From the NCBI GenBank assembly GCA_947452555.1, contig CANGDH010000001.1, forward strand, positions 372,001 to 436,000: a stretch of 64,000 nucleotides of DNA. Direction: 5' to 3'. The translations under genes and the position numbers were made by a program. The stretch comes from Bacteroidota bacterium. Its GTDB lineage: Bacteria > Bacteroidota > Bacteroidia > Chitinophagales > Chitinophagaceae. This document shows positions 1 to 64,000 of the stretch, piece after piece (the first letter of the stretch is position 1; each line of letters starts with the position of its first letter). Under the pieces are notes generated by a model. It ran no database searches. It was given only the letters and a program-made list of their open reading frames with translations, and had not been told where the DNA came from.

Positions 1-62
1 TCTGTACTGGTAGATTCTTCTCCAGTTAAATTCACTTCAATATCTTCTTCTCTGTTTCGCAT
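1..62 (-). CDS. Possible 5' end of a gene running off the window (MRNREEDIEVNLTGEESTST...)
   Basis: Open frame from an ATG (complement of 60-62) to the window edge; only about 20 codons visible. Confidence 0.35.
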   Translation of the reverse strand, partial: MRNREEDIEVNLTGEESTST

Positions 63-119
63 AGCGTTACATTTAAGTGAGCAATCGTTTTAATCTCTAT
101 GAACTTATATAAATTAAAC

Positions 120-146
120 AGCCACCCATTTTTCAATGAGGCGGCT
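120..146 (-). terminator. Hairpin 3' of fba (possible terminator)
   Basis: On minus strand AGCCGCC-T-CATT-GAAA-AATG-GGTGGCT, nearly fully paired; following T-run is weak. Confidence 0.45.
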
Positions 147-160
147 ATTTAAAATTTTGA

Positions 161-1228
161 TTAAGCGTTTTTGTTGATACAGTTTAAGTCTTCAAAAGAT
201 TGTTCTAATCTTTTAATAAATGACTCTTCTCCTTTTCTCAACCAAACTCTTGGATCGTAATATTTCTTATTCGGCTTTTCAGCTCCTTCAGGGTTTCCTA
301 ATTGAGTCTGTAAATAAGCTTCATTCTTTTTGTAGTATCCTAAAACACCTTCCCAGAAAGCCCATTGCAAATCGGTATCTAAGTTCATTTTGATTGCACC
401 ATATCCAATAGCTTCTCTAATTTGATTTTGAGGAGAACCAGAACCACCATGGAATACAAAGTATACTGGCTTAGGTGCAGTACCCATTGTTTTCTCAATA
501 TGTACTTGGCTATTGTGTAAGATCTCAGGCTTTAATTCAACATTTCCTGGACTGTATACACCGTGTACATTACCGAAAGCTGCTGCAACCGTAAATAGAT
601 TACCTACTTTACCTAATTCAGTATAAGCATAAGCAACGTGCTCAGGTTGTGTATATAACTTGTCGTTTTCAACACCACTGTTGTCAACTCCGTCTTCTTC
701 ACCACCTGTAACACCTAATTCAATTTCAATACCCATTCCCAATGGAGCCATACGTTTGAAAAATTCTACAGATGTTTGAATATTCTCTTCAATTGGTTCT
801 TCAGACAAATCCAACATATGTGAACTGAATAAAGGTTGACCATGTAATTTGTGATATTTTTCACTTTCGTCAATCAACGCACTAATCCATGGCAACCATT
901 TTTTAGAAGCGTGGTCTGTATGTAAAATAACAGGAACGCCATAAAATTTAGCTACTTGATGTACGTGTAAAGCACCTGCAATAGCACCTTGAATATTTGC
1001 TTGCAAATTATCATTTGGCATACCTTTTCCTGCGATAAATTGAGCACCACCATTTGAAAATTGAATTATAATAGGAGAGTTCACTTTTGCTGCTGTTTCA
1101 ATAGCTGCATTAATAGTATCTGTTCCAGTGGTATTCACTGCTGGAATTGCAAAATTGTTTGCTTTTGCATCGTTATACAAAGTTTCCAATTCTTTGCCGA
1201 ATAAAACACCTGCTCTGTACTTGCTCAT
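161..1228 (-). CDS. fbaA: Class II fructose-bisphosphate aldolase
   Basis: 355 aa; VILHTDHASKKWLPW, GVTGGEEDGVDN, VFHGGSGSP and KMNLDTDLQWAFW match class II FBA. Confidence 0.95.
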   Translation of the reverse strand: MSKYRAGVLFGKELETLYNDAKANNFAIPAVNTTGTDTINAAIETAAKVNSPIIIQFSNGGAQFIAGKGMPNDNLQANIQGAIAGALHVHQVAKFYGVPVILHTDHASKKWLPWISALIDESEKYHKLHGQPLFSSHMLDLSEEPIEENIQTSVEFFKRMAPLGMGIEIELGVTGGEEDGVDNSGVENDKLYTQPEHVAYAYTELGKVGNLFTVAAAFGNVHGVYSPGNVELKPEILHNSQVHIEKTMGTAPKPVYFVFHGGSGSPQNQIREAIGYGAIKMNLDTDLQWAFWEGVLGYYKKNEAYLQTQLGNPEGAEKPNKKYYDPRVWLRKGEESFIKRLEQSFEDLNCINKNA

Positions 1229-1246
1229 AGTTTATTATTTGAGTGA

Positions 1247-1262
1247 CAAATATACAAATTTA
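1247..1262 (-). promoter_or_regulatory. Two adjacent Bacteroidota -7-like boxes upstream of fba
   Basis: Minus strand reads TAAATTTGTATATTTG, two tandem TAnnTTTG matches 18-26 nt from the ATG. Confidence 0.5.
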
Positions 1263-1293
1263 GACCCAAACAGACGTTAGCCTGTTAAGGGGT

Positions 1294-2268
1294 TTACATA
1301 AAACCTTTACTTCTCATCCAGTCGTCATTATATACTTTTCCAATATATCTGCTTCCATGATCGTGGAATATACAAACTACAATATCGCTAGGCTTTAAAC
1401 GGTCTTTTAACTGCATTAATCCTTGAATACAAGCACCTGCACTATAACCACAAAAAAGTCCTTCTTGCTTTGCCAAACTTCTTGTCATAACCGCTCCATC
1501 TTTATCAGATACTTGCACAAAATGATCAATAACGGACATGTCATAATTAGCTGGAACAAAATCCTCACCGAATCCTTCTGCAACATAAGGTTGAACATAA
1601 TTCATATCCACTTCGCCAGTTTCAAAATAATGGGTCAATAAAGAACCAATTGGATCCACAGCCCAAATTTGAATTGCTGGGTTTTGTTCTTTTAAATATT
1701 TAGCAGTTCCAGTGATAGTTCCACCAGTTCCAGCAGTACATATTAAATGTGTGATTTTGCCTTGGGTTTGATTCCAAATTTCAGGACCTGTAGTCTCATA
1801 ATGCGCAAGACGATTTGCTAGGTTATCATATTGATTAAAGAAATAGGAGTTTGGGATGTCTACTGCTAATTTTCGAGCAACTGAATAATAACTTGCAGGG
1901 TCTTCAGGCGCCACATTGGTAGGACAAACAATAACTTCGGCACCTACTGCACGAAGGATATCCATTTTCTCTTTGCTCTGTTTGTCGGTAGTGGTAAAAA
2001 TACATTTGTAACCTTTTACAATAGCAGCTAATGCCAAACCCATGCCTGTGTTTCCACTAGTGCATTCAATGATGGTTCCGCCAGGTTTTAATTTACCATC
2101 TGCTTCTGCAACTTCTACCATTTTTAATGCCATTCTATCTTTAATGGAATTGCCTGGATTGAAGTAATCTACTTTAGCTAATATTGTTGCAGGTATATCG
2201 GATGTTATCTTATTAAGTCTTATAAGAGGAGTATTCCCAATAGTCTCTAAAATATTATTTAACCACAT
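1294..2268 (-). CDS. PLP-dependent cysteine synthase / cystathionine beta-synthase family protein
   Basis: IGNTPLIRLNK, NPGNSIKDRMA, ECTSGNTGMGLA and GTGGTITGTAKYLKE motifs. Confidence 0.9.
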   Translation of the reverse strand: MWLNNILETIGNTPLIRLNKITSDIPATILAKVDYFNPGNSIKDRMALKMVEVAEADGKLKPGGTIIECTSGNTGMGLALAAIVKGYKCIFTTTDKQSKEKMDILRAVGAEVIVCPTNVAPEDPASYYSVARKLAVDIPNSYFFNQYDNLANRLAHYETTGPEIWNQTQGKITHLICTAGTGGTITGTAKYLKEQNPAIQIWAVDPIGSLLTHYFETGEVDMNYVQPYVAEGFGEDFVPANYDMSVIDHFVQVSDKDGAVMTRSLAKQEGLFCGYSAGACIQGLMQLKDRLKPSDIVVCIFHDHGSRYIGKVYNDDWMRSKGFM

Positions 2269-2399
2269 AAGTTTACTTGTTAGTTACTTTGTGAAATTAA
2301 CTTAAAATTCTAGTATGCTAAGGAATGTTAGTAAAATACTGTAAAATGCAAATGGAAAAAGAAGAGGAAGATTGCTTTTTTGTAGAATTAATCGCAATT

Positions 2400-3341
2400 C
2401 TATAAGTTCTCAAAATTAGAAGTGATAATGTCGCAGAATTTAGTTTCTATCATTTTTTCTGCTAATAAGATCATGTTTCTGAATGCTTTTGCATTACTAA
2501 TACCATGACCAATAATTACTGGCTTATTTACTCCTAAAACTGGAGTGCCACCATAATTTTCAAAATGGAAACGTCCAAAGAAGGAATCGTTTCCTAAGTG
2601 CTGATGTGCAGCCGCTTCGTACATTGCTTCTGCAGTTTTAAGAATTACATTTCCAGTGAAACCATCACAAACAATTACGTCTGCTTTGTCATTGAAAAGA
2701 TCTCTTCCTTCTACATTGCCAATGAAGTTGATTGCTGTATTTTCTTTAAGTAAAGGGTAGGTAGCTTGCGCTAATAAATTTCCTTTTCCTTCTTCTTCCC
2801 CAACATTTAATAAACCTATAGTAGGTTGTTCAATGTTCAAGATATGTTTGGCGTATAAATTACCTAAAATGCCAAACTGATTTAATTGTTCAGGTTTACA
2901 ATCGGCGTTTAAACCAACGTCTACTAGTAAACCCGTCTTTCCGTTTAACTTAGGAAGTAAAGTGGCAATAGTTGGCCTCAACACACCTTTAATTGGTCTT
3001 ATACTAAACATAGCACCAACTAACATAGCACCAGTATTACCTGCACTTAAAAAAGCATCAATTTTTCCAGTAGCTAATAATCCAAATCCAATCGCAATAG
3101 ACGAGTTGGGTTTTTCTTTTAAAGCCTTGGTAGGATGTTCATGATAGCCAATTACTTCTGTTGCATGTACTACATGCAAAAATGGTGAAGAGATCCCATG
3201 TTGTTGAAATAATTCATTCAACTGGGTTTCTTCACCAATGCAGAATATGTTATTCTTAGAATTAGAAAGATATTGTTGTACACCTTTTACAGCTTCCAAT
3301 GGTGCAAAATCACCACCCATCATATCTATTCCGATATTCAT
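2400..3341 (-). CDS. plsX: Phosphate acyltransferase PlsX
   Basis: MNIGIDMMGGDFAPLEAVKG, SAGNTGAML, VCDGFTGNVILKTAEA; next to rpmF. Confidence 0.95.
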   Translation of the reverse strand: MNIGIDMMGGDFAPLEAVKGVQQYLSNSKNNIFCIGEETQLNELFQQHGISSPFLHVVHATEVIGYHEHPTKALKEKPNSSIAIGFGLLATGKIDAFLSAGNTGAMLVGAMFSIRPIKGVLRPTIATLLPKLNGKTGLLVDVGLNADCKPEQLNQFGILGNLYAKHILNIEQPTIGLLNVGEEEGKGNLLAQATYPLLKENTAINFIGNVEGRDLFNDKADVIVCDGFTGNVILKTAEAMYEAAAHQHLGNDSFFGRFHFENYGGTPVLGVNKPVIIGHGISNAKAFRNMILLAEKMIETKFCDIITSNFENL

Positions 3342-3353
3342 TCTAAGATTGAA

Positions 3354-3548
3354 TTAGGCTTTTAAAGGCGCTTTTTCAGATACTAATTTTCCTTTGTAGA
3401 ACAATTTTCCTTCTTGTACATGAGCACGGTGACGTACGTGGATTTCTCCTGTTGTACCATCTTTGCTCAATGTAACTTCTTGTGCTACATAGTGAGTTCT
3501 TCTTTTTGCACTACGTTGTTGTGAGTGTCTGCGTTTAGGATTAGGCAT
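3354..3548 (-). CDS. rpmF: 50S ribosomal protein L32
   Basis: MPNPKRRHSQQRSAKRRTHY. Confidence 0.95.
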   Translation of the reverse strand: MPNPKRRHSQQRSAKRRTHYVAQEVTLSKDGTTGEIHVRHRAHVQEGKLFYKGKLVSEKAPLKA

Positions 3549-3594
3549 CTCTTATGTTTTAAGTTTTTTATTAATATTTATTATTCAACCTTTT

Positions 3595-4209
3595 TTAATC
3601 TTCTTCATCATCACTCGCTGTTCGCGAGTTCTCATCAGACGCATTCGCGTCTTCTTCTTCATCGTTATCAAATTCTTTGAACTGATCCAGGCCTTTCCAA
3701 ATATGCTTGTCATTTACTTCTAATGGAGCGCCTTTCAATTTTGAAAGTGCTTCCAATGATTTTTGGTCACAAGTAGATTCGCCTTTTTCATTTTCCTTAC
3801 AAACATGTTGTAAAGGGATACTCAGAATTATGAATTCATATATCCAAGAAGCGATTGATAAATGACTTTCATTGCGATCAATGTAGTAAATATCAGGATC
3901 TTCTTCCTGGCTATTCATTGTATCAGGATCATCAACAAGCTTAACAATTAGTTTAAACTCGTCCCATAATTGAACCGTTAAGGGATTACCACAACGATCA
4001 CAAATGGTTTCGATTGTTCCATCAACATCGAATTGTAACTGCAAAAAACCTTGATGCTTGTCCAAAACAAGTTTAATATTTGTATCACAGTTAGTAAATT
4101 CTTGAGCACCAAAGTCAACAAAGAACTTGTCCTCAATACGGTAATTGAACTCATGTAATCCATGGGTGAGACCCACGAATGGAATATCAAAAGTTCTATT
4201 TTGGCCCAT
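3595..4209 (-). CDS. DUF177 / YceD family protein
   Basis: Position before rpmF-plsX; CDRCGNPL motif; acidic C-terminus. Confidence 0.8.
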   Translation of the reverse strand: MGQNRTFDIPFVGLTHGLHEFNYRIEDKFFVDFGAQEFTNCDTNIKLVLDKHQGFLQLQFDVDGTIETICDRCGNPLTVQLWDEFKLIVKLVDDPDTMNSQEEDPDIYYIDRNESHLSIASWIYEFIILSIPLQHVCKENEKGESTCDQKSLEALSKLKGAPLEVNDKHIWKGLDQFKEFDNDEEEDANASDENSRTASDDEED

Positions 4210-4222
4210 ATCCGTACTTTAA

Positions 4223-4237
4223 GGGACGGCAAAGTTA
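4223..4237 (-). promoter_or_regulatory. -7 promoter box for the DUF177-rpmF-plsX operon
   Basis: Minus strand TAACTTTGCCGTCCC 20 nt upstream of the start codon. Confidence 0.6.
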
Positions 4238-4293
4238 CTAAAATCCAATGAAAAGACAAAGTTTATCCTAATTTTAACGGTATAAATAATTTC

Positions 4294-5457
4294 ATGCAAA
4301 TTCGATCAAAAACAGGCATTTTATCTAGCGTCAAAACTTGTAGCTGGCTAGCTTGGGGTAGTATTGCCGTTTTTATTAATTTGATTCGGTTTTTCCCAGA
4401 TTGGATAAGTAAATTCTATACGCATATAATATTTCATAGTATGGGAATAGGACTACGAGCCATAAGTTCTTTAATACCTTTTGCAATTGGAGAATTACTT
4501 TATATAATAGTAGTTATATACTTGTTAATCAATATAATAAGATGGGTTAGCTCAATTAAAAAAATGAATGATTTTAATGAATTTTGGATGCCACTAATGT
4601 TAAACATTGTTTTTTGGCTACTTCAGGTTTATGTAGTTTTTCAGCTTATTTGGGGACTTAATTATCAGCAATCAAATCCAGCAAAACAATTCAATTTGAT
4701 AGTTGCTTCTAAGTATTCAGAGCAGGAAATGAACCAATTGTCCCTTGAACTTATAACAGAATTAAATAATACAAGATTATTATTAAGTGAAAGTGTAAAA
4801 GGGGAAAATGAGAAAGTTGATACTAAATTTTCAAAATTTAGTTTAAAATACATTTTTGAGAGGTCCATTATAGAATTTAAAAGTATCTCCAAGCAATACC
4901 CTTATTTAACGTATTCTATACCCGATCTAAAAGAAGCCCTATTCCCAAATTGGGGTGATAACTTGGGATATTTAGCATTTTATCAACCCATGACTGGGGA
5001 AGCGATAATTCGTTCGGATCTACCCATATTAGTTCAACCTTTTACAGTATGCCATGAGATTGCGCATCAATTAGGGTATGCATCTGAAACAGAGGCTAAT
5101 TTTATTGCTTATGTGGTAGCTTCTGAATCAAAAGACCCTTTATTTAAATATGCAATGCAGTTGCAACTATTCAGCTATAGTCAACAAGCTCAGTTAATTT
5201 TAATTGCAAAAACGGGCAATTTTGAAAAATGGAAACAAGTAGTTGCAAGAAATAAAGCTTTATTGTCTCCGATAGTATTAAAAGACAGGCAGTTTATTAA
5301 AGCATTCTTCGCAGAAAGGGAGTCAAAACGAGTTCCTGGATCAGAAAAAATCTATGATCAGTTTTTACGATGGAATAAACAAGCGAAAGGGATAGACAGT
5401 TATAATGATGTTTTATTATGGGCCCTAGCTTATAGAAAAACACCAAGCACAAAGTAG
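4294..5457 (+). CDS. DUF3810-like membrane protein with zinc-peptidase-like HEIAH motif
   Basis: N-terminal TM segments; FTVCHEIAHQLGYASETEANFIAY. Confidence 0.7.
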   Translation: MQIRSKTGILSSVKTCSWLAWGSIAVFINLIRFFPDWISKFYTHIIFHSMGIGLRAISSLIPFAIGELLYIIVVIYLLINIIRWVSSIKKMNDFNEFWMPLMLNIVFWLLQVYVVFQLIWGLNYQQSNPAKQFNLIVASKYSEQEMNQLSLELITELNNTRLLLSESVKGENEKVDTKFSKFSLKYIFERSIIEFKSISKQYPYLTYSIPDLKEALFPNWGDNLGYLAFYQPMTGEAIIRSDLPILVQPFTVCHEIAHQLGYASETEANFIAYVVASESKDPLFKYAMQLQLFSYSQQAQLILIAKTGNFEKWKQVVARNKALLSPIVLKDRQFIKAFFAERESKRVPGSEKIYDQFLRWNKQAKGIDSYNDVLLWALAYRKTPSTK

Positions 5458-5465
5458 GAATTTCC

Positions 5466-6002
5466 CTAAAACTTATTCTTCCACATCATACTCTCAATAG
5501 GCTTATCTGGCTGACCACTATATTTTGCATTTGCTTTTTGGTTATAGCTAACTTCAATTTCACCTTCAACTGGGAAGTAGATTAATTGTCCAATTGGCAT
5601 GCCTTTATAAATACGTACTGGCTGTTTAACTGAAATTTCTAAGGTCCAGTTTCCACAAAATCCAACATCGCCTTTACCTGCAGTAGCATGAATGTCAATG
5701 CCTAAACGACCAGTGGAAGATTTTCCTTCTAAAAAAGGAACATGGGCATGCGTTTCGGTATATTCTAATGTTACCCCTAGATAAAATCCAGATGGCTCTA
5801 ACACAAACCCTTCTTCAGGAATCTCAAAATAAGTAATGGTATTATGAGCCTTAGCGTCTAAGATATTATTATCATAGGTCGCCAGCCATTTTCCTAGATG
5901 TACGTCGTAACTGTTACTACCTAGGTCTTTGCGATCATAAGGAGTAATTACAATAGTGCCTTTTTCAATTTCTTCCAATATTCTTTTGTCAGATAAAATC
6001 AT
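5466..6002 (-). CDS. dcd: dCTP deaminase
   Basis: MILSDKRILEEIEKG, GKSSTGRLGIDIHATAGKGDVGFCGNWTLEI. Confidence 0.93.
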   Translation of the reverse strand: MILSDKRILEEIEKGTIVITPYDRKDLGSNSYDVHLGKWLATYDNNILDAKAHNTITYFEIPEEGFVLEPSGFYLGVTLEYTETHAHVPFLEGKSSTGRLGIDIHATAGKGDVGFCGNWTLEISVKQPVRIYKGMPIGQLIYFPVEGEIEVSYNQKANAKYSGQPDKPIESMMWKNKF

Positions 6003-6068
6003 CTTTGTGTATTTGTGTTAAATTTGAGGCTTCAAACCGCGGTGCAATCTAACTCAAAGCTTTTTTCT

Positions 6069-6695
6069 ATGCCTTTCTTTTATCAACAAAATATTAACGA
6101 GACCAATCATTTTGCCATTTGGGCTATTCAAGAGCCCCTTTCTTATTTTGAGGAGGAGATGGAATTATTGGTTGATATTCAAAATCCTGAAAGGAAAATT
6201 CAACATTTAGCAGCAAGATGGCTTTTAAAAATGATGATGCCAGAAATGGAATTAGATAAGATAGAAATTGCGCCAAATGGGAAACCGTGGATTCCGGGTG
6301 GTGATTTTCATTTTTCATTATCTCATTGTAAAGGTTATGCTGCGGTTGCTGTTAGTGATACTGATCCAATTGGGATGGACATCGAGATCATTCATGAGCG
6401 AATTCTTAAAGTAGCACATAAATTTTTACATAAATCTGAAAAAGAATTAGTGGATAGCTTGACACCAGAAAAACAATTAAAGCAATTAGCATTTTATTGG
6501 GCTGCGAAAGAAGCGATGTACAAAATGTTTGAACAAAATGGAATAGATTTTTCTGAACATTTTATTATAGAAGGAATTGCAGAAGGAACAGTAGGGGTAG
6601 TTCCAGCATTAATAAGACACAAGGAAGTAGTGCTTAAAGTGCAATTGAATTATTATTTTGAGGCAGATTTTGTTTGCGTTACAAGTTTGAGATAA
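6069..6695 (+). CDS. 4'-phosphopantetheinyl transferase superfamily protein
   Basis: FHFSLSHCKGYAAVAVS, GMDIEIIHERI, FYWAAKEAMYK; start moved from 6015 because a TAAATTTG box lies at 6019-6026. Confidence 0.88.
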   Translation: MPFFYQQNINETNHFAIWAIQEPLSYFEEEMELLVDIQNPERKIQHLAARWLLKMMMPEMELDKIEIAPNGKPWIPGGDFHFSLSHCKGYAAVAVSDTDPIGMDIEIIHERILKVAHKFLHKSEKELVDSLTPEKQLKQLAFYWAAKEAMYKMFEQNGIDFSEHFIIEGIAEGTVGVVPALIRHKEVVLKVQLNYYFEADFVCVTSLR

Positions 6696-6729
6696 TTCGA
6701 TTCCATGAGTTAAGTTGTTAAAGTATATG

Positions 6730-6744
6730 ACCAATGTCATTGGT
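6730..6744. promoter_or_regulatory. Perfect palindrome ACCAATG-T-CATTGGT
   Basis: 7-bp arms around a single T, about 90 bp upstream of the 6835 ORF. Confidence 0.4.
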
Positions 6745-6834
6745 GAATGGTTTAAATTATTGTCTCTTTATATAGACGAATAGTCTTTTATCAAAAGATT
6801 ATAATTTATTTTAAAGAATTATAAAATATAAATC

Positions 6835-7263
6835 ATGCCAAACGATAATAAATACAAATACTTAGTTTTATTGTTAAGCTCTAAGAAAGTTACACTTTAC
6901 ATGTATGACAAAGTAAACTTTGAAAAAATCAAATTAAATAGTGCTGATTCATTAGAGGCGTATGAAAGAGATATGCCAGAAAAAGTGGGACAGTTTTCCG
7001 ATCCTTCCGAGCATAAAGAAATATTGGTAAATAAGTTTTTGCACCATATAGATCAAGCATTAGGTGCAGTTTTAAATGCACATCCAAAACTGCCATTATT
7101 TGTTTTAGGAACTAAAAAAACAACAGGGCATTTTAATCAATTAACAAAGCATGCTAAAGCAGTTACTGAGTATATTGACGGAAATTACAATGAGAGTAGT
7201 TTATTTGAACTAAAAGAGTTGTTAGCGCCACATTTACGTGCGTTAGATTTTGTAAAGGAATAA
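6835..7263 (+). CDS. Small protein resembling part of the bacterial eRF1-like (baeRF) / hibernation-factor family
   Basis: YKYLVLLLSSKKVTLYMYD... plus HKEILVNKFLHHIDQALG and LPLFVLGTKKTTGHF, recalled as baeRF-like; no search run. Confidence 0.45.
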   Translation: MPNDNKYKYLVLLLSSKKVTLYMYDKVNFEKIKLNSADSLEAYERDMPEKVGQFSDPSEHKEILVNKFLHHIDQALGAVLNAHPKLPLFVLGTKKTTGHFNQLTKHAKAVTEYIDGNYNESSLFELKELLAPHLRALDFVKE

Positions 7264-7297
7264 TTATAATTCTGGTTTAACTATTTATTATTATAAT

Positions 7298-8500
7298 TTA
7301 TTCTTCTAAACTCAACAATTCGTCTTCGTCAAGAAAGTCTAGATGAATCGTATCTGAACCTGCTATGCCTTCAATTGAGCCTTTGATATGCATTGCATTA
7401 AGTAATACTTTTTCTAATTGCTTCTCGCGTGACTTCCAAAGTTTTTCCATTGCATCCCTTTCTTTTTGGATACTATGACGCATTTGTCTAAAACCTTCAC
7501 CAATGGCTTTCCATTGTTCGCCAAACTCATTGCCAGTTAAATAGTCGTAAAGCAAAGTCATTTTGTCGCCTTTGTTAACTTGACTTTTTTTAGTCTCGTA
7601 TATTTTTAATATAGCATTTCTAAGTAGGAGGGCAACGCTTTTGACTTCTTGAAAGGAACAAATATATACGCCGTCTTTTTCACCAAAACGATCCATGTCT
7701 TTTGGAAAAGTTTGCGTTACTATAATTGCGATGTCTGCACCTTGACTTCGCATGTCTGCTTTTAATTTTTCAATCCACTCTGCAGCAAAAGCAGTGGTTC
7801 TCTTGCTTTCATAAATAATTTTACCTGCTTCTTGTCCTAGACTGGTCCTAACTGTTTGAATACAATCTGCACCTCTAACACCTTTACCCACTTCTGAAAT
7901 ATGGTCAAAAGGAAAATTTGATTTTAATAATTCCTCTAGTAATAACTCCTGTACTTCGCCTTGCATTTGCATACTCCCTTGCTCGGCTTTGCGGCGCATC
8001 TCTTCCGCCAACTTTCTTTGATCCTCTATTTGCTTTTCTAATTCCTTAACTTTTAGAGAATGTTCTCGGTCTTTTAGGGATACTCTTTCAGCTTCTTCTT
8101 TTTGAATTTGAATCTTAAGCGTTTCTCTTTCAGTATTTAACTTTCTTTGTAATTCTAATTCTAATTCAGCTTCTTTGTCTTGAATGGCTTGAACCTTTTT
8201 CAAAAATTCCAATTCGTTTTGTCTAAATTCATTCACTTGCTTGGACATATTGCTTTCATTCTCTTGCATAATCTTAATCTTATGCTCATATTCCGATGCT
8301 AAATTTTTCTTTAGTTGTTCGCCTAGTTCTGTTTGAATTTTAATTTTCTGTGCTTCCAGTAATAGGCCGGTTTCTTCTTCTTTCTTTTTTTGCCAATCGG
8401 TCATTTTACCACGTAATTCTTTTTCAACCTCTTCTCTGATAGCATCAGTAGGTTCAAAACTATGTTGACATTTAGGACAAGAAACGGTATAGTTAGACAT
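7298..8500 (-). CDS. DUF2130 domain protein
   Basis: N-terminal CPKCQHSFEPTDA, long coiled coil, GADCIQTVRTSLGQEAGKIIYESKRTTAFAAEWIEKLKADMRSQGADIAIIVT. Confidence 0.88.
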   Translation of the reverse strand: MSNYTVSCPKCQHSFEPTDAIREEVEKELRGKMTDWQKKKEEETGLLLEAQKIKIQTELGEQLKKNLASEYEHKIKIMQENESNMSKQVNEFRQNELEFLKKVQAIQDKEAELELELQRKLNTERETLKIQIQKEEAERVSLKDREHSLKVKELEKQIEDQRKLAEEMRRKAEQGSMQMQGEVQELLLEELLKSNFPFDHISEVGKGVRGADCIQTVRTSLGQEAGKIIYESKRTTAFAAEWIEKLKADMRSQGADIAIIVTQTFPKDMDRFGEKDGVYICSFQEVKSVALLLRNAILKIYETKKSQVNKGDKMTLLYDYLTGNEFGEQWKAIGEGFRQMRHSIQKERDAMEKLWKSREKQLEKVLLNAMHIKGSIEGIAGSDTIHLDFLDEDELLSLEE

Positions 8501-8592
8501 ATGATATGGTATATTTAAACATTGGTTTTATTGTTTAATAAATAATTTTGGGAAATTATATCTATTAAAAATAAAATTTTTTTAAAAAATTG

Positions 8593-8679
8593 TGCGGAAG
8601 AGGAGATTCGAACTCCCACGCCCGGTTTATGAGCGCTACCACCTCAAGGTAGTGCGTCTACCAATTTCGCCACCTCCGC
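8593..8679 (-). tRNA. tRNA-Leu (anticodon GAG)
   Basis: GCGGAGG/CTTCCGC acceptor stem, CTACC-TTGAGGT-GGTAG anticodon arm, long variable arm, GTTCGAATC T-loop; CCA not encoded. Confidence 0.95.
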
Positions 8680-8794
8680 TGATGTTTCAAAAATAGTCAA
8701 AAAAACAGGAAAGTAGACAGGTATATTTCCCCGTCAATTGTATATAACTAACCCCTAGAAATCGTATGTGCCCATTTTAGTCCATAAAAAAAGC

Positions 8795-8916
8795 GTTGTA
8801 AATAACGTACAATGCATAATAACTTGTGGTAGATGTGCAACGTTTTTCAAAAATGTGGTATGAAACGTACAAAACACTAAATGATGTGGACGATACGTAA
8901 CGGTTTAAAAAGTAAT
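8795..8916. repeat. Imperfect ~29-31 bp periodic array (4 units)
   Basis: Units begin GTTGTAAATAACGTACAA (8795), GTGGTAGATGTGCAACG (8826), GTGGTATGAAACGTACAA (8855), GTGGACGATACGTAACG (8886). Confidence 0.5.
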
Positions 8917-9007
8917 ATTTTTATGATTACTTTTTATATAAAATAATGTTGAATAGGGCTTACTTTTTAAAAAAATAGAAAAAAGAAATTCCTAAATTCA
9001 GAAAAAA

Positions 9008-9047
9008 GAAAACCCTAAACAATCTATTGTAAGATTTTAGGGTTTTC
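9008..9047. terminator. Inverted repeat, terminator-like
   Basis: GAAAACCCTAAA ... TTTAGGGTTTTC perfect 12-bp arms, alternative inner AATCT/AGATT pairing. Confidence 0.5.
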
Positions 9048-9079
9048 TTCAACAATTTCTTGAACAATTCATCTCATTA

Positions 9080-9198
9080 TACCTTTAATAACTTCTTTCA
9101 AATATGCCTTTCGTAAAATACTTCAAAATACCTTTCGTATTATATTTAAAATACCTTTCGATATATATTTCAAATAGAATTACAAATATTTTTAAAAG
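9080..9198. repeat. Imperfect 23-25 bp tandem repeat array (4 clear units plus a degenerate fifth)
   Basis: Units start at 9080, 9105, 9129, 9152 and 9175, e.g. TACCTTTCGTATTATATTTAAAA and TACCTTTCGATATATATTTCAAA. Confidence 0.65.
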
Positions 9199-9205
9199 AA
9201 TTCAA

Positions 9206-10048
9206 TTATAAACTCTTAATTAATTCTTGTGCAGATCTGACATAATCAGCATTCTTTCCAGCTTCAGCCATTTTAATACAAGCTTCAGCACTTGCTCTTG
9301 CTCCTTTTTTATCTCCTAATTCTTTTTGAGCTTTAGCTTTTAATAATAATAACCAATAAGCATTTGCATTGTTAGCAATAGCTTTGTCAACGTATACCAA
9401 AACTTTATCATAGTCCTTATCTATATCAAAATAAAAATTTGCTGCGGCTTGATAGGCAGCAGGATTAATATTTGTACCAGTTGTAGCATCTGTGATTTGT
9501 TTGCGTATGGTTGGTTTTATATCTGTTTTCACTGGAATACAAACCATAGTCTTTGCCCAGCTTAAACAGATATAGGCAGATTCAGCAGTGATATTATCCA
9601 TGTTAATTGTGAAGGTTTCAGTACTATTGCTTGTAGTTTCTGGTTTCACTTTAATACGAACCACGTCTTCTGATTCTTTATATTCAAAACTGCCCCAACC
9701 CTTAGAATTGGTGTTTAATATAATTGTCCATTCAGTTGCACCAGGTATAGTGAATAATCCATAAGAACCTGCGGCAATAGTTTTATCACCTATTGTTACA
9801 GGGTCAGAGAAAGTAACTTTGGTTGCACTGTTTGCGCCAGTTCTCCAAACAATACCATTAGGTGCTAATAAAGAACCTTCACCAAAAGCAACACGACCTT
9901 TTAAACTTGGTCTTGAGTAGACAATTTCAATTTTGCCTAATCCAAATTCTTGACTTAGTGTCTGTGTTGGGCTGGCAGCTGGCATTTTTATTTGAGCAGA
10001 TGCGTGTAAACAAATAATGCTTGTTAGAGCAAAAAGTATCTTTTTCAT
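9206..10048 (-). CDS. DUF2911 domain secreted protein with TPR-like C-terminus
   Basis: Signal peptide; IVWRTGANSATKVTFSDPVTIGDKTIAAGSYGLFTIPG. Confidence 0.85.
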   Translation of the reverse strand: MKKILFALTSIICLHASAQIKMPAASPTQTLSQEFGLGKIEIVYSRPSLKGRVAFGEGSLLAPNGIVWRTGANSATKVTFSDPVTIGDKTIAAGSYGLFTIPGATEWTIILNTNSKGWGSFEYKESEDVVRIKVKPETTSNSTETFTINMDNITAESAYICLSWAKTMVCIPVKTDIKPTIRKQITDATTGTNINPAAYQAAANFYFDIDKDYDKVLVYVDKAIANNANAYWLLLLKAKAQKELGDKKGARASAEACIKMAEAGKNADYVRSAQELIKSL

Positions 10049-10072
10049 ATTTTTGTGATTTTTAAGAATAAC

Positions 10073-10080
10073 AAACCTAA
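10073..10080 (-). promoter_or_regulatory. -7 box TAGGTTTG of the DUF2911 gene
   Basis: Minus strand TAGGTTTG, 24 nt before the ATG. Confidence 0.5.
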
Positions 10081-10103
10081 ATCATTTTAGTTGATTCAAT
10101 AGG

Positions 10104-11012
10104 TTATTTTTTATGAAAAGCAGGGTGAAAACGGTCTAAAGTATCTCTTAGGTATTCTCTATTTATATGTGTATATATTTCGGTGGTTGTAATGCTTTCA
10201 TGGCCTAGCATTTCTTGTACGGCTCGAAGGTCGGCGCCGCCTTCTACCAAATGTGTAGCAAATGAATGTCTAAAACTGTGTGGCGATATCGCTTTTTTTA
10301 TACCTGTTTTAAGAATCAAATCTTTAATGATATAAAAAATCATAACACGGCTTAATCCCTTCCCCCGATTGTTTAAAAATAAGATGTCGTCGCAGTCTTT
10401 AGCAGGAGTCTGGTGAACTCTTATGGTGTCTTTATAGAGTTTAATGAATTTTATTGCATCGGTTCCAATAGGAACCAATCTTTCTTTGTCACCTTTGCCA
10501 ATGACTCTAATAAATCCAACGTCTAAGTATAAACAAGATATTTTCAAAGTTATCGCTTCGGTAACACGTAAACCTGAACTATACATAGTTTCCAGGATGG
10601 CCTTGTTTCTCCCCCCTTCTGGTTTACTCAAATCAATTGCTCCAATAAGCTGTTCAATTTCTTCAAAGCTTAAAACGTCCGGAAGTTTCCGTTTTGTCTT
10701 AGGTGTTGGCAAAAGTGTGGTAGGGTTAATAGTACAAATTTGCTCTAGCATGCAATATTTAAAAAAAGACTTAATTCCAGAAATGATACGTGCTTGAGAA
10801 GTTGCTGCCATCTCCATTTTAGCAATGCATTGTATGAAATCCTGTAAGTGCTTAATATTCACTTCAGCCGGGCCTAGGGGTCCAACTTCATCATGTAAGA
10901 AAGTGGATAGTTTGTCAAGATCACGTAAATAGGCTTCTACCGAGTGTGCACTGAGTGACTTTTCAAGTTGAAGAAAAGCTTTGAATCCCTTTTTATAACT
11001 GTCCCAATGCAT
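10104..11012 (-). CDS. xerD: Tyrosine recombinase XerD
   Basis: 302 aa; TMYSSGLRVTEA, SPHSFRHSFATHLVEGGADLRAVQEMLGHESITTTEIYTH. Confidence 0.9.
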   Translation of the reverse strand: MHWDSYKKGFKAFLQLEKSLSAHSVEAYLRDLDKLSTFLHDEVGPLGPAEVNIKHLQDFIQCIAKMEMAATSQARIISGIKSFFKYCMLEQICTINPTTLLPTPKTKRKLPDVLSFEEIEQLIGAIDLSKPEGGRNKAILETMYSSGLRVTEAITLKISCLYLDVGFIRVIGKGDKERLVPIGTDAIKFIKLYKDTIRVHQTPAKDCDDILFLNNRGKGLSRVMIFYIIKDLILKTGIKKAISPHSFRHSFATHLVEGGADLRAVQEMLGHESITTTEIYTHINREYLRDTLDRFHPAFHKK

Positions 11013-11079
11013 GTATATTTTGTAAAATATTTGATAGTTAACGGAGAATGAATTTAATTCGCGTCTGATTCATCTCATT

Positions 11080-11592
11080 ATGCAAGTAAATTTAAGGTCA
11101 TTTAAGCAGAAAGTAAGACACAACGCAAAACAATTAAGAACTTTTTTAACAAAACTAGAAAAGAAAAATCCTAAAAGTTTAGACAAGTGGGCAGTAACAT
11201 TGAGTACTGAAGTTTGGAATGAAGTGGATTGCTTAAGTTGTGCCAATTGTTGTAAAACAATGAGTCCTACTTTCACACCTGCAGACATTAAAAGAATCTC
11301 GGCACATCTGGAAATGAAACCAACAGAATTTAAGGAAAAGTGGCTGGAATATGACAAGAAGGACAAGGACTGGTTGAATCAATTAAGACCTTGTCAATTT
11401 CTGAATTTGAAAACAAATATGTGTAGTATATATGAGGTTCGTCCTGCAGACTGTGCAGGTTTTCCTCATTTGACAAAGAAGAAAATGAATGAATACATTC
11501 ATGTGCATAAGCAGAACGTTGAGTATTGTCCAGCAACTTATAAGATGGTAGAGAAGATGAAAGATTTACAAAAAGAAATCTTCCAAAAATAA
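11080..11592 (+). CDS. YkgJ-family cysteine cluster protein
   Basis: CLSCANCCKTMSPTFTPADIKRI, RPCQFLN, MCSIYEVRPADCAGFPH. Confidence 0.85.
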   Translation: MQVNLRSFKQKVRHNAKQLRTFLTKLEKKNPKSLDKWAVTLSTEVWNEVDCLSCANCCKTMSPTFTPADIKRISAHLEMKPTEFKEKWLEYDKKDKDWLNQLRPCQFLNLKTNMCSIYEVRPADCAGFPHLTKKKMNEYIHVHKQNVEYCPATYKMVEKMKDLQKEIFQK

Positions 11593-11919
11593 TAAATCCC
11601 ATTCACCTTTTTTATTCAAGTGAATAGCAATAACCCCAAATTGGATTCGTTTCCATTTGGGGTTTTTATATTGAAATACTGCAGCTGCATTTTTCAGGTA
11701 TTGCATTTTTTGTCGACCAATACTTTGCTCCGGGAATCCGAATCGTATAGAACTTCTGGTTTTGACTTCTATAATATTCAAAATGCCATTTTTGCTGGCT
11801 ATAATATCTAATTCTAAATGCTTATAACGCCAGTTACGTTCTAGAATTTCATATCCTAATTTGATAAGATGGTCTGCTGCCATGTTTTCGCCTAAAAACC
11901 CAGTATCTTTGTTGTTCAT
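11566..11919 (-). CDS. YraN / UPF0102 family nuclease-like protein
   Basis: GFLGENMAADHLIKLGYEILERNWRYKHLELDIIASKNGILNIIEVKTRSS. Confidence 0.9.
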   Translation of the reverse strand: MNNKDTGFLGENMAADHLIKLGYEILERNWRYKHLELDIIASKNGILNIIEVKTRSSIRFGFPEQSIGRQKMQYLKNAAAVFQYKNPKWKRIQFGVIAIHLNKKGEWDLLFLEDFFL

Positions 11920-11982
11920 AGCTTTGCTTAATTATTACTAAATAAATAATTATTAAAGGATAAACTTAAGTCATCATAACAC

Positions 11983-13173
11983 ATGCAAAAAGCGTATAAA
12001 TTACTAGGGAAACATAGGCATTATGACTGGGGTGGGAATCGTTTTATTCCAAACCTAATGGGTATTGATAATTTAACTGAAAAACCATTTGCAGAATATT
12101 GGATGGGTGCACATGTTTCTGCACCTTCAATCATTCAAACAGATGCAGGAGATGTTTTAATGAATCAGTTTATTCAAACTAATGCTACTGAATTATTAGG
12201 AACAAAAATCAATGCAAGTTTCGGATCATTGCCCTATTTATTTAAAGTATTGGATGTCGCAAAAATGTTAAGTATACAAGTACATCCAAGTAAACAAAAT
12301 GCAATAATTGGATTTGACAAAGAAGAAACATTAGGTATTGAATTAGATGCATTCAATAGAAATTATAAAGACAAGAATCATAAGCCGGAAATCATGGTTG
12401 CATTGAGTGATTTTTGGTTATTACATGGTTTTTTGGCCCCTGAATTATTGGAAGCAAGATTACAAGAATACTTTTATTTCAATCCATTAATGGATCATTT
12501 TAGAGGCGTTGATTTTCAAGGACTATATAGTTTTTTCATGCAATTGACTTTAGAAGATTCCGATAGAATTTTAAAGCCATTACTGATGGACGCTATTGCT
12601 TCTGTAAATAGAGGAGAAGTAGACAAGTCCCATCCACATTGGTGGGCAAATAAATATTACAATGGACTGATGCCAGAGCATGCAATTGACAAAGGCATCT
12701 TTTCAATTTATATTTTAAATATTGTTAAGGTTTCTAAATACGAAGGGGTATTTCAAGGCGCAGGATTATTGCATGCTTACTTAGAAGGACAAAATATAGA
12801 GTTAATGGCTAATAGTGATAATGTATTAAGAGGGGGGCTGACATCTAAACATGTTGATATAAATGAGCTTATTGATCACGTAAAATTCATTCCAACGTAT
12901 CCAAATATTTTAAAAGGAGAATTAATTAATGAATTTGAAACGATCTATCCTTGTCCTGTGCCAGATTTTGGTTTAAGTAAAATTGGCATAAGTGCAGGTA
13001 GAACTTACACAATAAATCCCGATTCTTTAGAAATGTTATTAGTGACTGAAGGGGTACTCAAAATAGACCATATTACGCTAAAAGCCGGTGAAGTAGCTAT
13101 TTTGGTGGCAGGGCAGTCAATTACAATTGAAGCAAATTCAGATGTAGTTGCTTTTAAATCCTTTGTTCCATAG
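11983..13173 (+). CDS. manA: Class I mannose-6-phosphate isomerase
   Basis: YDWGGNRFIP, LSIQVHPSKQNA, KPEIMVAL, GAGLLHAYLEGQNIELMANSDNVLRGGLTSKHVD. Confidence 0.92.
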   Translation: MQKAYKLLGKHRHYDWGGNRFIPNLMGIDNLTEKPFAEYWMGAHVSAPSIIQTDAGDVLMNQFIQTNATELLGTKINASFGSLPYLFKVLDVAKMLSIQVHPSKQNAIIGFDKEETLGIELDAFNRNYKDKNHKPEIMVALSDFWLLHGFLAPELLEARLQEYFYFNPLMDHFRGVDFQGLYSFFMQLTLEDSDRILKPLLMDAIASVNRGEVDKSHPHWWANKYYNGLMPEHAIDKGIFSIYILNIVKVSKYEGVFQGAGLLHAYLEGQNIELMANSDNVLRGGLTSKHVDINELIDHVKFIPTYPNILKGELINEFETIYPCPVPDFGLSKIGISAGRTYTINPDSLEMLLVTEGVLKIDHITLKAGEVAILVAGQSITIEANSDVVAFKSFVP

Positions 13174-13290
13174 AGGTTATTCACATTTGAGGAAAATTGA
13201 TACTATGAACTAAAGCCTTAATGTCTTATTTTTGTCTTCGTCCTTAAGTAAATTCTTATGGATATCTAAATTATAGCAAAAGAGAATCTT

Positions 13291-13845
13291 ATGAAATTGA
13301 ACAAACAAATAATATTGGCCTTATTAGTTATGATTGCTGCAAGTGCAATTTATCGTGTATTGCCAGGTCGTCCAGTAGGATTTGCTCCACAAATTGCTAT
13401 TGCATTATTTGGAGGTTCATTGTTTGCCAAACAAAAACAATATGCATTTTTATTGCCATTAGTTTCCATGTTTATTTCTGATTTATTGTATCAGGTTTTA
13501 TTCATGAATCACATGACTACTATTCAAGGTTTTTATGAAGGTCAATACATTAATTATATTTTAATTGCAGGTACAACTGTTTTTGGATTTGGTTTACAAA
13601 GTAATCATCTTTCAAAATATATTACTAATTTTTTAGCAGCACCAACTGTATACTTTTTAGTTTCTAATTTTATAGTTTGGGCTTCAGGAGGTGGATATCA
13701 TCACGCATATACTTTAACTGGTTGTATGCAAACTATGATTGATGGTCTCCCATTCTATCCTAACAGTGTTGCTGGTACATTAGTTTTTGGTGCAGTATTA
13801 TTCGGAGCTTTCCGTTTAATGGTACCTAAGTTCAAAGCGATTTAA
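13291..13845 (+). CDS. DUF6580-like membrane protein
   Basis: Multiple hydrophobic segments; APQIAIALFGGSLF ... GLPFYPNSVAGTLVFGAVLFG. Confidence 0.65.
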   Translation: MKLNKQIILALLVMIAASAIYRVLPGRPVGFAPQIAIALFGGSLFAKQKQYAFLLPLVSMFISDLLYQVLFMNHMTTIQGFYEGQYINYILIAGTTVFGFGLQSNHLSKYITNFLAAPTVYFLVSNFIVWASGGGYHHAYTLTGCMQTMIDGLPFYPNSVAGTLVFGAVLFGAFRLMVPKFKAI

Positions 13846-13885
13846 TACAAGGGGTTAATCCTTTATTTTTAATTGTAAACTTTTT

Positions 13886-14353
13886 TTAGACTTCCGAGAT
13901 TGCTTCATACTCCGCATCTATTTCCCATGGCCCGTTGTCGGCGGCAAGGGTAGCTAATTCGTCACATCTATTATTGTAAGGGTTATCTGCATGACCTTTC
14001 ACCCAATGAAACTGTATTTTTAAAGATTTTGCAATGGCATTGTATTGTAGCCATAAATCCTTATTCTTTTTCCCACCTTTGAAATTGGTTTTTATCCAAT
14101 TGTCTAACCATTTTTTCTCAACAGAATCCACTATGTATTTACTATCAGTGAATATGTGAACAGGTAATTCTTTTGTTTTCAAAGCTTCTAAAGCGCTAAT
14201 TACTCCAAGTAATTCCATTCTATTATTAGTGGTTTTACGAAAAGCCTTAGATAGTTCTTTTACCTTTTGACCCCACATTAAAATTGCACCATAACCACCC
14301 GGGCCAGGATTACCTCTTGAAGAACCATCAGTATAGATAACAATTTTATTCAT
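13886..14353 (-). CDS. rnhA: Ribonuclease HI
   Basis: IYTDGSSRGNPGPGGYGAIL, TNNRMELLGVISALE, HWVKGHADNPYNNRCDELA. Confidence 0.95.
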   Translation of the reverse strand: MNKIVIYTDGSSRGNPGPGGYGAILMWGQKVKELSKAFRKTTNNRMELLGVISALEALKTKELPVHIFTDSKYIVDSVEKKWLDNWIKTNFKGGKKNKDLWLQYNAIAKSLKIQFHWVKGHADNPYNNRCDELATLAADNGPWEIDAEYEAISEV

Positions 14354-14516
14354 TTACAGTATCTAAAGTATTGATAATTAGTTGAATACACAAAATAATT
14401 AGCAAGAATCTACAAAATAAGAACTAATTCGATTAATGTGTTTTTTATACACACTATTTTTTATCTTTATTCCGGCTTTAACATATTATAAACGATTGAA
14501 TTGCAAATTAGAACCT

Positions 14517-17279
14517 ATGTCCCCAGTAGAACCCGGTAAGGCTATGCCTAAGAAAAAATTAAAACAGGAGGAAGCTTCCATAAAAGTAAGTTTTCATTTG
14601 AAATATAAAACAAGTTTTGGACAGGGTATTTATATTTATGGAGATCATGCATTGTTAGGGAATAATACAATCGAAAATGCGGTGCCATTGGTTTACTTAA
14701 ATGATGACTATTGGGTATTGCATTTAAATTTGACAGATTTTAATAAGGTAGATCAAATTACCTACCATTACTTTATACAGAATGCGGATGGAACTAAAGT
14801 GTTTGAAGCTGGAAGTGACAAATGTTTTAACCCCAATTTGATCACCCCTACAGAATTGGTTTTGATTGATAGTTGGAATTTTACTGGTTTTACAGAGAAT
14901 GTGTTTTTTACTTCACCTTTTGTAAATGTCTTATTAAAGCAACCAGAGTTACAAAAGCCTTATAATGGGGTTGATAAAAATATAACACATATTTTTAGAG
15001 TTAAAGCCCCTTTATTAGAGCCACATCAAACAGTGTGTATGGTTGGCGACGCTAATATTATTGGTGCATGGAATATTAGTAAAGTATTGGTTTTAACGAA
15101 AGTAAAAGAAGCTACTTATTATGAAATAGCATTAGACGTTCAAAAAAGTAATTTCCCTTTTGTTTATAAATATGGGATCTATGATTTACATACGAAGCAA
15201 TTTATTTCTTTTGAGTCAGGTAATAATAGAATTTTACATGAGCCAGTGGGCAAGGATAAATTGGTAATAGTGAATGACGGATTTACACATTTTGCAAGTG
15301 TTAATTGGAAAGGTGCTGGTGTTGCTATACCAGTATTTTCATTAAGATCAAACCAAAGTGCAGGGGTAGGAGAATTTGCAGATATGAAATTATTAGTGGA
15401 CTGGGCAAAGCAAGTTGGATTAAAGCTGATTCAAATTTTACCAATTAACGACACTACTGCAACGCATAGCTGGATGGACTCTTATCCTTATGCTGCTATA
15501 TCTGCTTTTGCTTTACATCCTATGTTTATAAGATTAGACGACATGGTGTATGCGGATGAAAAGCAATTACTAAAACCCTATTCAAAAACCATTGCTAACT
15601 TAAATAGTTTAACAGAAGTAGATTATGAAAAAGTGATGGAATTGAAGTGGGAGGTATTGCGTATTTTATTTGAGAAAAATGGAACAAAGGATTTGGCATC
15701 AAAAGGTTTTGCTGAATTCTTTGACAATAATTCAAATTGGTTGATTTCTTATAGTGTATTTTCTTATCTAAGAGATTTACATGGCACTGTTGATTATAAT
15801 AATTGGCCTTCGCATTCAAAATATGACAAAGTTGCAATTGAAAAACTATTAAGCCCGAAGTCTAAAACATTTGAATCTATATCCTTTTATTATTTTGTTC
15901 AATATCATTTGCATTTACAATTATTAGAGGCTACCGACTATGCACATAAGAACGGAGTAGTTGTAAAAGGAGATATACCAATTGGAGTATATCGTTTTGG
16001 AGCTGACGCTTGGCAGAACAGTCATTTATTCCATATGGAAATGCAAGCGGGCGCACCACCAGATGACTTTGCTATAACTGGACAGAACTGGGGTTTCCCA
16101 ACTTATAACTGGGAAGTAATGGCTGCAGACGGATATGCATGGTGGAAGTCAAGATTCGATCAAATGAAATTTTACTTTGATGCTTTTAGAATAGATCATA
16201 TTCTTGGTTTCTTCAGAATTTGGAGTATTCCAATGCATGCAGTAGAAGGTATTATGGGACATTTCGTGCCAGCCATACCAGTTTCCATAAATGAATTAAA
16301 TAGTAAAGGGATTGCAGTGGATCACTATAGATTGTCCAACCCATATATTAATGATACAATCATTTTCCAACAATTTGGTTATGATAATGATCAAGTAAAA
16401 GAGAATTATTTGAAATCTATTGGTGATGGACATTTTGAATTATTGGAATCATTCAATACACAAAGAAAAGTAGAAGCCCATTTTTCAACATTTCCAGAGA
16501 ATGAATTAAATAATAAATTAAAACAAGGATTATATAATTTAATAAGTAATGTAATTCTATTTAATGCAGAGGAAGCACATCATTTTCATTTTAGATTTAA
16601 TATAGAGCATACCACTTCCTTCCAACATTTGGATCCAAGAACACAGCATTTATTAAAAGAATTATACCTAGACTATTTCTTTAAAAGACAGGACAGCGCA
16701 TGGGAGAAAGAAGCTATGCAAAAATTGCCTATGCTTAAATTATCAACTAATATGTTGATATGTGGCGAGGATTTAGGCTTAGTGCCTTCCTGCGTTCCTA
16801 ATGTGATGTATCAATTAGGGATGTTGAGTTTGGAAGTGCAAAGAATGCCTAAAGCAAGTCAGAAAACATTCTTCCATCCCAATGACGCACCCTATTTAAG
16901 TGTGGTGACTCCTTCTTCACATGACACAAGTACTATACGTGGCTGGTGGGAAGAAGACCGTGCAAAGACACAACAGTTTTACAATCATGAAATTGGACAA
17001 TGGGGGGAAGCTCCAGTTCATTGTGAAGCGTGGATTAATAAAGCGATTTTACTACAACATTTATATTCTCCTGCTATGTGGGCTATATTCCAATTACAAG
17101 ATTATCTTGGTGTTGACGAGTCTATTAGAAGAAGTAATCCTCAGGAGGAACGTATTAACGTACCTGCTAATCCAAAACATTATTGGAGATACCGTATGCA
17201 TTTAACTTTAGAAGATTTGATTAGTTCCAAAAACTTTAACCAAGAATGGTATAGTACCATAAAATCAAGTGGACGTTAA
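14517..17279 (+). CDS. malQ: 4-alpha-glucanotransferase with two N-terminal CBM20-like modules
   Basis: IPVFSLRSNQSAGVGEFADMKLLVDWAKQVGLKLIQILPINDTTATHSWMDSYPYA, LICGEDLGLVP; start trimmed from 14436 (hydrophobic leader unlikely, TATCTTTA box inside it). Confidence 0.88.
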   Translation: MSPVEPGKAMPKKKLKQEEASIKVSFHLKYKTSFGQGIYIYGDHALLGNNTIENAVPLVYLNDDYWVLHLNLTDFNKVDQITYHYFIQNADGTKVFEAGSDKCFNPNLITPTELVLIDSWNFTGFTENVFFTSPFVNVLLKQPELQKPYNGVDKNITHIFRVKAPLLEPHQTVCMVGDANIIGAWNISKVLVLTKVKEATYYEIALDVQKSNFPFVYKYGIYDLHTKQFISFESGNNRILHEPVGKDKLVIVNDGFTHFASVNWKGAGVAIPVFSLRSNQSAGVGEFADMKLLVDWAKQVGLKLIQILPINDTTATHSWMDSYPYAAISAFALHPMFIRLDDMVYADEKQLLKPYSKTIANLNSLTEVDYEKVMELKWEVLRILFEKNGTKDLASKGFAEFFDNNSNWLISYSVFSYLRDLHGTVDYNNWPSHSKYDKVAIEKLLSPKSKTFESISFYYFVQYHLHLQLLEATDYAHKNGVVVKGDIPIGVYRFGADAWQNSHLFHMEMQAGAPPDDFAITGQNWGFPTYNWEVMAADGYAWWKSRFDQMKFYFDAFRIDHILGFFRIWSIPMHAVEGIMGHFVPAIPVSINELNSKGIAVDHYRLSNPYINDTIIFQQFGYDNDQVKENYLKSIGDGHFELLESFNTQRKVEAHFSTFPENELNNKLKQGLYNLISNVILFNAEEAHHFHFRFNIEHTTSFQHLDPRTQHLLKELYLDYFFKRQDSAWEKEAMQKLPMLKLSTNMLICGEDLGLVPSCVPNVMYQLGMLSLEVQRMPKASQKTFFHPNDAPYLSVVTPSSHDTSTIRGWWEEDRAKTQQFYNHEIGQWGEAPVHCEAWINKAILLQHLYSPAMWAIFQLQDYLGVDESIRRSNPQEERINVPANPKHYWRYRMHLTLEDLISSKNFNQEWYSTIKSSGR

Positions 17280-17303
17280 ATAGCATCATTAAAAGTAGTA
17301 TTG

Positions 17304-17311
17304 TAAATTTG
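17304..17311 (+). promoter_or_regulatory. -7 box TAAATTTG
   Basis: 13 nt before the GTG start of the epimerase. Confidence 0.45.
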
Positions 17312-17324
17312 CAAAAAATTAGCC

Positions 17325-18401
17325 GTGCAATTAGATTATTGGGAACAACAATTACCGTTTGAATATCCATTTACCATTTCTAATGGTCGTACAAAAACGC
17401 ATCAGCATAGTTTAATGGTTCGCTTGTCATTAGGCAATTGGGCAGGATATGGAGAAGCGCCAGCCATTGTTTATTATAATGTAACCGTGGACGGAATGAA
17501 GGAGCAATTAGAAAAGAATAGAAAAGTAATAGAGAAATTTGCATTGATTGACCCAGAAAGGTTTTGGCATTTCTTACATCATTTATTTCCCAATGATCCA
17601 TTTTTAGTTTGTGCGTTAGATATGGCAGGTTGGGATTTGTGGGGACAAATGAAGAAGCAGCCATTACATGAGTTATGGGGAACGAAATGGGAAAATACAA
17701 TCAGTGGCACTGATACAGCACATAATAATTTACTTCCTATTTGTGATTATACTTTGGGGATTGACCCAATTGAGAAAATGGTTCAAAAAATGAATGACCA
17801 CCCATGGCCAATATATAAAGTGAAAGTAGGGACGGACTATGATATAGAAATGATTACTGCTTTAAGAGTGCATACTGACAAGCCATTGCGTGTAGATGCC
17901 AATGCAGGCTGGACTACGGAGGAAGCATTGGTTAAAATTCCTGCATTAGCAAAATTGGGAGTAGAATTAGTGGAGCAACCCTTGGCTAAAGAAAATTGGG
18001 AAGGAATGGAGCAATTAAAAACACAAAATGCATTGCCTTTATTTGCAGACGAAAGTTGTGTGTTTGAAAAAGACGTTGCTGCCTGTGCTAATTATTTTCA
18101 TGGAATAAATATCAAATTGACAAAATGTAGTGGTTTAACTCCTGCACTAAGAATGATAAAGGAAGCAAAAAGTATAGGGTTAAAAGTGATGATGGGGAGT
18201 ATGAATGAAAGTGTAATAGGGTCTGCCGCCATTGCGCAGTTCTTGCCACAATTAGATTATGTAGACATGGACGGCCCATTATTAATGACCGAATTAAATG
18301 GTGTAGGGTTGGAGTATAGTTTTGAAAATAATAATGGTGTAATAGCTCCTTTGACAAGTCCAGGATTAGGAGTGCAGTATAGAGCGCCCTTTAAAAAGTA
18401 A
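17325..18401 (+). CDS. Dipeptide epimerase / muconate cycloisomerase-like enolase-superfamily enzyme
   Basis: YKVKVGTDYDIEMI, LRVDANAGWTTEEAL, VEQPLAKENWEGM, DESCVFEKDV; GTG start. Confidence 0.88.
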   Translation: MQLDYWEQQLPFEYPFTISNGRTKTHQHSLMVRLSLGNWAGYGEAPAIVYYNVTVDGMKEQLEKNRKVIEKFALIDPERFWHFLHHLFPNDPFLVCALDMAGWDLWGQMKKQPLHELWGTKWENTISGTDTAHNNLLPICDYTLGIDPIEKMVQKMNDHPWPIYKVKVGTDYDIEMITALRVHTDKPLRVDANAGWTTEEALVKIPALAKLGVELVEQPLAKENWEGMEQLKTQNALPLFADESCVFEKDVAACANYFHGINIKLTKCSGLTPALRMIKEAKSIGLKVMMGSMNESVIGSAAIAQFLPQLDYVDMDGPLLMTELNGVGLEYSFENNNGVIAPLTSPGLGVQYRAPFKK

Positions 18402-18475
18402 AAAAATGAACGAATAATTTATTTTAATTAAGAATAAATATTTGTGAATGAATATAAAGAAATAAAGAATTTAAA

Positions 18476-19102
18476 ATGACTCCAGAACGTACAGAGAAAT
18501 TATTAAGGGTATTAAAACAACGACAAGCTAATTTGACGGTGGTAATGGAGAATGTAAAAGATCCACATAATATTTCTGCAGTGCTGAGAACCTGCGATGC
18601 GGTGGGTATACAGGACGTTTATATTTTAACAACTAAAGAGTCACGTCATAAAAGATGGGGGCATAGAAGTAGTAGTAGTGCTTTAAAATGGCTAACTATT
18701 CACGAGTATGATAATTTAGAAGCATGCGTAAGTGCTTTAAGAAAGAAGTTTAAAAAAATATTAACCACGCATCTGTCAAGCGACGCAGTTAGTTTATATG
18801 ATATTGATTTTACAGATTCTGTTGCATTGGTATTTGGGAACGAACACGAAGGAGTGACTCCAGAATTCCGTGCCTTGTCGGATGGTAATTTTATTATCCC
18901 TCAAATGGGGATTATTCAAAGCTTAAATATTTCTGTGGCTTGTGCAGTGAGTATTTATGAAGCCATGCGCCAAAAAATAAGCGCAGGGCAATATGAGAAA
19001 AGCTCCTTACCAGACGATCAAATGCAAACTTTATTAACCCAATGGGGATTTGAAGAAGAGACTCCAGAAGTATATCGCTCTTCAAAAATAAAGAGAAGTT
19101 AG
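18476..19102 (+). CDS. trmH: SpoU/TrmH-family RNA 2'-O-methyltransferase
   Basis: VVMENVKDPHNISAVLRTCDAVGI, LVFGNEHEGVTPE, IIPQMGIIQSLNISVACAVSIYEAMRQ. Confidence 0.9.
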   Translation: MTPERTEKLLRVLKQRQANLTVVMENVKDPHNISAVLRTCDAVGIQDVYILTTKESRHKRWGHRSSSSALKWLTIHEYDNLEACVSALRKKFKKILTTHLSSDAVSLYDIDFTDSVALVFGNEHEGVTPEFRALSDGNFIIPQMGIIQSLNISVACAVSIYEAMRQKISAGQYEKSSLPDDQMQTLLTQWGFEEETPEVYRSSKIKRS

Positions 19103-19151
19103 TTTTATAATTTCCAAATATTTTTTTGAGGCTCAATTAAGAAACCACTAA

Positions 19152-20921
19152 TTACATCTGTTCTGGAACAGCTATGCCTAATACATGCATTCCTTTTTGT
19201 AATGTGGCAGCAGTCAAAATTCCTAATTGTATTCTCAACTGTTTTTTCTCTTCTGTGTCGGCGTTGCTAATGGAATGCTCTGCATAAAAAGTATTAAACA
19301 ATTTAGCTAAGTTGAAAGTGTAAATTGCAACTTTAGAAGGGTCTAATGTTTCTGCAGCTTCATTAATGACCGCAGGGAAATTAGATAGTTCAATTGCTAA
19401 TGCTTTTTCTAATGGAAGTAATTCGGAATTGGTTAAACTAATACTAGTGCCTGTTTTTCTTAAAATACTTTTAATTCTAGCATGTGTGTATTGAATAAAA
19501 GGCCCTGTGAAACCATGAAAATCTATACTCTCTTCTGGATTGAAAATCATTTTCTTTTTAGGATCCACTCTTAATAAGAAAAACTTAAGTGCACCCAATC
19601 CAATCGTATTATAAAGTTCAGACAATTGTGATGGAGTAAATTCATTCACTTTACCTAATGACTCTGTTTTTTCTTTTGAAATATTAATCATCTCGTCCAC
19701 TAAATCGTCAGCGTCCACCACAGTCCCTTCTCGGCTCTTCATTTTCCCTGTAGGTAATTCAACCATACCATAACTTAAATGAAAAATACCGTCAGAAGCG
19801 GGAAGTTGTAATTTTTGACAAATTAATTTCAATACTTTGAAATGATAATTTTGTTCATCACCTACTACATAAATACTTGCATCAGTATTAAACTCTTCTT
19901 GTTTCATTTCTGCAAGACCAATGTCCTGCGTAATGTATACTGATGTTCCGTCTTTACGTCGTACAATTTTTTCGTCTAATCCGTCTGCAGTTAAGTCAAT
20001 CCAAACAGATCCGTCTTCTTTTTGATAGAACACTTTTTTCGCTAAACCCTGATTGACTAATTCCTTACCTAATAAATAAGTATTGCTTTCGAAATAGGTT
20101 TTAGCAAAATCAGATCCAATCTTTTTATAAGTAGTTTCAAATCCAGCATATACCCAGCTATTCATACGCTTCCACAATTCCAAGGTGGCATCGTCTCCTT
20201 GTTCCCATTTCAATAACATTTCTTGTGCACCTTTTTGAATAGGTGCTTCTTTTTCTGCTATGTCATGAGTCATGCCACCAGCCACTAATTCTGCTACTTG
20301 TGCCTTATAAGCGTCGTTAAATTTTACATAATAATCTCCAACAAAATGATCTCCTTTTTGGTTTGTATCTTCTGGAGTTGCTCCATTGGCAAATAACTGC
20401 CATGCTATCATACTCTTACATATATGAATGCCACGGTCATTTACAATGCAAGTTTTCACCACATCATTCCCTTGAATTTTTAAAATTTCAGCAATACTCC
20501 AACCTAAAAAATTATTTCTTAAATGACCTAAATGCAAAGGCTTGTTGGTATTAGGGGAGGAGTACTCCACCATAATTTTACGAGGACTTTCTATTTTTGG
20601 CAATAAGTTTTCTGGACTTAAATGCTTTATATAATCAAACCAATATTGATTGCTAATTGTGAAATTCAAAAACCCTTTTACTATATTAAAATTGGTTATA
20701 GTTCCTGGCATCGCAGCCAACATAGCATTGCCTAATTCGTTCCCTAAAACTTCAGGACTTTTCCCTAATTGCTTAACAAAAGCAAATAAAACAATAGTAT
20801 AATCTCCCTCAAATTCAGGCTTAGTTGCGTTGACTAATACCTGTTCGGGAGTTATATTAATGCCGTATAAGCTTTGAATACAATTAGATGTGGACTGTTT
20901 TAAATTACTTATTAAATTCAT
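19152..20921 (-). CDS. argS: Arginyl-tRNA synthetase
   Basis: VEYSSPNTNKPLHLGHLRNNFLGWSIAEIL, MKSREGTVVDADDLVDEM. Confidence 0.96.
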   Translation of the reverse strand: MNLISNLKQSTSNCIQSLYGINITPEQVLVNATKPEFEGDYTIVLFAFVKQLGKSPEVLGNELGNAMLAAMPGTITNFNIVKGFLNFTISNQYWFDYIKHLSPENLLPKIESPRKIMVEYSSPNTNKPLHLGHLRNNFLGWSIAEILKIQGNDVVKTCIVNDRGIHICKSMIAWQLFANGATPEDTNQKGDHFVGDYYVKFNDAYKAQVAELVAGGMTHDIAEKEAPIQKGAQEMLLKWEQGDDATLELWKRMNSWVYAGFETTYKKIGSDFAKTYFESNTYLLGKELVNQGLAKKVFYQKEDGSVWIDLTADGLDEKIVRRKDGTSVYITQDIGLAEMKQEEFNTDASIYVVGDEQNYHFKVLKLICQKLQLPASDGIFHLSYGMVELPTGKMKSREGTVVDADDLVDEMINISKEKTESLGKVNEFTPSQLSELYNTIGLGALKFFLLRVDPKKKMIFNPEESIDFHGFTGPFIQYTHARIKSILRKTGTSISLTNSELLPLEKALAIELSNFPAVINEAAETLDPSKVAIYTFNLAKLFNTFYAEHSISNADTEEKKQLRIQLGILTAATLQKGMHVLGIAVPEQM

Positions 20922-20939
20922 AAATTAGGGTTACTGTGG

Positions 20940-20947
20940 CAAAAGTA
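20940..20947 (-). promoter_or_regulatory. -7 box TACTTTTG of argS
   Basis: Minus strand TACTTTTG 18 nt upstream of the argS ATG. Confidence 0.45.
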
Positions 20948-20959
20948 ATTAATTAAGAT

Positions 20960-20967
20960 TATCTTTG
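20960..20967 (+). promoter_or_regulatory. -7 box TATCTTTG of the GtrA-like gene
   Basis: Plus strand TATCTTTG, 7 nt before the ATG at 20975. Confidence 0.5.
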
Positions 20968-20974
20968 GTGCTAC

Positions 20975-21475
20975 ATGTTGAAACTGCACGATTTTATTAG
21001 CAAATTAATTCTTGATCTAATAGATTGGGTATACCCGATTTTCAAGAAAATGATGCCCCTAAAAACCTTTAGATACGCCGCTTGTGGTGGTGCGAATACG
21101 GTTTTAGACATATTGCTATTTTTCGTTTCTTATAATTACATTTTACATAAGCAGCCTACACATTATGGCTGGCTTACTATCAGTCCTCATATAGCTTCCT
21201 TTATGATCAGCTTCTGCTTGACATTCCCTATTGGGTTTTACTTAAGTAGGTATGTGGTTTTTCAGGAAACGACTGTAAAAAAGTCAAAGCAGCTTTTTAA
21301 GTACTTTTTTGTGGTGCTTGGTTGTATTTTCTTAAACTATATTTTCTTAAAGCTTTTCGTAGATTATTTTGGTTGGTTTGCTACTCCAGCCAAGATTGTA
21401 ACCACATTTTTCGTGGTAATATTCAGTTACACAAGTCAAAAGAACTTCACATTTAAAGGTAGCGACAAGGAGTAA
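20975..21475 (+). CDS. GtrA family membrane protein
   Basis: FRYAACGGANTVLDILLFF ... FPIGFYLSRYVVF ... SYTSQKNFTFKG. Confidence 0.85.
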   Translation: MLKLHDFISKLILDLIDWVYPIFKKMMPLKTFRYAACGGANTVLDILLFFVSYNYILHKQPTHYGWLTISPHIASFMISFCLTFPIGFYLSRYVVFQETTVKKSKQLFKYFFVVLGCIFLNYIFLKLFVDYFGWFATPAKIVTTFFVVIFSYTSQKNFTFKGSDKE

Positions 21476-21617
21476 TCTGCCAATTTTGGCCTCTATTTAG
21501 ACTTATTTTGACTCATTTTCAGTAATATATGACATTATTGCACCCATTTTGTGTAAGTAATATTGTGGCATAAAGATTGCCTTGTATATGATAATTAATA
21601 ATTGAAAATTAATCAAA

Positions 21618-23522
21618 ATGGCAAAAATAATAGGAATTGACTTAGGTACCACAAACAGTTGTGTATCAGTTATGGAAGGTGGCGAACCTGTAGTTATCGC
21701 AAATGACGAGGGTAGAAGAACCACCCCATCTGTAGTCGCTTTCTTAAAGAATGGCGAGCGTAAAGTAGGTGATCCTGCAAAAAGACAGGCTATCACTAAC
21801 CCCGAAAATACGATTTCAAGTGTGAAGCGTTTTATGGGTCGTCGTTACAATGAAATTACAGAAGAGAAAAGTCACTGGAGTTACAAAATTGTACAAGGTG
21901 AGAACGATACGGTACGTGTAGATATTGATGGTCGTATGTATACACCACAAGAAATTTCTGCAATGGTTTTACAAAAGATGAAAAAAACTGCAGAAGACTA
22001 TTTAGGTCATGAAGTTACAGAAGCAGTTATTACTGTTCCTGCTTACTTTAATGATGCACAAAGACAAGCAACAAAAGAAGCTGGAGAGATTGCTGGTTTA
22101 ACAGTACGTCGTATTGTAAACGAGCCAACTGCTGCCGCATTAGCTTACGGTTTAGATAAGAAAAATATTGAGCAAAAAATTGCTGTTTTCGATTTAGGAG
22201 GTGGAACTTTCGACGTATCTGTTTTGGATTTAGGAGACGGTGTGTTTGAAGTAAAATCTACTAATGGAGATACACATTTAGGTGGTGATGACTTTGATAA
22301 AGTAATCATGGACTTTTTAGCTGACGAGTTTAAAAAACAAGAAGCTATTGATTTAAGAAAAGATCCAATGGCTTTACAACGTTTAAAAGAAGCTGCTGAA
22401 AAAGCGAAAGTTGAATTAAGTTCTTCTACAGAAACTGAAATCAACTTGCCTTATATCACAGCAGTAGACGGTGTTCCAAAGCACTTGGTATTAAAATTAA
22501 CAAGAGCAAAGTTTGAATCATTAGCAGATAATTTATTTGCACGATGTATTAAGCCTTGTGAAATTGCATTGAAAGATGCTGGATATTCTGTTTCACAAAT
22601 TGATGAAGTAATCTTAGTAGGTGGTTCTTCTAGAATCCCTAAAGTGCAAGAATTAGTGGAGAAGTTCTTTGGTAAAAAACCTAACCGTTCAGTTAATCCT
22701 GATGAAGTAGTTGCCATTGGTGCAGGTATTCAAGGTGGTGTTTTAACAGGTGACGTTAAAGACGTTTTATTATTAGACGTTACTCCATTAAACTTAGGTA
22801 TTGAAACAATGGGAGGTGTAATGACAACCATGATTGCTTCAAATACAACTATTCCAACTAAGAAAACTGAAGTGTATTCAACAGCAAGCGACAATCAACC
22901 AGGTGTACAAATTCATGTTATCCAAGGGGAGCGTCCAATGGCTGCACAAAATAAAAGTTTAGGTATGTTTAACTTGGATGGTATTCCACCAGCACCAAGA
23001 GGCGTTCCTCAAATTGAAGTAACTTTTGATATTGATGCAAACGGTATCTTAAACGTAAGCGCAAAAGACAAAGGAACTGGTAAAGAACAAAAAATCAGAA
23101 TTGAAGCGGGAAGTGGTTTAACTAAGGAAGAAATCGAGAAGATGAAAGCCGAAGCAAAAGCTAATGAAGCAACAGATAAAATTGAAAAAGATCGTGTTGA
23201 GAAATTAAACGAAGCTGATAGCTTGATTTTCCAAACGGAGAAGCAATTGAAAGAGTTTGGAGATAAGATCCCAGCTGACAAAAAAGCACCTATTGAGACT
23301 GCTTTGGAAACTTTAAAAGTAGCTCATCAAGCTCAGGATGTAACTCAAGTTGAAGCTGCTTTAGCTGCAATGAACACTGCTTGGACTGCTGCTAGTGAAG
23401 AAATTTACAAGGCACAACAAGGTGGAGCAGCTGATGCTCAACCACAAGGTGACGGTCAACAAGGTGGTGCTCAAGCTAGCAATGACACTGTTGAAGACGC
23501 TCAATTTGAAGAAGTAAAATAA
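21618..23522 (+). CDS. dnaK: Molecular chaperone DnaK
   Basis: [53 protein letters not shown]. Confidence 0.98.
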
Positions 23523-23565
23523 GCTGAATCAGGTAAAACTGACTCTTTTTAAGCTAATAATAGAA

Positions 23566-23594
23566 AGCTCTCCAGAAATGGAGAGCTTTTTTTG
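23566..23594 (+). terminator. Rho-independent terminator of dnaK
   Basis: AGCTCTCC-AGAAAT-GGAGAGCT followed by a T-run. Confidence 0.88.
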
Positions 23595-23753
23595 TTTATT
23601 AAATAAGTAAAATAAATTTTAACTACTTAAACGTCTTATTGAATATCAGTAAGTTATAATGATATTTTTGTGTTGTATTATATTTTTTTTAATACGACAC
23701 AATGTTCTGACTACTATCATTTAAATAGAATTTAGTCTAAGAAAAAAAATACG

Positions 23754-23761
23754 TAAATTCG
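23754..23761 (+). promoter_or_regulatory. -7-like box TAAATTCG of the large surface protein gene
   Basis: TAAATTCG about 52 nt upstream of the ATG. Confidence 0.35.
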
Positions 23762-23813
23762 CGCCCGCTCTATATAAAAGGAGCTTTGATTACGTATTTA
23801 TTAAATTTTTTAT

Positions 23814-26800
23814 ATGTTTAGTTGTAAAAAGGTGTTTAGGTCGGTAATAATACTTGTTACTACTGTGGTTCTATCTCAAAATCTAGTTCTCGCTCAATCT
23901 ACAGTTTTTAAAACTGGGTCGGCTATAATTGACATGGGAGGTGCAGGTGCGCCAACGGTCAATAACTCATTAAAACCTTATGGATTAATATATGCTTTAT
24001 TGAGTGGGTACAATGTCCCTGTTAATGGGGTAATTGGTCAGTCCAAAGTGAAAGACGGTATTGATTTCACTTATGGTGCGAAAAGTTATAAAGGGGGTAC
24101 ATATGTTATTTCTGCTGAAATGATTAGTCCAGACGTTAAAGCATTATTGACAAGTTGGGCTACTCAAGGAGTATTAATAGACTACACAACATCAGATTTA
24201 ACGGTAAATGTTACTTATAAAATAGCCTTCGCTCCAAAATGGGTAATGGATAAAACTAATGGTAATATCGCAGTAGCCTATTTAACTGCTGCAGGTATTC
24301 CAGCTGCTGCATATTCATTTAAAGACCCTAGTGAATTAGGAAGTTGTGATGATATTTTTGTTTTACCGCACGCTAGTCCAACATGGAACACACATAATAA
24401 TTTATTTAAGTTTAATAGAGATTATAGAGGTGCAATTTATGTAAGTTGTTCAGCAGGTAGTGCATTAGAATCATTGTATAAAGATTCTAGTGACGGTAGT
24501 AGATATTCAATGAATTTCTTAACAACAACTGGTTTAGTACCTGCAAGTACACATGCTGCTGCAGTTACTCCTTTTGTTCATCAATTTCCTACAGAACCCA
24601 TCGCACAATATATAGGCAAAACAGATGCTGCTCAAATTAAAGGAGCTGAGGTGGTTTACTTACCTAAAAAAGGGGGGAGATGGAATACAGGTACTAAAAT
24701 TTTAACATTAAGTCCAACACAATCAAATATTCCAACATTATCTGATGGCCCTGCAGCTATAAACGTATTTGGAAGAGGTTTTGATGATCCATCTAGAGGT
24801 TATGTTTTTTATGAAGCAGCTCACTCTGTGGCAGGAACAACAGCAGAGTTTATTGCAGCGCAAAGAATGTTCTTCAATTTTAGCTTTTTTGCATTAGGTG
24901 ATAAAGCAGCAAATTCAGCTTTGTCATTAAGTTTGAATAATGTTTCAGGAACTTCTACGGTTCCCACTCAATTAAATGGTAATAGTGTTTCACATCCTAA
25001 TTCTTATACTTTTGTTGCTACTGCTTCCACAGCGGACACTTATACTTTCCAATGGAAGTCTTCAGTGCCAGGTAGTTTTTCTACACCAACAAACACTACA
25101 ACAACTAGTACAGTAGTATTCACACCTAATGATGTAACAAGTGCAACACAGGCAGTAATTTCATGTATAGCTACTGCAAGTACTTGTTCTAGATCAGCTT
25201 TTGATTCTAAAGGGACAACTGTAATACCATCCGTTCCATCTTTAAATTCAGCAGCTTTAACATTAAATGTAAAATCTGACTGTGCTAATAATGCTTTTAC
25301 ATTTAATGTATTTGATAGTGTAGTGGATGTAAATGCAGGTGCAAGAACATTGTCGGTTACTACTACTCCTTCAAATGGAACTATCTCAGTAAATGCAACA
25401 TCTGGAGCTGTTACTTATACTCCTAATTCCATGTTTCAAGGTACGGAAACTTTAAACTATACCATTAGTAATGGAGGTGTTTCAACTCCAGCTTCAAACA
25501 CAATTACGATTTATGTAGGTAAATCATCTACTGCGCCTAAATTAACAAATGACACTTATACTTCAATTCTTGAAAATCAATTGACTGTTTTAAGAGTTTT
25601 AGATAACGATAAAAATAATCCAAGTTCGAGTTTAAAGGATAAACTTTTTATTAGAGAAATTACATCTCGACCTGCAAAAGGTTACGTCTATATTAATAGT
25701 GATCGTACCTTATCATATGTTTCCAAAAAAAATACTTCAGTTGCAGATTATACTGAGTCATTTTCATATGAAGCATGTAATGACTTAGGTTTATGTTCAA
25801 TTGCAACCGTTACAGTATCTGTAGTAGATTGTGGTTGCGGAACTGATCTTTATAAATTAGGAATCAGTACTGGTGGCTCTAGTGGTACTATTACGTTGAC
25901 TGCAACTGCAGATTCCTACATAGATAAAAATAGTACAAGTACAAATTATTATAATGCATCAGAGTTAAGATTAAGTGGAAGTAGTAGTAGAACTAGAGTC
26001 CCTTTATTTAAATTTGATTTGAGTACTATTCCAACAGGAGTAACAATAAATTCTGCATATCTTAAAACATATTTATCACAAACAGCTGATTTAAGTTCCA
26101 ATAACCCTTTTCCTGCTACTATTTATCCACTAAAAAGAGATTGGGTAGAAAATGGTGTCACTTGGACAAAATTTAATTCAACCACAAATTGGGGGACTTC
26201 TGGTGCTACAAGTTCTGGTACAGATTATGTTAGTATTACATCTGCTCCAACTTTTACTAGTCCAGGAACTAATTCTTCCACTTCTGCTGGTACTTTAATT
26301 CAATCAGATATTAAAAACATTGTAAATGGTTGGATTAATGGCACTTATACAAATTATGGATTAATCATTTTTCCAACTTCTACATCAAGTAGTTCTTCGG
26401 TTTATTTAGGCTCTAAAGAAAATACGAATTCACCAGTTTCATACAAGCCTTTACTTGTTGTTAGTTATGGCGGAACTTCTTATAATTGTATTTCAATTCC
26501 AACAAATTATAAGCCGATTGTTTATTTAGACAATGTAACTACAGCGTCTAATACTAATTTAAGTATTACCCCTTTATTAAATGATTTTAATTATTATACA
26601 AATACTAATTCAATTACTTCATTTACTCAACCTGCTCATGGTACAGCTTCAAGAAGTAGTAATACTATTACCTATATACCAAATGGTTCTTTTGTTGGTA
26701 ATGATACATTAACATATACAGTAACTGATGCGACAAATAGTCAAACTAATACCGCAACAATCATTATTGATGTTACAAGAGTTGCCCCTGTAATTAATCA

Positions 26801-29800
26801 TGATGAAGCATCTACACCTTCTGCTACTCCAATAACTATAAATGTTTCTGCTAATGATTCAGATCCTCAAGGCTCATTAGACGTTCCAATAATTACAAGT
26901 AATCCAAAATTCGGTATTGCTACCATTAGTGGAAATAGTATTTTGTACACTCCCAATGCTGGTTATGTAGGAAAAGATACTTTGGTTTATTTAAGAGCAA
27001 GTGCTGCAATTGTGGGTGCTTGTAGTTTGCCATTGTCAGATACTGCATTAGTTGTAATTACAATAACCAATAGAGTTCCATTGGCTACAAATGATAATAT
27101 TTCAGCGAGTTCTTGTAAGCCAATTGAAATGGATTTATTAGTTAACGACCAAGATCCAGAAGGTACTCCTTTAACTATTTATATTATTTCAAATCCAACG
27201 CATGGCATTATTACAAAAGATGCAAATGGTAAATACATTTACACTTCTGCAAGTAATTATGTAGGGGCTGATCAATTTACCTATAAAGTCAAAGACGGGT
27301 CAACAGATTCTTTATCAAGTACGAATGCAACAGTTTCAATAAATGTGTCTGCTGCTTCTATTAACCATGCTCCCAATGCAGTGGATGATACAGACAACAC
27401 AGTAGTTAATCAAGATGTGAGCACGGACGTGATTGCAAATGACTCAGATCCAGATAATGATGGAATTTCAATAAATATAACTGCATCAGGTTTACAAGCA
27501 CCTTCACACGGTAGCATTCAACTATTAGGGAATGGTCAGATAAGTTATATGCCAACTGCAAATTATACTGGTACAGATACTTATCAATATCAAGTATGTG
27601 ATAACAATATAAATTGTTCAGGTATAAGTGGTAATTTATGTTCAATTGCTACTGTGACAATTACAATTAAAGCCTTACCGATTAGTATCTCTGGTACAGT
27701 TTGGAATGATATAGATAAAAGTGCAAGTGGATTTACAACAATTCGAAATGGTTACGAAGTTGGATCAAATGCATTCAATGGTTTATATGCACATTTAGTG
27801 GATGCTTCCAATAATGTCATAGACCAAGCACCAATTGCTTATGACGGTACTTATTTATTTAGTAGTGCACCTTCTAATGCAACTAGTTTGAAAATCGTTT
27901 TAAACAATCAATTATTTGCTTTAGGTTCTACAATTACAATTGGATCTATTCCAACTGGGTTTGCAAGTACAACACCTTTAATAACTTCTACATTTAATAC
28001 TACTGTTTCGGATATAGCTGGTCAAGATTTTGGTATCAATCAATTACCAACTGCCAATTCATTTACATTTGCAGAACAAACAAACCCTTCACCTTCTAGT
28101 TTAACAGTAACTTCCAACAAGTTTTCTGGTTCGGATGCAGATGGAACTATAAATGGGTTTCATTTTACAAGTTTCCCAAATAGTGTAGTAAGTATCACCA
28201 TTAACTCTGTTACTTATACAAGTTCAAGTTGGCCGGTAGATGGCGTTACCGTTGGTACAGCAAGCTTAACAGTTAGTATTGTTCCAAATGCAGGAACTGT
28301 ATCTCCAACAATTAGTTTTAAAACTATAGATAATGCTGGTTTTGAAACGACTACAGCTGCTTCAATTACTTTACCACTTTATATACAATTAACTGCAGGA
28401 ACAATTTCTTTAAATGCAGGAACAAGTTCAACAAGTGTAACCTATTGCGGGCCTACTGTACCGTCTGCTTTTTATTCTTTAACGAGTCCGGCAGGAGGTA
28501 GAGGTACTATTTTATACCAATGGGAGAAATCCACTGATGGTTCTTATTGGGTTCCTAAAACTGGTGCAACTTCTATTGACTATACACCAACCGCTTCGCT
28601 TGATTCAACAACTTATTATAGAAGAAAATCTTATACTTCAATTGACCTTGCAGTGTATAGTAATACCATTACAGTAACTATTAATGCATTGCCTACTATA
28701 ACTGCATTTACAAATGGTTCTAGATCAGGTACAGGTATTGTAGTAGTTGATGCAACAGCAGGTGCCAATAGTACTGTTGATTGGTATAGTCTAATTAAAG
28801 CTGGCTCATTATTATCTAGTGGAACAGTTTCTAATACTGCTATATCATATACATCTCCTTCGATTTCTACAACAACAATTTATTTCGCACAAGCAAGAGA
28901 TTTATTAACTTCTTGTTTGTCTGCCAATAGAACTGCAGTCACTGCAGAAGTTATAGGTACAATTAACGGAGGTGTAATTAGTGCAGATCAAGCATTATGT
29001 GGAACAAGTATTCCAGATTTAATTGCATCGGACGTACTTGCATCAGGCACTGGTACCATAACTTATCAATGGCAGTCGTCTACAACATCTTCATTAACTG
29101 GATTCACAAATATTACATCAGAAACTGGTGAAACTTTACAACCAGGAACCATTTCCGCTACTACCTATTATAGAAGAGATGTTACAGCAAATTCAGGTTC
29201 TGGAATTTTAACATCTACGTCTAACGTCATTACTGTAACAGTAAATCCATTACCAGCTTTACCTATTGCTGTTAATAAAGCAAGAACTGGAGTAGGTACT
29301 GTATTATTATCTGCATCTACGCCAACTGGTATTACAGTTGATTGGTATGATGATAATATTTTAACCAATGTTCTAGCAACTGGTACAAATAATTTTACAA
29401 CTCCAGAGTTAGCAGATACTACAAGTTATTATACTGTTGCAAGAAATATTGCAACAGGTTGTTCTACAAGTACAACAGAAGTAATTGCAATTGTAAATGA
29501 AGCATTTAATGGTGGGATAATTAGTGGACCTTCTAATGTTTGTATTAATAGTATCCCAGCTTTATTAACATCAAGTTCATTAGCAAATGGGGGCACAAGG
29601 GACTTAACTGGTGCAACATTAGGTTCCTATACTTATCAATGGGAGTCTTCTACCACTTCAACAAGTGCAGGATTTTCTGCAATTAGTGGTGCAATAAGTA
29701 CCACATATCAAAGTGGTACACTTTCTTCTACAACATTTTTTAGAAGGAAAGTTACTACACCTAATGATCCTGCTGCTTATTCTAATGTAATTACTATTAA

Positions 29801-32800
29801 TGTAAACGCCTTACCAACAATTAGTACAATTATTAATAGTGCTATTTGTGCTGGTTCAGGTATTGTTTTAACTACTACGGGTGCGGCTACTTATTCATGG
29901 TCACCAAGCACTGGATTAAGTGCAACAAATATTGCTTCTCCAACAGCGAGTCCAAGTACAACTACTGTTTATGCTGTTACAGCTATAGACTTAAATGGTT
30001 GTTCAAATACAGCTTCAACAACCATAACGGTAAATGCATTACCTACCATCACACTAGGTTCAACTACTTCAGTTAATTCAAGAGCAATAAGTTTCAATTT
30101 GCCTTATACAGCTACAACAGGAAGTCCATCAACTTTTAATATATCGACAACATCGCCAAATGCATTGTCTGGATTTACTGCAATTTCTAATGCAAGTTTA
30201 AGTTCAAGTCCAATTGCTATAACGATTCCTGCAAGTGCGGCAGGTACGTATAATTTCAATATTAATGTAACTAATACTACTACTAGTTGTACATCACCTA
30301 ATGTAGGCTTTACAGAAATTATTACATTAGCTCCACCAAGTGGATTAAGCTATACTTCTCCAAATGTGTATACAACAGGGGTTACTATAACAAATCTTAA
30401 TCCAACAGTAACTGGTACTGTGACAAATTATACTATTAGCCCTAGTTTACCTGCTGGCTTAGTGATTAATGCAATTACAGGTATCATAAGCGGCACTCCA
30501 AATTCAGCTTCACCAATTACTACTTATACGGTGACAGCTTCAAACACTAGTGGTTCAGTTACTGCAAATGTTATTATAACAGTTTTAAATAATTCAGTGG
30601 TTCAGCCTCAGGGGGGAATTACTGCTGTTGATTATAAACTACTAACTACCGATTCCGTAAAAATAAAAGTAAATATTACAGCTGGACAAACACCATTTAC
30701 AGTTATTATTTCAAATAGTTTGAATTCGGATATAGATACTGTATTGAATGTTTTAAATGGTGATACATTAACATTTAAACCAATTAGTTCAAGTGCTAAA
30801 TTTACAATCACAAAAATTATTGATGCAAATTCAATAGTGAGAGCTAGTGGATTTACAAAAGACACAACGAAGATTAATATCTTAAAGCCAAATATTGCAT
30901 TAACATTAAAGGCATCTGCTGCTGTAAAACAACCAGACAACTCTTTTAAAACTACCTTGTCATTAAAGATCAAAAATTCGGGTGAACTAGACTTAGGAAA
31001 TGTTCAGGTTAATGCTAATTTAAGTGATGTTTTCCCAGCTGGGATTAATTATAGACTGGATAGTGTAAAAGTGGTAAATGGTAATTTTAGAATTAACCCT
31101 AATTATTTAGGAAATGGTTCGGCTACTAGTCCTTCAAGTATTAATCCAAATAAAGGACTTGTTGCAACTTCAGGTATTAAGTCAAATGCAGTACTCGATG
31201 CGAACTATTTATTCGACAATGGAGCTAATTTAGCTATTAATCAAGAAGGCTTGGTACAATACTATTTGTCAATTGGAGCAACTACACAAAATGTTGTTTT
31301 GAAATTACAATTCGTTTCAACTGGTGCAGGACAATTAACAAATTCAAATGGTATTGTAAGTCAACAAAGTTCTATTGCAGTTTCTGACGATGGTTCAAAT
31401 TTGGCAAAACATCCTAATAATACAAATTCGGGCACCCCATTGCCAACTTATTTACCTTTATTCCCAGTGGAGAAAATTGGAACTTCATTATCAGTAGGTG
31501 CTGCTACAGTTGTATCAGGTGGCTATACTTTCCCTTTTGTATTAAAAATTAAGAACTATGGTAATTTAAATTTAGATAGTTTAGTTATTACACAAAATTT
31601 TGCAAATACATTTACTGCTCCTGACAATGCAACAATTGTGGGAACTCCAACTTTTACAGGTAATTTAGGTCTAAATACTGGCTTCAATGGTTATACTGAT
31701 ACTTTGTTAGTAGACCATAATGGAAAATTAGTAGTGGGGGATAGTGCAACAATATCATATACTTTATTAGTTAGTACCAATAAGACAAGTGCAACATGGC
31801 TGAATCAATTTATTGGGTCAGGCCATTCAACGTTAGATTATACATTAGTTTCTGATAGTTCAACCGCTGGCTCAAATCCAGATCCAAGTGGTGACAATGA
31901 TCCATTAGAGTCTGAGTTAACGAGATTCTATATTAATTATCTTCCACCAGCGCCTCCTACAGTAGACAATAAATTATATTTATATCAAAGTGTTACACCT
32001 TCTACAATAAGTTCTTTGGTTAAATCTTACCCAATTGGAACGGTTCCTGTATGGTGTAATATTGCAACAGCTATTTGTGCTACAACAGCCCCTACAATGC
32101 CAACAATTATTGGTAGATATGTTTATCAATTAAGATCATACGATACTACTTCTAAATTGTATAGTGTTGCTTATGTAAATGATACAATAACAATTAAGCC
32201 TCCAGTTCCTTTGGTAATGGATTCTACCTATATTATTGGTGTTAAAAATAATCCTTTAAATGTTGGAGTTCAAGTAAAAGGAATGACTGGAAGTACTTTG
32301 AATTATTTTTATAAAACAGTTAAACAAAATGCAGTTCCGGTATTAGGAACAATTGCAGGTACTTTAAATTATACTGCTAGTCAAATTGTTAATTCAATTG
32401 AAAGTGATACAACTTCATTTAAAGTTATAATGTTAAATGTCATTGATGTTATTCATTTGCAAAAAATTGCAGGAGAAGCGGTTTTACAATCTAACTCTAC
32501 ATTTAATGTTCCGTTTACATTTGTTGTAAGTAATCTTACTAATAAAATAATGGATAGTGTAGTGATAGTAGATAATTTATTAAATTCAGTATTGTCGCCA
32601 AGTACTTATAGTGTTATAAGTGTAACAAGTACTGGCAAATTAATTGCTAATCCAGTTTTCAATGGTGCTTCAGATCAAATGCTTTCTAAATACACTAGTA
32701 AGTTAGATCCATTTGCAAAAGACACAATTCATTTTGTTATGAATTATGTGCCAAATGGAATTACAGGAATTTTATCTAATACTGCAATCGTTAAGGCAAC

Positions 32801-33176
32801 AACACCATATGGCACAGTAAGTTTAAGTTCTTCTTCAAATAACAATACAACTGAGACTAATAAAGCTCCAACTAGTTATCATATTCCTAATTTAGAAATT
32901 GATATTCCAGAAGGCTTCTCTCCTAATCGTGATGGAGTAAATGATAAGTTTATAATTATTAAACCTTCAGGAACCATATTAGACCTGGAAGTTTACAATC
33001 GTTGGGGTAGTATTGTTTATTATAGTGCAAACTATAATAACGAATGGGATGGCAAGGGTACTAATAATTTCATAGGACAAGATTTAATGGATGGTGGTTA
33101 CTATTATACATTAAAGGCAAAGTCAATGACTGGTACTGTTCAAATTTATAAAGGGTTTGTAATAATTCAAAGGTAA
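23814..33176 (+). CDS. Very large multidomain surface protein with T9SS type B (CHU_C / gliding-motility-associated) C-terminal domain
   Basis: 3120 aa; signal peptide; cadherin/VCBS-like, DNRLRE-like and Ig-like segments; C-terminal PEGFSPNRDGVNDKFIIIKPSG...LEVYNRWGSIVYYS...WDGKGTN. Confidence 0.9.
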   Translation: MFSCKKVFRSVIILVTTVVLSQNLVLAQSTVFKTGSAIIDMGGAGAPTVNNSLKPYGLIYALLSGYNVPVNGVIGQSKVKDGIDFTYGAKSYKGGTYVISAEMISPDVKALLTSWATQGVLIDYTTSDLTVNVTYKIAFAPKWVMDKTNGNIAVAYLTAAGIPAAAYSFKDPSELGSCDDIFVLPHASPTWNTHNNLFKFNRDYRGAIYVSCSAGSALESLYKDSSDGSRYSMNFLTTTGLVPASTHAAAVTPFVHQFPTEPIAQYIGKTDAAQIKGAEVVYLPKKGGRWNTGTKILTLSPTQSNIPTLSDGPAAINVFGRGFDDPSRGYVFYEAAHSVAGTTAEFIAAQRMFFNFSFFALGDKAANSALSLSLNNVSGTSTVPTQLNGNSVSHPNSYTFVATASTADTYTFQWKSSVPGSFSTPTNTTTTSTVVFTPNDVTSATQAVISCIATASTCSRSAFDSKGTTVIPSVPSLNSAALTLNVKSDCANNAFTFNVFDSVVDVNAGARTLSVTTTPSNGTISVNATSGAVTYTPNSMFQGTETLNYTISNGGVSTPASNTITIYVGKSSTAPKLTNDTYTSILENQLTVLRVLDNDKNNPSSSLKDKLFIREITSRPAKGYVYINSDRTLSYVSKKNTSVADYTESFSYEACNDLGLCSIATVTVSVVDCGCGTDLYKLGISTGGSSGTITLTATADSYIDKNSTSTNYYNASELRLSGSSSRTRVPLFKFDLSTIPTGVTINSAYLKTYLSQTADLSSNNPFPATIYPLKRDWVENGVTWTKFNSTTNWGTSGATSSGTDYVSITSAPTFTSPGTNSSTSAGTLIQSDIKNIVNGWINGTYTNYGLIIFPTSTSSSSSVYLGSKENTNSPVSYKPLLVVSYGGTSYNCISIPTNYKPIVYLDNVTTASNTNLSITPLLNDFNYYTNTNSITSFTQPAHGTASRSSNTITYIPNGSFVGNDTLTYTVTDATNSQTNTATIIIDVTRVAPVINHDEASTPSATPITINVSANDSDPQGSLDVPIITSNPKFGIATISGNSILYTPNAGYVGKDTLVYLRASAAIVGACSLPLSDTALVVITITNRVPLATNDNISASSCKPIEMDLLVNDQDPEGTPLTIYIISNPTHGIITKDANGKYIYTSASNYVGADQFTYKVKDGSTDSLSSTNATVSINVSAASINHAPNAVDDTDNTVVNQDVSTDVIANDSDPDNDGISINITASGLQAPSHGSIQLLGNGQISYMPTANYTGTDTYQYQVCDNNINCSGISGNLCSIATVTITIKALPISISGTVWNDIDKSASGFTTIRNGYEVGSNAFNGLYAHLVDASNNVIDQAPIAYDGTYLFSSAPSNATSLKIVLNNQLFALGSTITIGSIPTGFASTTPLITSTFNTTVSDIAGQDFGINQLPTANSFTFAEQTNPSPSSLTVTSNKFSGSDADGTINGFHFTSFPNSVVSITINSVTYTSSSWPVDGVTVGTASLTVSIVPNAGTVSPTISFKTIDNAGFETTTAASITLPLYIQLTAGTISLNAGTSSTSVTYCGPTVPSAFYSLTSPAGGRGTILYQWEKSTDGSYWVPKTGATSIDYTPTASLDSTTYYRRKSYTSIDLAVYSNTITVTINALPTITAFTNGSRSGTGIVVVDATAGANSTVDWYSLIKAGSLLSSGTVSNTAISYTSPSISTTTIYFAQARDLLTSCLSANRTAVTAEVIGTINGGVISADQALCGTSIPDLIASDVLASGTGTITYQWQSSTTSSLTGFTNITSETGETLQPGTISATTYYRRDVTANSGSGILTSTSNVITVTVNPLPALPIAVNKARTGVGTVLLSASTPTGITVDWYDDNILTNVLATGTNNFTTPELADTTSYYTVARNIATGCSTSTTEVIAIVNEAFNGGIISGPSNVCINSIPALLTSSSLANGGTRDLTGATLGSYTYQWESSTTSTSAGFSAISGAISTTYQSGTLSSTTFFRRKVTTPNDPAAYSNVITINVNALPTISTIINSAICAGSGIVLTTTGAATYSWSPSTGLSATNIASPTASPSTTTVYAVTAIDLNGCSNTASTTITVNALPTITLGSTTSVNSRAISFNLPYTATTGSPSTFNISTTSPNALSGFTAISNASLSSSPIAITIPASAAGTYNFNINVTNTTTSCTSPNVGFTEIITLAPPSGLSYTSPNVYTTGVTITNLNPTVTGTVTNYTISPSLPAGLVINAITGIISGTPNSASPITTYTVTASNTSGSVTANVIITVLNNSVVQPQGGITAVDYKLLTTDSVKIKVNITAGQTPFTVIISNSLNSDIDTVLNVLNGDTLTFKPISSSAKFTITKIIDANSIVRASGFTKDTTKINILKPNIALTLKASAAVKQPDNSFKTTLSLKIKNSGELDLGNVQVNANLSDVFPAGINYRLDSVKVVNGNFRINPNYLGNGSATSPSSINPNKGLVATSGIKSNAVLDANYLFDNGANLAINQEGLVQYYLSIGATTQNVVLKLQFVSTGAGQLTNSNGIVSQQSSIAVSDDGSNLAKHPNNTNSGTPLPTYLPLFPVEKIGTSLSVGAATVVSGGYTFPFVLKIKNYGNLNLDSLVITQNFANTFTAPDNATIVGTPTFTGNLGLNTGFNGYTDTLLVDHNGKLVVGDSATISYTLLVSTNKTSATWLNQFIGSGHSTLDYTLVSDSSTAGSNPDPSGDNDPLESELTRFYINYLPPAPPTVDNKLYLYQSVTPSTISSLVKSYPIGTVPVWCNIATAICATTAPTMPTIIGRYVYQLRSYDTTSKLYSVAYVNDTITIKPPVPLVMDSTYIIGVKNNPLNVGVQVKGMTGSTLNYFYKTVKQNAVPVLGTIAGTLNYTASQIVNSIESDTTSFKVIMLNVIDVIHLQKIAGEAVLQSNSTFNVPFTFVVSNLTNKIMDSVVIVDNLLNSVLSPSTYSVISVTSTGKLIANPVFNGASDQMLSKYTSKLDPFAKDTIHFVMNYVPNGITGILSNTAIVKATTPYGTVSLSSSSNNNTTETNKAPTSYHIPNLEIDIPEGFSPNRDGVNDKFIIIKPSGTILDLEVYNRWGSIVYYSANYNNEWDGKGTNNFIGQDLMDGGYYYTLKAKSMTGTVQIYKGFVIIQR

Positions 33177-33177
33177 T

Positions 33178-34107
33178 ATGAGAAATAAAATATATTTAAT
33201 TCTAGTAGTTTTTGGACTATTAATGATTCAGGAATCTAAAGGACAGTCTTTACCAATGTATTCTCAATACATGTACAATATGGTAAATATTAATCCGGCA
33301 TATGCTGGTACTAGAGGTGTTCCAAGTTTGTCAGCAATTTGGAGAGAGCAGTGGGTAGGGTTGCCTGGTTCTCCAACAACCAAATCATTTACTTATGATG
33401 CACCTAGCGAAAATAAGAAAGTCGGTTTTGGTATCCAGTTGTATGATGATAAATATGTAAACTACATTAAGAGAACAGGGGTAAACTTGTATTATAATAT
33501 TAAAGTACCAGTTTCAGAAAGAGGGGTCATTAGTTTTGGTTTAAAAGCGGGTATATACAATGATACTAAAAATTTGAATAATACCTATTTAGGAGCTAGT
33601 AGTGCCTATTTGACGGATGTTACCTATGCAAGTAATTTAAATAAAATTGTTCCTTTAGCTGGGGCGGGCGTTTATTATAATGACGATAAATTTTATGCCG
33701 GATTTTCTGCTCCAGACGTTATTACATTTTCAAAAGTAAAGGACTATAGCTCTGACAAGGGACTTTTTCAAGTAAATGAAATACATTACTTTATTACTTC
33801 TGGATATTCATTTGATTTGAATGATGAAGTTCAAGTTAAACCTTCTTTTTTATTAAAAGCAACAAGTGGAGCACCATTAGAAGCAGACTTAAATACGAAT
33901 GTGTGGCTTAAAAATATATTAGGTTTGGGAGTTTCATACAGAACTGCAGAGTCTGTTTTAGGAATGGCGGAAATACAAATTTCACCTCAATTTAGATTTG
34001 GATATGCATATGATATGCCTTTTAAAAGACCTAATTCTCATGAATTATTCTTACGTTATGAGTTCGGTCGTTTATTCCCTAATAACAAATCTTACAAGTT
34101 ATATTAA
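33178..34107 (+). CDS. PorP/SprF family type IX secretion system membrane protein
   Basis: SLPMYSQYMYNMVNINPAYAGTRGVPSLSAIWREQWVGLPGSPTTKSFTYDAP. Confidence 0.93.
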   Translation: MRNKIYLILVVFGLLMIQESKGQSLPMYSQYMYNMVNINPAYAGTRGVPSLSAIWREQWVGLPGSPTTKSFTYDAPSENKKVGFGIQLYDDKYVNYIKRTGVNLYYNIKVPVSERGVISFGLKAGIYNDTKNLNNTYLGASSAYLTDVTYASNLNKIVPLAGAGVYYNDDKFYAGFSAPDVITFSKVKDYSSDKGLFQVNEIHYFITSGYSFDLNDEVQVKPSFLLKATSGAPLEADLNTNVWLKNILGLGVSYRTAESVLGMAEIQISPQFRFGYAYDMPFKRPNSHELFLRYEFGRLFPNNKSYKLY

Positions 34108-34109
34108 TC

Positions 34110-36533
34110 ATGAATAAGAATATTTCAAAATTATTATCAATAACATTAGCTGCTTTACTTTCTGTTAATTGTGTATTCTCTCAAACAACTGATGTCAAAA
34201 AAAGATTACTAGTTAGAGACTCATTGGATTTTAAATTAAGTTCATTTGGTGCTAACAGCGCAGCTGCAGAATTCAACCCTTTACCTTTTAAAGGAGGATT
34301 GTTATATGTTTCTAATAAAAAAACAAATGCCAATATACAAGGATTTAACAAAGTGTATTGGGTACCACAGCATTTATTTGGAATGAGTAAAAAAGACTCC
34401 ACTACTAAGTCTAAATTCAGTTTCAACGATGATTTTACTGCGCCTACTAGTAATGACAATAATATTTTAACGCATTATAGCAGAAGAAAAAGTAGATTAT
34501 TATTAAATGCAGTGGAACAACAATTTTCTGATTTTAATCCAGATCGTTCATTTGCCTTTAATGATTCTAGTAAGTTGGTTGTATATCCTTTATTATCTAG
34601 AAAAAAAATAAATGGTATAAAAAGATGGGAGTTATGGCAGGCGTATTTAAAAAATGGTCGATTGAGTAATGAGAAACGCATTTCTATATCCGACTCTGTT
34701 GCCGACTATTTAAACCCTTTTTTAACATCTAATGCTGATACTTTATATTTTTCAAGTAATAGAGCAGGAGGGAAAGGCGGATTTGATATTTATACATTAT
34801 TTAGAAAAAATGGAATTTGGGAGAAACAACCTGTTTCAATTGATGAAATAAATACAGACGCTAACGAGATTTATCCAGTTGCAAAACTAGATACATTATT
34901 ATACACTTCAGATAGAGTTGGTGGATTAGGTGGATACGATTTATATCAATATGTTAAAGGTTCAAAAATGAATACGAATGTGGGGTATCCATTAAATTCT
35001 AATTTTGATGATTTAGGACTAGTTTCATTAGGTAATCAATATTATCTAACTTCTAATAGACAAGGTTCAGCTGATATTGCTGCTGTGTTGTATAATCCTA
35101 TTTCTATTTCAATTAATGGTCAACTTACCTATAAGAACGACAATCAATTAGTGCCTAATCAAAAGCTTTTTATCTTTGATAAAGACGAGCATGTTTTAGT
35201 TGACAGTATCATTACAGACAAGAACGCATTATATAAATTTACTGCAAAGCCAAATAGAAATTATTTATTTACTACTATAAATGCGGATGGTATTACTGAG
35301 CAAATTGATTTTGCAACTAATGATAACTTAATTCAAAAAGCAGATATTGTATTGAATCTTTTAGGAAGAAGTCCTAAGCAAATAAAAGATTCAATACTAG
35401 ATGTATTAGCAATAGCACAGAAAAAGTATCAAGACAGTATTAACGCAAATTATTTTGCTAATAAATTTGTAGTCTATTTTGGATTTGATAAAAATGTACT
35501 TGTAAATAAAGAAAAACTAGTTTTGGATAGTTTGATATCTAAATTGAAATCACTACCAAATACGTATGCTATTATTGGTGCTTTTACAGATTGTATTGGT
35601 TCTTATAATTACAATTATCAATTGTCTGTTAAAAGAGCAAAATATGTTCTTAATTATCTTAAGTTAAAAGGGATAGACAACAAAAGGTTTGTCACTAATG
35701 GCTATTCAAAAAATTATACTATTACCCCTTGTTATGTAGGTGCAAAAAATGCATCTCAACAGAGTAATCGTCGTGCTGAAATAGTTTTAAGTTTAGAACA
35801 AAAAACTAATTGGGCATTATTGGAAAAAGAAAGAGGGGATAAATTCTATTCTGTAGTTAGCAGTAATCAAAATTTTAAACCAATTGAATTAAATATAAAA
35901 CCTAAGACAATTGTTCCTGTAATTAAAGTTATTGAGAAGAAAAAAGATACAGTTGTTAAAGTTGTTAAACCAATAGTAATAAAGAATAAAGATGCTGTTG
36001 TGAAAATTATTACTCCTGTAATTGTAGCTAAGAAAAAAGACACCGTTTCAAGAAGTCAAATAATAGTGGCTACGGCTTCAACATATAAAGAGGAATATAG
36101 TAAAGAAGAAATTCTTAAGGCTTTAGATTCTTTAGCAACTTTAAAGAAGGAACAAGAGCGTATTATTGAATACATGACAAAACGTATAAATAAGAAGCCT
36201 ATTGACATATTTGTGAGTTCTGACACTGTTTCTATTGAATTATATGATAATGGTATTCATGACAAGGATTCAGTTTCAATAATTTATAATAATAGAATTT
36301 TAGTAGATAAGCAAGAGTTAAAAGTGAATAAACCAATTAAATTCAAATTAAAGATTGATAAGAATTTGAAAAATAATGAACTTGTAATGGTCGCAGAGAA
36401 TCTTGGAGCTGAACCCCCAAATACAGCTGTTATGTTTATTACCGAGAAGTCGGGTAAAAAACAACAAGTGTTGTTAGCTACCGATATGACCCATAATGAA
36501 GTTGTATACTTTATAAGGATTGGGAAGCAATAA
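34110..36533 (+). CDS. OmpA family protein with PD40-like repeats and a long C-terminal extension
   Basis: DTLYFSSNRAGGKGGFDIYTL, LLYTSDRVGGLGGYDLYQY; OmpA segment FVVYFGFDKN...AFTDCIGSYNYNYQLSVKRAKYVLNYL...SNRRAEIVL. Confidence 0.9.
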   Translation: MNKNISKLLSITLAALLSVNCVFSQTTDVKKRLLVRDSLDFKLSSFGANSAAAEFNPLPFKGGLLYVSNKKTNANIQGFNKVYWVPQHLFGMSKKDSTTKSKFSFNDDFTAPTSNDNNILTHYSRRKSRLLLNAVEQQFSDFNPDRSFAFNDSSKLVVYPLLSRKKINGIKRWELWQAYLKNGRLSNEKRISISDSVADYLNPFLTSNADTLYFSSNRAGGKGGFDIYTLFRKNGIWEKQPVSIDEINTDANEIYPVAKLDTLLYTSDRVGGLGGYDLYQYVKGSKMNTNVGYPLNSNFDDLGLVSLGNQYYLTSNRQGSADIAAVLYNPISISINGQLTYKNDNQLVPNQKLFIFDKDEHVLVDSIITDKNALYKFTAKPNRNYLFTTINADGITEQIDFATNDNLIQKADIVLNLLGRSPKQIKDSILDVLAIAQKKYQDSINANYFANKFVVYFGFDKNVLVNKEKLVLDSLISKLKSLPNTYAIIGAFTDCIGSYNYNYQLSVKRAKYVLNYLKLKGIDNKRFVTNGYSKNYTITPCYVGAKNASQQSNRRAEIVLSLEQKTNWALLEKERGDKFYSVVSSNQNFKPIELNIKPKTIVPVIKVIEKKKDTVVKVVKPIVIKNKDAVVKIITPVIVAKKKDTVSRSQIIVATASTYKEEYSKEEILKALDSLATLKKEQERIIEYMTKRINKKPIDIFVSSDTVSIELYDNGIHDKDSVSIIYNNRILVDKQELKVNKPIKFKLKIDKNLKNNELVMVAENLGAEPPNTAVMFITEKSGKKQQVLLATDMTHNEVVYFIRIGKQ

Positions 36534-36556
36534 GGTGAATTTTCGTCATTATTTCC

Positions 36557-36564
36557 TACCTTCG
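36557..36564 (+). promoter_or_regulatory. -7-like box TACCTTCG
   Basis: TACCTTCGCGGCTC 20 nt upstream of the ATG at 36585. Confidence 0.5.
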
Positions 36565-36584
36565 CGGCTCATTATTATTGAAAC

Positions 36585-37034
36585 ATGAAGAGAATTGAAA
36601 GACATAGAGCCATTTTAGGGGTAGACAATAAGGCAACTTTAAGTGATTTAAAGAAGGTTTATCGTAAGATCATGATGGAATGGCATCCTGACAAGTTCCA
36701 AGAGAGTGAAGAGGCTAAAAAAGGTGCAGAAGAGAAATCTACTAAACTAATTGCTTCTTATCACTTTTTAGTAAGTGTGCACCCTGAAACTCATGAAGCT
36801 ACATTGGCTGAATATACTGCGACTACAACAGATGCTAGTATTAATGATTTTGAGTTTAAATCTGAGATTTTGCGTGTTGTATTTTCAGACGGGAGTGAAT
36901 ACGAATATTATGGCGTTCCAAAAGCAATCTATGTAAAATTAGTTAATGCAGATACTCCAGACAGATTCGCTCGTCGACATATCTACATGAACTACTTATA
37001 TAGAAGTACCAATAAGATAGTTTCAGGCCAATAA
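36585..37034 (+). CDS. J-domain (DnaJ-like) protein fused to a KTSC-like domain
   Basis: HRAILGVDNKATLSDLKKVYRKIMMEWHPDKFQ (HPD present); C-terminal VVFSDGSEYEYYGVPKAIYVKLVNADTPDRFARRHI. Confidence 0.8.
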   Translation: MKRIERHRAILGVDNKATLSDLKKVYRKIMMEWHPDKFQESEEAKKGAEEKSTKLIASYHFLVSVHPETHEATLAEYTATTTDASINDFEFKSEILRVVFSDGSEYEYYGVPKAIYVKLVNADTPDRFARRHIYMNYLYRSTNKIVSGQ

Positions 37035-37661
37035 TTTATCTTCTTTCTTTGTTAAAAATTTGTGTACTTCGTCATCACTAATTTGTTCGAAGTCTTCATA
37101 ATAATCCCCAATTGCATGTAAGTTGGATGGACTTATTAATGAAATAATTTCATCTGCAAAAGGCATCAATTTAGCTAAGGTACTTTTAGCGCCAACAGGC
37201 GCGGCAATAATGATTTTTTTAGGGTAACTTTTTCTTATTTGCTGAATAGCAGCAATCAAGGAATTGCCAGTCGCTATTACGTCATCTACGATTATTACAA
37301 TCTTATCTTCTAAGTCTTCTGGCGTTTTATTTCCTAAGAATTTAGTTTTCATTTCTATTAGTCTTTTTCTAATGACTTTTAATTCCTCTTGAATATATAC
37401 GTCAAGTATTTTCTCATGTGGTGAAATAAAATAGTCTGATAGGGTAGCTGCTCCAATTGCATATTCTTTGTTAAATGGGTGACCCAATTTTTTTGCAAAA
37501 ATTAAATCTAATGGACAATGTAGATATTCAGAAACGATATAACCAATTGGCACACCTCCCCTTGGTAACGTTAAAACAACACAATGCTCATGTCTGTATT
37601 TTTTTAATTGTGTAGCTAAAATTTTAGCTGCTTCAATTCTATTTTTAAAAACATAATTCAT
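37023..37661 (-). CDS. Phosphoribosyltransferase family protein
   Basis: VVLTLPRGGVPIGY and PRPP-loop-like IVIIVDDVIATGNSLIAA. Confidence 0.88.
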   Translation of the reverse strand: MNYVFKNRIEAAKILATQLKKYRHEHCVVLTLPRGGVPIGYIVSEYLHCPLDLIFAKKLGHPFNKEYAIGAATLSDYFISPHEKILDVYIQEELKVIRKRLIEMKTKFLGNKTPEDLEDKIVIIVDDVIATGNSLIAAIQQIRKSYPKKIIIAAPVGAKSTLAKLMPFADEIISLISPSNLHAIGDYYEDFEQISDDEVHKFLTKKEDKLLA

Positions 37662-37671
37662 AGGATTTTTT

Positions 37672-38196
37672 TTATAATCTTAATAAAATTGCTTTTCTTG
37701 CTTTCTCATTAATTTCTTGTTCTGCAATATCGGTGAGCTCATTATCAATTTGAATTTCATCCATTTCTGCAGCATGGAATAATGCGGCCATTTTTGTCAT
37801 ATCTAATTCCTTCGCAAAAGAAGCCGCAGTCCCATACATACTTAATTTGAACAAATTTATTTGTTGAATCGCTTCAATTAAACAAGCATCTTTCACTTCA
37901 TGATCCTTACATAATGCTATTTTTTCATTTGCTTCGTCAATAAAAGCTTTCATGATTCTGTTATTAACACTCAATACTGCAATTTTTCCTTGAAGAACAT
38001 ATTTTTCAATATGTCTTATATGGTCTTCGGCAAAATCGATATATTGATCTATAATTGTTTTTAACTTAACAGCGCTTGCTTGAACTTTCCAATGTGTTAA
38101 TACATGCTTTAATTGGGCTTCTGCATTACTAAATTTATGTACATCATAGTCTAGTAAATTATGTAAAGTAACTATGGGCTGATTTTCGTTTTTCAT
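37672..38196 (-). CDS. DUF892 / YciF-like ferritin-like protein
   Basis: LHNLLDYDVHKFSNAEAQL...; overall helical composition and E/H pattern of the family. Confidence 0.65.
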   Translation of the reverse strand: MKNENQPIVTLHNLLDYDVHKFSNAEAQLKHVLTHWKVQASAVKLKTIIDQYIDFAEDHIRHIEKYVLQGKIAVLSVNNRIMKAFIDEANEKIALCKDHEVKDACLIEAIQQINLFKLSMYGTAASFAKELDMTKMAALFHAAEMDEIQIDNELTDIAEQEINEKARKAILLRL

Positions 38197-38365
38197 AAAA
38201 TAATTTTTTAGTGAAGGAATTATTTATTGAAATTAAATACAGTTAGAATTTTCAGCTAATACTATTATGAGTATTAAATGTATAATAGTAGTGAATTTTT
38301 TTTTGAACTTTATTCTGATGATTATATGAGTTCTGTAACATTTTAAGCTTGCCGGATTGATTGAT

Positions 38366-38388
38366 AAAATGTTTAAATTAAACATTTT
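38366..38388. promoter_or_regulatory. 23-bp perfect palindrome
   Basis: AAAATGTTTAA-A-TTAAACATTTT, 170 bp upstream of the DUF892-like gene. Confidence 0.4.
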
Positions 38389-38496
38389 AAATTAGCACAA
38401 AAGGTATATGTTATAGCGATGAATTTAAATCTAAATTTTTTAGATTAGAAGAAGTTAAACGTATAATTTCTAGTTTAGAAAATAGCTAACTATGAG

Positions 38497-39858
38497 TTAT
38501 TTTCTAAACATTTTCTCTATTATTTTTGAATTTTCTTCATTAATAATATAATTCATGTACCTGGCATCTTCCAATGACCGAATTCGTTGGATTAAAATTG
38601 AATCTACATTACAAATATTATTGAATTTATGGTTTATACGATTGATTGCATCAGTTCGTATACTTTTCTGGATTTCAATAGATTTCTTTTTAGTACCTAA
38701 ATAGCTATTAATATCATCTACAGTTAAAAACTTGCCATGTTTATTTTTTTCTATTAATTGCTCAATTAAAGCTTTTTCAATATTATTAAATGAGTTATTA
38801 TTTATTTCTTGTTTTATTATAGGGTTGCAAATTAAAATTTCAGTGTCTTTTTTACTATTTTTTTTAGATACAATAATTTTTGAGGCGCTAATGAGAAATA
38901 ATATTAGTACACTTAATCCTAATATTCCCCATTTTGTATTATTATAAATTGGTTCATATAGACTGTATGATTCTAGCTTAAAGTCATTAATTGAAATTGG
39001 TATAGTCTTTAAACTTGTGTCAGGATAATTTGTATAGAATATTTTGCCATCTTTTTCAAATGTAATTTGTAATGTAGTGCCTGATTTATCTAATAAAACT
39101 TCTAATATATGTTCATTTTTAAGTTTATAAACTTTATTATCATTAAAGTTTAAAAGTAAAATATTTCTTTCTGAATTAATTATTGTTCCGTTCAAACTAG
39201 GTAAGTTTACCATGAAATCTCCACTTATTTTTATTTTATTATTCAGCCTCCCAAGTATAATATTTATTTTTTTTATTATATCAAATTTAACAATATTGAA
39301 ATTTGGTGAATTTAAATCAGACTCCTCGTTAATGTTGGGTGGTTCAATATAATATAATACATTATTTTCAAGTTGAAAGTTTTGTATATAATTGATAGTG
39401 TTTCTAATGTTTTTAACTTTGGATATACTCCATTCTTTGGAAGTGTTAAAATGACGAAGCTGCCCATTATTATGCCAAAAACCATAACCACCAAATGAAT
39501 AGATTGTATCATTTAATGCAAAATCTATTGAATAAAATGAATTACCAAAATAGTAAGTAGAATCAATTCTGTCAAATTGTAGCACATTTTTAGTTAAATT
39601 AACTGCTTTAAAAACTTTCCCAGTACCGTCTATTAATATGTAAAGTCCATTTTTTGTTTTTATAAGTTTTTGAGAAGCTTTTGTTTGCATTATAAATTCT
39701 GGCAATATATTTAAGCTTTTTGTATTTGAAATTGAAGATATATTCCCCTTGTAATTATATAAATAGCTTAAAATTGGAGTAGACGATATTTTGTAGTTTT
39801 GTGCATCCATTTCAAACATTGCAAATTGTGATAATAATATTAATATTATTTGTTTCAT
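38497..39858 (-). CDS. Membrane-spanning sensor-like protein of unknown family
   Basis: Signal peptide; ~290-aa exported region; one TM (WGILGLSVLILFLISASKIIV); cytoplasmic tail with HTH-like LTVDDINSYLGTKKKSIEIQKSIRTDAINRINHKF. Confidence 0.6.
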   Translation of the reverse strand: MKQIILILLSQFAMFEMDAQNYKISSTPILSYLYNYKGNISSISNTKSLNILPEFIMQTKASQKLIKTKNGLYILIDGTGKVFKAVNLTKNVLQFDRIDSTYYFGNSFYSIDFALNDTIYSFGGYGFWHNNGQLRHFNTSKEWSISKVKNIRNTINYIQNFQLENNVLYYIEPPNINEESDLNSPNFNIVKFDIIKKINIILGRLNNKIKISGDFMVNLPSLNGTIINSERNILLLNFNDNKVYKLKNEHILEVLLDKSGTTLQITFEKDGKIFYTNYPDTSLKTIPISINDFKLESYSLYEPIYNNTKWGILGLSVLILFLISASKIIVSKKNSKKDTEILICNPIIKQEINNNSFNNIEKALIEQLIEKNKHGKFLTVDDINSYLGTKKKSIEIQKSIRTDAINRINHKFNNICNVDSILIQRIRSLEDARYMNYIINEENSKIIEKMFRK

Positions 39859-40087
39859 TCTTAAATGTAGTTAATCTATTATTTACTAATGTTTATTTCG
39901 AAGTATTTCTTTCTCTATAATAAGACATTTAATATACCTTAATATATAATAATATATTATACAATACTTTAACTCGTTTATTTTTTCCAATACTAATAAA
40001 CAACATAAAATCATGATTTACTTCATTTTATGTAGAATTTGCATCTTATAGGTAAAAATATACTGCCTATTAAAAAGAATGTTAATG

Positions 40088-40115
40088 ATTGAGTCTTCTG
40101 GGGGGAAGGCTCAAT
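40088..40115 (+). promoter_or_regulatory. Hairpin in the leader of the FG-GAP lipoprotein gene
   Basis: ATTGAGTCTTC-TGGGGG-GAAGGCTCAAT, 11-bp stem with one wobble, ends 33 nt before the ATG. Confidence 0.45.
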
Positions 40116-40148
40116 CAACATTTAATTTGAAATTAAATATTATTATAT

Positions 40149-41669
40149 ATGAAGTTTTTGATTTTTGTAATAAGTTTCCTTTCATTAATATCATGTTCAA
40201 AAATTGATAAAGTTTCAAGTTTATTAAAGTCTGATCCAATTGTAAAAGAAGATTCTATTAAAATAACTGTTACTCCTGATATTTCTGTAGGTACTAATAA
40301 TATAAATAAAGATTCATTAAGTTTAATTATATATGTAAATTCTAATATCCCAGCACTTGGCCTTACCTATTCATTAGAAGTTAAAAGAAATGAAACAAAT
40401 ATAATCACATTCAAATTCGATTCTACAAGTTTATCAAATTCAATCAATGTAAAATTGGGTGGTTTTACAATCAAAGGTAACTATACTATTAAATTGACAG
40501 TTACTTCTAAATCTAATATTAATAACTCAGTCATTCAAAATTTTGTAATAAATAGAAATAGAATTTATAAGAATTATTTAAAAACTTCCTACGAGCTTTC
40601 AAATTTTGATAGTTGGTTTTCTTCGGCACAATTATATAAAGAAGATGGCTCAAAATATAATAACAATCCATTTATAGATGAACAGTCTACTCAGTTAGAT
40701 ATTGACGGAGATGGACAGGAAGATGTATTTTATTATGAAGGATATGATTTAAATATTAATCCTACACCCAACCCGCCTCCATCTATTTTCATGAATAATG
40801 GACTTATTTTAAAACAAACTCCATGGGTTGATGCTAAAATAAAAGAACCCCATGGTACGAAAATTTTAATTGGTGATTTTAATAATGATTCCTTACCTGA
40901 TTTATTTTCATTAGTGGCTGTAGATCCACCGAATAATTCTCCTGCTGGGTATCTAAATACATTTGACTTTTGTAATTTATTAATAAATTCCCCTTCAGGT
41001 TTTACTAAAGAGAAAGACTATACCGATCAAGGATTTTGGTATTCGGGTTGCTCTGGAGATATTGACAATGATGGTGATTTAGATATAATTGCCTTTAATT
41101 TTCACAATCAATCAAATGGAGTTAAAAGTAGAATAATGTGGAATGACGGAAATGCAAATTTTACAATTGATTTTAATGGTATTGGTGATATTCCTGTTGT
41201 TGATCAATCTGAATTAGTTGATATAAATAATGATGGCTTCTTGGATTTGGTTATTAATTTCCATCCTAATGGAGTTAATAGAATTAATGACTTTAGGATT
41301 TTGTATGGTAATGGGAAAGGTTTTAGTTTAATAAATTCTTCTATAATTAATATTTCTGGGGATTTATTCTTACAAAATTTAGATTTTGTGGATATAGACG
41401 GTGATGGTGTAAAAGAAATTATACCAAGTGGTAATTATATAAATTTAAGTGGGTCCCCAGTTTACTTTATTTCATTTTATAAATCGTATGATAAAGGGAA
41501 AATATATTTAGACAAATCAAATCAGTTTATAGATTATAATACTGCAGGTAGGTTCTATCATATTATAGTTCAAGATATTGATAAAAATGGTTTGATAGAT
41601 ATATTCTCTAGCGATAAAAAAGATAATATTCGATGGGAATGGAATGGATCAAAATTTATAAAAAAATAA
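40149..41669 (+). CDS. Lipoprotein with FG-GAP/VCBS-type DxDxDG repeats
   Basis: Lipobox LISC; DIDGDGQEDVFYYE, IGDFNNDSLPDLFS, DIDNDGDLDIIAF, DINNDGFLDLVINF, DIDGDGVKEIIPS, DIDKNGLIDIFSS. Confidence 0.85.
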   Translation: MKFLIFVISFLSLISCSKIDKVSSLLKSDPIVKEDSIKITVTPDISVGTNNINKDSLSLIIYVNSNIPALGLTYSLEVKRNETNIITFKFDSTSLSNSINVKLGGFTIKGNYTIKLTVTSKSNINNSVIQNFVINRNRIYKNYLKTSYELSNFDSWFSSAQLYKEDGSKYNNNPFIDEQSTQLDIDGDGQEDVFYYEGYDLNINPTPNPPPSIFMNNGLILKQTPWVDAKIKEPHGTKILIGDFNNDSLPDLFSLVAVDPPNNSPAGYLNTFDFCNLLINSPSGFTKEKDYTDQGFWYSGCSGDIDNDGDLDIIAFNFHNQSNGVKSRIMWNDGNANFTIDFNGIGDIPVVDQSELVDINNDGFLDLVINFHPNGVNRINDFRILYGNGKGFSLINSSIINISGDLFLQNLDFVDIDGDGVKEIIPSGNYINLSGSPVYFISFYKSYDKGKIYLDKSNQFIDYNTAGRFYHIIVQDIDKNGLIDIFSSDKKDNIRWEWNGSKFIKK

Positions 41670-41674
41670 AATAT

Positions 41675-42784
41675 ATGAAAATAAATAGAATTTTATTATT
41701 TATGTTAATCGTTACATTAATTGCATGTCAAAAACAGGTAGATTACACACCACAGTTAAATGATTTAAATAGTAATATACGGGCCTTGCAAAAGAGCAGA
41801 GATTCTTTGGCCACTGCCTTATCTCAAAGTAATCTAAATATTTTAACCTTACAAAAGAATAACGATTCGTTAAGCAAATCTATAAAAAGTACTGATTCTT
41901 TATTGAATAAATTGAATATTTCTAACTCAGCTATTTTTAAATCTTTAGACTCAATCAAGTTACAGCTTTCTACAATGAATGTTCAAATATTATCATTAAC
42001 AATACAAATGAATAGTGCAAATGCGGATATTTTATCAATTAATAATCAAATATCAATTCTGAATTTACAATATAATAATTTGTCAAAACTCTTTAATAAT
42101 TTAATACTGCAAACGTCAATTTCAAATGGTCTTGTTGCATACTTTCCATTAAACGGAAATGCAAATGATAGTAGTAGCAATGGGAATAATGGGGTTGTAA
42201 ATGGAGCATCTTTAACTGCAGATAGGTTCGGAAATCCGAATTCAGCTTATAGTTTTGATGGCTATCACGAGATTTCAGCACCTAGTAAAGATTATTTAAA
42301 TATACTTGGTGATATGTCAATTTCGGCTTGGTTTTTTGCTTCAGGTTTTCCGACATTCAGGACATGCTATACAATTTTAACCAAAAGAGTTTCTATATCT
42401 GCAGGGATGCCATATGATTTATGTATAAATTATCAATATGGTTATAATAATAATAGTGATTATAATAAACTTATGTTTGCTTCTGATTCTTATTATCCAA
42501 ATTATCAATATCTTCAATCATCAACAAATGCGACCAATAATAAATGGTCAAACATTATTGCAACAATTAGTGGTACTAATTTGAAAATATATTTAGATGA
42601 AGTATTAGTTTTAGATACCATTGTAAATAATTCATTAAGAGTTGCAAATGTTAGTTCATTAATTATTGGAGGAGGTGCAAGACCAGATAAGCCAAGTGAA
42701 CAATTTATTGGAAATCTTGATGACATCAGATTATACAATCGAACATTGACTCAATCTGAAATATCTTATTTGGCATCGCATTAA
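41675..42784 (+). CDS. Lipoprotein with coiled coil and LamG/concanavalin-like domain
   Basis: MKINRILLFMLIVTLIACQKQ lipobox; SL/NDSL coiled coil; LVAYFPLNGNANDSSSNGNNGVVNGASLTADRFGNPNSAYSFDG ... NLDDIRLYNRTLTQSEI. Start trimmed from 41633. Confidence 0.85.
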   Translation: MKINRILLFMLIVTLIACQKQVDYTPQLNDLNSNIRALQKSRDSLATALSQSNLNILTLQKNNDSLSKSIKSTDSLLNKLNISNSAIFKSLDSIKLQLSTMNVQILSLTIQMNSANADILSINNQISILNLQYNNLSKLFNNLILQTSISNGLVAYFPLNGNANDSSSNGNNGVVNGASLTADRFGNPNSAYSFDGYHEISAPSKDYLNILGDMSISAWFFASGFPTFRTCYTILTKRVSISAGMPYDLCINYQYGYNNNSDYNKLMFASDSYYPNYQYLQSSTNATNNKWSNIIATISGTNLKIYLDEVLVLDTIVNNSLRVANVSSLIIGGGARPDKPSEQFIGNLDDIRLYNRTLTQSEISYLASH

Positions 42785-43194
42785 TTATTTTTATAAATCC
42801 AAAGGTGAATTGATATGACTCAAACCATAATTCACATCCAATTGATAACAAATAGTATATATGCTTAAAAAATATGCTAAGACATCTTTGGCACTATTTT
42901 CAGCATTAGATTCCAAATTTACGAAGGTATAGTGCTAGTTATAATTATAAAGCTAAGATTATAGAGTAACTTAACTTTAAATGATTTGAAAGTTTTTTGT
43001 TAGATGAGTAATCTGCTTTTGATTCCTACCTATGTAGTTGCATTTATTTTATAAATTCTACTGTATTTCTAAGTTTATCCTTTATAGTACATTTTATATC
43101 TAAATTATATAATTATACATTCTAGTTTATTTAAATTATATCGTAATTTCATTTGCTGTTCCCCTGCAGCTCTTCAGTTTTAATTTATAATTTT

Positions 43195-43716
43195 ATGAAA
43201 GGGGTAATTTATATACTATTTTTCTCAACATTGACAATTCAGTTGAAATGTCAATCCATAACACCATTTACTGTTAATATAGCGGGTTTTACAGGGCAGC
43301 AAAATGGGTATTCATTAACAGTAAGTACAGGTGAAACTATTTCTATTACAGATTTTAAAACTGCTAATGGTGTTAGTTTAAGTAGTGGTTTTTTGCAGAA
43401 CAATCCTCCTATTGTAACAGGGATTGAAGATGTATTGTCTAAGATAGGCTCTAATGAAGTTTTAATTAGTCCAAATCCCACTTCAACATTTACTAATTTA
43501 ATTTCAAACTTTAGTAGTCCCGGTCAAATACAATATCAAGTTTTAGATATAAATTCTAAAATACTATACAGAAGTCAGCCATTAAATGGGTTGAACAAAC
43601 TACAAACTAAGATTGAACTATCATCGAATCCTTCTGGTACTTATTATATACAAGTATTCTTTAAGCCTAGTAATGGAATTGCTAAAACAGGAATCTATAA
43701 AATTATAAAATTATAA
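43195..43716 (+). CDS. Small secreted protein with T9SS type A C-terminal sorting domain
   Basis: Signal peptide; SPNPTSTFTNLISNFSSPGQIQYQVLDINSKILYRSQPLNG...SGTYYIQVFF...KIIKL. Start trimmed from 43153. Confidence 0.82.
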   Translation: MKGVIYILFFSTLTIQLKCQSITPFTVNIAGFTGQQNGYSLTVSTGETISITDFKTANGVSLSSGFLQNNPPIVTGIEDVLSKIGSNEVLISPNPTSTFTNLISNFSSPGQIQYQVLDINSKILYRSQPLNGLNKLQTKIELSSNPSGTYYIQVFFKPSNGIAKTGIYKIIKL

Positions 43717-43718
43717 TC

Positions 43719-46700
43719 ATGAATAGTATAAAGAAATATATTTTAATTGTATTTACTATTTGTATTGCATCAACCACATTTGCTCAGGGAATTAATTTTC
43801 AAGGAGTAGCACGTTCTGCAAATGGAATAATTATCGCTGGCTCTAACATTAGTTTAAGACTGTCTATTTTGAGTAAAAGTGTTGATGCAACACCTGAGTT
43901 TGTTGAGACTAAAACAGTGATAACAAATACACAAGGTATATTTTCAATCGTTGTAGGGGATGCAGCTAATAATGCAGTTATTGGAAGTTTTAAATCTATT
44001 AATTGGGCGGATGCACCAAAGTTTTTGAAAGTAGAAATGGACCCTTCTGGAGGAACAAATTATATATCTATGGGTATCACACAATTACAATATGTTCCAT
44101 ACTCATTTTATAGTTTAGGAGTAGATGCATCAAATATAAGTGGTACGTTGTCTGTCGAAAAAGGGGGTACTGGTGTAGCTAGTTTAGCTGCTTTAAAATC
44201 CGCTCTTAATATTATAAATACAACAAATGATAATGGTTCATTTATATCAGATATATCTGTTAATGGACATACTTTTGGTAGAGGTAAGAATAATGATGAA
44301 ACAAATCTAGCAATTGGGAAAAGTGTCTTATCATTAGGTACTTCTGGCAGAGCTAATGTAGGAATTGGTTATGATGCATTAAGTAACAATACATCTGGTT
44401 ATTCAAATACATCAATTGGAACACAATCCCTTTTTTCAAATACGTTAGGTGGGCAAAATGTTGCAATTGGTTACAGGGCATTGTATACTAATTCAAATGC
44501 AATTTCAAATATAGCAATTGGTAATAGTTCTATGTATTCTAATACAACTGGCAGTGAAAATATTAGTATTGGTATCACTTCAATGTATAATAATCTAAAT
44601 GGACACAGTAATGTTTCTGTAGGTTCATCTTCATTATATGATAATACAATTGGACATTCAAATGTTTCTATAGGTAGTGGTTCATTAAGAAAAAATACTA
44701 TCGGTTTTAATAATGTCTCAGTTGGAGAAATGGCTTTAAATTATAATGTTGCTAATAATGGTAATACTGCAATCGGTGCGTTTGCTATGACACGTTCAGA
44801 TAATCGATCTGATGGCATATTTTCTGCAAATACAGCAGTTGGAAGTGGGGCGTTAATGGGTGGAATTACCCCTTCATTAAATATTGGGATAAGTAATACT
44901 GTTGTTGGTGCTCAATCTTTATCTTTTAATACTAGTGGTTCCGGCAACTCTGCATTTGGTGTCAATGCATTGTTAAATAATACAACAGGAAGTAATAATG
45001 TTGCATTAGGGTATCAAACATTAAATTCAAATACTACAGTTGGCGATTTAGTTGCTATTGGATCAAATTCATTAATGAGAAATACTACAGGCTTTGGAAA
45101 TACCGCAATTGGTTCTTATTCTATGCAAAACAATACTACTGGAGATAGAAATACAGCGTTAGGTGATGCTGCATTAAATAATAATACTACTGGAGTTTAT
45201 AACACTGCAATAGGTGCAGAAGTATTAAGAGCAAACACTATAGGGGCAAGAAATACCGGAGTAGGTATGTATACTTTATTAAATAATACAGTAGGCAACA
45301 ATAATACTTCTTTAGGTATGTATGCTTTAAAGGATAATACTATAGGAGGAGGAAATATTGCTTTGGGCTCGGATGCATTAAGTTATAATGTTGCAAATAA
45401 TGAATCAATTGCAATAGGGAATAATGCAATGCAGTATGCAAATAGTACTAGCAGTGGTATTACAACTGGGAATATAGCAGTTGGGCATTATTCATTAATG
45501 GGTAGTACTACTTCATCAAATAATATTGGTACAATGAACACTGCAATCGGTTATCAAACATTAAGGAATAATACAAGTGGATATGGAAATGCAGTTGTGG
45601 GATGGAATTCATTAGTTAATAATAATACTGGTTATTTGAACTCGACTTTAGGACAAGAAGCATTATTAAACAATACGACTGGGGGTAGAAATATTGCAAT
45701 CGGATACCAGGCACTTGCTAATAATGTCTCTAAGAGTGGATCTATTGCAATTGGTTATTATGCTATGAATAATGCAGACAATAGTTTATCTGGAGCCTCA
45801 ACTGGTAATGTTGCAATTGGAGAATCTTCATTAAAAGGAAGTTCAACACCAGCAAATAATACTGGAACTAATAATACTGCAGTTGGTAGTAATACATTGA
45901 TGAATAATACTTCTGGTAGCAATAATTCAACTTTTGGTTTATCAGCTTTAACATCAAATACTACTGGTACAGAAAATACAGCAATTGGATTTCAAGCTTT
46001 ACAATCCAATACAACAGGTAATCAAAACTTGGCTTTAGGAAAAGGCGCATTAAACTCAAATACGACTGCTTATTACAATGTAGCGCTAGGTATAGATGCT
46101 TTATATTCTAATACAACAGGGACAAACAATGTTGCAGTTGGTGATGGTGGATTGTATAATAATATTTCTGGTATTAATAATACAAGTTTTGGGAATCAGA
46201 CATTAAGTTCAAATACAGCTTCAAATAATACAGGAGTTGGTTTTCAGGCGTTAAAATCTAATAATACTGGTACAAAAAATAATGCATTTGGTCAAGGTGC
46301 GTTACTTTCTAATATATCCAGCAATTCAAATATTGCAATTGGAAATTTGGCTTTAGAAAAGCATTTAACAGGAGATGGTAGTATAGGAATAGGAGAAATG
46401 GCTTTAAATTCAGATGTAACTGGAGTTGGGAATGTTGGAATTGGATTTTATTCATTGATGTCAAATACAAGTGGTGGAAGTAATACTGCAGTTGGGAATA
46501 ATAGCATGAATTTAAATACAACTGGAACAGGTAATTCTGTTTTGGGAAATGCTTCTTTAATGAATAATACCACCGGCAACAACAATACTGTAATTGGTAA
46601 TTATACTTTGGTAAATAATACAACTGGAAGTCAAAATACAGTAATTGGTAAAGATGCGGGACTTTCTTTAATAAATGGAAGTAATAATACATTGTTGGGT

Positions 46701-47432
46701 TATAATTCAGATGTTGCCTCAAATAGTTTGTCAAATACTACAGCTATTGGCAATGGAGCAATTGTTTCAGCTTCTAATACAATTCAATTAGGAAATACAT
46801 CAATAACTGATGTTAAAACAAGCGGTACAATTACTGCTGCAGGATATAAAATCGCGGGTGGTACTTCGACACAAACGCTTATGGCAGATGGGAGCACAGC
46901 TGCATTGGGAGCATCCACTTTTATACATTATATAGGCGAATTATTTGGGGGAGGTATTGTAGTAGCAGTATGGAAAGCTTCAGGAGTTGAACATGGTTTG
47001 ATTGCTTCTAAAATTGATTTAAGTTCAGGTATAGCATGGAGTAATGTAACAAATAGTGCCACAGGAGCTACAAGCCCAAGTAATGGGCAAACAAATACAA
47101 CTGCAATAATAAATCAAGGTGGTCATACAAATGGTGCTGCAAAATTATGTGATGACTATATTAATGCTGATTATGGAACTGGTATTTTTTCTGATTGGTA
47201 TTTACCTGCTTATTTTGAGTTAAGAACTTGTTTTAATTCTGCAATGATAGTAAATAAAATTTTAGGTGACACTGATGGATTTAAGTTCATATTTTCATAT
47301 CCAGGTATATATTGGTGTTCTTCAGAATATGATTTAGGATTTAGTTTAAATTTATCATTTATGGAGGGCACAAGTAATACTGGACAAGGGAAAGGGTCAT
47401 TATCTAGAGTGAGAGCTGTTAGGCAATTTTGA
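43719..47432 (+). CDS. Giant repeat protein: YadA-head-like 17-residue repeats with DUF1566/Lcl-like C-terminal domain
   Basis: Signal peptide; many copies of NTAIGxxALxxNTTGxxN; C-terminus SDWYLPAYFELRTCFN...YWCSSEY...SRVRAVRQF. Confidence 0.82.
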   Translation: MNSIKKYILIVFTICIASTTFAQGINFQGVARSANGIIIAGSNISLRLSILSKSVDATPEFVETKTVITNTQGIFSIVVGDAANNAVIGSFKSINWADAPKFLKVEMDPSGGTNYISMGITQLQYVPYSFYSLGVDASNISGTLSVEKGGTGVASLAALKSALNIINTTNDNGSFISDISVNGHTFGRGKNNDETNLAIGKSVLSLGTSGRANVGIGYDALSNNTSGYSNTSIGTQSLFSNTLGGQNVAIGYRALYTNSNAISNIAIGNSSMYSNTTGSENISIGITSMYNNLNGHSNVSVGSSSLYDNTIGHSNVSIGSGSLRKNTIGFNNVSVGEMALNYNVANNGNTAIGAFAMTRSDNRSDGIFSANTAVGSGALMGGITPSLNIGISNTVVGAQSLSFNTSGSGNSAFGVNALLNNTTGSNNVALGYQTLNSNTTVGDLVAIGSNSLMRNTTGFGNTAIGSYSMQNNTTGDRNTALGDAALNNNTTGVYNTAIGAEVLRANTIGARNTGVGMYTLLNNTVGNNNTSLGMYALKDNTIGGGNIALGSDALSYNVANNESIAIGNNAMQYANSTSSGITTGNIAVGHYSLMGSTTSSNNIGTMNTAIGYQTLRNNTSGYGNAVVGWNSLVNNNTGYLNSTLGQEALLNNTTGGRNIAIGYQALANNVSKSGSIAIGYYAMNNADNSLSGASTGNVAIGESSLKGSSTPANNTGTNNTAVGSNTLMNNTSGSNNSTFGLSALTSNTTGTENTAIGFQALQSNTTGNQNLALGKGALNSNTTAYYNVALGIDALYSNTTGTNNVAVGDGGLYNNISGINNTSFGNQTLSSNTASNNTGVGFQALKSNNTGTKNNAFGQGALLSNISSNSNIAIGNLALEKHLTGDGSIGIGEMALNSDVTGVGNVGIGFYSLMSNTSGGSNTAVGNNSMNLNTTGTGNSVLGNASLMNNTTGNNNTVIGNYTLVNNTTGSQNTVIGKDAGLSLINGSNNTLLGYNSDVASNSLSNTTAIGNGAIVSASNTIQLGNTSITDVKTSGTITAAGYKIAGGTSTQTLMADGSTAALGASTFIHYIGELFGGGIVVAVWKASGVEHGLIASKIDLSSGIAWSNVTNSATGATSPSNGQTNTTAIINQGGHTNGAAKLCDDYINADYGTGIFSDWYLPAYFELRTCFNSAMIVNKILGDTDGFKFIFSYPGIYWCSSEYDLGFSLNLSFMEGTSNTGQGKGSLSRVRAVRQF
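44290..46800 (+). repeat. Degenerate 51-bp (17-codon) coding repeat array
   Basis: Protein register NTAIGFQALQSNTTGNQ / NLALGKGALNSNTTAYY / NVALGIDALYSNTTGTN; boundaries approximate. Confidence 0.85.
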
Positions 47433-47616
47433 TTATAAATTTTTAAGGTTGTATTTTTTATTTATTCAATTTCTGGGAAACAATTTAAATGTACAATGTA
47501 TTTTGAAATATCATTTTTACATTGGGACAAATCAGGGACAAATAAATGATTAATAAGTGATATTCAAAAAGCGCCAATGAGTAAGTTGTGTGGAAAACCA
47601 GACGTAAACAAATAAA

Positions 47617-47642
47617 AAACCCCCGTTGTTAAACGAGGGTTT
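47617..47642 (-). terminator. Rho-independent terminator after tRNA-Leu(CAA)
   Basis: Minus strand AAACCCTCGTT-TAAC-AACGGGGGTTTTTT. Confidence 0.85.
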
Positions 47643-47643
47643 G

Positions 47644-47727
47644 TGCCCAGAGGGGGAATCGAACCCCCACTACCTTGCGATAACCAGATTTTGAGTCTAG
47701 CGCGTCTACCAATTCCGCCATCTAGGC
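47644..47727 (-). tRNA. tRNA-Leu (anticodon CAA)
   Basis: GCCTAGA/TCTGGGC acceptor, CTAGA-CTCAAAA-TCTGG anticodon arm, variable arm TATC-GCAA-GGTA, GGGGGTTCGATTCCCCC; CCA not encoded. Confidence 0.95.
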
Positions 47728-47768
47728 ATTTTGAATGCCTTAACATTCCGACGGGATGCAATATTACG

Positions 47769-48272
47769 TTAATGATGGAATTCTGCCAAAATACGATCAA
47801 GGTATTTTTTCTTATAATAATATTCTTTTATTTGCAACATTGCTTTTTCGGGAATAGAATTGACCTCATCACTATCCAAGTACGCTTTAATAGGACTGAG
47901 AATGTCATTTTGAAGGATATTAATTTGAGTTAAAATATGTTCTTTTTGTTCAGGTGTAACCGCGTCCATCCAGCCTTCATTTAGTTCCATCATCTCCATC
48001 AAGAAATCGGGACTTAGGTTGTACTTCTCGTCACTTTGTATTTTACCGGTAAGTTCCAAAACATAAGGTAGGACTAGCTCCTTATTATTTAACAAGGTAA
48101 ATCCTTTATTTGCCATTGCAGATCGTTCAAGTGCTTCTTCTTGCTCAAATGGGCTTTCTTGAGTAAACTTGTCTGGATGTGAAGCTCTCTGTATATCCAT
48201 AAAAGCAACACGTAATTTGGCTGCGTCTACTTGAAAACTAATAGGGAGTCCGAATAATTCAAAAAAGTTCAT
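47769..48272 (-). CDS. hscB: Fe-S cluster assembly co-chaperone HscB
   Basis: MNFFELFGLPISFQVDAAKLRVAFMDIQRASHPDKFTQ; ELTGKIQSDEKYNLS. Start trimmed from 48383. Confidence 0.88.
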   Translation of the reverse strand: MNFFELFGLPISFQVDAAKLRVAFMDIQRASHPDKFTQESPFEQEEALERSAMANKGFTLLNNKELVLPYVLELTGKIQSDEKYNLSPDFLMEMMELNEGWMDAVTPEQKEHILTQINILQNDILSPIKAYLDSDEVNSIPEKAMLQIKEYYYKKKYLDRILAEFHH

Positions 48273-48306
48273 TTTAATGTTTTGTATATTGTGTAAAATT
48301 ACCCAA

Positions 48307-49506
48307 ATGCCGGTATTAGCACTTATTAAAGAGGGAAAAGTTCCAAGCGATAATAGAGTTGCTTTGACTCCAAAACAATGCAAATGGTTAATGGAAACTA
48401 ATCCTGGGTGTGAAATTATTGTAGAATCCTCAGATATACGTTGTTTTAAAGATCAGGAATATCTCAATGAAGGTATTAAAATTGTAACTGATATTGCAAG
48501 TGCTGATATATTATTTGGTATAAAGGAAGTTCCTAAAGAAAAGCTAATTCCTAATAAAACATACTTATTTTTCTCACATACTAAAAAAGCGCAATTATAT
48601 AATCAAGCTTTGTTCCATGCAATGATGGATAAAAACATTACACTTATTGATTATGAATGTTTGGAACATGAGGATGGTCAAAGATTAATTGGCTTTGGTT
48701 TTTTTGCAGGTATAGTTGGTGCTCATAATGGTATAATGGCTTATGGGAATAGAACAAAACAATTTCATTTAGGAAGAGTTAAAGCAGTGAAAGATTATTT
48801 GGAATTAATCCATACTTATTTTGGATTAAAATTACCTCCAATTAAAATTGCAATTACAGGTTCAGGTAGGGTGGCACATGGTATTTTAGAAATTATGAAC
48901 TTAATGGACGTTCAACAAGTAGAGCCAGATGAATACATAAGTCGTACTTACAGCTATCCTGTGTATGTTCATTTAAAAGGTCGTGATTTGTATTTACGCA
49001 ATGACACTAATAGTTATGAAAGAAATGACTTTCATGAACATCCAGATAAATACAGATGTACTTTTAATGCATATTTAAAGCATACGCATATTTTAATGAA
49101 TGGTATTTATTGGGAACCTGGGATTCCTCCATTATTTACACAAGAAGATTTAAAAGACGATGATTATAATCTAACTACCATTGCAGATATCACAGACGAT
49201 GCACATGGAAGTGTCCCATGTAATTTAGGTGACGCTAGTTCGGATGATCCAATTTATGGTGTTAATATTGAAACTTTTAAGAAGGAAGCGCCTTATCATC
49301 ATAATTGTATTGACGTAATGGCGGTTGGTAATTTACCTAATGAATTACCAAGAGATGCTAGTCGTTTTTTCGGAGAGCAATTAATAAAGTATGTCTTATC
49401 TGATTTATTAATGGGAGGAAATAAAATTATTAAAAGGGCTACAATGCTTGAACATGGTCTACTTAATGCTCATTACAATCATTTAGCAATATATGCTAAA
49501 CACTAA
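48307..49506 (+). CDS. Saccharopine dehydrogenase / alanine dehydrogenase (AlaDH/PNT, Lys1-like) family protein
   Basis: LALIKEGKVPSDNRVALTPKQC, IAITGSGRVAHGILEIM, DVMAVGNLPNELPRDAS. Start trimmed from 48277. Confidence 0.82.
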   Translation: MPVLALIKEGKVPSDNRVALTPKQCKWLMETNPGCEIIVESSDIRCFKDQEYLNEGIKIVTDIASADILFGIKEVPKEKLIPNKTYLFFSHTKKAQLYNQALFHAMMDKNITLIDYECLEHEDGQRLIGFGFFAGIVGAHNGIMAYGNRTKQFHLGRVKAVKDYLELIHTYFGLKLPPIKIAITGSGRVAHGILEIMNLMDVQQVEPDEYISRTYSYPVYVHLKGRDLYLRNDTNSYERNDFHEHPDKYRCTFNAYLKHTHILMNGIYWEPGIPPLFTQEDLKDDDYNLTTIADITDDAHGSVPCNLGDASSDDPIYGVNIETFKKEAPYHHNCIDVMAVGNLPNELPRDASRFFGEQLIKYVLSDLLMGGNKIIKRATMLEHGLLNAHYNHLAIYAKH

Positions 49507-49568
49507 GTCTGAATATTGAAAACAGGTAGTCTATAATATCGAAACGCTAATTCAGCAATAAAGGAATT

Positions 49569-50411
49569 CTAAAATTGTAAATAAAATTCTTTAAGTAAAG
49601 TTGTGAAATGTGCATCATACTTATTTTCAACGTCCTTTATGTAAATTTTAGATCGCTTAATACTATTTACAGTTTGTTTTACAATGGCACTATGTTGACT
49701 TAATTCATTACTAAAAGGTTTGACATATTTTTGCATCGCACGTATCGGCAAATTTTTTACACTATTGTGTACTAGAACCTCTTCCACTAATTGGAGTCCT
49801 TTTTGATCACATAATTTCTGCATGGTATAGGAACGTAATGTGGGAATTAAAACATAATAGGTTCCGCCTTCTTTTAATAAATCGAATACATTTTCTACTA
49901 ATTCATTCCACGGCAATTCAGCACTATGAGCTGCTAGATTTTTTTTCTCGTCGGGTGATTTTAAATCCCTTTCGAAAAAAGGAGGGTTGCTTATAATACA
50001 ATCAAATTTTGAAAAAATAGAATTGCTTATATAGTTATCGGATTCACTGGTTTTAAAATGGTCAAAATAGGTTTGAATTGAATTATGTACAATACTCAAT
50101 CTACTTGACCAGGGGCTTAATGCAAAATTACTAGCGGCTTCTTTAGCAGTAGCTGCTTCAATTTCAACAGCCGTTATATGTGTCGGTTCAGTATATATAT
50201 TATTATCAGTATTGGTAATCGCTGTCGCTTGCGCCAACATTAAACTTAATAAGCCTGTACCCGCTCCGATATCTAAAATATTTTTTGCAGTTTTAATTCG
50301 CTCATCACTTGCAGCCCATGCTCCAAACAAACATGCATCAGTACAAACCTTCATAGCGGAATGTTCCTGATGCACGATAAATTTTTTGAACTGAAAGAAT
50401 GTGTTAGCCAC
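49569..50411 (-). CDS. tRNA1(Val) (adenine-N6)-methyltransferase-like protein
   Basis: NILDIGAGTGLLSLMLAQ, IISNPPFFERDLKSPDEKKNLAAHS. Confidence 0.88.
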   Translation of the reverse strand: MANTFFQFKKFIVHQEHSAMKVCTDACLFGAWAASDERIKTAKNILDIGAGTGLLSLMLAQATAITNTDNNIYTEPTHITAVEIEAATAKEAASNFALSPWSSRLSIVHNSIQTYFDHFKTSESDNYISNSIFSKFDCIISNPPFFERDLKSPDEKKNLAAHSAELPWNELVENVFDLLKEGGTYYVLIPTLRSYTMQKLCDQKGLQLVEEVLVHNSVKNLPIRAMQKYVKPFSNELSQHSAIVKQTVNSIKRSKIYIKDVENKYDAHFTTLLKEFYLQF

Positions 50412-51172
50412 TATTCTGCAGTCAAACTAGCTCCTAAATACTCTTTATTTAAACGAGCAATATTAGCAATAGATATTTCTTTTGGACAAGCTGCTTCACA
50501 AGCACCAGTATTAGTACAAGATCCGAAACCTTCTTTATCCATTTGAGCAACCATATTTAATACGCGTGATTTTCTTTCAGGCTCACCTTGTGGTAGTAAC
50601 GCTAAGTGAGATACTTTAGCACTTAAGAATAACATTGCAGAGCTGTTTTTGCAAGCAGCAACACAAGCACCACAACCAATACACATAGCTGCAGCAAAAG
50701 AAGCATCCGCTTTCGCTTTTTCAATTGGTAAACTATTACCGTCTACAGCATTACCTGTATTTACACTAATATATCCACCAGCTTGTATGATTCTATCAAA
50801 TGCACCTCTGTCTACTGTTAAATCCTTAACAATAGGGAATGCATTAGATCTCCATGGTTCAATCGTAATGGTATCTCCGTCTTTGAATGCACGCATGTGT
50901 AATTGGCAAGTCGTATTTGCTTGCCAAGGACCGTGTGGTTTTCCGTCAATATATAATGAACACATTCCGCAGATACCTTCTCTACAATCATGGTCAAAAG
51001 CAATAGGCTCTTCACCTGTTACAATTAATTTTTCGTTTAAAACGTCCAACATCTCTAAAAAAGACATTTCATCAGAGATATCATTCACGTCATATTTTAC
51101 AAAAGCACCTGTTGTGTTTGCGTTTTTTTGACGCCAAACTTTCAATTTTAAATTCAAGTTATTATGTGCCAT
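50411..51172 (-). CDS. sdhB: Succinate dehydrogenase/fumarate reductase iron-sulfur subunit
   Basis: [48 protein letters not shown]. Confidence 0.95.
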
Positions 51173-51220
51173 ATTTTATAAGTTATACTAGTAGTAAATA
51201 AATAGTTGTTAAGTAATTGA

Positions 51221-53194
51221 TTATTTGTAGTTACGTTGACTTGGTTTAATTACATCATACTTCAATTCTTCTTTGTGTAATTGCCATTCATGATCGCCTT
51301 TATTTTCCCAAGCAGCAACATACATGAAGTTTTCGTCGTCTCTCAACGCTTCTCCTTCTGGAGTTTGATACTCTTCTCTAAAGTGACCACCACAACTTTC
51401 TTCTCTATTTAAAGCGTCAACACACATTAACTCACCTAATTCAATAAAGTCCGCAACACGGTTTGCTTTATCCAATTCAGGATTGTATTCATTTATTTCT
51501 CCTGGAACTCTTACATCGCTCCAGAATTCTTTTTTCAATGCTTGTACTTCCGCAATTGCTTGAGTTAAACCTTCTTTATTTCTAGCCATTCCACATTTGT
51601 CCCATATAATTTTACCTAAACGCTTATGGAAACTTTCAACAGATTGTTTACCGTTAATGTTTTTCAAAGAAGCAATACGATCTGCTACTGCTTTTGCAGC
51701 TGCTTCGAAAGCAGGATGTGTAGTTGGTATAGCTGCATTATAAATCTCGTCTGCTAAATTATTACCCACTGTGTAAGGGGCAACAAAATATCCATCAGCT
51801 AAACCTTGCATCAATGCACTCGCACCTAAACGATTGGCACCATGGTCACTAAAGTTAGCTTCTCCCAATGCATATAAACCTGGAACATTTGTTTGTAATT
51901 CATAATCTACCCATAAGCCACCCATTGTATAGTGAACTGCTGGATAAATACGCATTGGAACTTCATATGGATTTTCGCCAGTAATTTTTGCATACATTTC
52001 AAACAAGTTGCCGTATTTTTCTTTCACTACTTGTTTACCCATTGCAATAATTTGTTCAGCAGCAACGTCTTTTAATCCTTGTTTACTCACTTCAATTTTA
52101 CCATATCTTTCAATAGCTGCTGCGTAGTCTAAATAAACTGCTTGCTTTGAAGTCCCTACGCCGTAACCTGCATCACATCTTTCTTTTGCTGCACGGGACG
52201 CAACGTCACGTGGAACTAAGTTTCCGAAAGCAGGATAGCGACGCTCTAAATAATAATCTCTTTCTTCTTCAGGTATATCAATTGCTTTGCGTGTTTCTCC
52301 TTTTGTTTTTGGTACCCAAATACGACCATCATTTCTTAATGACTCTGACATCAAAGTCAATTTAGATTGGTGATCTCCTGATACTGGAATACAGGTAGGG
52401 TGAATTTGTGTAAAACAAGGATTTGCAAAATATGCACCTTGTTTATGTGCTTTCCATGCAGCTGTTACATTCGATCCCATTGCGTTAGTAGACAAATAAA
52501 ATACGTTTCCGTATCCACCGGTACATAATAAAACAGCGTGACCAAAATGCTTTTCTAATTCACCAGTAATTAAATTACGAGCGATTATTCCTTTTGCTTT
52601 TCCATCAATTTTTACAACGTCCAGCATCTCATGACGAGAATACATTGTAACATTACCTAATGCTACTTGACGCTCTAAAGCTTGGTAGGCACCAATTAAT
52701 AATTGCTGACCAGTTTGACCTGCAGCATAAAATGTTCTTTGAACTTGCGTTCCACCAAAACTACGGTTACTTAATAAGCCACCGTATTCACGTGCAAAAG
52801 GAACACCTTGTGCAACACATTGGTCAATAATATTGGTACTCACTTCTGCTAAACGATGAACGTTTGCTTCACGAGCTCTATAGTCACCACCTTTAATAGT
52901 GTCGTAGAATAATCTGAAAACGCTATCACCATCATTTTGATAGTTCTTAGCGGCATTGATTCCACCTTGCGCGGCAATACTATGTGCACGACGTGGGGAA
53001 TCTTGAAAACAAAATGCTTTTACTTTATAGCCTAGTTCTCCCATTGCAGCTGCAGCAGAAGCACCAGCTAAACCAGTACCAACAATAATCACTTCCATCT
53101 TTCTTTTGTTGGCAGGGTTTACTAGTTTACAATGACCTTTGTAGTCGACCCATTTTTCTTCTAGTTTTCCAGCAGGTATTTTAGAATCTAACAT
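51221..53194 (-). CDS. sdhA: Succinate dehydrogenase/fumarate reductase flavoprotein subunit
   Basis: [61 protein letters not shown]. Confidence 0.96.
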
Positions 53195-53244
53195 ATTTCA
53201 ATCTTTTATCTAACGTTTAGAAATAATTTTTACTTAATTAATTT

Positions 53245-53928
53245 TTAGTTTACCCAATGTAAATAAAAACTAATTGGCATCATAGCGAAAGCCAATGGTA
53301 TCAAGATAGCAAAGCCATAACCAATAGTGCTAATCATAGCATGGTATCTTTTATTGTGCACTCCAATTGTCTTGAAGGCACTTTGGAATCCATGTGCTAA
53401 GTGATAGCCGAGAGACATACAAGCAATTACATAAAATACAACTACCCAAATATCTTGGAAAGTGGATTGCATCACTGCATATAAGTTATGTACTTGTAAT
53501 CCATTTGGTAAAGTAACTTCTTCTACTCCTGTGATTCTTGATGGAACCCAAAAGTGTTTCCAATGAAGTACGAAGAACATTAAAAGAATAGTTCCTAATA
53601 CTGCCATACTTCGGCTATACCATTTACTACCTTTTGTATAATTCACTGCGTATCCAACAGCTCTTTTACTTCTATTTTGTAGGGTCAACATATATCCTTG
53701 TATAATGTGCAAGAATATAAAAAAGAATAAACCTACTTCTAGAATTCTAGGTACTACATTGCTTCCCATAAAATGGCCTGCTCTGTTAAACATAACACCG
53801 CCATCCATGGCCCAAATGCAAGCATTTAGTCCGGCATGTACTACTAAGAATAAAACTAAAAAGATACCTGTGAATCCCATGATCAATTTTTTCCCCACAG
53901 AGGATGTAAACATTTGTGTAAACGTCAT
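53245..53928 (-). CDS. sdhC: Succinate dehydrogenase cytochrome b subunit
   Basis: MTFTQMFTSSVGKKLIMGFTGIFLVLFLVVHAGLN; start trimmed from 53979 because TACTTTTG lies upstream at 53954-53961. Confidence 0.9.
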   Translation of the reverse strand: MTFTQMFTSSVGKKLIMGFTGIFLVLFLVVHAGLNACIWAMDGGVMFNRAGHFMGSNVVPRILEVGLFFFIFLHIIQGYMLTLQNRSKRAVGYAVNYTKGSKWYSRSMAVLGTILLMFFVLHWKHFWVPSRITGVEEVTLPNGLQVHNLYAVMQSTFQDIWVVVFYVIACMSLGYHLAHGFQSAFKTIGVHNKRYHAMISTIGYGFAILIPLAFAMMPISFYLHWVN

Positions 53929-53953
53929 AAGTCGTTGAATTTTAAAATCTTTG

Positions 53954-53961
53954 CAAAAGTA
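53954..53961 (-). promoter_or_regulatory. -7 box TACTTTTG of sdhCAB
   Basis: Minus strand TACTTTTG, 25 nt from the trimmed ATG. Confidence 0.45.
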
Positions 53962-54105
53962 GGGAGTAATTACACACAAGACATAATTCGTCTTATGATT
54001 TTAAGCAAGTTTCCTAAATACCTTAACAAATTGTGCATTTAGATAAGTAATTAACCGTTTGCATAAATTTGTGAATGGAATGCTTGTTTGGACTAAATTT
54101 ACAAT

Positions 54106-55353
54106 ATGATAAAAGTGCTAGGCATACTTTGGAACAGTTTTAAGATGGCCCTACAGGAGCTTAAAGTCAATAAATTAAGGACTTTCTTGTCTCTTTTTGG
54201 CATTACGATAGGCATTTTTTGCATTATTGGAGTGCTTGCTACTATTGATAGTTTGAAGACAAAAATTAGCAGCGACTTGTCTGGTATGGGCAATAACACC
54301 ATATTTATTGACAAATGGGATTACAGTGGTGGCCCTGAATACCCTTGGTGGAAATTCGTAAAGCGTCCTAGTATGAAAGTGGCTGAAATGGAAATGATTC
54401 AGAAAAAGTCTTCATTAGCATCCAATATTGCCTTCTTTGTTTCTACTTCTGCAAGTTTTAGTTATGAAGAGAACCAATTAAAAGGTGTCAATCTTTATGG
54501 AGTGACTAAGGACTTTAATTCCATTCAAACTTTTAATATTGGAACGGGCAGGTATTTTAATGAAAACGATTTTATAAGAGGCGTTCCCTATTGTGTTATT
54601 GGAAATAAAATTGCCGAAGAACTTTTCGTAAAACCTGAAAAAGCTTTAGGTAAAACTATTTCTTACGGAGGACGTCGATTATTAGTTATAGGAATCATTG
54701 AAAAGCAGGGTAGTTCTATGCTGGGTGGTTTTGATTATGATAAAACTACAATCGTTCCTTATAATTATTATGCATCTATATTCAATCCAGACAATAACAA
54801 CCCCTATATAATGGTCCAAGCAAAGCCGGGTATTCCATCAAAAGCTTTGCAGGAAGAATTAATAGGAGTGATGCGTCAATTAAGAAAATTAAGTCCTACC
54901 CAGGAGGACAATTTTACTTGTAATGACGTCGCACAATTTAAAGATCAAATTGAAAGTGTCTTTGGTGCTATTAATCAAGGTGGATGGGCCATTGCGGGCT
55001 TGTCTTTATTAGTAGGTGCTTTTGGAGTAGCTAATATTATGTTCGTAACTGTGAGAGAAAGAACCAGTCAAATTGGACTTAAAAAAGCAATAGGTGCTAA
55101 AAGTTCTACCATATTATATGAGTTTCTTTTAGAGTCTGCTTTCTTATGTATTATTGGTGGGCTGGTCGGACTATTCCTTGTCTGGTTGCTCACTGTAGCC
55201 TTAGGTGCTGTGCTGCCTTTTCCAATTTTCATTGCGCCTAGTATTGTCGTTTTAGCACTTAGTATTTGTATTGTTTTAGGGGTGATTTCTGGAATTATTC
55301 CAGCTTCCATTGCAGCTAAAATGAATCCAGTAGAAGCCATTAGAACAAAGTAA
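54106..55353 (+). CDS. MacB-like ABC transporter permease
   Basis: LKVNKLRTFLSLFGITIGIFCIIGVLATIDSLK; GVANIMFVTVRERTSQIGLKKAIGAKSSTILYEFLLESAF. Confidence 0.92.
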   Translation: MIKVLGILWNSFKMALQELKVNKLRTFLSLFGITIGIFCIIGVLATIDSLKTKISSDLSGMGNNTIFIDKWDYSGGPEYPWWKFVKRPSMKVAEMEMIQKKSSLASNIAFFVSTSASFSYEENQLKGVNLYGVTKDFNSIQTFNIGTGRYFNENDFIRGVPYCVIGNKIAEELFVKPEKALGKTISYGGRRLLVIGIIEKQGSSMLGGFDYDKTTIVPYNYYASIFNPDNNNPYIMVQAKPGIPSKALQEELIGVMRQLRKLSPTQEDNFTCNDVAQFKDQIESVFGAINQGGWAIAGLSLLVGAFGVANIMFVTVRERTSQIGLKKAIGAKSSTILYEFLLESAFLCIIGGLVGLFLVWLLTVALGAVLPFPIFIAPSIVVLALSICIVLGVISGIIPASIAAKMNPVEAIRTK

Positions 55354-55360
55354 TAAGCTT

Positions 55361-55368
55361 TACCTTTG
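55361..55368 (+). promoter_or_regulatory. -7 box TACCTTTG immediately before tsaD
   Basis: Perfect TAnnTTTG ending 4 nt before the GTG start. Confidence 0.55.
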
Positions 55369-55372
55369 CTCC

Positions 55373-56395
55373 GTGTTAGCTAAATCAATTACCATATTAG
55401 CCATTGAATCATCATGTGATGAAACTGCTGCATCTGTTGTAGTGGATGGTAAAATCCTTTCCAATTATATTGCCAATCAAACAGTGCATGAGAAATTTGG
55501 AGGAGTGGTTCCGGAATTGGCTAGTAGAGCACATATGGAAAATATAGTTCCAGTGGTTGACGAATCTCTTAAAACCGCTTTTCCTAATTTAACACATGCC
55601 GAAAGACTGGCTCAACTTGATGCAATTGCTTTCACACAAGCGCCTGGCTTAATTGGCAGTTTATTGGTAGGCGCACAGTTTGCGAAGTCATTAGCATTGT
55701 CTTTAAACAAGCCTTTAATTGCAGTACATCATATGCAAGCACATGTTTTGGCAAATTTAATTGGCACTACTATTCCAAGTTTTCCATTCTTATGCTTGAC
55801 TGTAAGCGGGGGACATACTCAAATTATAAAATGTAATAGCACAGCAGATATGCAAATTATGGGTGAAACCATTGACGATGCAGCAGGAGAGGCTTTTGAT
55901 AAAATTGCAAAATTACTCGGCCTGCCTTATCCCGGCGGCCCTTTATTAGATAAATTAGCACAACAAGGGAATTCAAAAGCTTTTGAATTTGCTAAACCAT
56001 TAGTACCTGAATTAAACTATTCTTTTAGTGGCTTAAAAACTAGTGTTTTATATTTTTTACAAAAACAAGCACCTGGATTTATTGAAGCTAATTTGAATGA
56101 TTTATGTGCTTCTGTACAGTATACTATCGTAACTATTTTATTGAAAAAGTTGAAAAAAGCAATGGTGGAAACGGGTATTAAAGAAGTTTGTATTGCGGGT
56201 GGGGTAAGTGCAAATTCAGGACTTAGAAATGGAATTCAGGAATTAGGGCAAAAAATGCAGGCCAATATCTATTTGCCACAATTTGAGTATTGTACGGACA
56301 ATGCTGCAATGATAGCTATTACAGCACATTACAAATACCTTTCAGGTACATTTGAGCCCTTAAGTACTAGTGCAACTGCGCGTTCAAATTGGTAA
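55373..56395 (+). CDS. tsaD: tRNA N6-adenosine threonylcarbamoyltransferase TsaD
   Basis: ILAIESSCDETAASVV, HHMQAHVLAN, LTVSGGHTQI, CIAGGVSANSGLR, CTDNAAMIA; GTG start. Confidence 0.95.
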   Translation: MLAKSITILAIESSCDETAASVVVDGKILSNYIANQTVHEKFGGVVPELASRAHMENIVPVVDESLKTAFPNLTHAERLAQLDAIAFTQAPGLIGSLLVGAQFAKSLALSLNKPLIAVHHMQAHVLANLIGTTIPSFPFLCLTVSGGHTQIIKCNSTADMQIMGETIDDAAGEAFDKIAKLLGLPYPGGPLLDKLAQQGNSKAFEFAKPLVPELNYSFSGLKTSVLYFLQKQAPGFIEANLNDLCASVQYTIVTILLKKLKKAMVETGIKEVCIAGGVSANSGLRNGIQELGQKMQANIYLPQFEYCTDNAAMIAITAHYKYLSGTFEPLSTSATARSNW

Positions 56396-56407
56396 GGATA
56401 AATTACT

Positions 56408-58063
<1,656 letters not shown>

Positions 58064-58178
58064 GCTCAAAAAGGCAATTATATTTCTCAGAAAATCAATG
58101 ATTTAGCAATATTTCAACCTTTTTCTGCGTTATGAATAAAAAAACTTAAAAAAAATGGGACTGTAAGGTATATTTAGT

Positions 58179-58193
58179 TACCTTTGCCGTCCG
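58179..58193 (+). promoter_or_regulatory. -7 box of the rpmB operon
   Basis: TACCTTTGCCGTCCG, box ends 23 nt before the ATG. Confidence 0.6.
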
Positions 58194-58209
58194 TAAAAAA
58201 TTATTTCTC

Positions 58210-58446
58210 ATGGCTAGAGTATGTCAGGTAACAGGAAAGAAGCCGATCACTGGAAACAGCGTATCGCATTCTAACATTAAAACAAAGCGTCGTTTTCTTC
58301 CGAACTTACAAAAGAAGCGTTTCTACTTTGTTGAAGAAGATCGTTGGATCACTTTAAAAGTATCTACTGATGCTTTAAGAACCATCAACAAAAATGGTTT
58401 AGCAGCAGTAGTAAAAGATTTAAGAGCCGCTGGCGATAAAATCTAA
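58210..58446 (+). CDS. rpmB: 50S ribosomal protein L28
   Basis: [29 protein letters not shown]. Confidence 0.97.
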
Positions 58447-58482
58447 TCGTAAATAATTAAGTATAACTTATAATATACCATC

Positions 58483-58665
58483 ATGGCACGTAAAGGAAAC
58501 AGAGTTCAAGTAATATTAGAGTGCACAGAGCACAAGACTACTGGTTTACCAGGAACTAGTCGTTATATTACAACTAAGAACAAAAAGAATACTCCAGATC
58601 GTTTGGAGTTCAAAAAGTATAATTCAATTTTGAAAAAAGTAACTGTTCACAAAGAAATTAAATAA
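58483..58665 (+). CDS. rpmG: 50S ribosomal protein L33
   Basis: [47 protein letters not shown]. Confidence 0.97.
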
Positions 58666-58667
58666 TC

Positions 58668-58841
58668 ATGGCAAAAGCAGCTTCTAAAAACGCGAAAATC
58701 AAGGATCTAAAGGCTTCTGCTGAAGCTAAAAACTGGACTAAAGTAATTAAAGCAGTACGTAGCCCTAAGACTGGTGCGTATACATTTAAAGAAAATATCG
58801 TTCACAAAGATCTTGTTAAAGATTTCTTAGCTGGTAAATAA
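58668..58841 (+). CDS. DUF4295 family protein (57 aa, absent from the ORF track)
   Basis: Translated by eye: MAKAASKNAKIKDLKASAEAKNWTKVIKAVRSPKTGAYTFKENIVHKDLVKDFLAGK; conserved position after rpmG. Confidence 0.92.
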   Translation: MAKAASKNAKIKDLKASAEAKNWTKVIKAVRSPKTGAYTFKENIVHKDLVKDFLAGK

Positions 58842-58880
58842 TCTTACCGACTAATACTTTTCGCAACGAAAAATATTGAA

Positions 58881-58906
58881 GCTCCGATAATTCGGAGCTT
58901 TTTTTA
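58881..58906 (+). terminator. Rho-independent terminator after rpmB-rpmG-DUF4295
   Basis: GCTCCGA-TAAT-TCGGAGC followed by TTTTTTT. Confidence 0.9.
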
Positions 58907-58930
58907 TGTAAATATCCTCAAAGGATTACT

Positions 58931-58938
58931 TAAATTTG
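58931..58938 (+). promoter_or_regulatory. -7 box TAAATTTG immediately before ftsY
   Basis: Perfect TAnnTTTG ending 4 nt before the ATG. Confidence 0.55.
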
Positions 58939-58942
58939 TATC

Positions 58943-59902
58943 ATGAGCTTTTTAGGAAAACTATTTGGTAAAAAAGAGAAAGAAACATTGGATCATGGTT
59001 TAGCACAAACTAAACAGGGTTTCTTTGAGCGTATTTCTAAAGTTATTATTGGTAAAACTAGTGTGGATGATGATGTATTGGATCAATTGGAAGAGGCTTT
59101 AATTGGAGCAGACGTAGGTGTGGATACTACTTTAGCACTAATTGAGAAAATACAAATAAGAGTAAAGAAGGATAAATATGTCTCAACTGCTGAATTAAAC
59201 CAAATTTTACATGATGAATTGGCTGCACTTTTAGTAGACGCAGCTTCTGACCAAATTGGGTTTCAACCACCTGCAAATAAAAAACCATATGTTATCTTAG
59301 TTGTTGGCGTTAATGGTGTTGGTAAAACAACAACTATTGGCAAATTAGCACATCATTATAAGGAAGCTGGTAATGAAGTAATACTTGGTGCCGCCGACAC
59401 ATTTAGAGCCGCGGCAGTGGATCAATTAACTATTTGGAGTGAAAGAGTAGGTGTGCCAATTGTAAAGCAAAATATGGGCTCAGATCCTAGTGCGGTAGCT
59501 TTTGATACGATACAATCAGCCATCGCTAGAAAATCAGACGTTGTTTTGATTGACACAGCAGGTCGATTACATAATAAAGCACATTTGATGGATGAATTAA
59601 ATAAAATCAAACGTGTAATCCAAAAGCAATTACCAGATGCACCACATGAAGTTTTATTAGTATTAGATGGTTCTACCGGACAAAATGCTTTAGAACAAGC
59701 CAAGCAATTTATGGCAGTAACTAATGTAAATGCGTTAGCAATTACTAAATTAGACGGTACCGCGAAAGGTGGTGTGGTATTGGCTATTGCACATCAATGC
59801 AAAATACCTGTGAAATATATTGGAGTAGGAGAACAAATAAAAGACTTAGTCTTATTTGATAAAGATGAATTTGTCGATTCTCTTTTTAGTTTGAATCGTT
59901 AA
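58943..59902 (+). CDS. ftsY: Signal recognition particle receptor FtsY
   Basis: VGVNGVGKTTTIGKLAHHYKEAGNEVILGAADTFRAAAVDQL, DTAGRLHNKAHLMDEL, TKLDGTAKGG. Confidence 0.97.
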   Translation: MSFLGKLFGKKEKETLDHGLAQTKQGFFERISKVIIGKTSVDDDVLDQLEEALIGADVGVDTTLALIEKIQIRVKKDKYVSTAELNQILHDELAALLVDAASDQIGFQPPANKKPYVILVVGVNGVGKTTTIGKLAHHYKEAGNEVILGAADTFRAAAVDQLTIWSERVGVPIVKQNMGSDPSAVAFDTIQSAIARKSDVVLIDTAGRLHNKAHLMDELNKIKRVIQKQLPDAPHEVLLVLDGSTGQNALEQAKQFMAVTNVNALAITKLDGTAKGGVVLAIAHQCKIPVKYIGVGEQIKDLVLFDKDEFVDSLFSLNR

Positions 59903-59905
59903 CCA

Positions 59906-60427
59906 CTATTTCAGGATATAACGAATACTGATACCTCCGTGATTTTTAAAGTAAGATTGTATGATACTGAAAGCTGGTTGCCAATCAATACTCAAATTTA
60001 ATGGTGTATTCTTGATTTTATAATCTAACCCTATAATACCATCAAATCCTACGGCTATATTAGAATTACTAGTACCTGAATTGGTTCTTTTCCATTCTTC
60101 ACTCCATATACCTAAGTGGCCACCATATCCATAATACCAAGACAATTGTTCAGCACCCTCTATTGGTGTATAAAATTCTTTCAAAACCGAAACACTAAAA
60201 CCATCCAAGGTAATATAACCAATTGCTTCAATGGCTTTATGCTGTTTAAAAAAGCTTTTATAGGTAATAGCCCCTGGGGAAATTTTAACTCCAATAGCTT
60301 TTGTGTAAGTATTACCATTAAAACTTGAACTTTTATCTGAAACTGGATCTGGGGTAAAATTTTGAGCTGAAAGACTTAAGAAACTTAATATGGATAAAGT
60401 AAAAACGAATAATGGCTTTAGGTTCAT
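59906..60427 (-). CDS. Exported protein, probably a small outer-membrane beta-barrel
   Basis: Signal peptide FVFTLSILSFLSLSAQ; alternating hydrophobic strands; C-terminal GGISIRYILK. Confidence 0.6.
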   Translation of the reverse strand: MNLKPLFVFTLSILSFLSLSAQNFTPDPVSDKSSSFNGNTYTKAIGVKISPGAITYKSFFKQHKAIEAIGYITLDGFSVSVLKEFYTPIEGAEQLSWYYGYGGHLGIWSEEWKRTNSGTSNSNIAVGFDGIIGLDYKIKNTPLNLSIDWQPAFSIIQSYFKNHGGISIRYILK

Positions 60428-60502
60428 GTTCCTGTATTTTGGGGGTAAACAAATTTAAGAAGTTTTAGCAAATACACTGTTTAATAAATGCTAAAATTTG
60501 GT

Positions 60503-60510
60503 TAGGTTTG
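60503..60510 (+). promoter_or_regulatory. -7 box TAGGTTTG immediately before the polyprenyl synthetase gene
   Basis: Perfect TAnnTTTG ending 4 nt before the ATG. Confidence 0.55.
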
Positions 60511-60514
60511 TAAC

Positions 60515-61480
60515 ATGTTAAGTTTTCAAGAATTATCAGAACAATTTAATAAAGGATTTGATAAATCCCATTTTCCGTCTAGTCCTGCTACATTGTATGA
60601 GCCAGGTGAATATTTTTTAAAAATAGGGGGCAAGCGTATACGACCTGTTCTTTGTTTATTAGGAAATGAGTTATTTAACGATTTGCACGAAGACGCAATC
60701 CACGTTGCAGGTGCCATAGAGTTATTTCACAATTTCACTTTAGTACATGACGACATGATGGACGAAGCTTCTCTACGACGCGGTAAAGCAACAGTGCATA
60801 CAAAATACGATTATAATACGGCCTTGTTAGTAGGGGATGTGATGATAATTAGAGCGTACGAATATTTACAGAAAATTCAACCAAGTTATTTGCCAAAAAT
60901 TTTACAATTGTTTAATCAAACTGCAAGAGAGGTTTGTGAAGGTCAACAATTGGACATGGATTATGCTAAGATGGACAATGTAACTATGGATCAATATATT
61001 CATATGATTACCTTGAAAACTTCTGTATTGTTAGCCGCAAGTTTAGAAATGGGTGCAATCATAGGTGGAGCCGGTGAAAATAATTGCAAACAGTTATATG
61101 AGTTTGGTAGAAAAATAGGTATTGCATTTCAAATTCAAGACGACTATTTAGACGCGTTTGGTGATGCTGCCATTTTTGGCAAGGAAGCTGGTGGTGATAT
61201 CAAACAGAATAAAAAGACTTTTTTATTACTACATGCTTTAGCTGTAGCCAATAAGGATCAAAAAGAAAAATTAGAAATATTACTTGAATCCAACTCAGAA
61301 GATAAGGTTGAAAAAGTTTTAGCCATATTCACAGCATGCGGTGTGAAGGATTGGGCAGAGAACTTAAAAGCAAAATATTTACAAGAAGCATTTGAGCATT
61401 TAGAAGCTATAGCAGTAATGTCCGCACGCAAGAAGCCTTTAATTGAATTGGCAAATTATTTAATGAATCGCGCGCAGTAA
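60515..61480 (+). CDS. Polyprenyl synthetase family protein
   Basis: GGKRIRPVLCLLG, LVHDDMMDEASLRRGKATVH, FQIQDDYLDAFGD. Confidence 0.93.
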   Translation: MLSFQELSEQFNKGFDKSHFPSSPATLYEPGEYFLKIGGKRIRPVLCLLGNELFNDLHEDAIHVAGAIELFHNFTLVHDDMMDEASLRRGKATVHTKYDYNTALLVGDVMIIRAYEYLQKIQPSYLPKILQLFNQTAREVCEGQQLDMDYAKMDNVTMDQYIHMITLKTSVLLAASLEMGAIIGGAGENNCKQLYEFGRKIGIAFQIQDDYLDAFGDAAIFGKEAGGDIKQNKKTFLLLHALAVANKDQKEKLEILLESNSEDKVEKVLAIFTACGVKDWAENLKAKYLQEAFEHLEAIAVMSARKKPLIELANYLMNRAQ

Positions 61481-61509
61481 TTCAATCACGTTTTTTACAA
61501 AAAATACAC

Positions 61510-63207
61510 ATGTCATTATTCAGAAAGAAATCGATTGATAAAATAGTTAAAGATGCAGAAGCAGGATTAAGTGACGGACATAGCGCAAGTGGAATGAAAA
61601 GAGTACTAGGCGTTAAGGACCTTACTTTTATGGGCATTGCAGCAGTTGTGGGTGCTGGTATCTTTTCTACTATTGGTACTGCAGCATTTCACGGGGGACC
61701 AGGAATTTCTTTATTATTTGTTATTACCGCAATTACTTGCGGATTTAGCGCATTATGTTATGCAGAATTTGCGAGTAGAGTTCCAATTGCAGGAAGTGCG
61801 TATACTTATGCATATGTAACATTTGGTGAATTGGTAGCTTGGATTATTGGTTGGGCATTGATTTTAGAATATGCCATTGGAAACATAGTGGTTGCAATAA
61901 GCTGGAGTGGCTATTTTGTAAATTTATTGGAAGGTTTTCATATTCATTTACCAGGTTGGCTAAGTACTAATTATGAACAAGCGCAACAAGGATATGATGA
62001 AGCATTAAAACATTTAGCAACTGGAGGTACACAAGAAACCTTTAGTAAACTGGCAAGAATAGGATATGATGCAATAACGAATGCGCCGCTAATTGGAGGC
62101 GCAAGAATTATTTTAAATGTACCAGCTTTTATAATTGTAGTTTTAATAACCATGTTAGTGTACAGAGGAATAAAGGAAAGTAAGAAGACTACTAACTTGA
62201 TGGTCATATTTAAAATATGTGTAATCGTTTTTGTAATTATTCTTGGTTTCTTTTATGTAGATACTTCCAATTGGACTCCTTTTATGCCTAATGGATTTAA
62301 AGGGGTATTAGCTGGAGTATCGGCGGTATTTTATGCTTATATAGGTTTTGACGCTATTTCAACTACTGCTGAAGAATGTAAAAATCCACAGCGTGATTTG
62401 CCAAAAGGGATGATTTACTCTTTGATTATTTGCACCGTTTTATATATTTTAATTGCATTGGTATTAACTGGTATGGTTAGCTATACACAGTTAAAAGTGG
62501 ATGATCCATTAGCTTTTGTTTTTGAAAAAATTGGATTACATAAAATTGGATACATTATTTCAGTTAGTGCAGTTGTGGCAACTACAAGTGTCTTGTTGGT
62601 ATTTCAATTAGGACAACCAAGAATTTGGATGAGTATGAGTCGTGATGGTTTATTGCCTAAGAAGTTTTCAAAAGTGCATCCTAAATATGGGACACCTGCT
62701 TTCGCAACAATTATAACCGGAATTTTTGTGGGAATACCTTCCTTATTTATGTCAATTAGTAGAATGACAGACTTGACAAGTATTGGAACTTTATTTGCCT
62801 TTGTATTAGTTTGTTTTGGAGTATTAGTATTGCCTAGAATAGCCCCTTCAGTAAAACAACAAGCATTTAGATTGCCCTATATAAATGGCCAATATATCAT
62901 ACCAGCACTAGCTGCTATCTTCCTATATTTTGGAAAGTCTAGAATTGAAAATGCATTTAGCATGACAGGAAGTGAAGGGTATCAGGAATTCTTATTTTTA
63001 GTTTTCGTATTTATATTAATCATAGTTGCTATAATGAGTTATATACGCAAATACTCCATTATACCCATTATTGGAGCATTATGTTGTTTGTATTTAATGA
63101 TAGAGATCCCGCCAGTTAGCTGGTTATGGTTTTTTATATGGATGACAATTGGCTTAGTAATTTATTCTTTTTACGGTCGCAAGAAAAGCTTATTAGCAAA
63201 ACAATAG
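61510..63207 (+). CDS. APC-superfamily amino acid permease
   Basis: VLGVKDLTFMGIAAVVGAGIFSTIGTAAFHGGPGISLLFVI; GFDAISTTAEECKNPQRDLPKGM; ~12 TM segments. Confidence 0.92.
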   Translation: MSLFRKKSIDKIVKDAEAGLSDGHSASGMKRVLGVKDLTFMGIAAVVGAGIFSTIGTAAFHGGPGISLLFVITAITCGFSALCYAEFASRVPIAGSAYTYAYVTFGELVAWIIGWALILEYAIGNIVVAISWSGYFVNLLEGFHIHLPGWLSTNYEQAQQGYDEALKHLATGGTQETFSKLARIGYDAITNAPLIGGARIILNVPAFIIVVLITMLVYRGIKESKKTTNLMVIFKICVIVFVIILGFFYVDTSNWTPFMPNGFKGVLAGVSAVFYAYIGFDAISTTAEECKNPQRDLPKGMIYSLIICTVLYILIALVLTGMVSYTQLKVDDPLAFVFEKIGLHKIGYIISVSAVVATTSVLLVFQLGQPRIWMSMSRDGLLPKKFSKVHPKYGTPAFATIITGIFVGIPSLFMSISRMTDLTSIGTLFAFVLVCFGVLVLPRIAPSVKQQAFRLPYINGQYIIPALAAIFLYFGKSRIENAFSMTGSEGYQEFLFLVFVFILIIVAIMSYIRKYSIIPIIGALCCLYLMIEIPPVSWLWFFIWMTIGLVIYSFYGRKKSLLAKQ

Positions 63208-63211
63208 GAAC

Positions 63212-64000
63212 ATGAAGTATCAGGTAGGTGACGAAATTTTAGTATTGCTTAGTAATGAGGAAGGTCGAATCATTGATATAATGAATGACGAAATGGTAAT
63301 GATTGAAGTACGTGGTGTAAAGTTCCCTGCCTATATGGACCAAATTGATTTCCCCTATTTTAAAAGGTTCTCTGAGAAGAAATTATTTCCTTCCAAAGCA
63401 GCTCCTCAAAAAATTTATGTAGATCAAATACCTAAGGAGAAAATTCAAAAAAATGACAGCAAAGATGATGAGGGAATTTGGTTAAACATAGTGCCTAAAT
63501 TTAGTTTAGATGATTTTAATGATGAAGTTGTAGAAAGTTTAAAAATATTCTTATCTAATAGAACTAGAGTAGGCTATAAATTCGATTATGAGCAATTATT
63601 TGCAGGCCTTGCAGATTTTGCATTAGCCTCTACCGTCCCTCCGCATACTGACTTTTATATTCATGATATTCCATTTGCTTCGGTGAACGATAGTCTAAGT
63701 TTCTTTATTGATTTTTCTTTAATGGAACCGCATAAAAAGAAAGCAGATCATTTTGAAACTTCTGTGAAAATTAAGCCTAAGCAATTGTTTCAAAAAATAG
63801 AACAATTAAAAGAGGATAATAAAATTTCAATAAGTTATCCTTTATTTGAGACTTATCCTGACAAGGAGGAAGACAATCAAATTACAATTGATATTCTAAG
63901 GAATGCAGGTTTTAAAGTATACGATGCTTCTAAAATTAAACAACATATTCCTGCCGCGAGGACTGTTATTGATTTGCATATTGAAAAAATAGTAGACCGC
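63212..64000 (+). CDS. DUF2027 / Smr-family protein, 3' end outside window
   Basis: MKYQVGDEILVLLSNEEGRIIDIMNDEMVMIEVRGVKFPAYMDQIDFPYFKRF ... ARTVIDLHIEKIVDR; open to window end. Confidence 0.75.
   Translation, partial: MKYQVGDEILVLLSNEEGRIIDIMNDEMVMIEVRGVKFPAYMDQIDFPYFKRFSEKKLFPSKAAPQKIYVDQIPKEKIQKNDSKDDEGIWLNIVPKFSLDDFNDEVVESLKIFLSNRTRVGYKFDYEQLFAGLADFALASTVPPHTDFYIHDIPFASVNDSLSFFIDFSLMEPHKKKADHFETSVKIKPKQLFQKIEQLKEDNKISISYPLFETYPDKEEDNQITIDILRNAGFKVYDASKIKQHIPAARTVIDLHIEKIVDR

Follow-up and report, generated by a model that had tools for sequence, protein, structure and literature searches.

A kelch-propeller, winged-helix membrane protein as a candidate regulator of divergent surface lipoprotein genes in Bacteroidota, next to a separate fibre gene pair

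In Bacteroidota, propeller sensors are known from hybrid two-component systems and from proteins in which a propeller and a transmembrane (TM) segment are joined to a LuxR domain, and the respective genes often lie beside those for surface proteins; knowledge of the on/off control of surface adhesins and lectins in this phylum comes mostly from polysaccharide utilisation loci. The product of gene A of the locus described here has the same predicted topology, with a periplasmic propeller, a membrane helix and a cytoplasmic output, and differs from these sensors in that it lacks kinase, receiver, LuxR and AraC domains, the predicted output being a winged helix attached directly, and in that its propeller is of the kelch rather than the two-component-regulator type.

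The other closest described designs are the membrane-bound one-component and co-component regulators CadC (PMC5430869), VtrA/VtrC and ToxR/ToxS (PMC9214523). Like the regulators of the ToxR/CadC type, A is predicted to join an extracytoplasmic sensor, through a single membrane-spanning helix, to a winged helix in the cytoplasm, and in both cases the regulator often adjoins the gene for a target or partner. Unlike them, A shows the reversed order, with the sensor at the N-terminus and the DNA-binding-type domain at the C-terminus, combines a kelch sensor with a MarR-like fold, comes from Bacteroidota and has no sequence match to those families.

Gene A is encoded in a window of 64,000 nucleotides, the whole stretch of DNA analysed, from a Chitinophagaceae genome of 2.28 Mb that is ~90% complete. 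The features of the locus are as follows.

38497-39858, minus strand: gene A, open reading frame of 453 aa; predicted signal peptide, kelch-like propeller, membrane helix and winged helix
38500-38805, minus strand: winged helix-turn-helix domain of A, residues 352-453; predicted fold
39859-40148, no strand: A/B divergent intergenic region, with degenerate motif copies
40086-40117, plus strand: hairpin of 14 bp within the gene B leader; single occurrence in the genome
40149-41669, plus strand: gene B, FG-GAP repeat lipoprotein, 506 aa, lipobox LISC, FG-GAP_3 E 1.2e-17
41675-42784, plus strand: gene C, lipoprotein with coiled-coil stalk and LamG domain, 369 aa, lipobox LIAC
42785-43194, no strand: non-coding C-D gap of 410 bp, between two likely transcription units
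43195-43716, plus strand: gene D, small exported protein with a T9SS type A tail, 173 aa from the ATG
43719-47432, plus strand: gene E, repeat fibre, 1237 aa, starting 2 bp past the D stop
47643-47727, minus strand: tRNA-Leu(CAA), right border, 210 bp past E; Rfam match

An earlier note on this DNA had listed five adjacent genes with exported or membrane-bound products, in a block that stops at a tRNA-Leu. All five open reading frames and the tRNA border were recovered, as were the assignments of B as an FG-GAP lipoprotein, of C as a coiled-coil/LamG lipoprotein (Laminin_G_3, E 6.2e-18) and of D as a small protein with a T9SS sorting domain (TIGR04183, 23.6 bits, cut-off 23). Signal-peptide, lipobox or membrane-helix patterns are present in all five products, and the export call is based on these patterns rather than on a dedicated predictor. 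The tRNA was the sole match in the Rfam scan. The ATG of C lies 5 bp past the B stop and the D-E spacing is similarly short, with the 410-bp gap probably separating two transcription units, giving A (leftward), B-C and D-E as likely units; a TTG start that would extend D to 187 aa is the less likely alternative. The GC content of the A-D part is 23-29%, compared to about 30-39% in the flanks. Left of the block (23814-36533, plus strand), genes for an exported protein of 3120 aa, its C-terminus being T9SS type B-like, and for PorP/SprF-like and OmpA/PD40 proteins read as a typical type B cargo cluster; within this sequence reading, the last gene alone was scanned.

Surface-exposed lipoproteins of Bacteroidota carry the export signal C-X-K-(D/E)2-X, or QKDDE (PMC5080379). 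B and C share the lipobox with these proteins, and the residues from the cysteine onward in C (CQKQVD, a loose fit) and in its homologue at locus L026 (CQKDDD) resemble the signal, those of B being CSKIDK; the window locus differs from the described cases in having no SusC/SusD pair. Both B and C may be exposed at the cell surface.

The AlphaFold model of A (pLDDT 87.7, alignment of 47 sequences) consists of a signal peptide, a kelch-like propeller (residues ~20-300), a single long helix at 307-342 that is predicted to cross the membrane and is followed by K-rich residues, and a C-terminal winged helix (about 359-452) modelled as helix-helix-helix-strand-strand-helix; modelled alone, the latter domain (residues 352-453) reaches pLDDT 92.3 and pTM 0.83. 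The N-terminal part resembles kelch domains (Foldseek E 1e-6), and kelch or propeller Pfam models match several distant relatives of A (best E 4e-10). For the winged helix, nearly all of the top PDB matches found with Foldseek are MarR-type proteins, with weak E-values of at least 0.016 and TM-scores of ~0.55. Neither the whole protein nor the winged helix is covered by a Pfam or NCBIfam model, no Pfam family recurs among 34 members for the winged helix and none matches MarR, the resemblance to that family being one of fold alone. The DNA-binding-type domain lies at the C-terminal end, A has no match to the OmpR-type Trans_reg_C family of Pfam, and no histidine kinase or receiver models of Pfam match A or its relatives. 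Pfam matches to VtrC and Sigma70_r1_1 were weak, below the cut-off and limited to one member, and were discarded. In the family alignment, invariance is confined to residues of the kelch blade motif and of the winged helix, among them those of its K/R-rich third helix and of the wing motif LI.R..D..D.R...Y.I, which we take to resemble the wing of MarR.

The description of A as sensor-like in the earlier note fits the periplasmic-type propeller but is incomplete, the last 95 residues being a predicted winged helix-turn-helix. On these models, A looks able to act as a periplasmic sensor connected by an inner-membrane helix to a cytoplasmic DNA-binding domain; the putative DNA binding is deduced from the fold, the conservation and the motif enrichment described below. 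Judging from the predicted structures, the A family is one of membrane-bound one-component regulators with an unusual kelch sensor and a reversed domain order.

Homologues of A were identified in 31 of 399 genomes of the family Chitinophagaceae, and the window genome itself encodes three paralogues, one of them at 52% identity. Across the phylum, 29 of 396 genomes (~7% of the sampled Bacteroidota) encode relatives with a GGYG[FY]W-type motif, several of these relatives having the complete architecture. The named relatives come from Chitinophagaceae, Sediminibacterium and unclassified Bacteroidetes, all of them metagenome-assembled genomes (MAGs), and the sample labels point to mostly lake or freshwater habitats. 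The literature covered, mainly that outside subscription journals, yielded no description of a kelch-TM-winged-helix family, and A apparently belongs to a regulator family that is found across Bacteroidota and has no name. Five large relatives of the kelch sensor (840-870 aa; L300, L304, L305, L308 and L309) end in an output region that differs from the short winged helix and is presumably SARP-like, so that outputs have apparently been swapped on the same sensor type. One same-genus sensor gene (L090, 8154-9135, minus strand) is broken into fragments, either frameshifted or decayed.

The neighbourhoods of the sensor genes were surveyed in 112 nonredundant Chitinophagaceae loci. At 12 of these, the gene divergent from the sensor encodes a LamG protein, mostly a stalked lipoprotein. 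Among the 16 LamG open reading frames located within 6 genes of a sensor, 14, in those 12 loci, occupy the divergent -1/-2 position (14 of 173 such slots, compared to 2 of the 852 remaining slots in the same range; Fisher p 8.5e-10). The first LamG model had been built from such divergent neighbours and was biased toward them, so we repeated the search with a model made from sequences outside the divergent position; the counts were then 9 of 173 versus 3 of 852 (p 1.3e-5), with two of the 3 being seeds of the model. On the sensor tree, the sensors with a LamG partner do not cluster: their 12 rows require 11 changes, of which starred branches force 10. The distances between sensors correlate with those between the LamG domains (Mantel r 0.58, p 0.00045, 11 pairs), a correlation that is equally expected under plain co-inheritance without physical contact. 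In six loci, the window included, a coiled coil forms the stalk of the lectin-like protein; the stalk appears by eye to be Fn3-like in three others and is short in two.

The divergent partners at other loci are likewise of surface type and include an Lcl_C lipoprotein that passes the curated cut-off of PF07603 (L080), a Fib_succ_major protein (L140), an Ig-repeat protein of 1825 aa that carries a T9SS tail (L183), a LamG/fn3 protein of 2191 aa (L182) and a He_PIG protein (L171). As many as 41 of the 112 sensors form one conserved orthogroup that is divergent from two recurring genes, which on our reading of the sequences are presumably a PhoU-like gene and a gene for a PiT-type transporter; this PhoU-linked group (L119, L120, L122, L126 and others) could possibly function in phosphate or envelope regulation. 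Further sensors adjoin housekeeping genes. Because the LamG partner is present in 12 of the 112 loci alone and many sensors lie beside unrelated genes, the lectin is not the sole target, and the pairing is a recurrent special case among the sensors rather than a rule.

The divergent intergenic regions upstream of the sensor genes in the homologous loci share the element TAACCTA/TAGGTTA. The density of AGGTTA/TAACCT is 2.59 per kb in 45 sensor regions versus 0.21 per kb in 126 control divergent regions drawn from the same loci, an enrichment of ~12-fold. When sensors were collapsed at 45% identity, 12 of 35 groups contained the motif, compared to 2.1 expected (p ~5e-6); at 40% identity, the support is weaker (7 of 29 groups, 1.7 expected, p 0.001). 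The strand bias of the motif is 25 to 1, 12 of 25 TAACCTW sites are located 75-78 bp upstream of the sensor start, and five of the LamG loci contain a second site, which takes the form AGTAACCT and is found 45-82 bp upstream of the lectin gene. The PhoU-linked group had been left out of the motif search, and the motif is present in 37 of its 41 intergenic regions, which are related by descent; in the PhoU-linked loci printed, TAACCT/AGGTTA often lies 66-69 bp from the sensor start. In both L079 and L068, the spacing between two TAACCT sites is exactly 87 bp; in the four loci linked to an M16 peptidase (L029, L074, L112 and L114), it is 24 bp.

We regard TAACCTA/TAGGTTA as a candidate operator of the sensor. 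The motif is nearly always found in one orientation, so it could instead serve as an element of the sensor gene promoter. In the window, the A/B region holds degenerate copies only (TATACCTTA near 39934 and TATAGGTA...TGCCTATTA near 40048-40073), which is the main weakness in applying the regulator model to this locus. Among the palindromic motif models that were tried, the half-site AGGTTA alone was robust, and the window scored poorly under most of them; a genome-wide regulon defined by the exact palindrome TAGGTNATNACCTA was likewise abandoned, there being, with one mismatch allowed, a single site in the window genome, away from the sensors. The leader of gene B contains the hairpin TGATTGAGTCTTCTGGGGGGAAGGCTCAATCA, unique in the genome, with an RNA fold z-score of -5.2, and a leader hairpin of comparable strength also precedes the Lcl_C partner gene of L080 (z -4.0); most partner leaders have no counterpart of the two hairpins, and a conserved leader RNA was rejected.

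Taken jointly, these observations lead us to read A as a membrane one-component regulator of itself and of B and C, with D-E as a separate surface pair, a reading to which we assign a probability of about 0.62. The kelch propeller would sense a periplasmic cue, possibly a ligand, and the signal would pass through one inner-membrane helix to the MarR-like winged helix in the cytoplasm, which would most likely bind the A/B intergenic region. A would thus control its own gene along with the divergent B and C, by either activation or repression. C is predicted to be a LamG lectin raised on a coiled-coil stalk from an outer-membrane lipid anchor and, together with the FG-GAP lipoprotein B, would probably constitute the surface or envelope output for binding of glycans or particles, with a putative role in adhesion. 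In the second module, E would form a long fibre with a carbohydrate-binding-type tip, and D may aid the export or anchoring of E.

We consider it unlikely, albeit the most probable alternative, that A regulates mainly itself and a wider regulon, with the lectin and lipoprotein genes being incidental, often-exchanged neighbours in a variable region. The motif keeps a constant position with respect to the sensor start, 100 of the 112 sensors have no LamG neighbour while 41 lie beside the PhoU/PiT-type genes, and the locus is a variable spot within the genus, all of which is compatible with incidental neighbours. Under the same assumption, however, one has to explain the concentration of LamG genes at the divergent position and not elsewhere nearby, the pairing across all clades of the sensor tree along with the co-divergence of the two proteins, and the second copy of the motif near the lectin gene in five LamG loci; these features speak against incidental neighbours.

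That the C-terminal domain of A is a cytoplasmic protein-interaction domain and the shared motif a promoter element for another factor appears improbable: the winged-helix model is confident, MarR-type DNA-binding proteins make up almost all of the PDB matches listed, and the basic third helix and the wing are conserved. In favour of this reading are the lack of a sequence match to a known DNA-binding family, the weak Foldseek E-values and a motif that is one-directional and, in the window, degenerate.

Under regulation of B and C by A, a widespread regulator for which neither Pfam nor NCBIfam has a family would, with its lectin-like partner and candidate operator, make up a directly testable one-protein sensing route. 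A further extension, which we find doubtful, is that the family represents a phylum-wide class of contact or ligand sensors in which a winged helix reads out a periplasmic kelch propeller directly through the inner membrane. In a subset of these, the sensor would be coupled to stalked lectin lipoproteins, whose ligand-bound state would be sensed by the propeller, such that attachment would be converted into surface-protein expression in one step, without a phosphorelay or a sigma/anti-sigma relay.

The earlier note had proposed that the five genes make up one locus, with synteny as a check. In three same-genus genomes (G999, G1003 and G991), a DnaJ-like gene near HscB and the dehydrogenase-like, methyltransferase-like and SdhB genes are present as in the window; A-E are missing, and other small genes occupy the gap. 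The OmpA/PD40 flank is also kept in same-genus relatives that lack A-E. Two relatives that are nearer by HscB identity encode other exported proteins past HscB, after which the contig ends. The loss of A-E between retained flanks largely fits the refuting pattern named in the note, that of genes occurring independently of one another in relatives. Because same-genus relatives lack the block, a conserved five-gene system is rejected; the A-E site is best seen as a variable insertion spot, and the block consists of two recurring modules, namely A with a divergent LamG lipoprotein, and D with E. A surface-sensing or adhesin role, as suggested in the note, is a fair reading, although the five genes form two separately conserved modules and not one system; the combination had been considered unfamiliar as a named system, and indeed none was found. 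The interval between the DnaJ-like gene and tRNA-Leu/HscB (37023-48383 in the window) holds differing small genes in L354, L355 and L356. A tRNA-borne integrative element was also considered, given that the 3' end of tRNA-Leu faces the block, but no second copy of this end was found in the window.

A single dedicated surface apparatus made of all five products (a coat, adhesin or contact sensor) is the least probable reading, given that, despite the adjacency of five genes each with an export or membrane signal and the Lcl_C domain common to the tip of E and the L080 partner, the identical five-gene set was not seen at any other locus, relatives with these flanks lack the block, 410 bp separate C from D, and D-E pairs occur family-wide without the sensor.

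The E protein consists of a conserved N-terminal domain, repeats with a period of 17 residues (about 42 copies of N-x-[AVST]-[ILV]-G) and a C-terminal Lcl_C-like domain that had previously been overlooked; residues 1100-1235 match PF07603 over the full model with E 1.4e-4 and 22.6 bits, below the curated cut-off of 34.9. The likeness to YadA heads noted previously is loose: given the 17-residue period and the lack of matches to the YadA_head and membrane-anchor models of Pfam, we dropped the interpretation of E as a YadA adhesin, which has no Pfam support. At its C-terminus, E matches none of the sorting-tail models TIGR04183, TIGR04131 and PF18962, and the scans detected no TANFOR or toxin domain. 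Lcl homologues have been noted in the Fibrobacterota-Chlorobiota-Bacteroidota (PMC11162425); like the Legionella Lcl, the E fibre ends in a carbohydrate-binding domain of the Lcl_C type, as far as the match below the curated cut-off goes, and differs from it in having a 17-residue repeat rather than collagen as the stalk and a T9SS-tailed partner.

The N-terminal domain of E is encoded in 52 of 120 genomes of the family, with eight copies in the window genome. Directly upstream of 38 of 50 E-family genes, at a median distance of 34 bp, lies a small gene of 124-196 codons on the same strand; the small gene of L217 is unlike D, which leaves a D-like upstream gene in 37 of the 50. In the D-family alignment, which includes the D protein of the window, 34 of 39 sequences have a type A T9SS tail (E 0.01) and 2 of 39 a type B tail, and the members share the N-terminal motif N..GG...WS.GE...T.G.LQP. 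D-E is a conserved gene pair that apparently has not been described. TANFOR toxins adjoin genes for T9SS-tailed proteins, and T9SS export of the tail-less protein has been suggested (PMC7073777). The D-E pair is similar in that D carries a T9SS tail and lies beside the large, exported, tail-less E, and distinct in that E has no toxin domain and D represents a defined family of ~175 residues encoded directly upstream. The D-E pair suggests a general route whereby large tail-less surface fibres may rely on a small T9SS-tailed partner.

Besides the window, D-E pairs were found near a sensor in four surveyed loci only, three of which share one related genomic background, so the D-E and sensor modules are probably neighbours and not partners. 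The stalks and tips of the E-family proteins differ, and include collagen, DUF5907 and Peptidase_S74.
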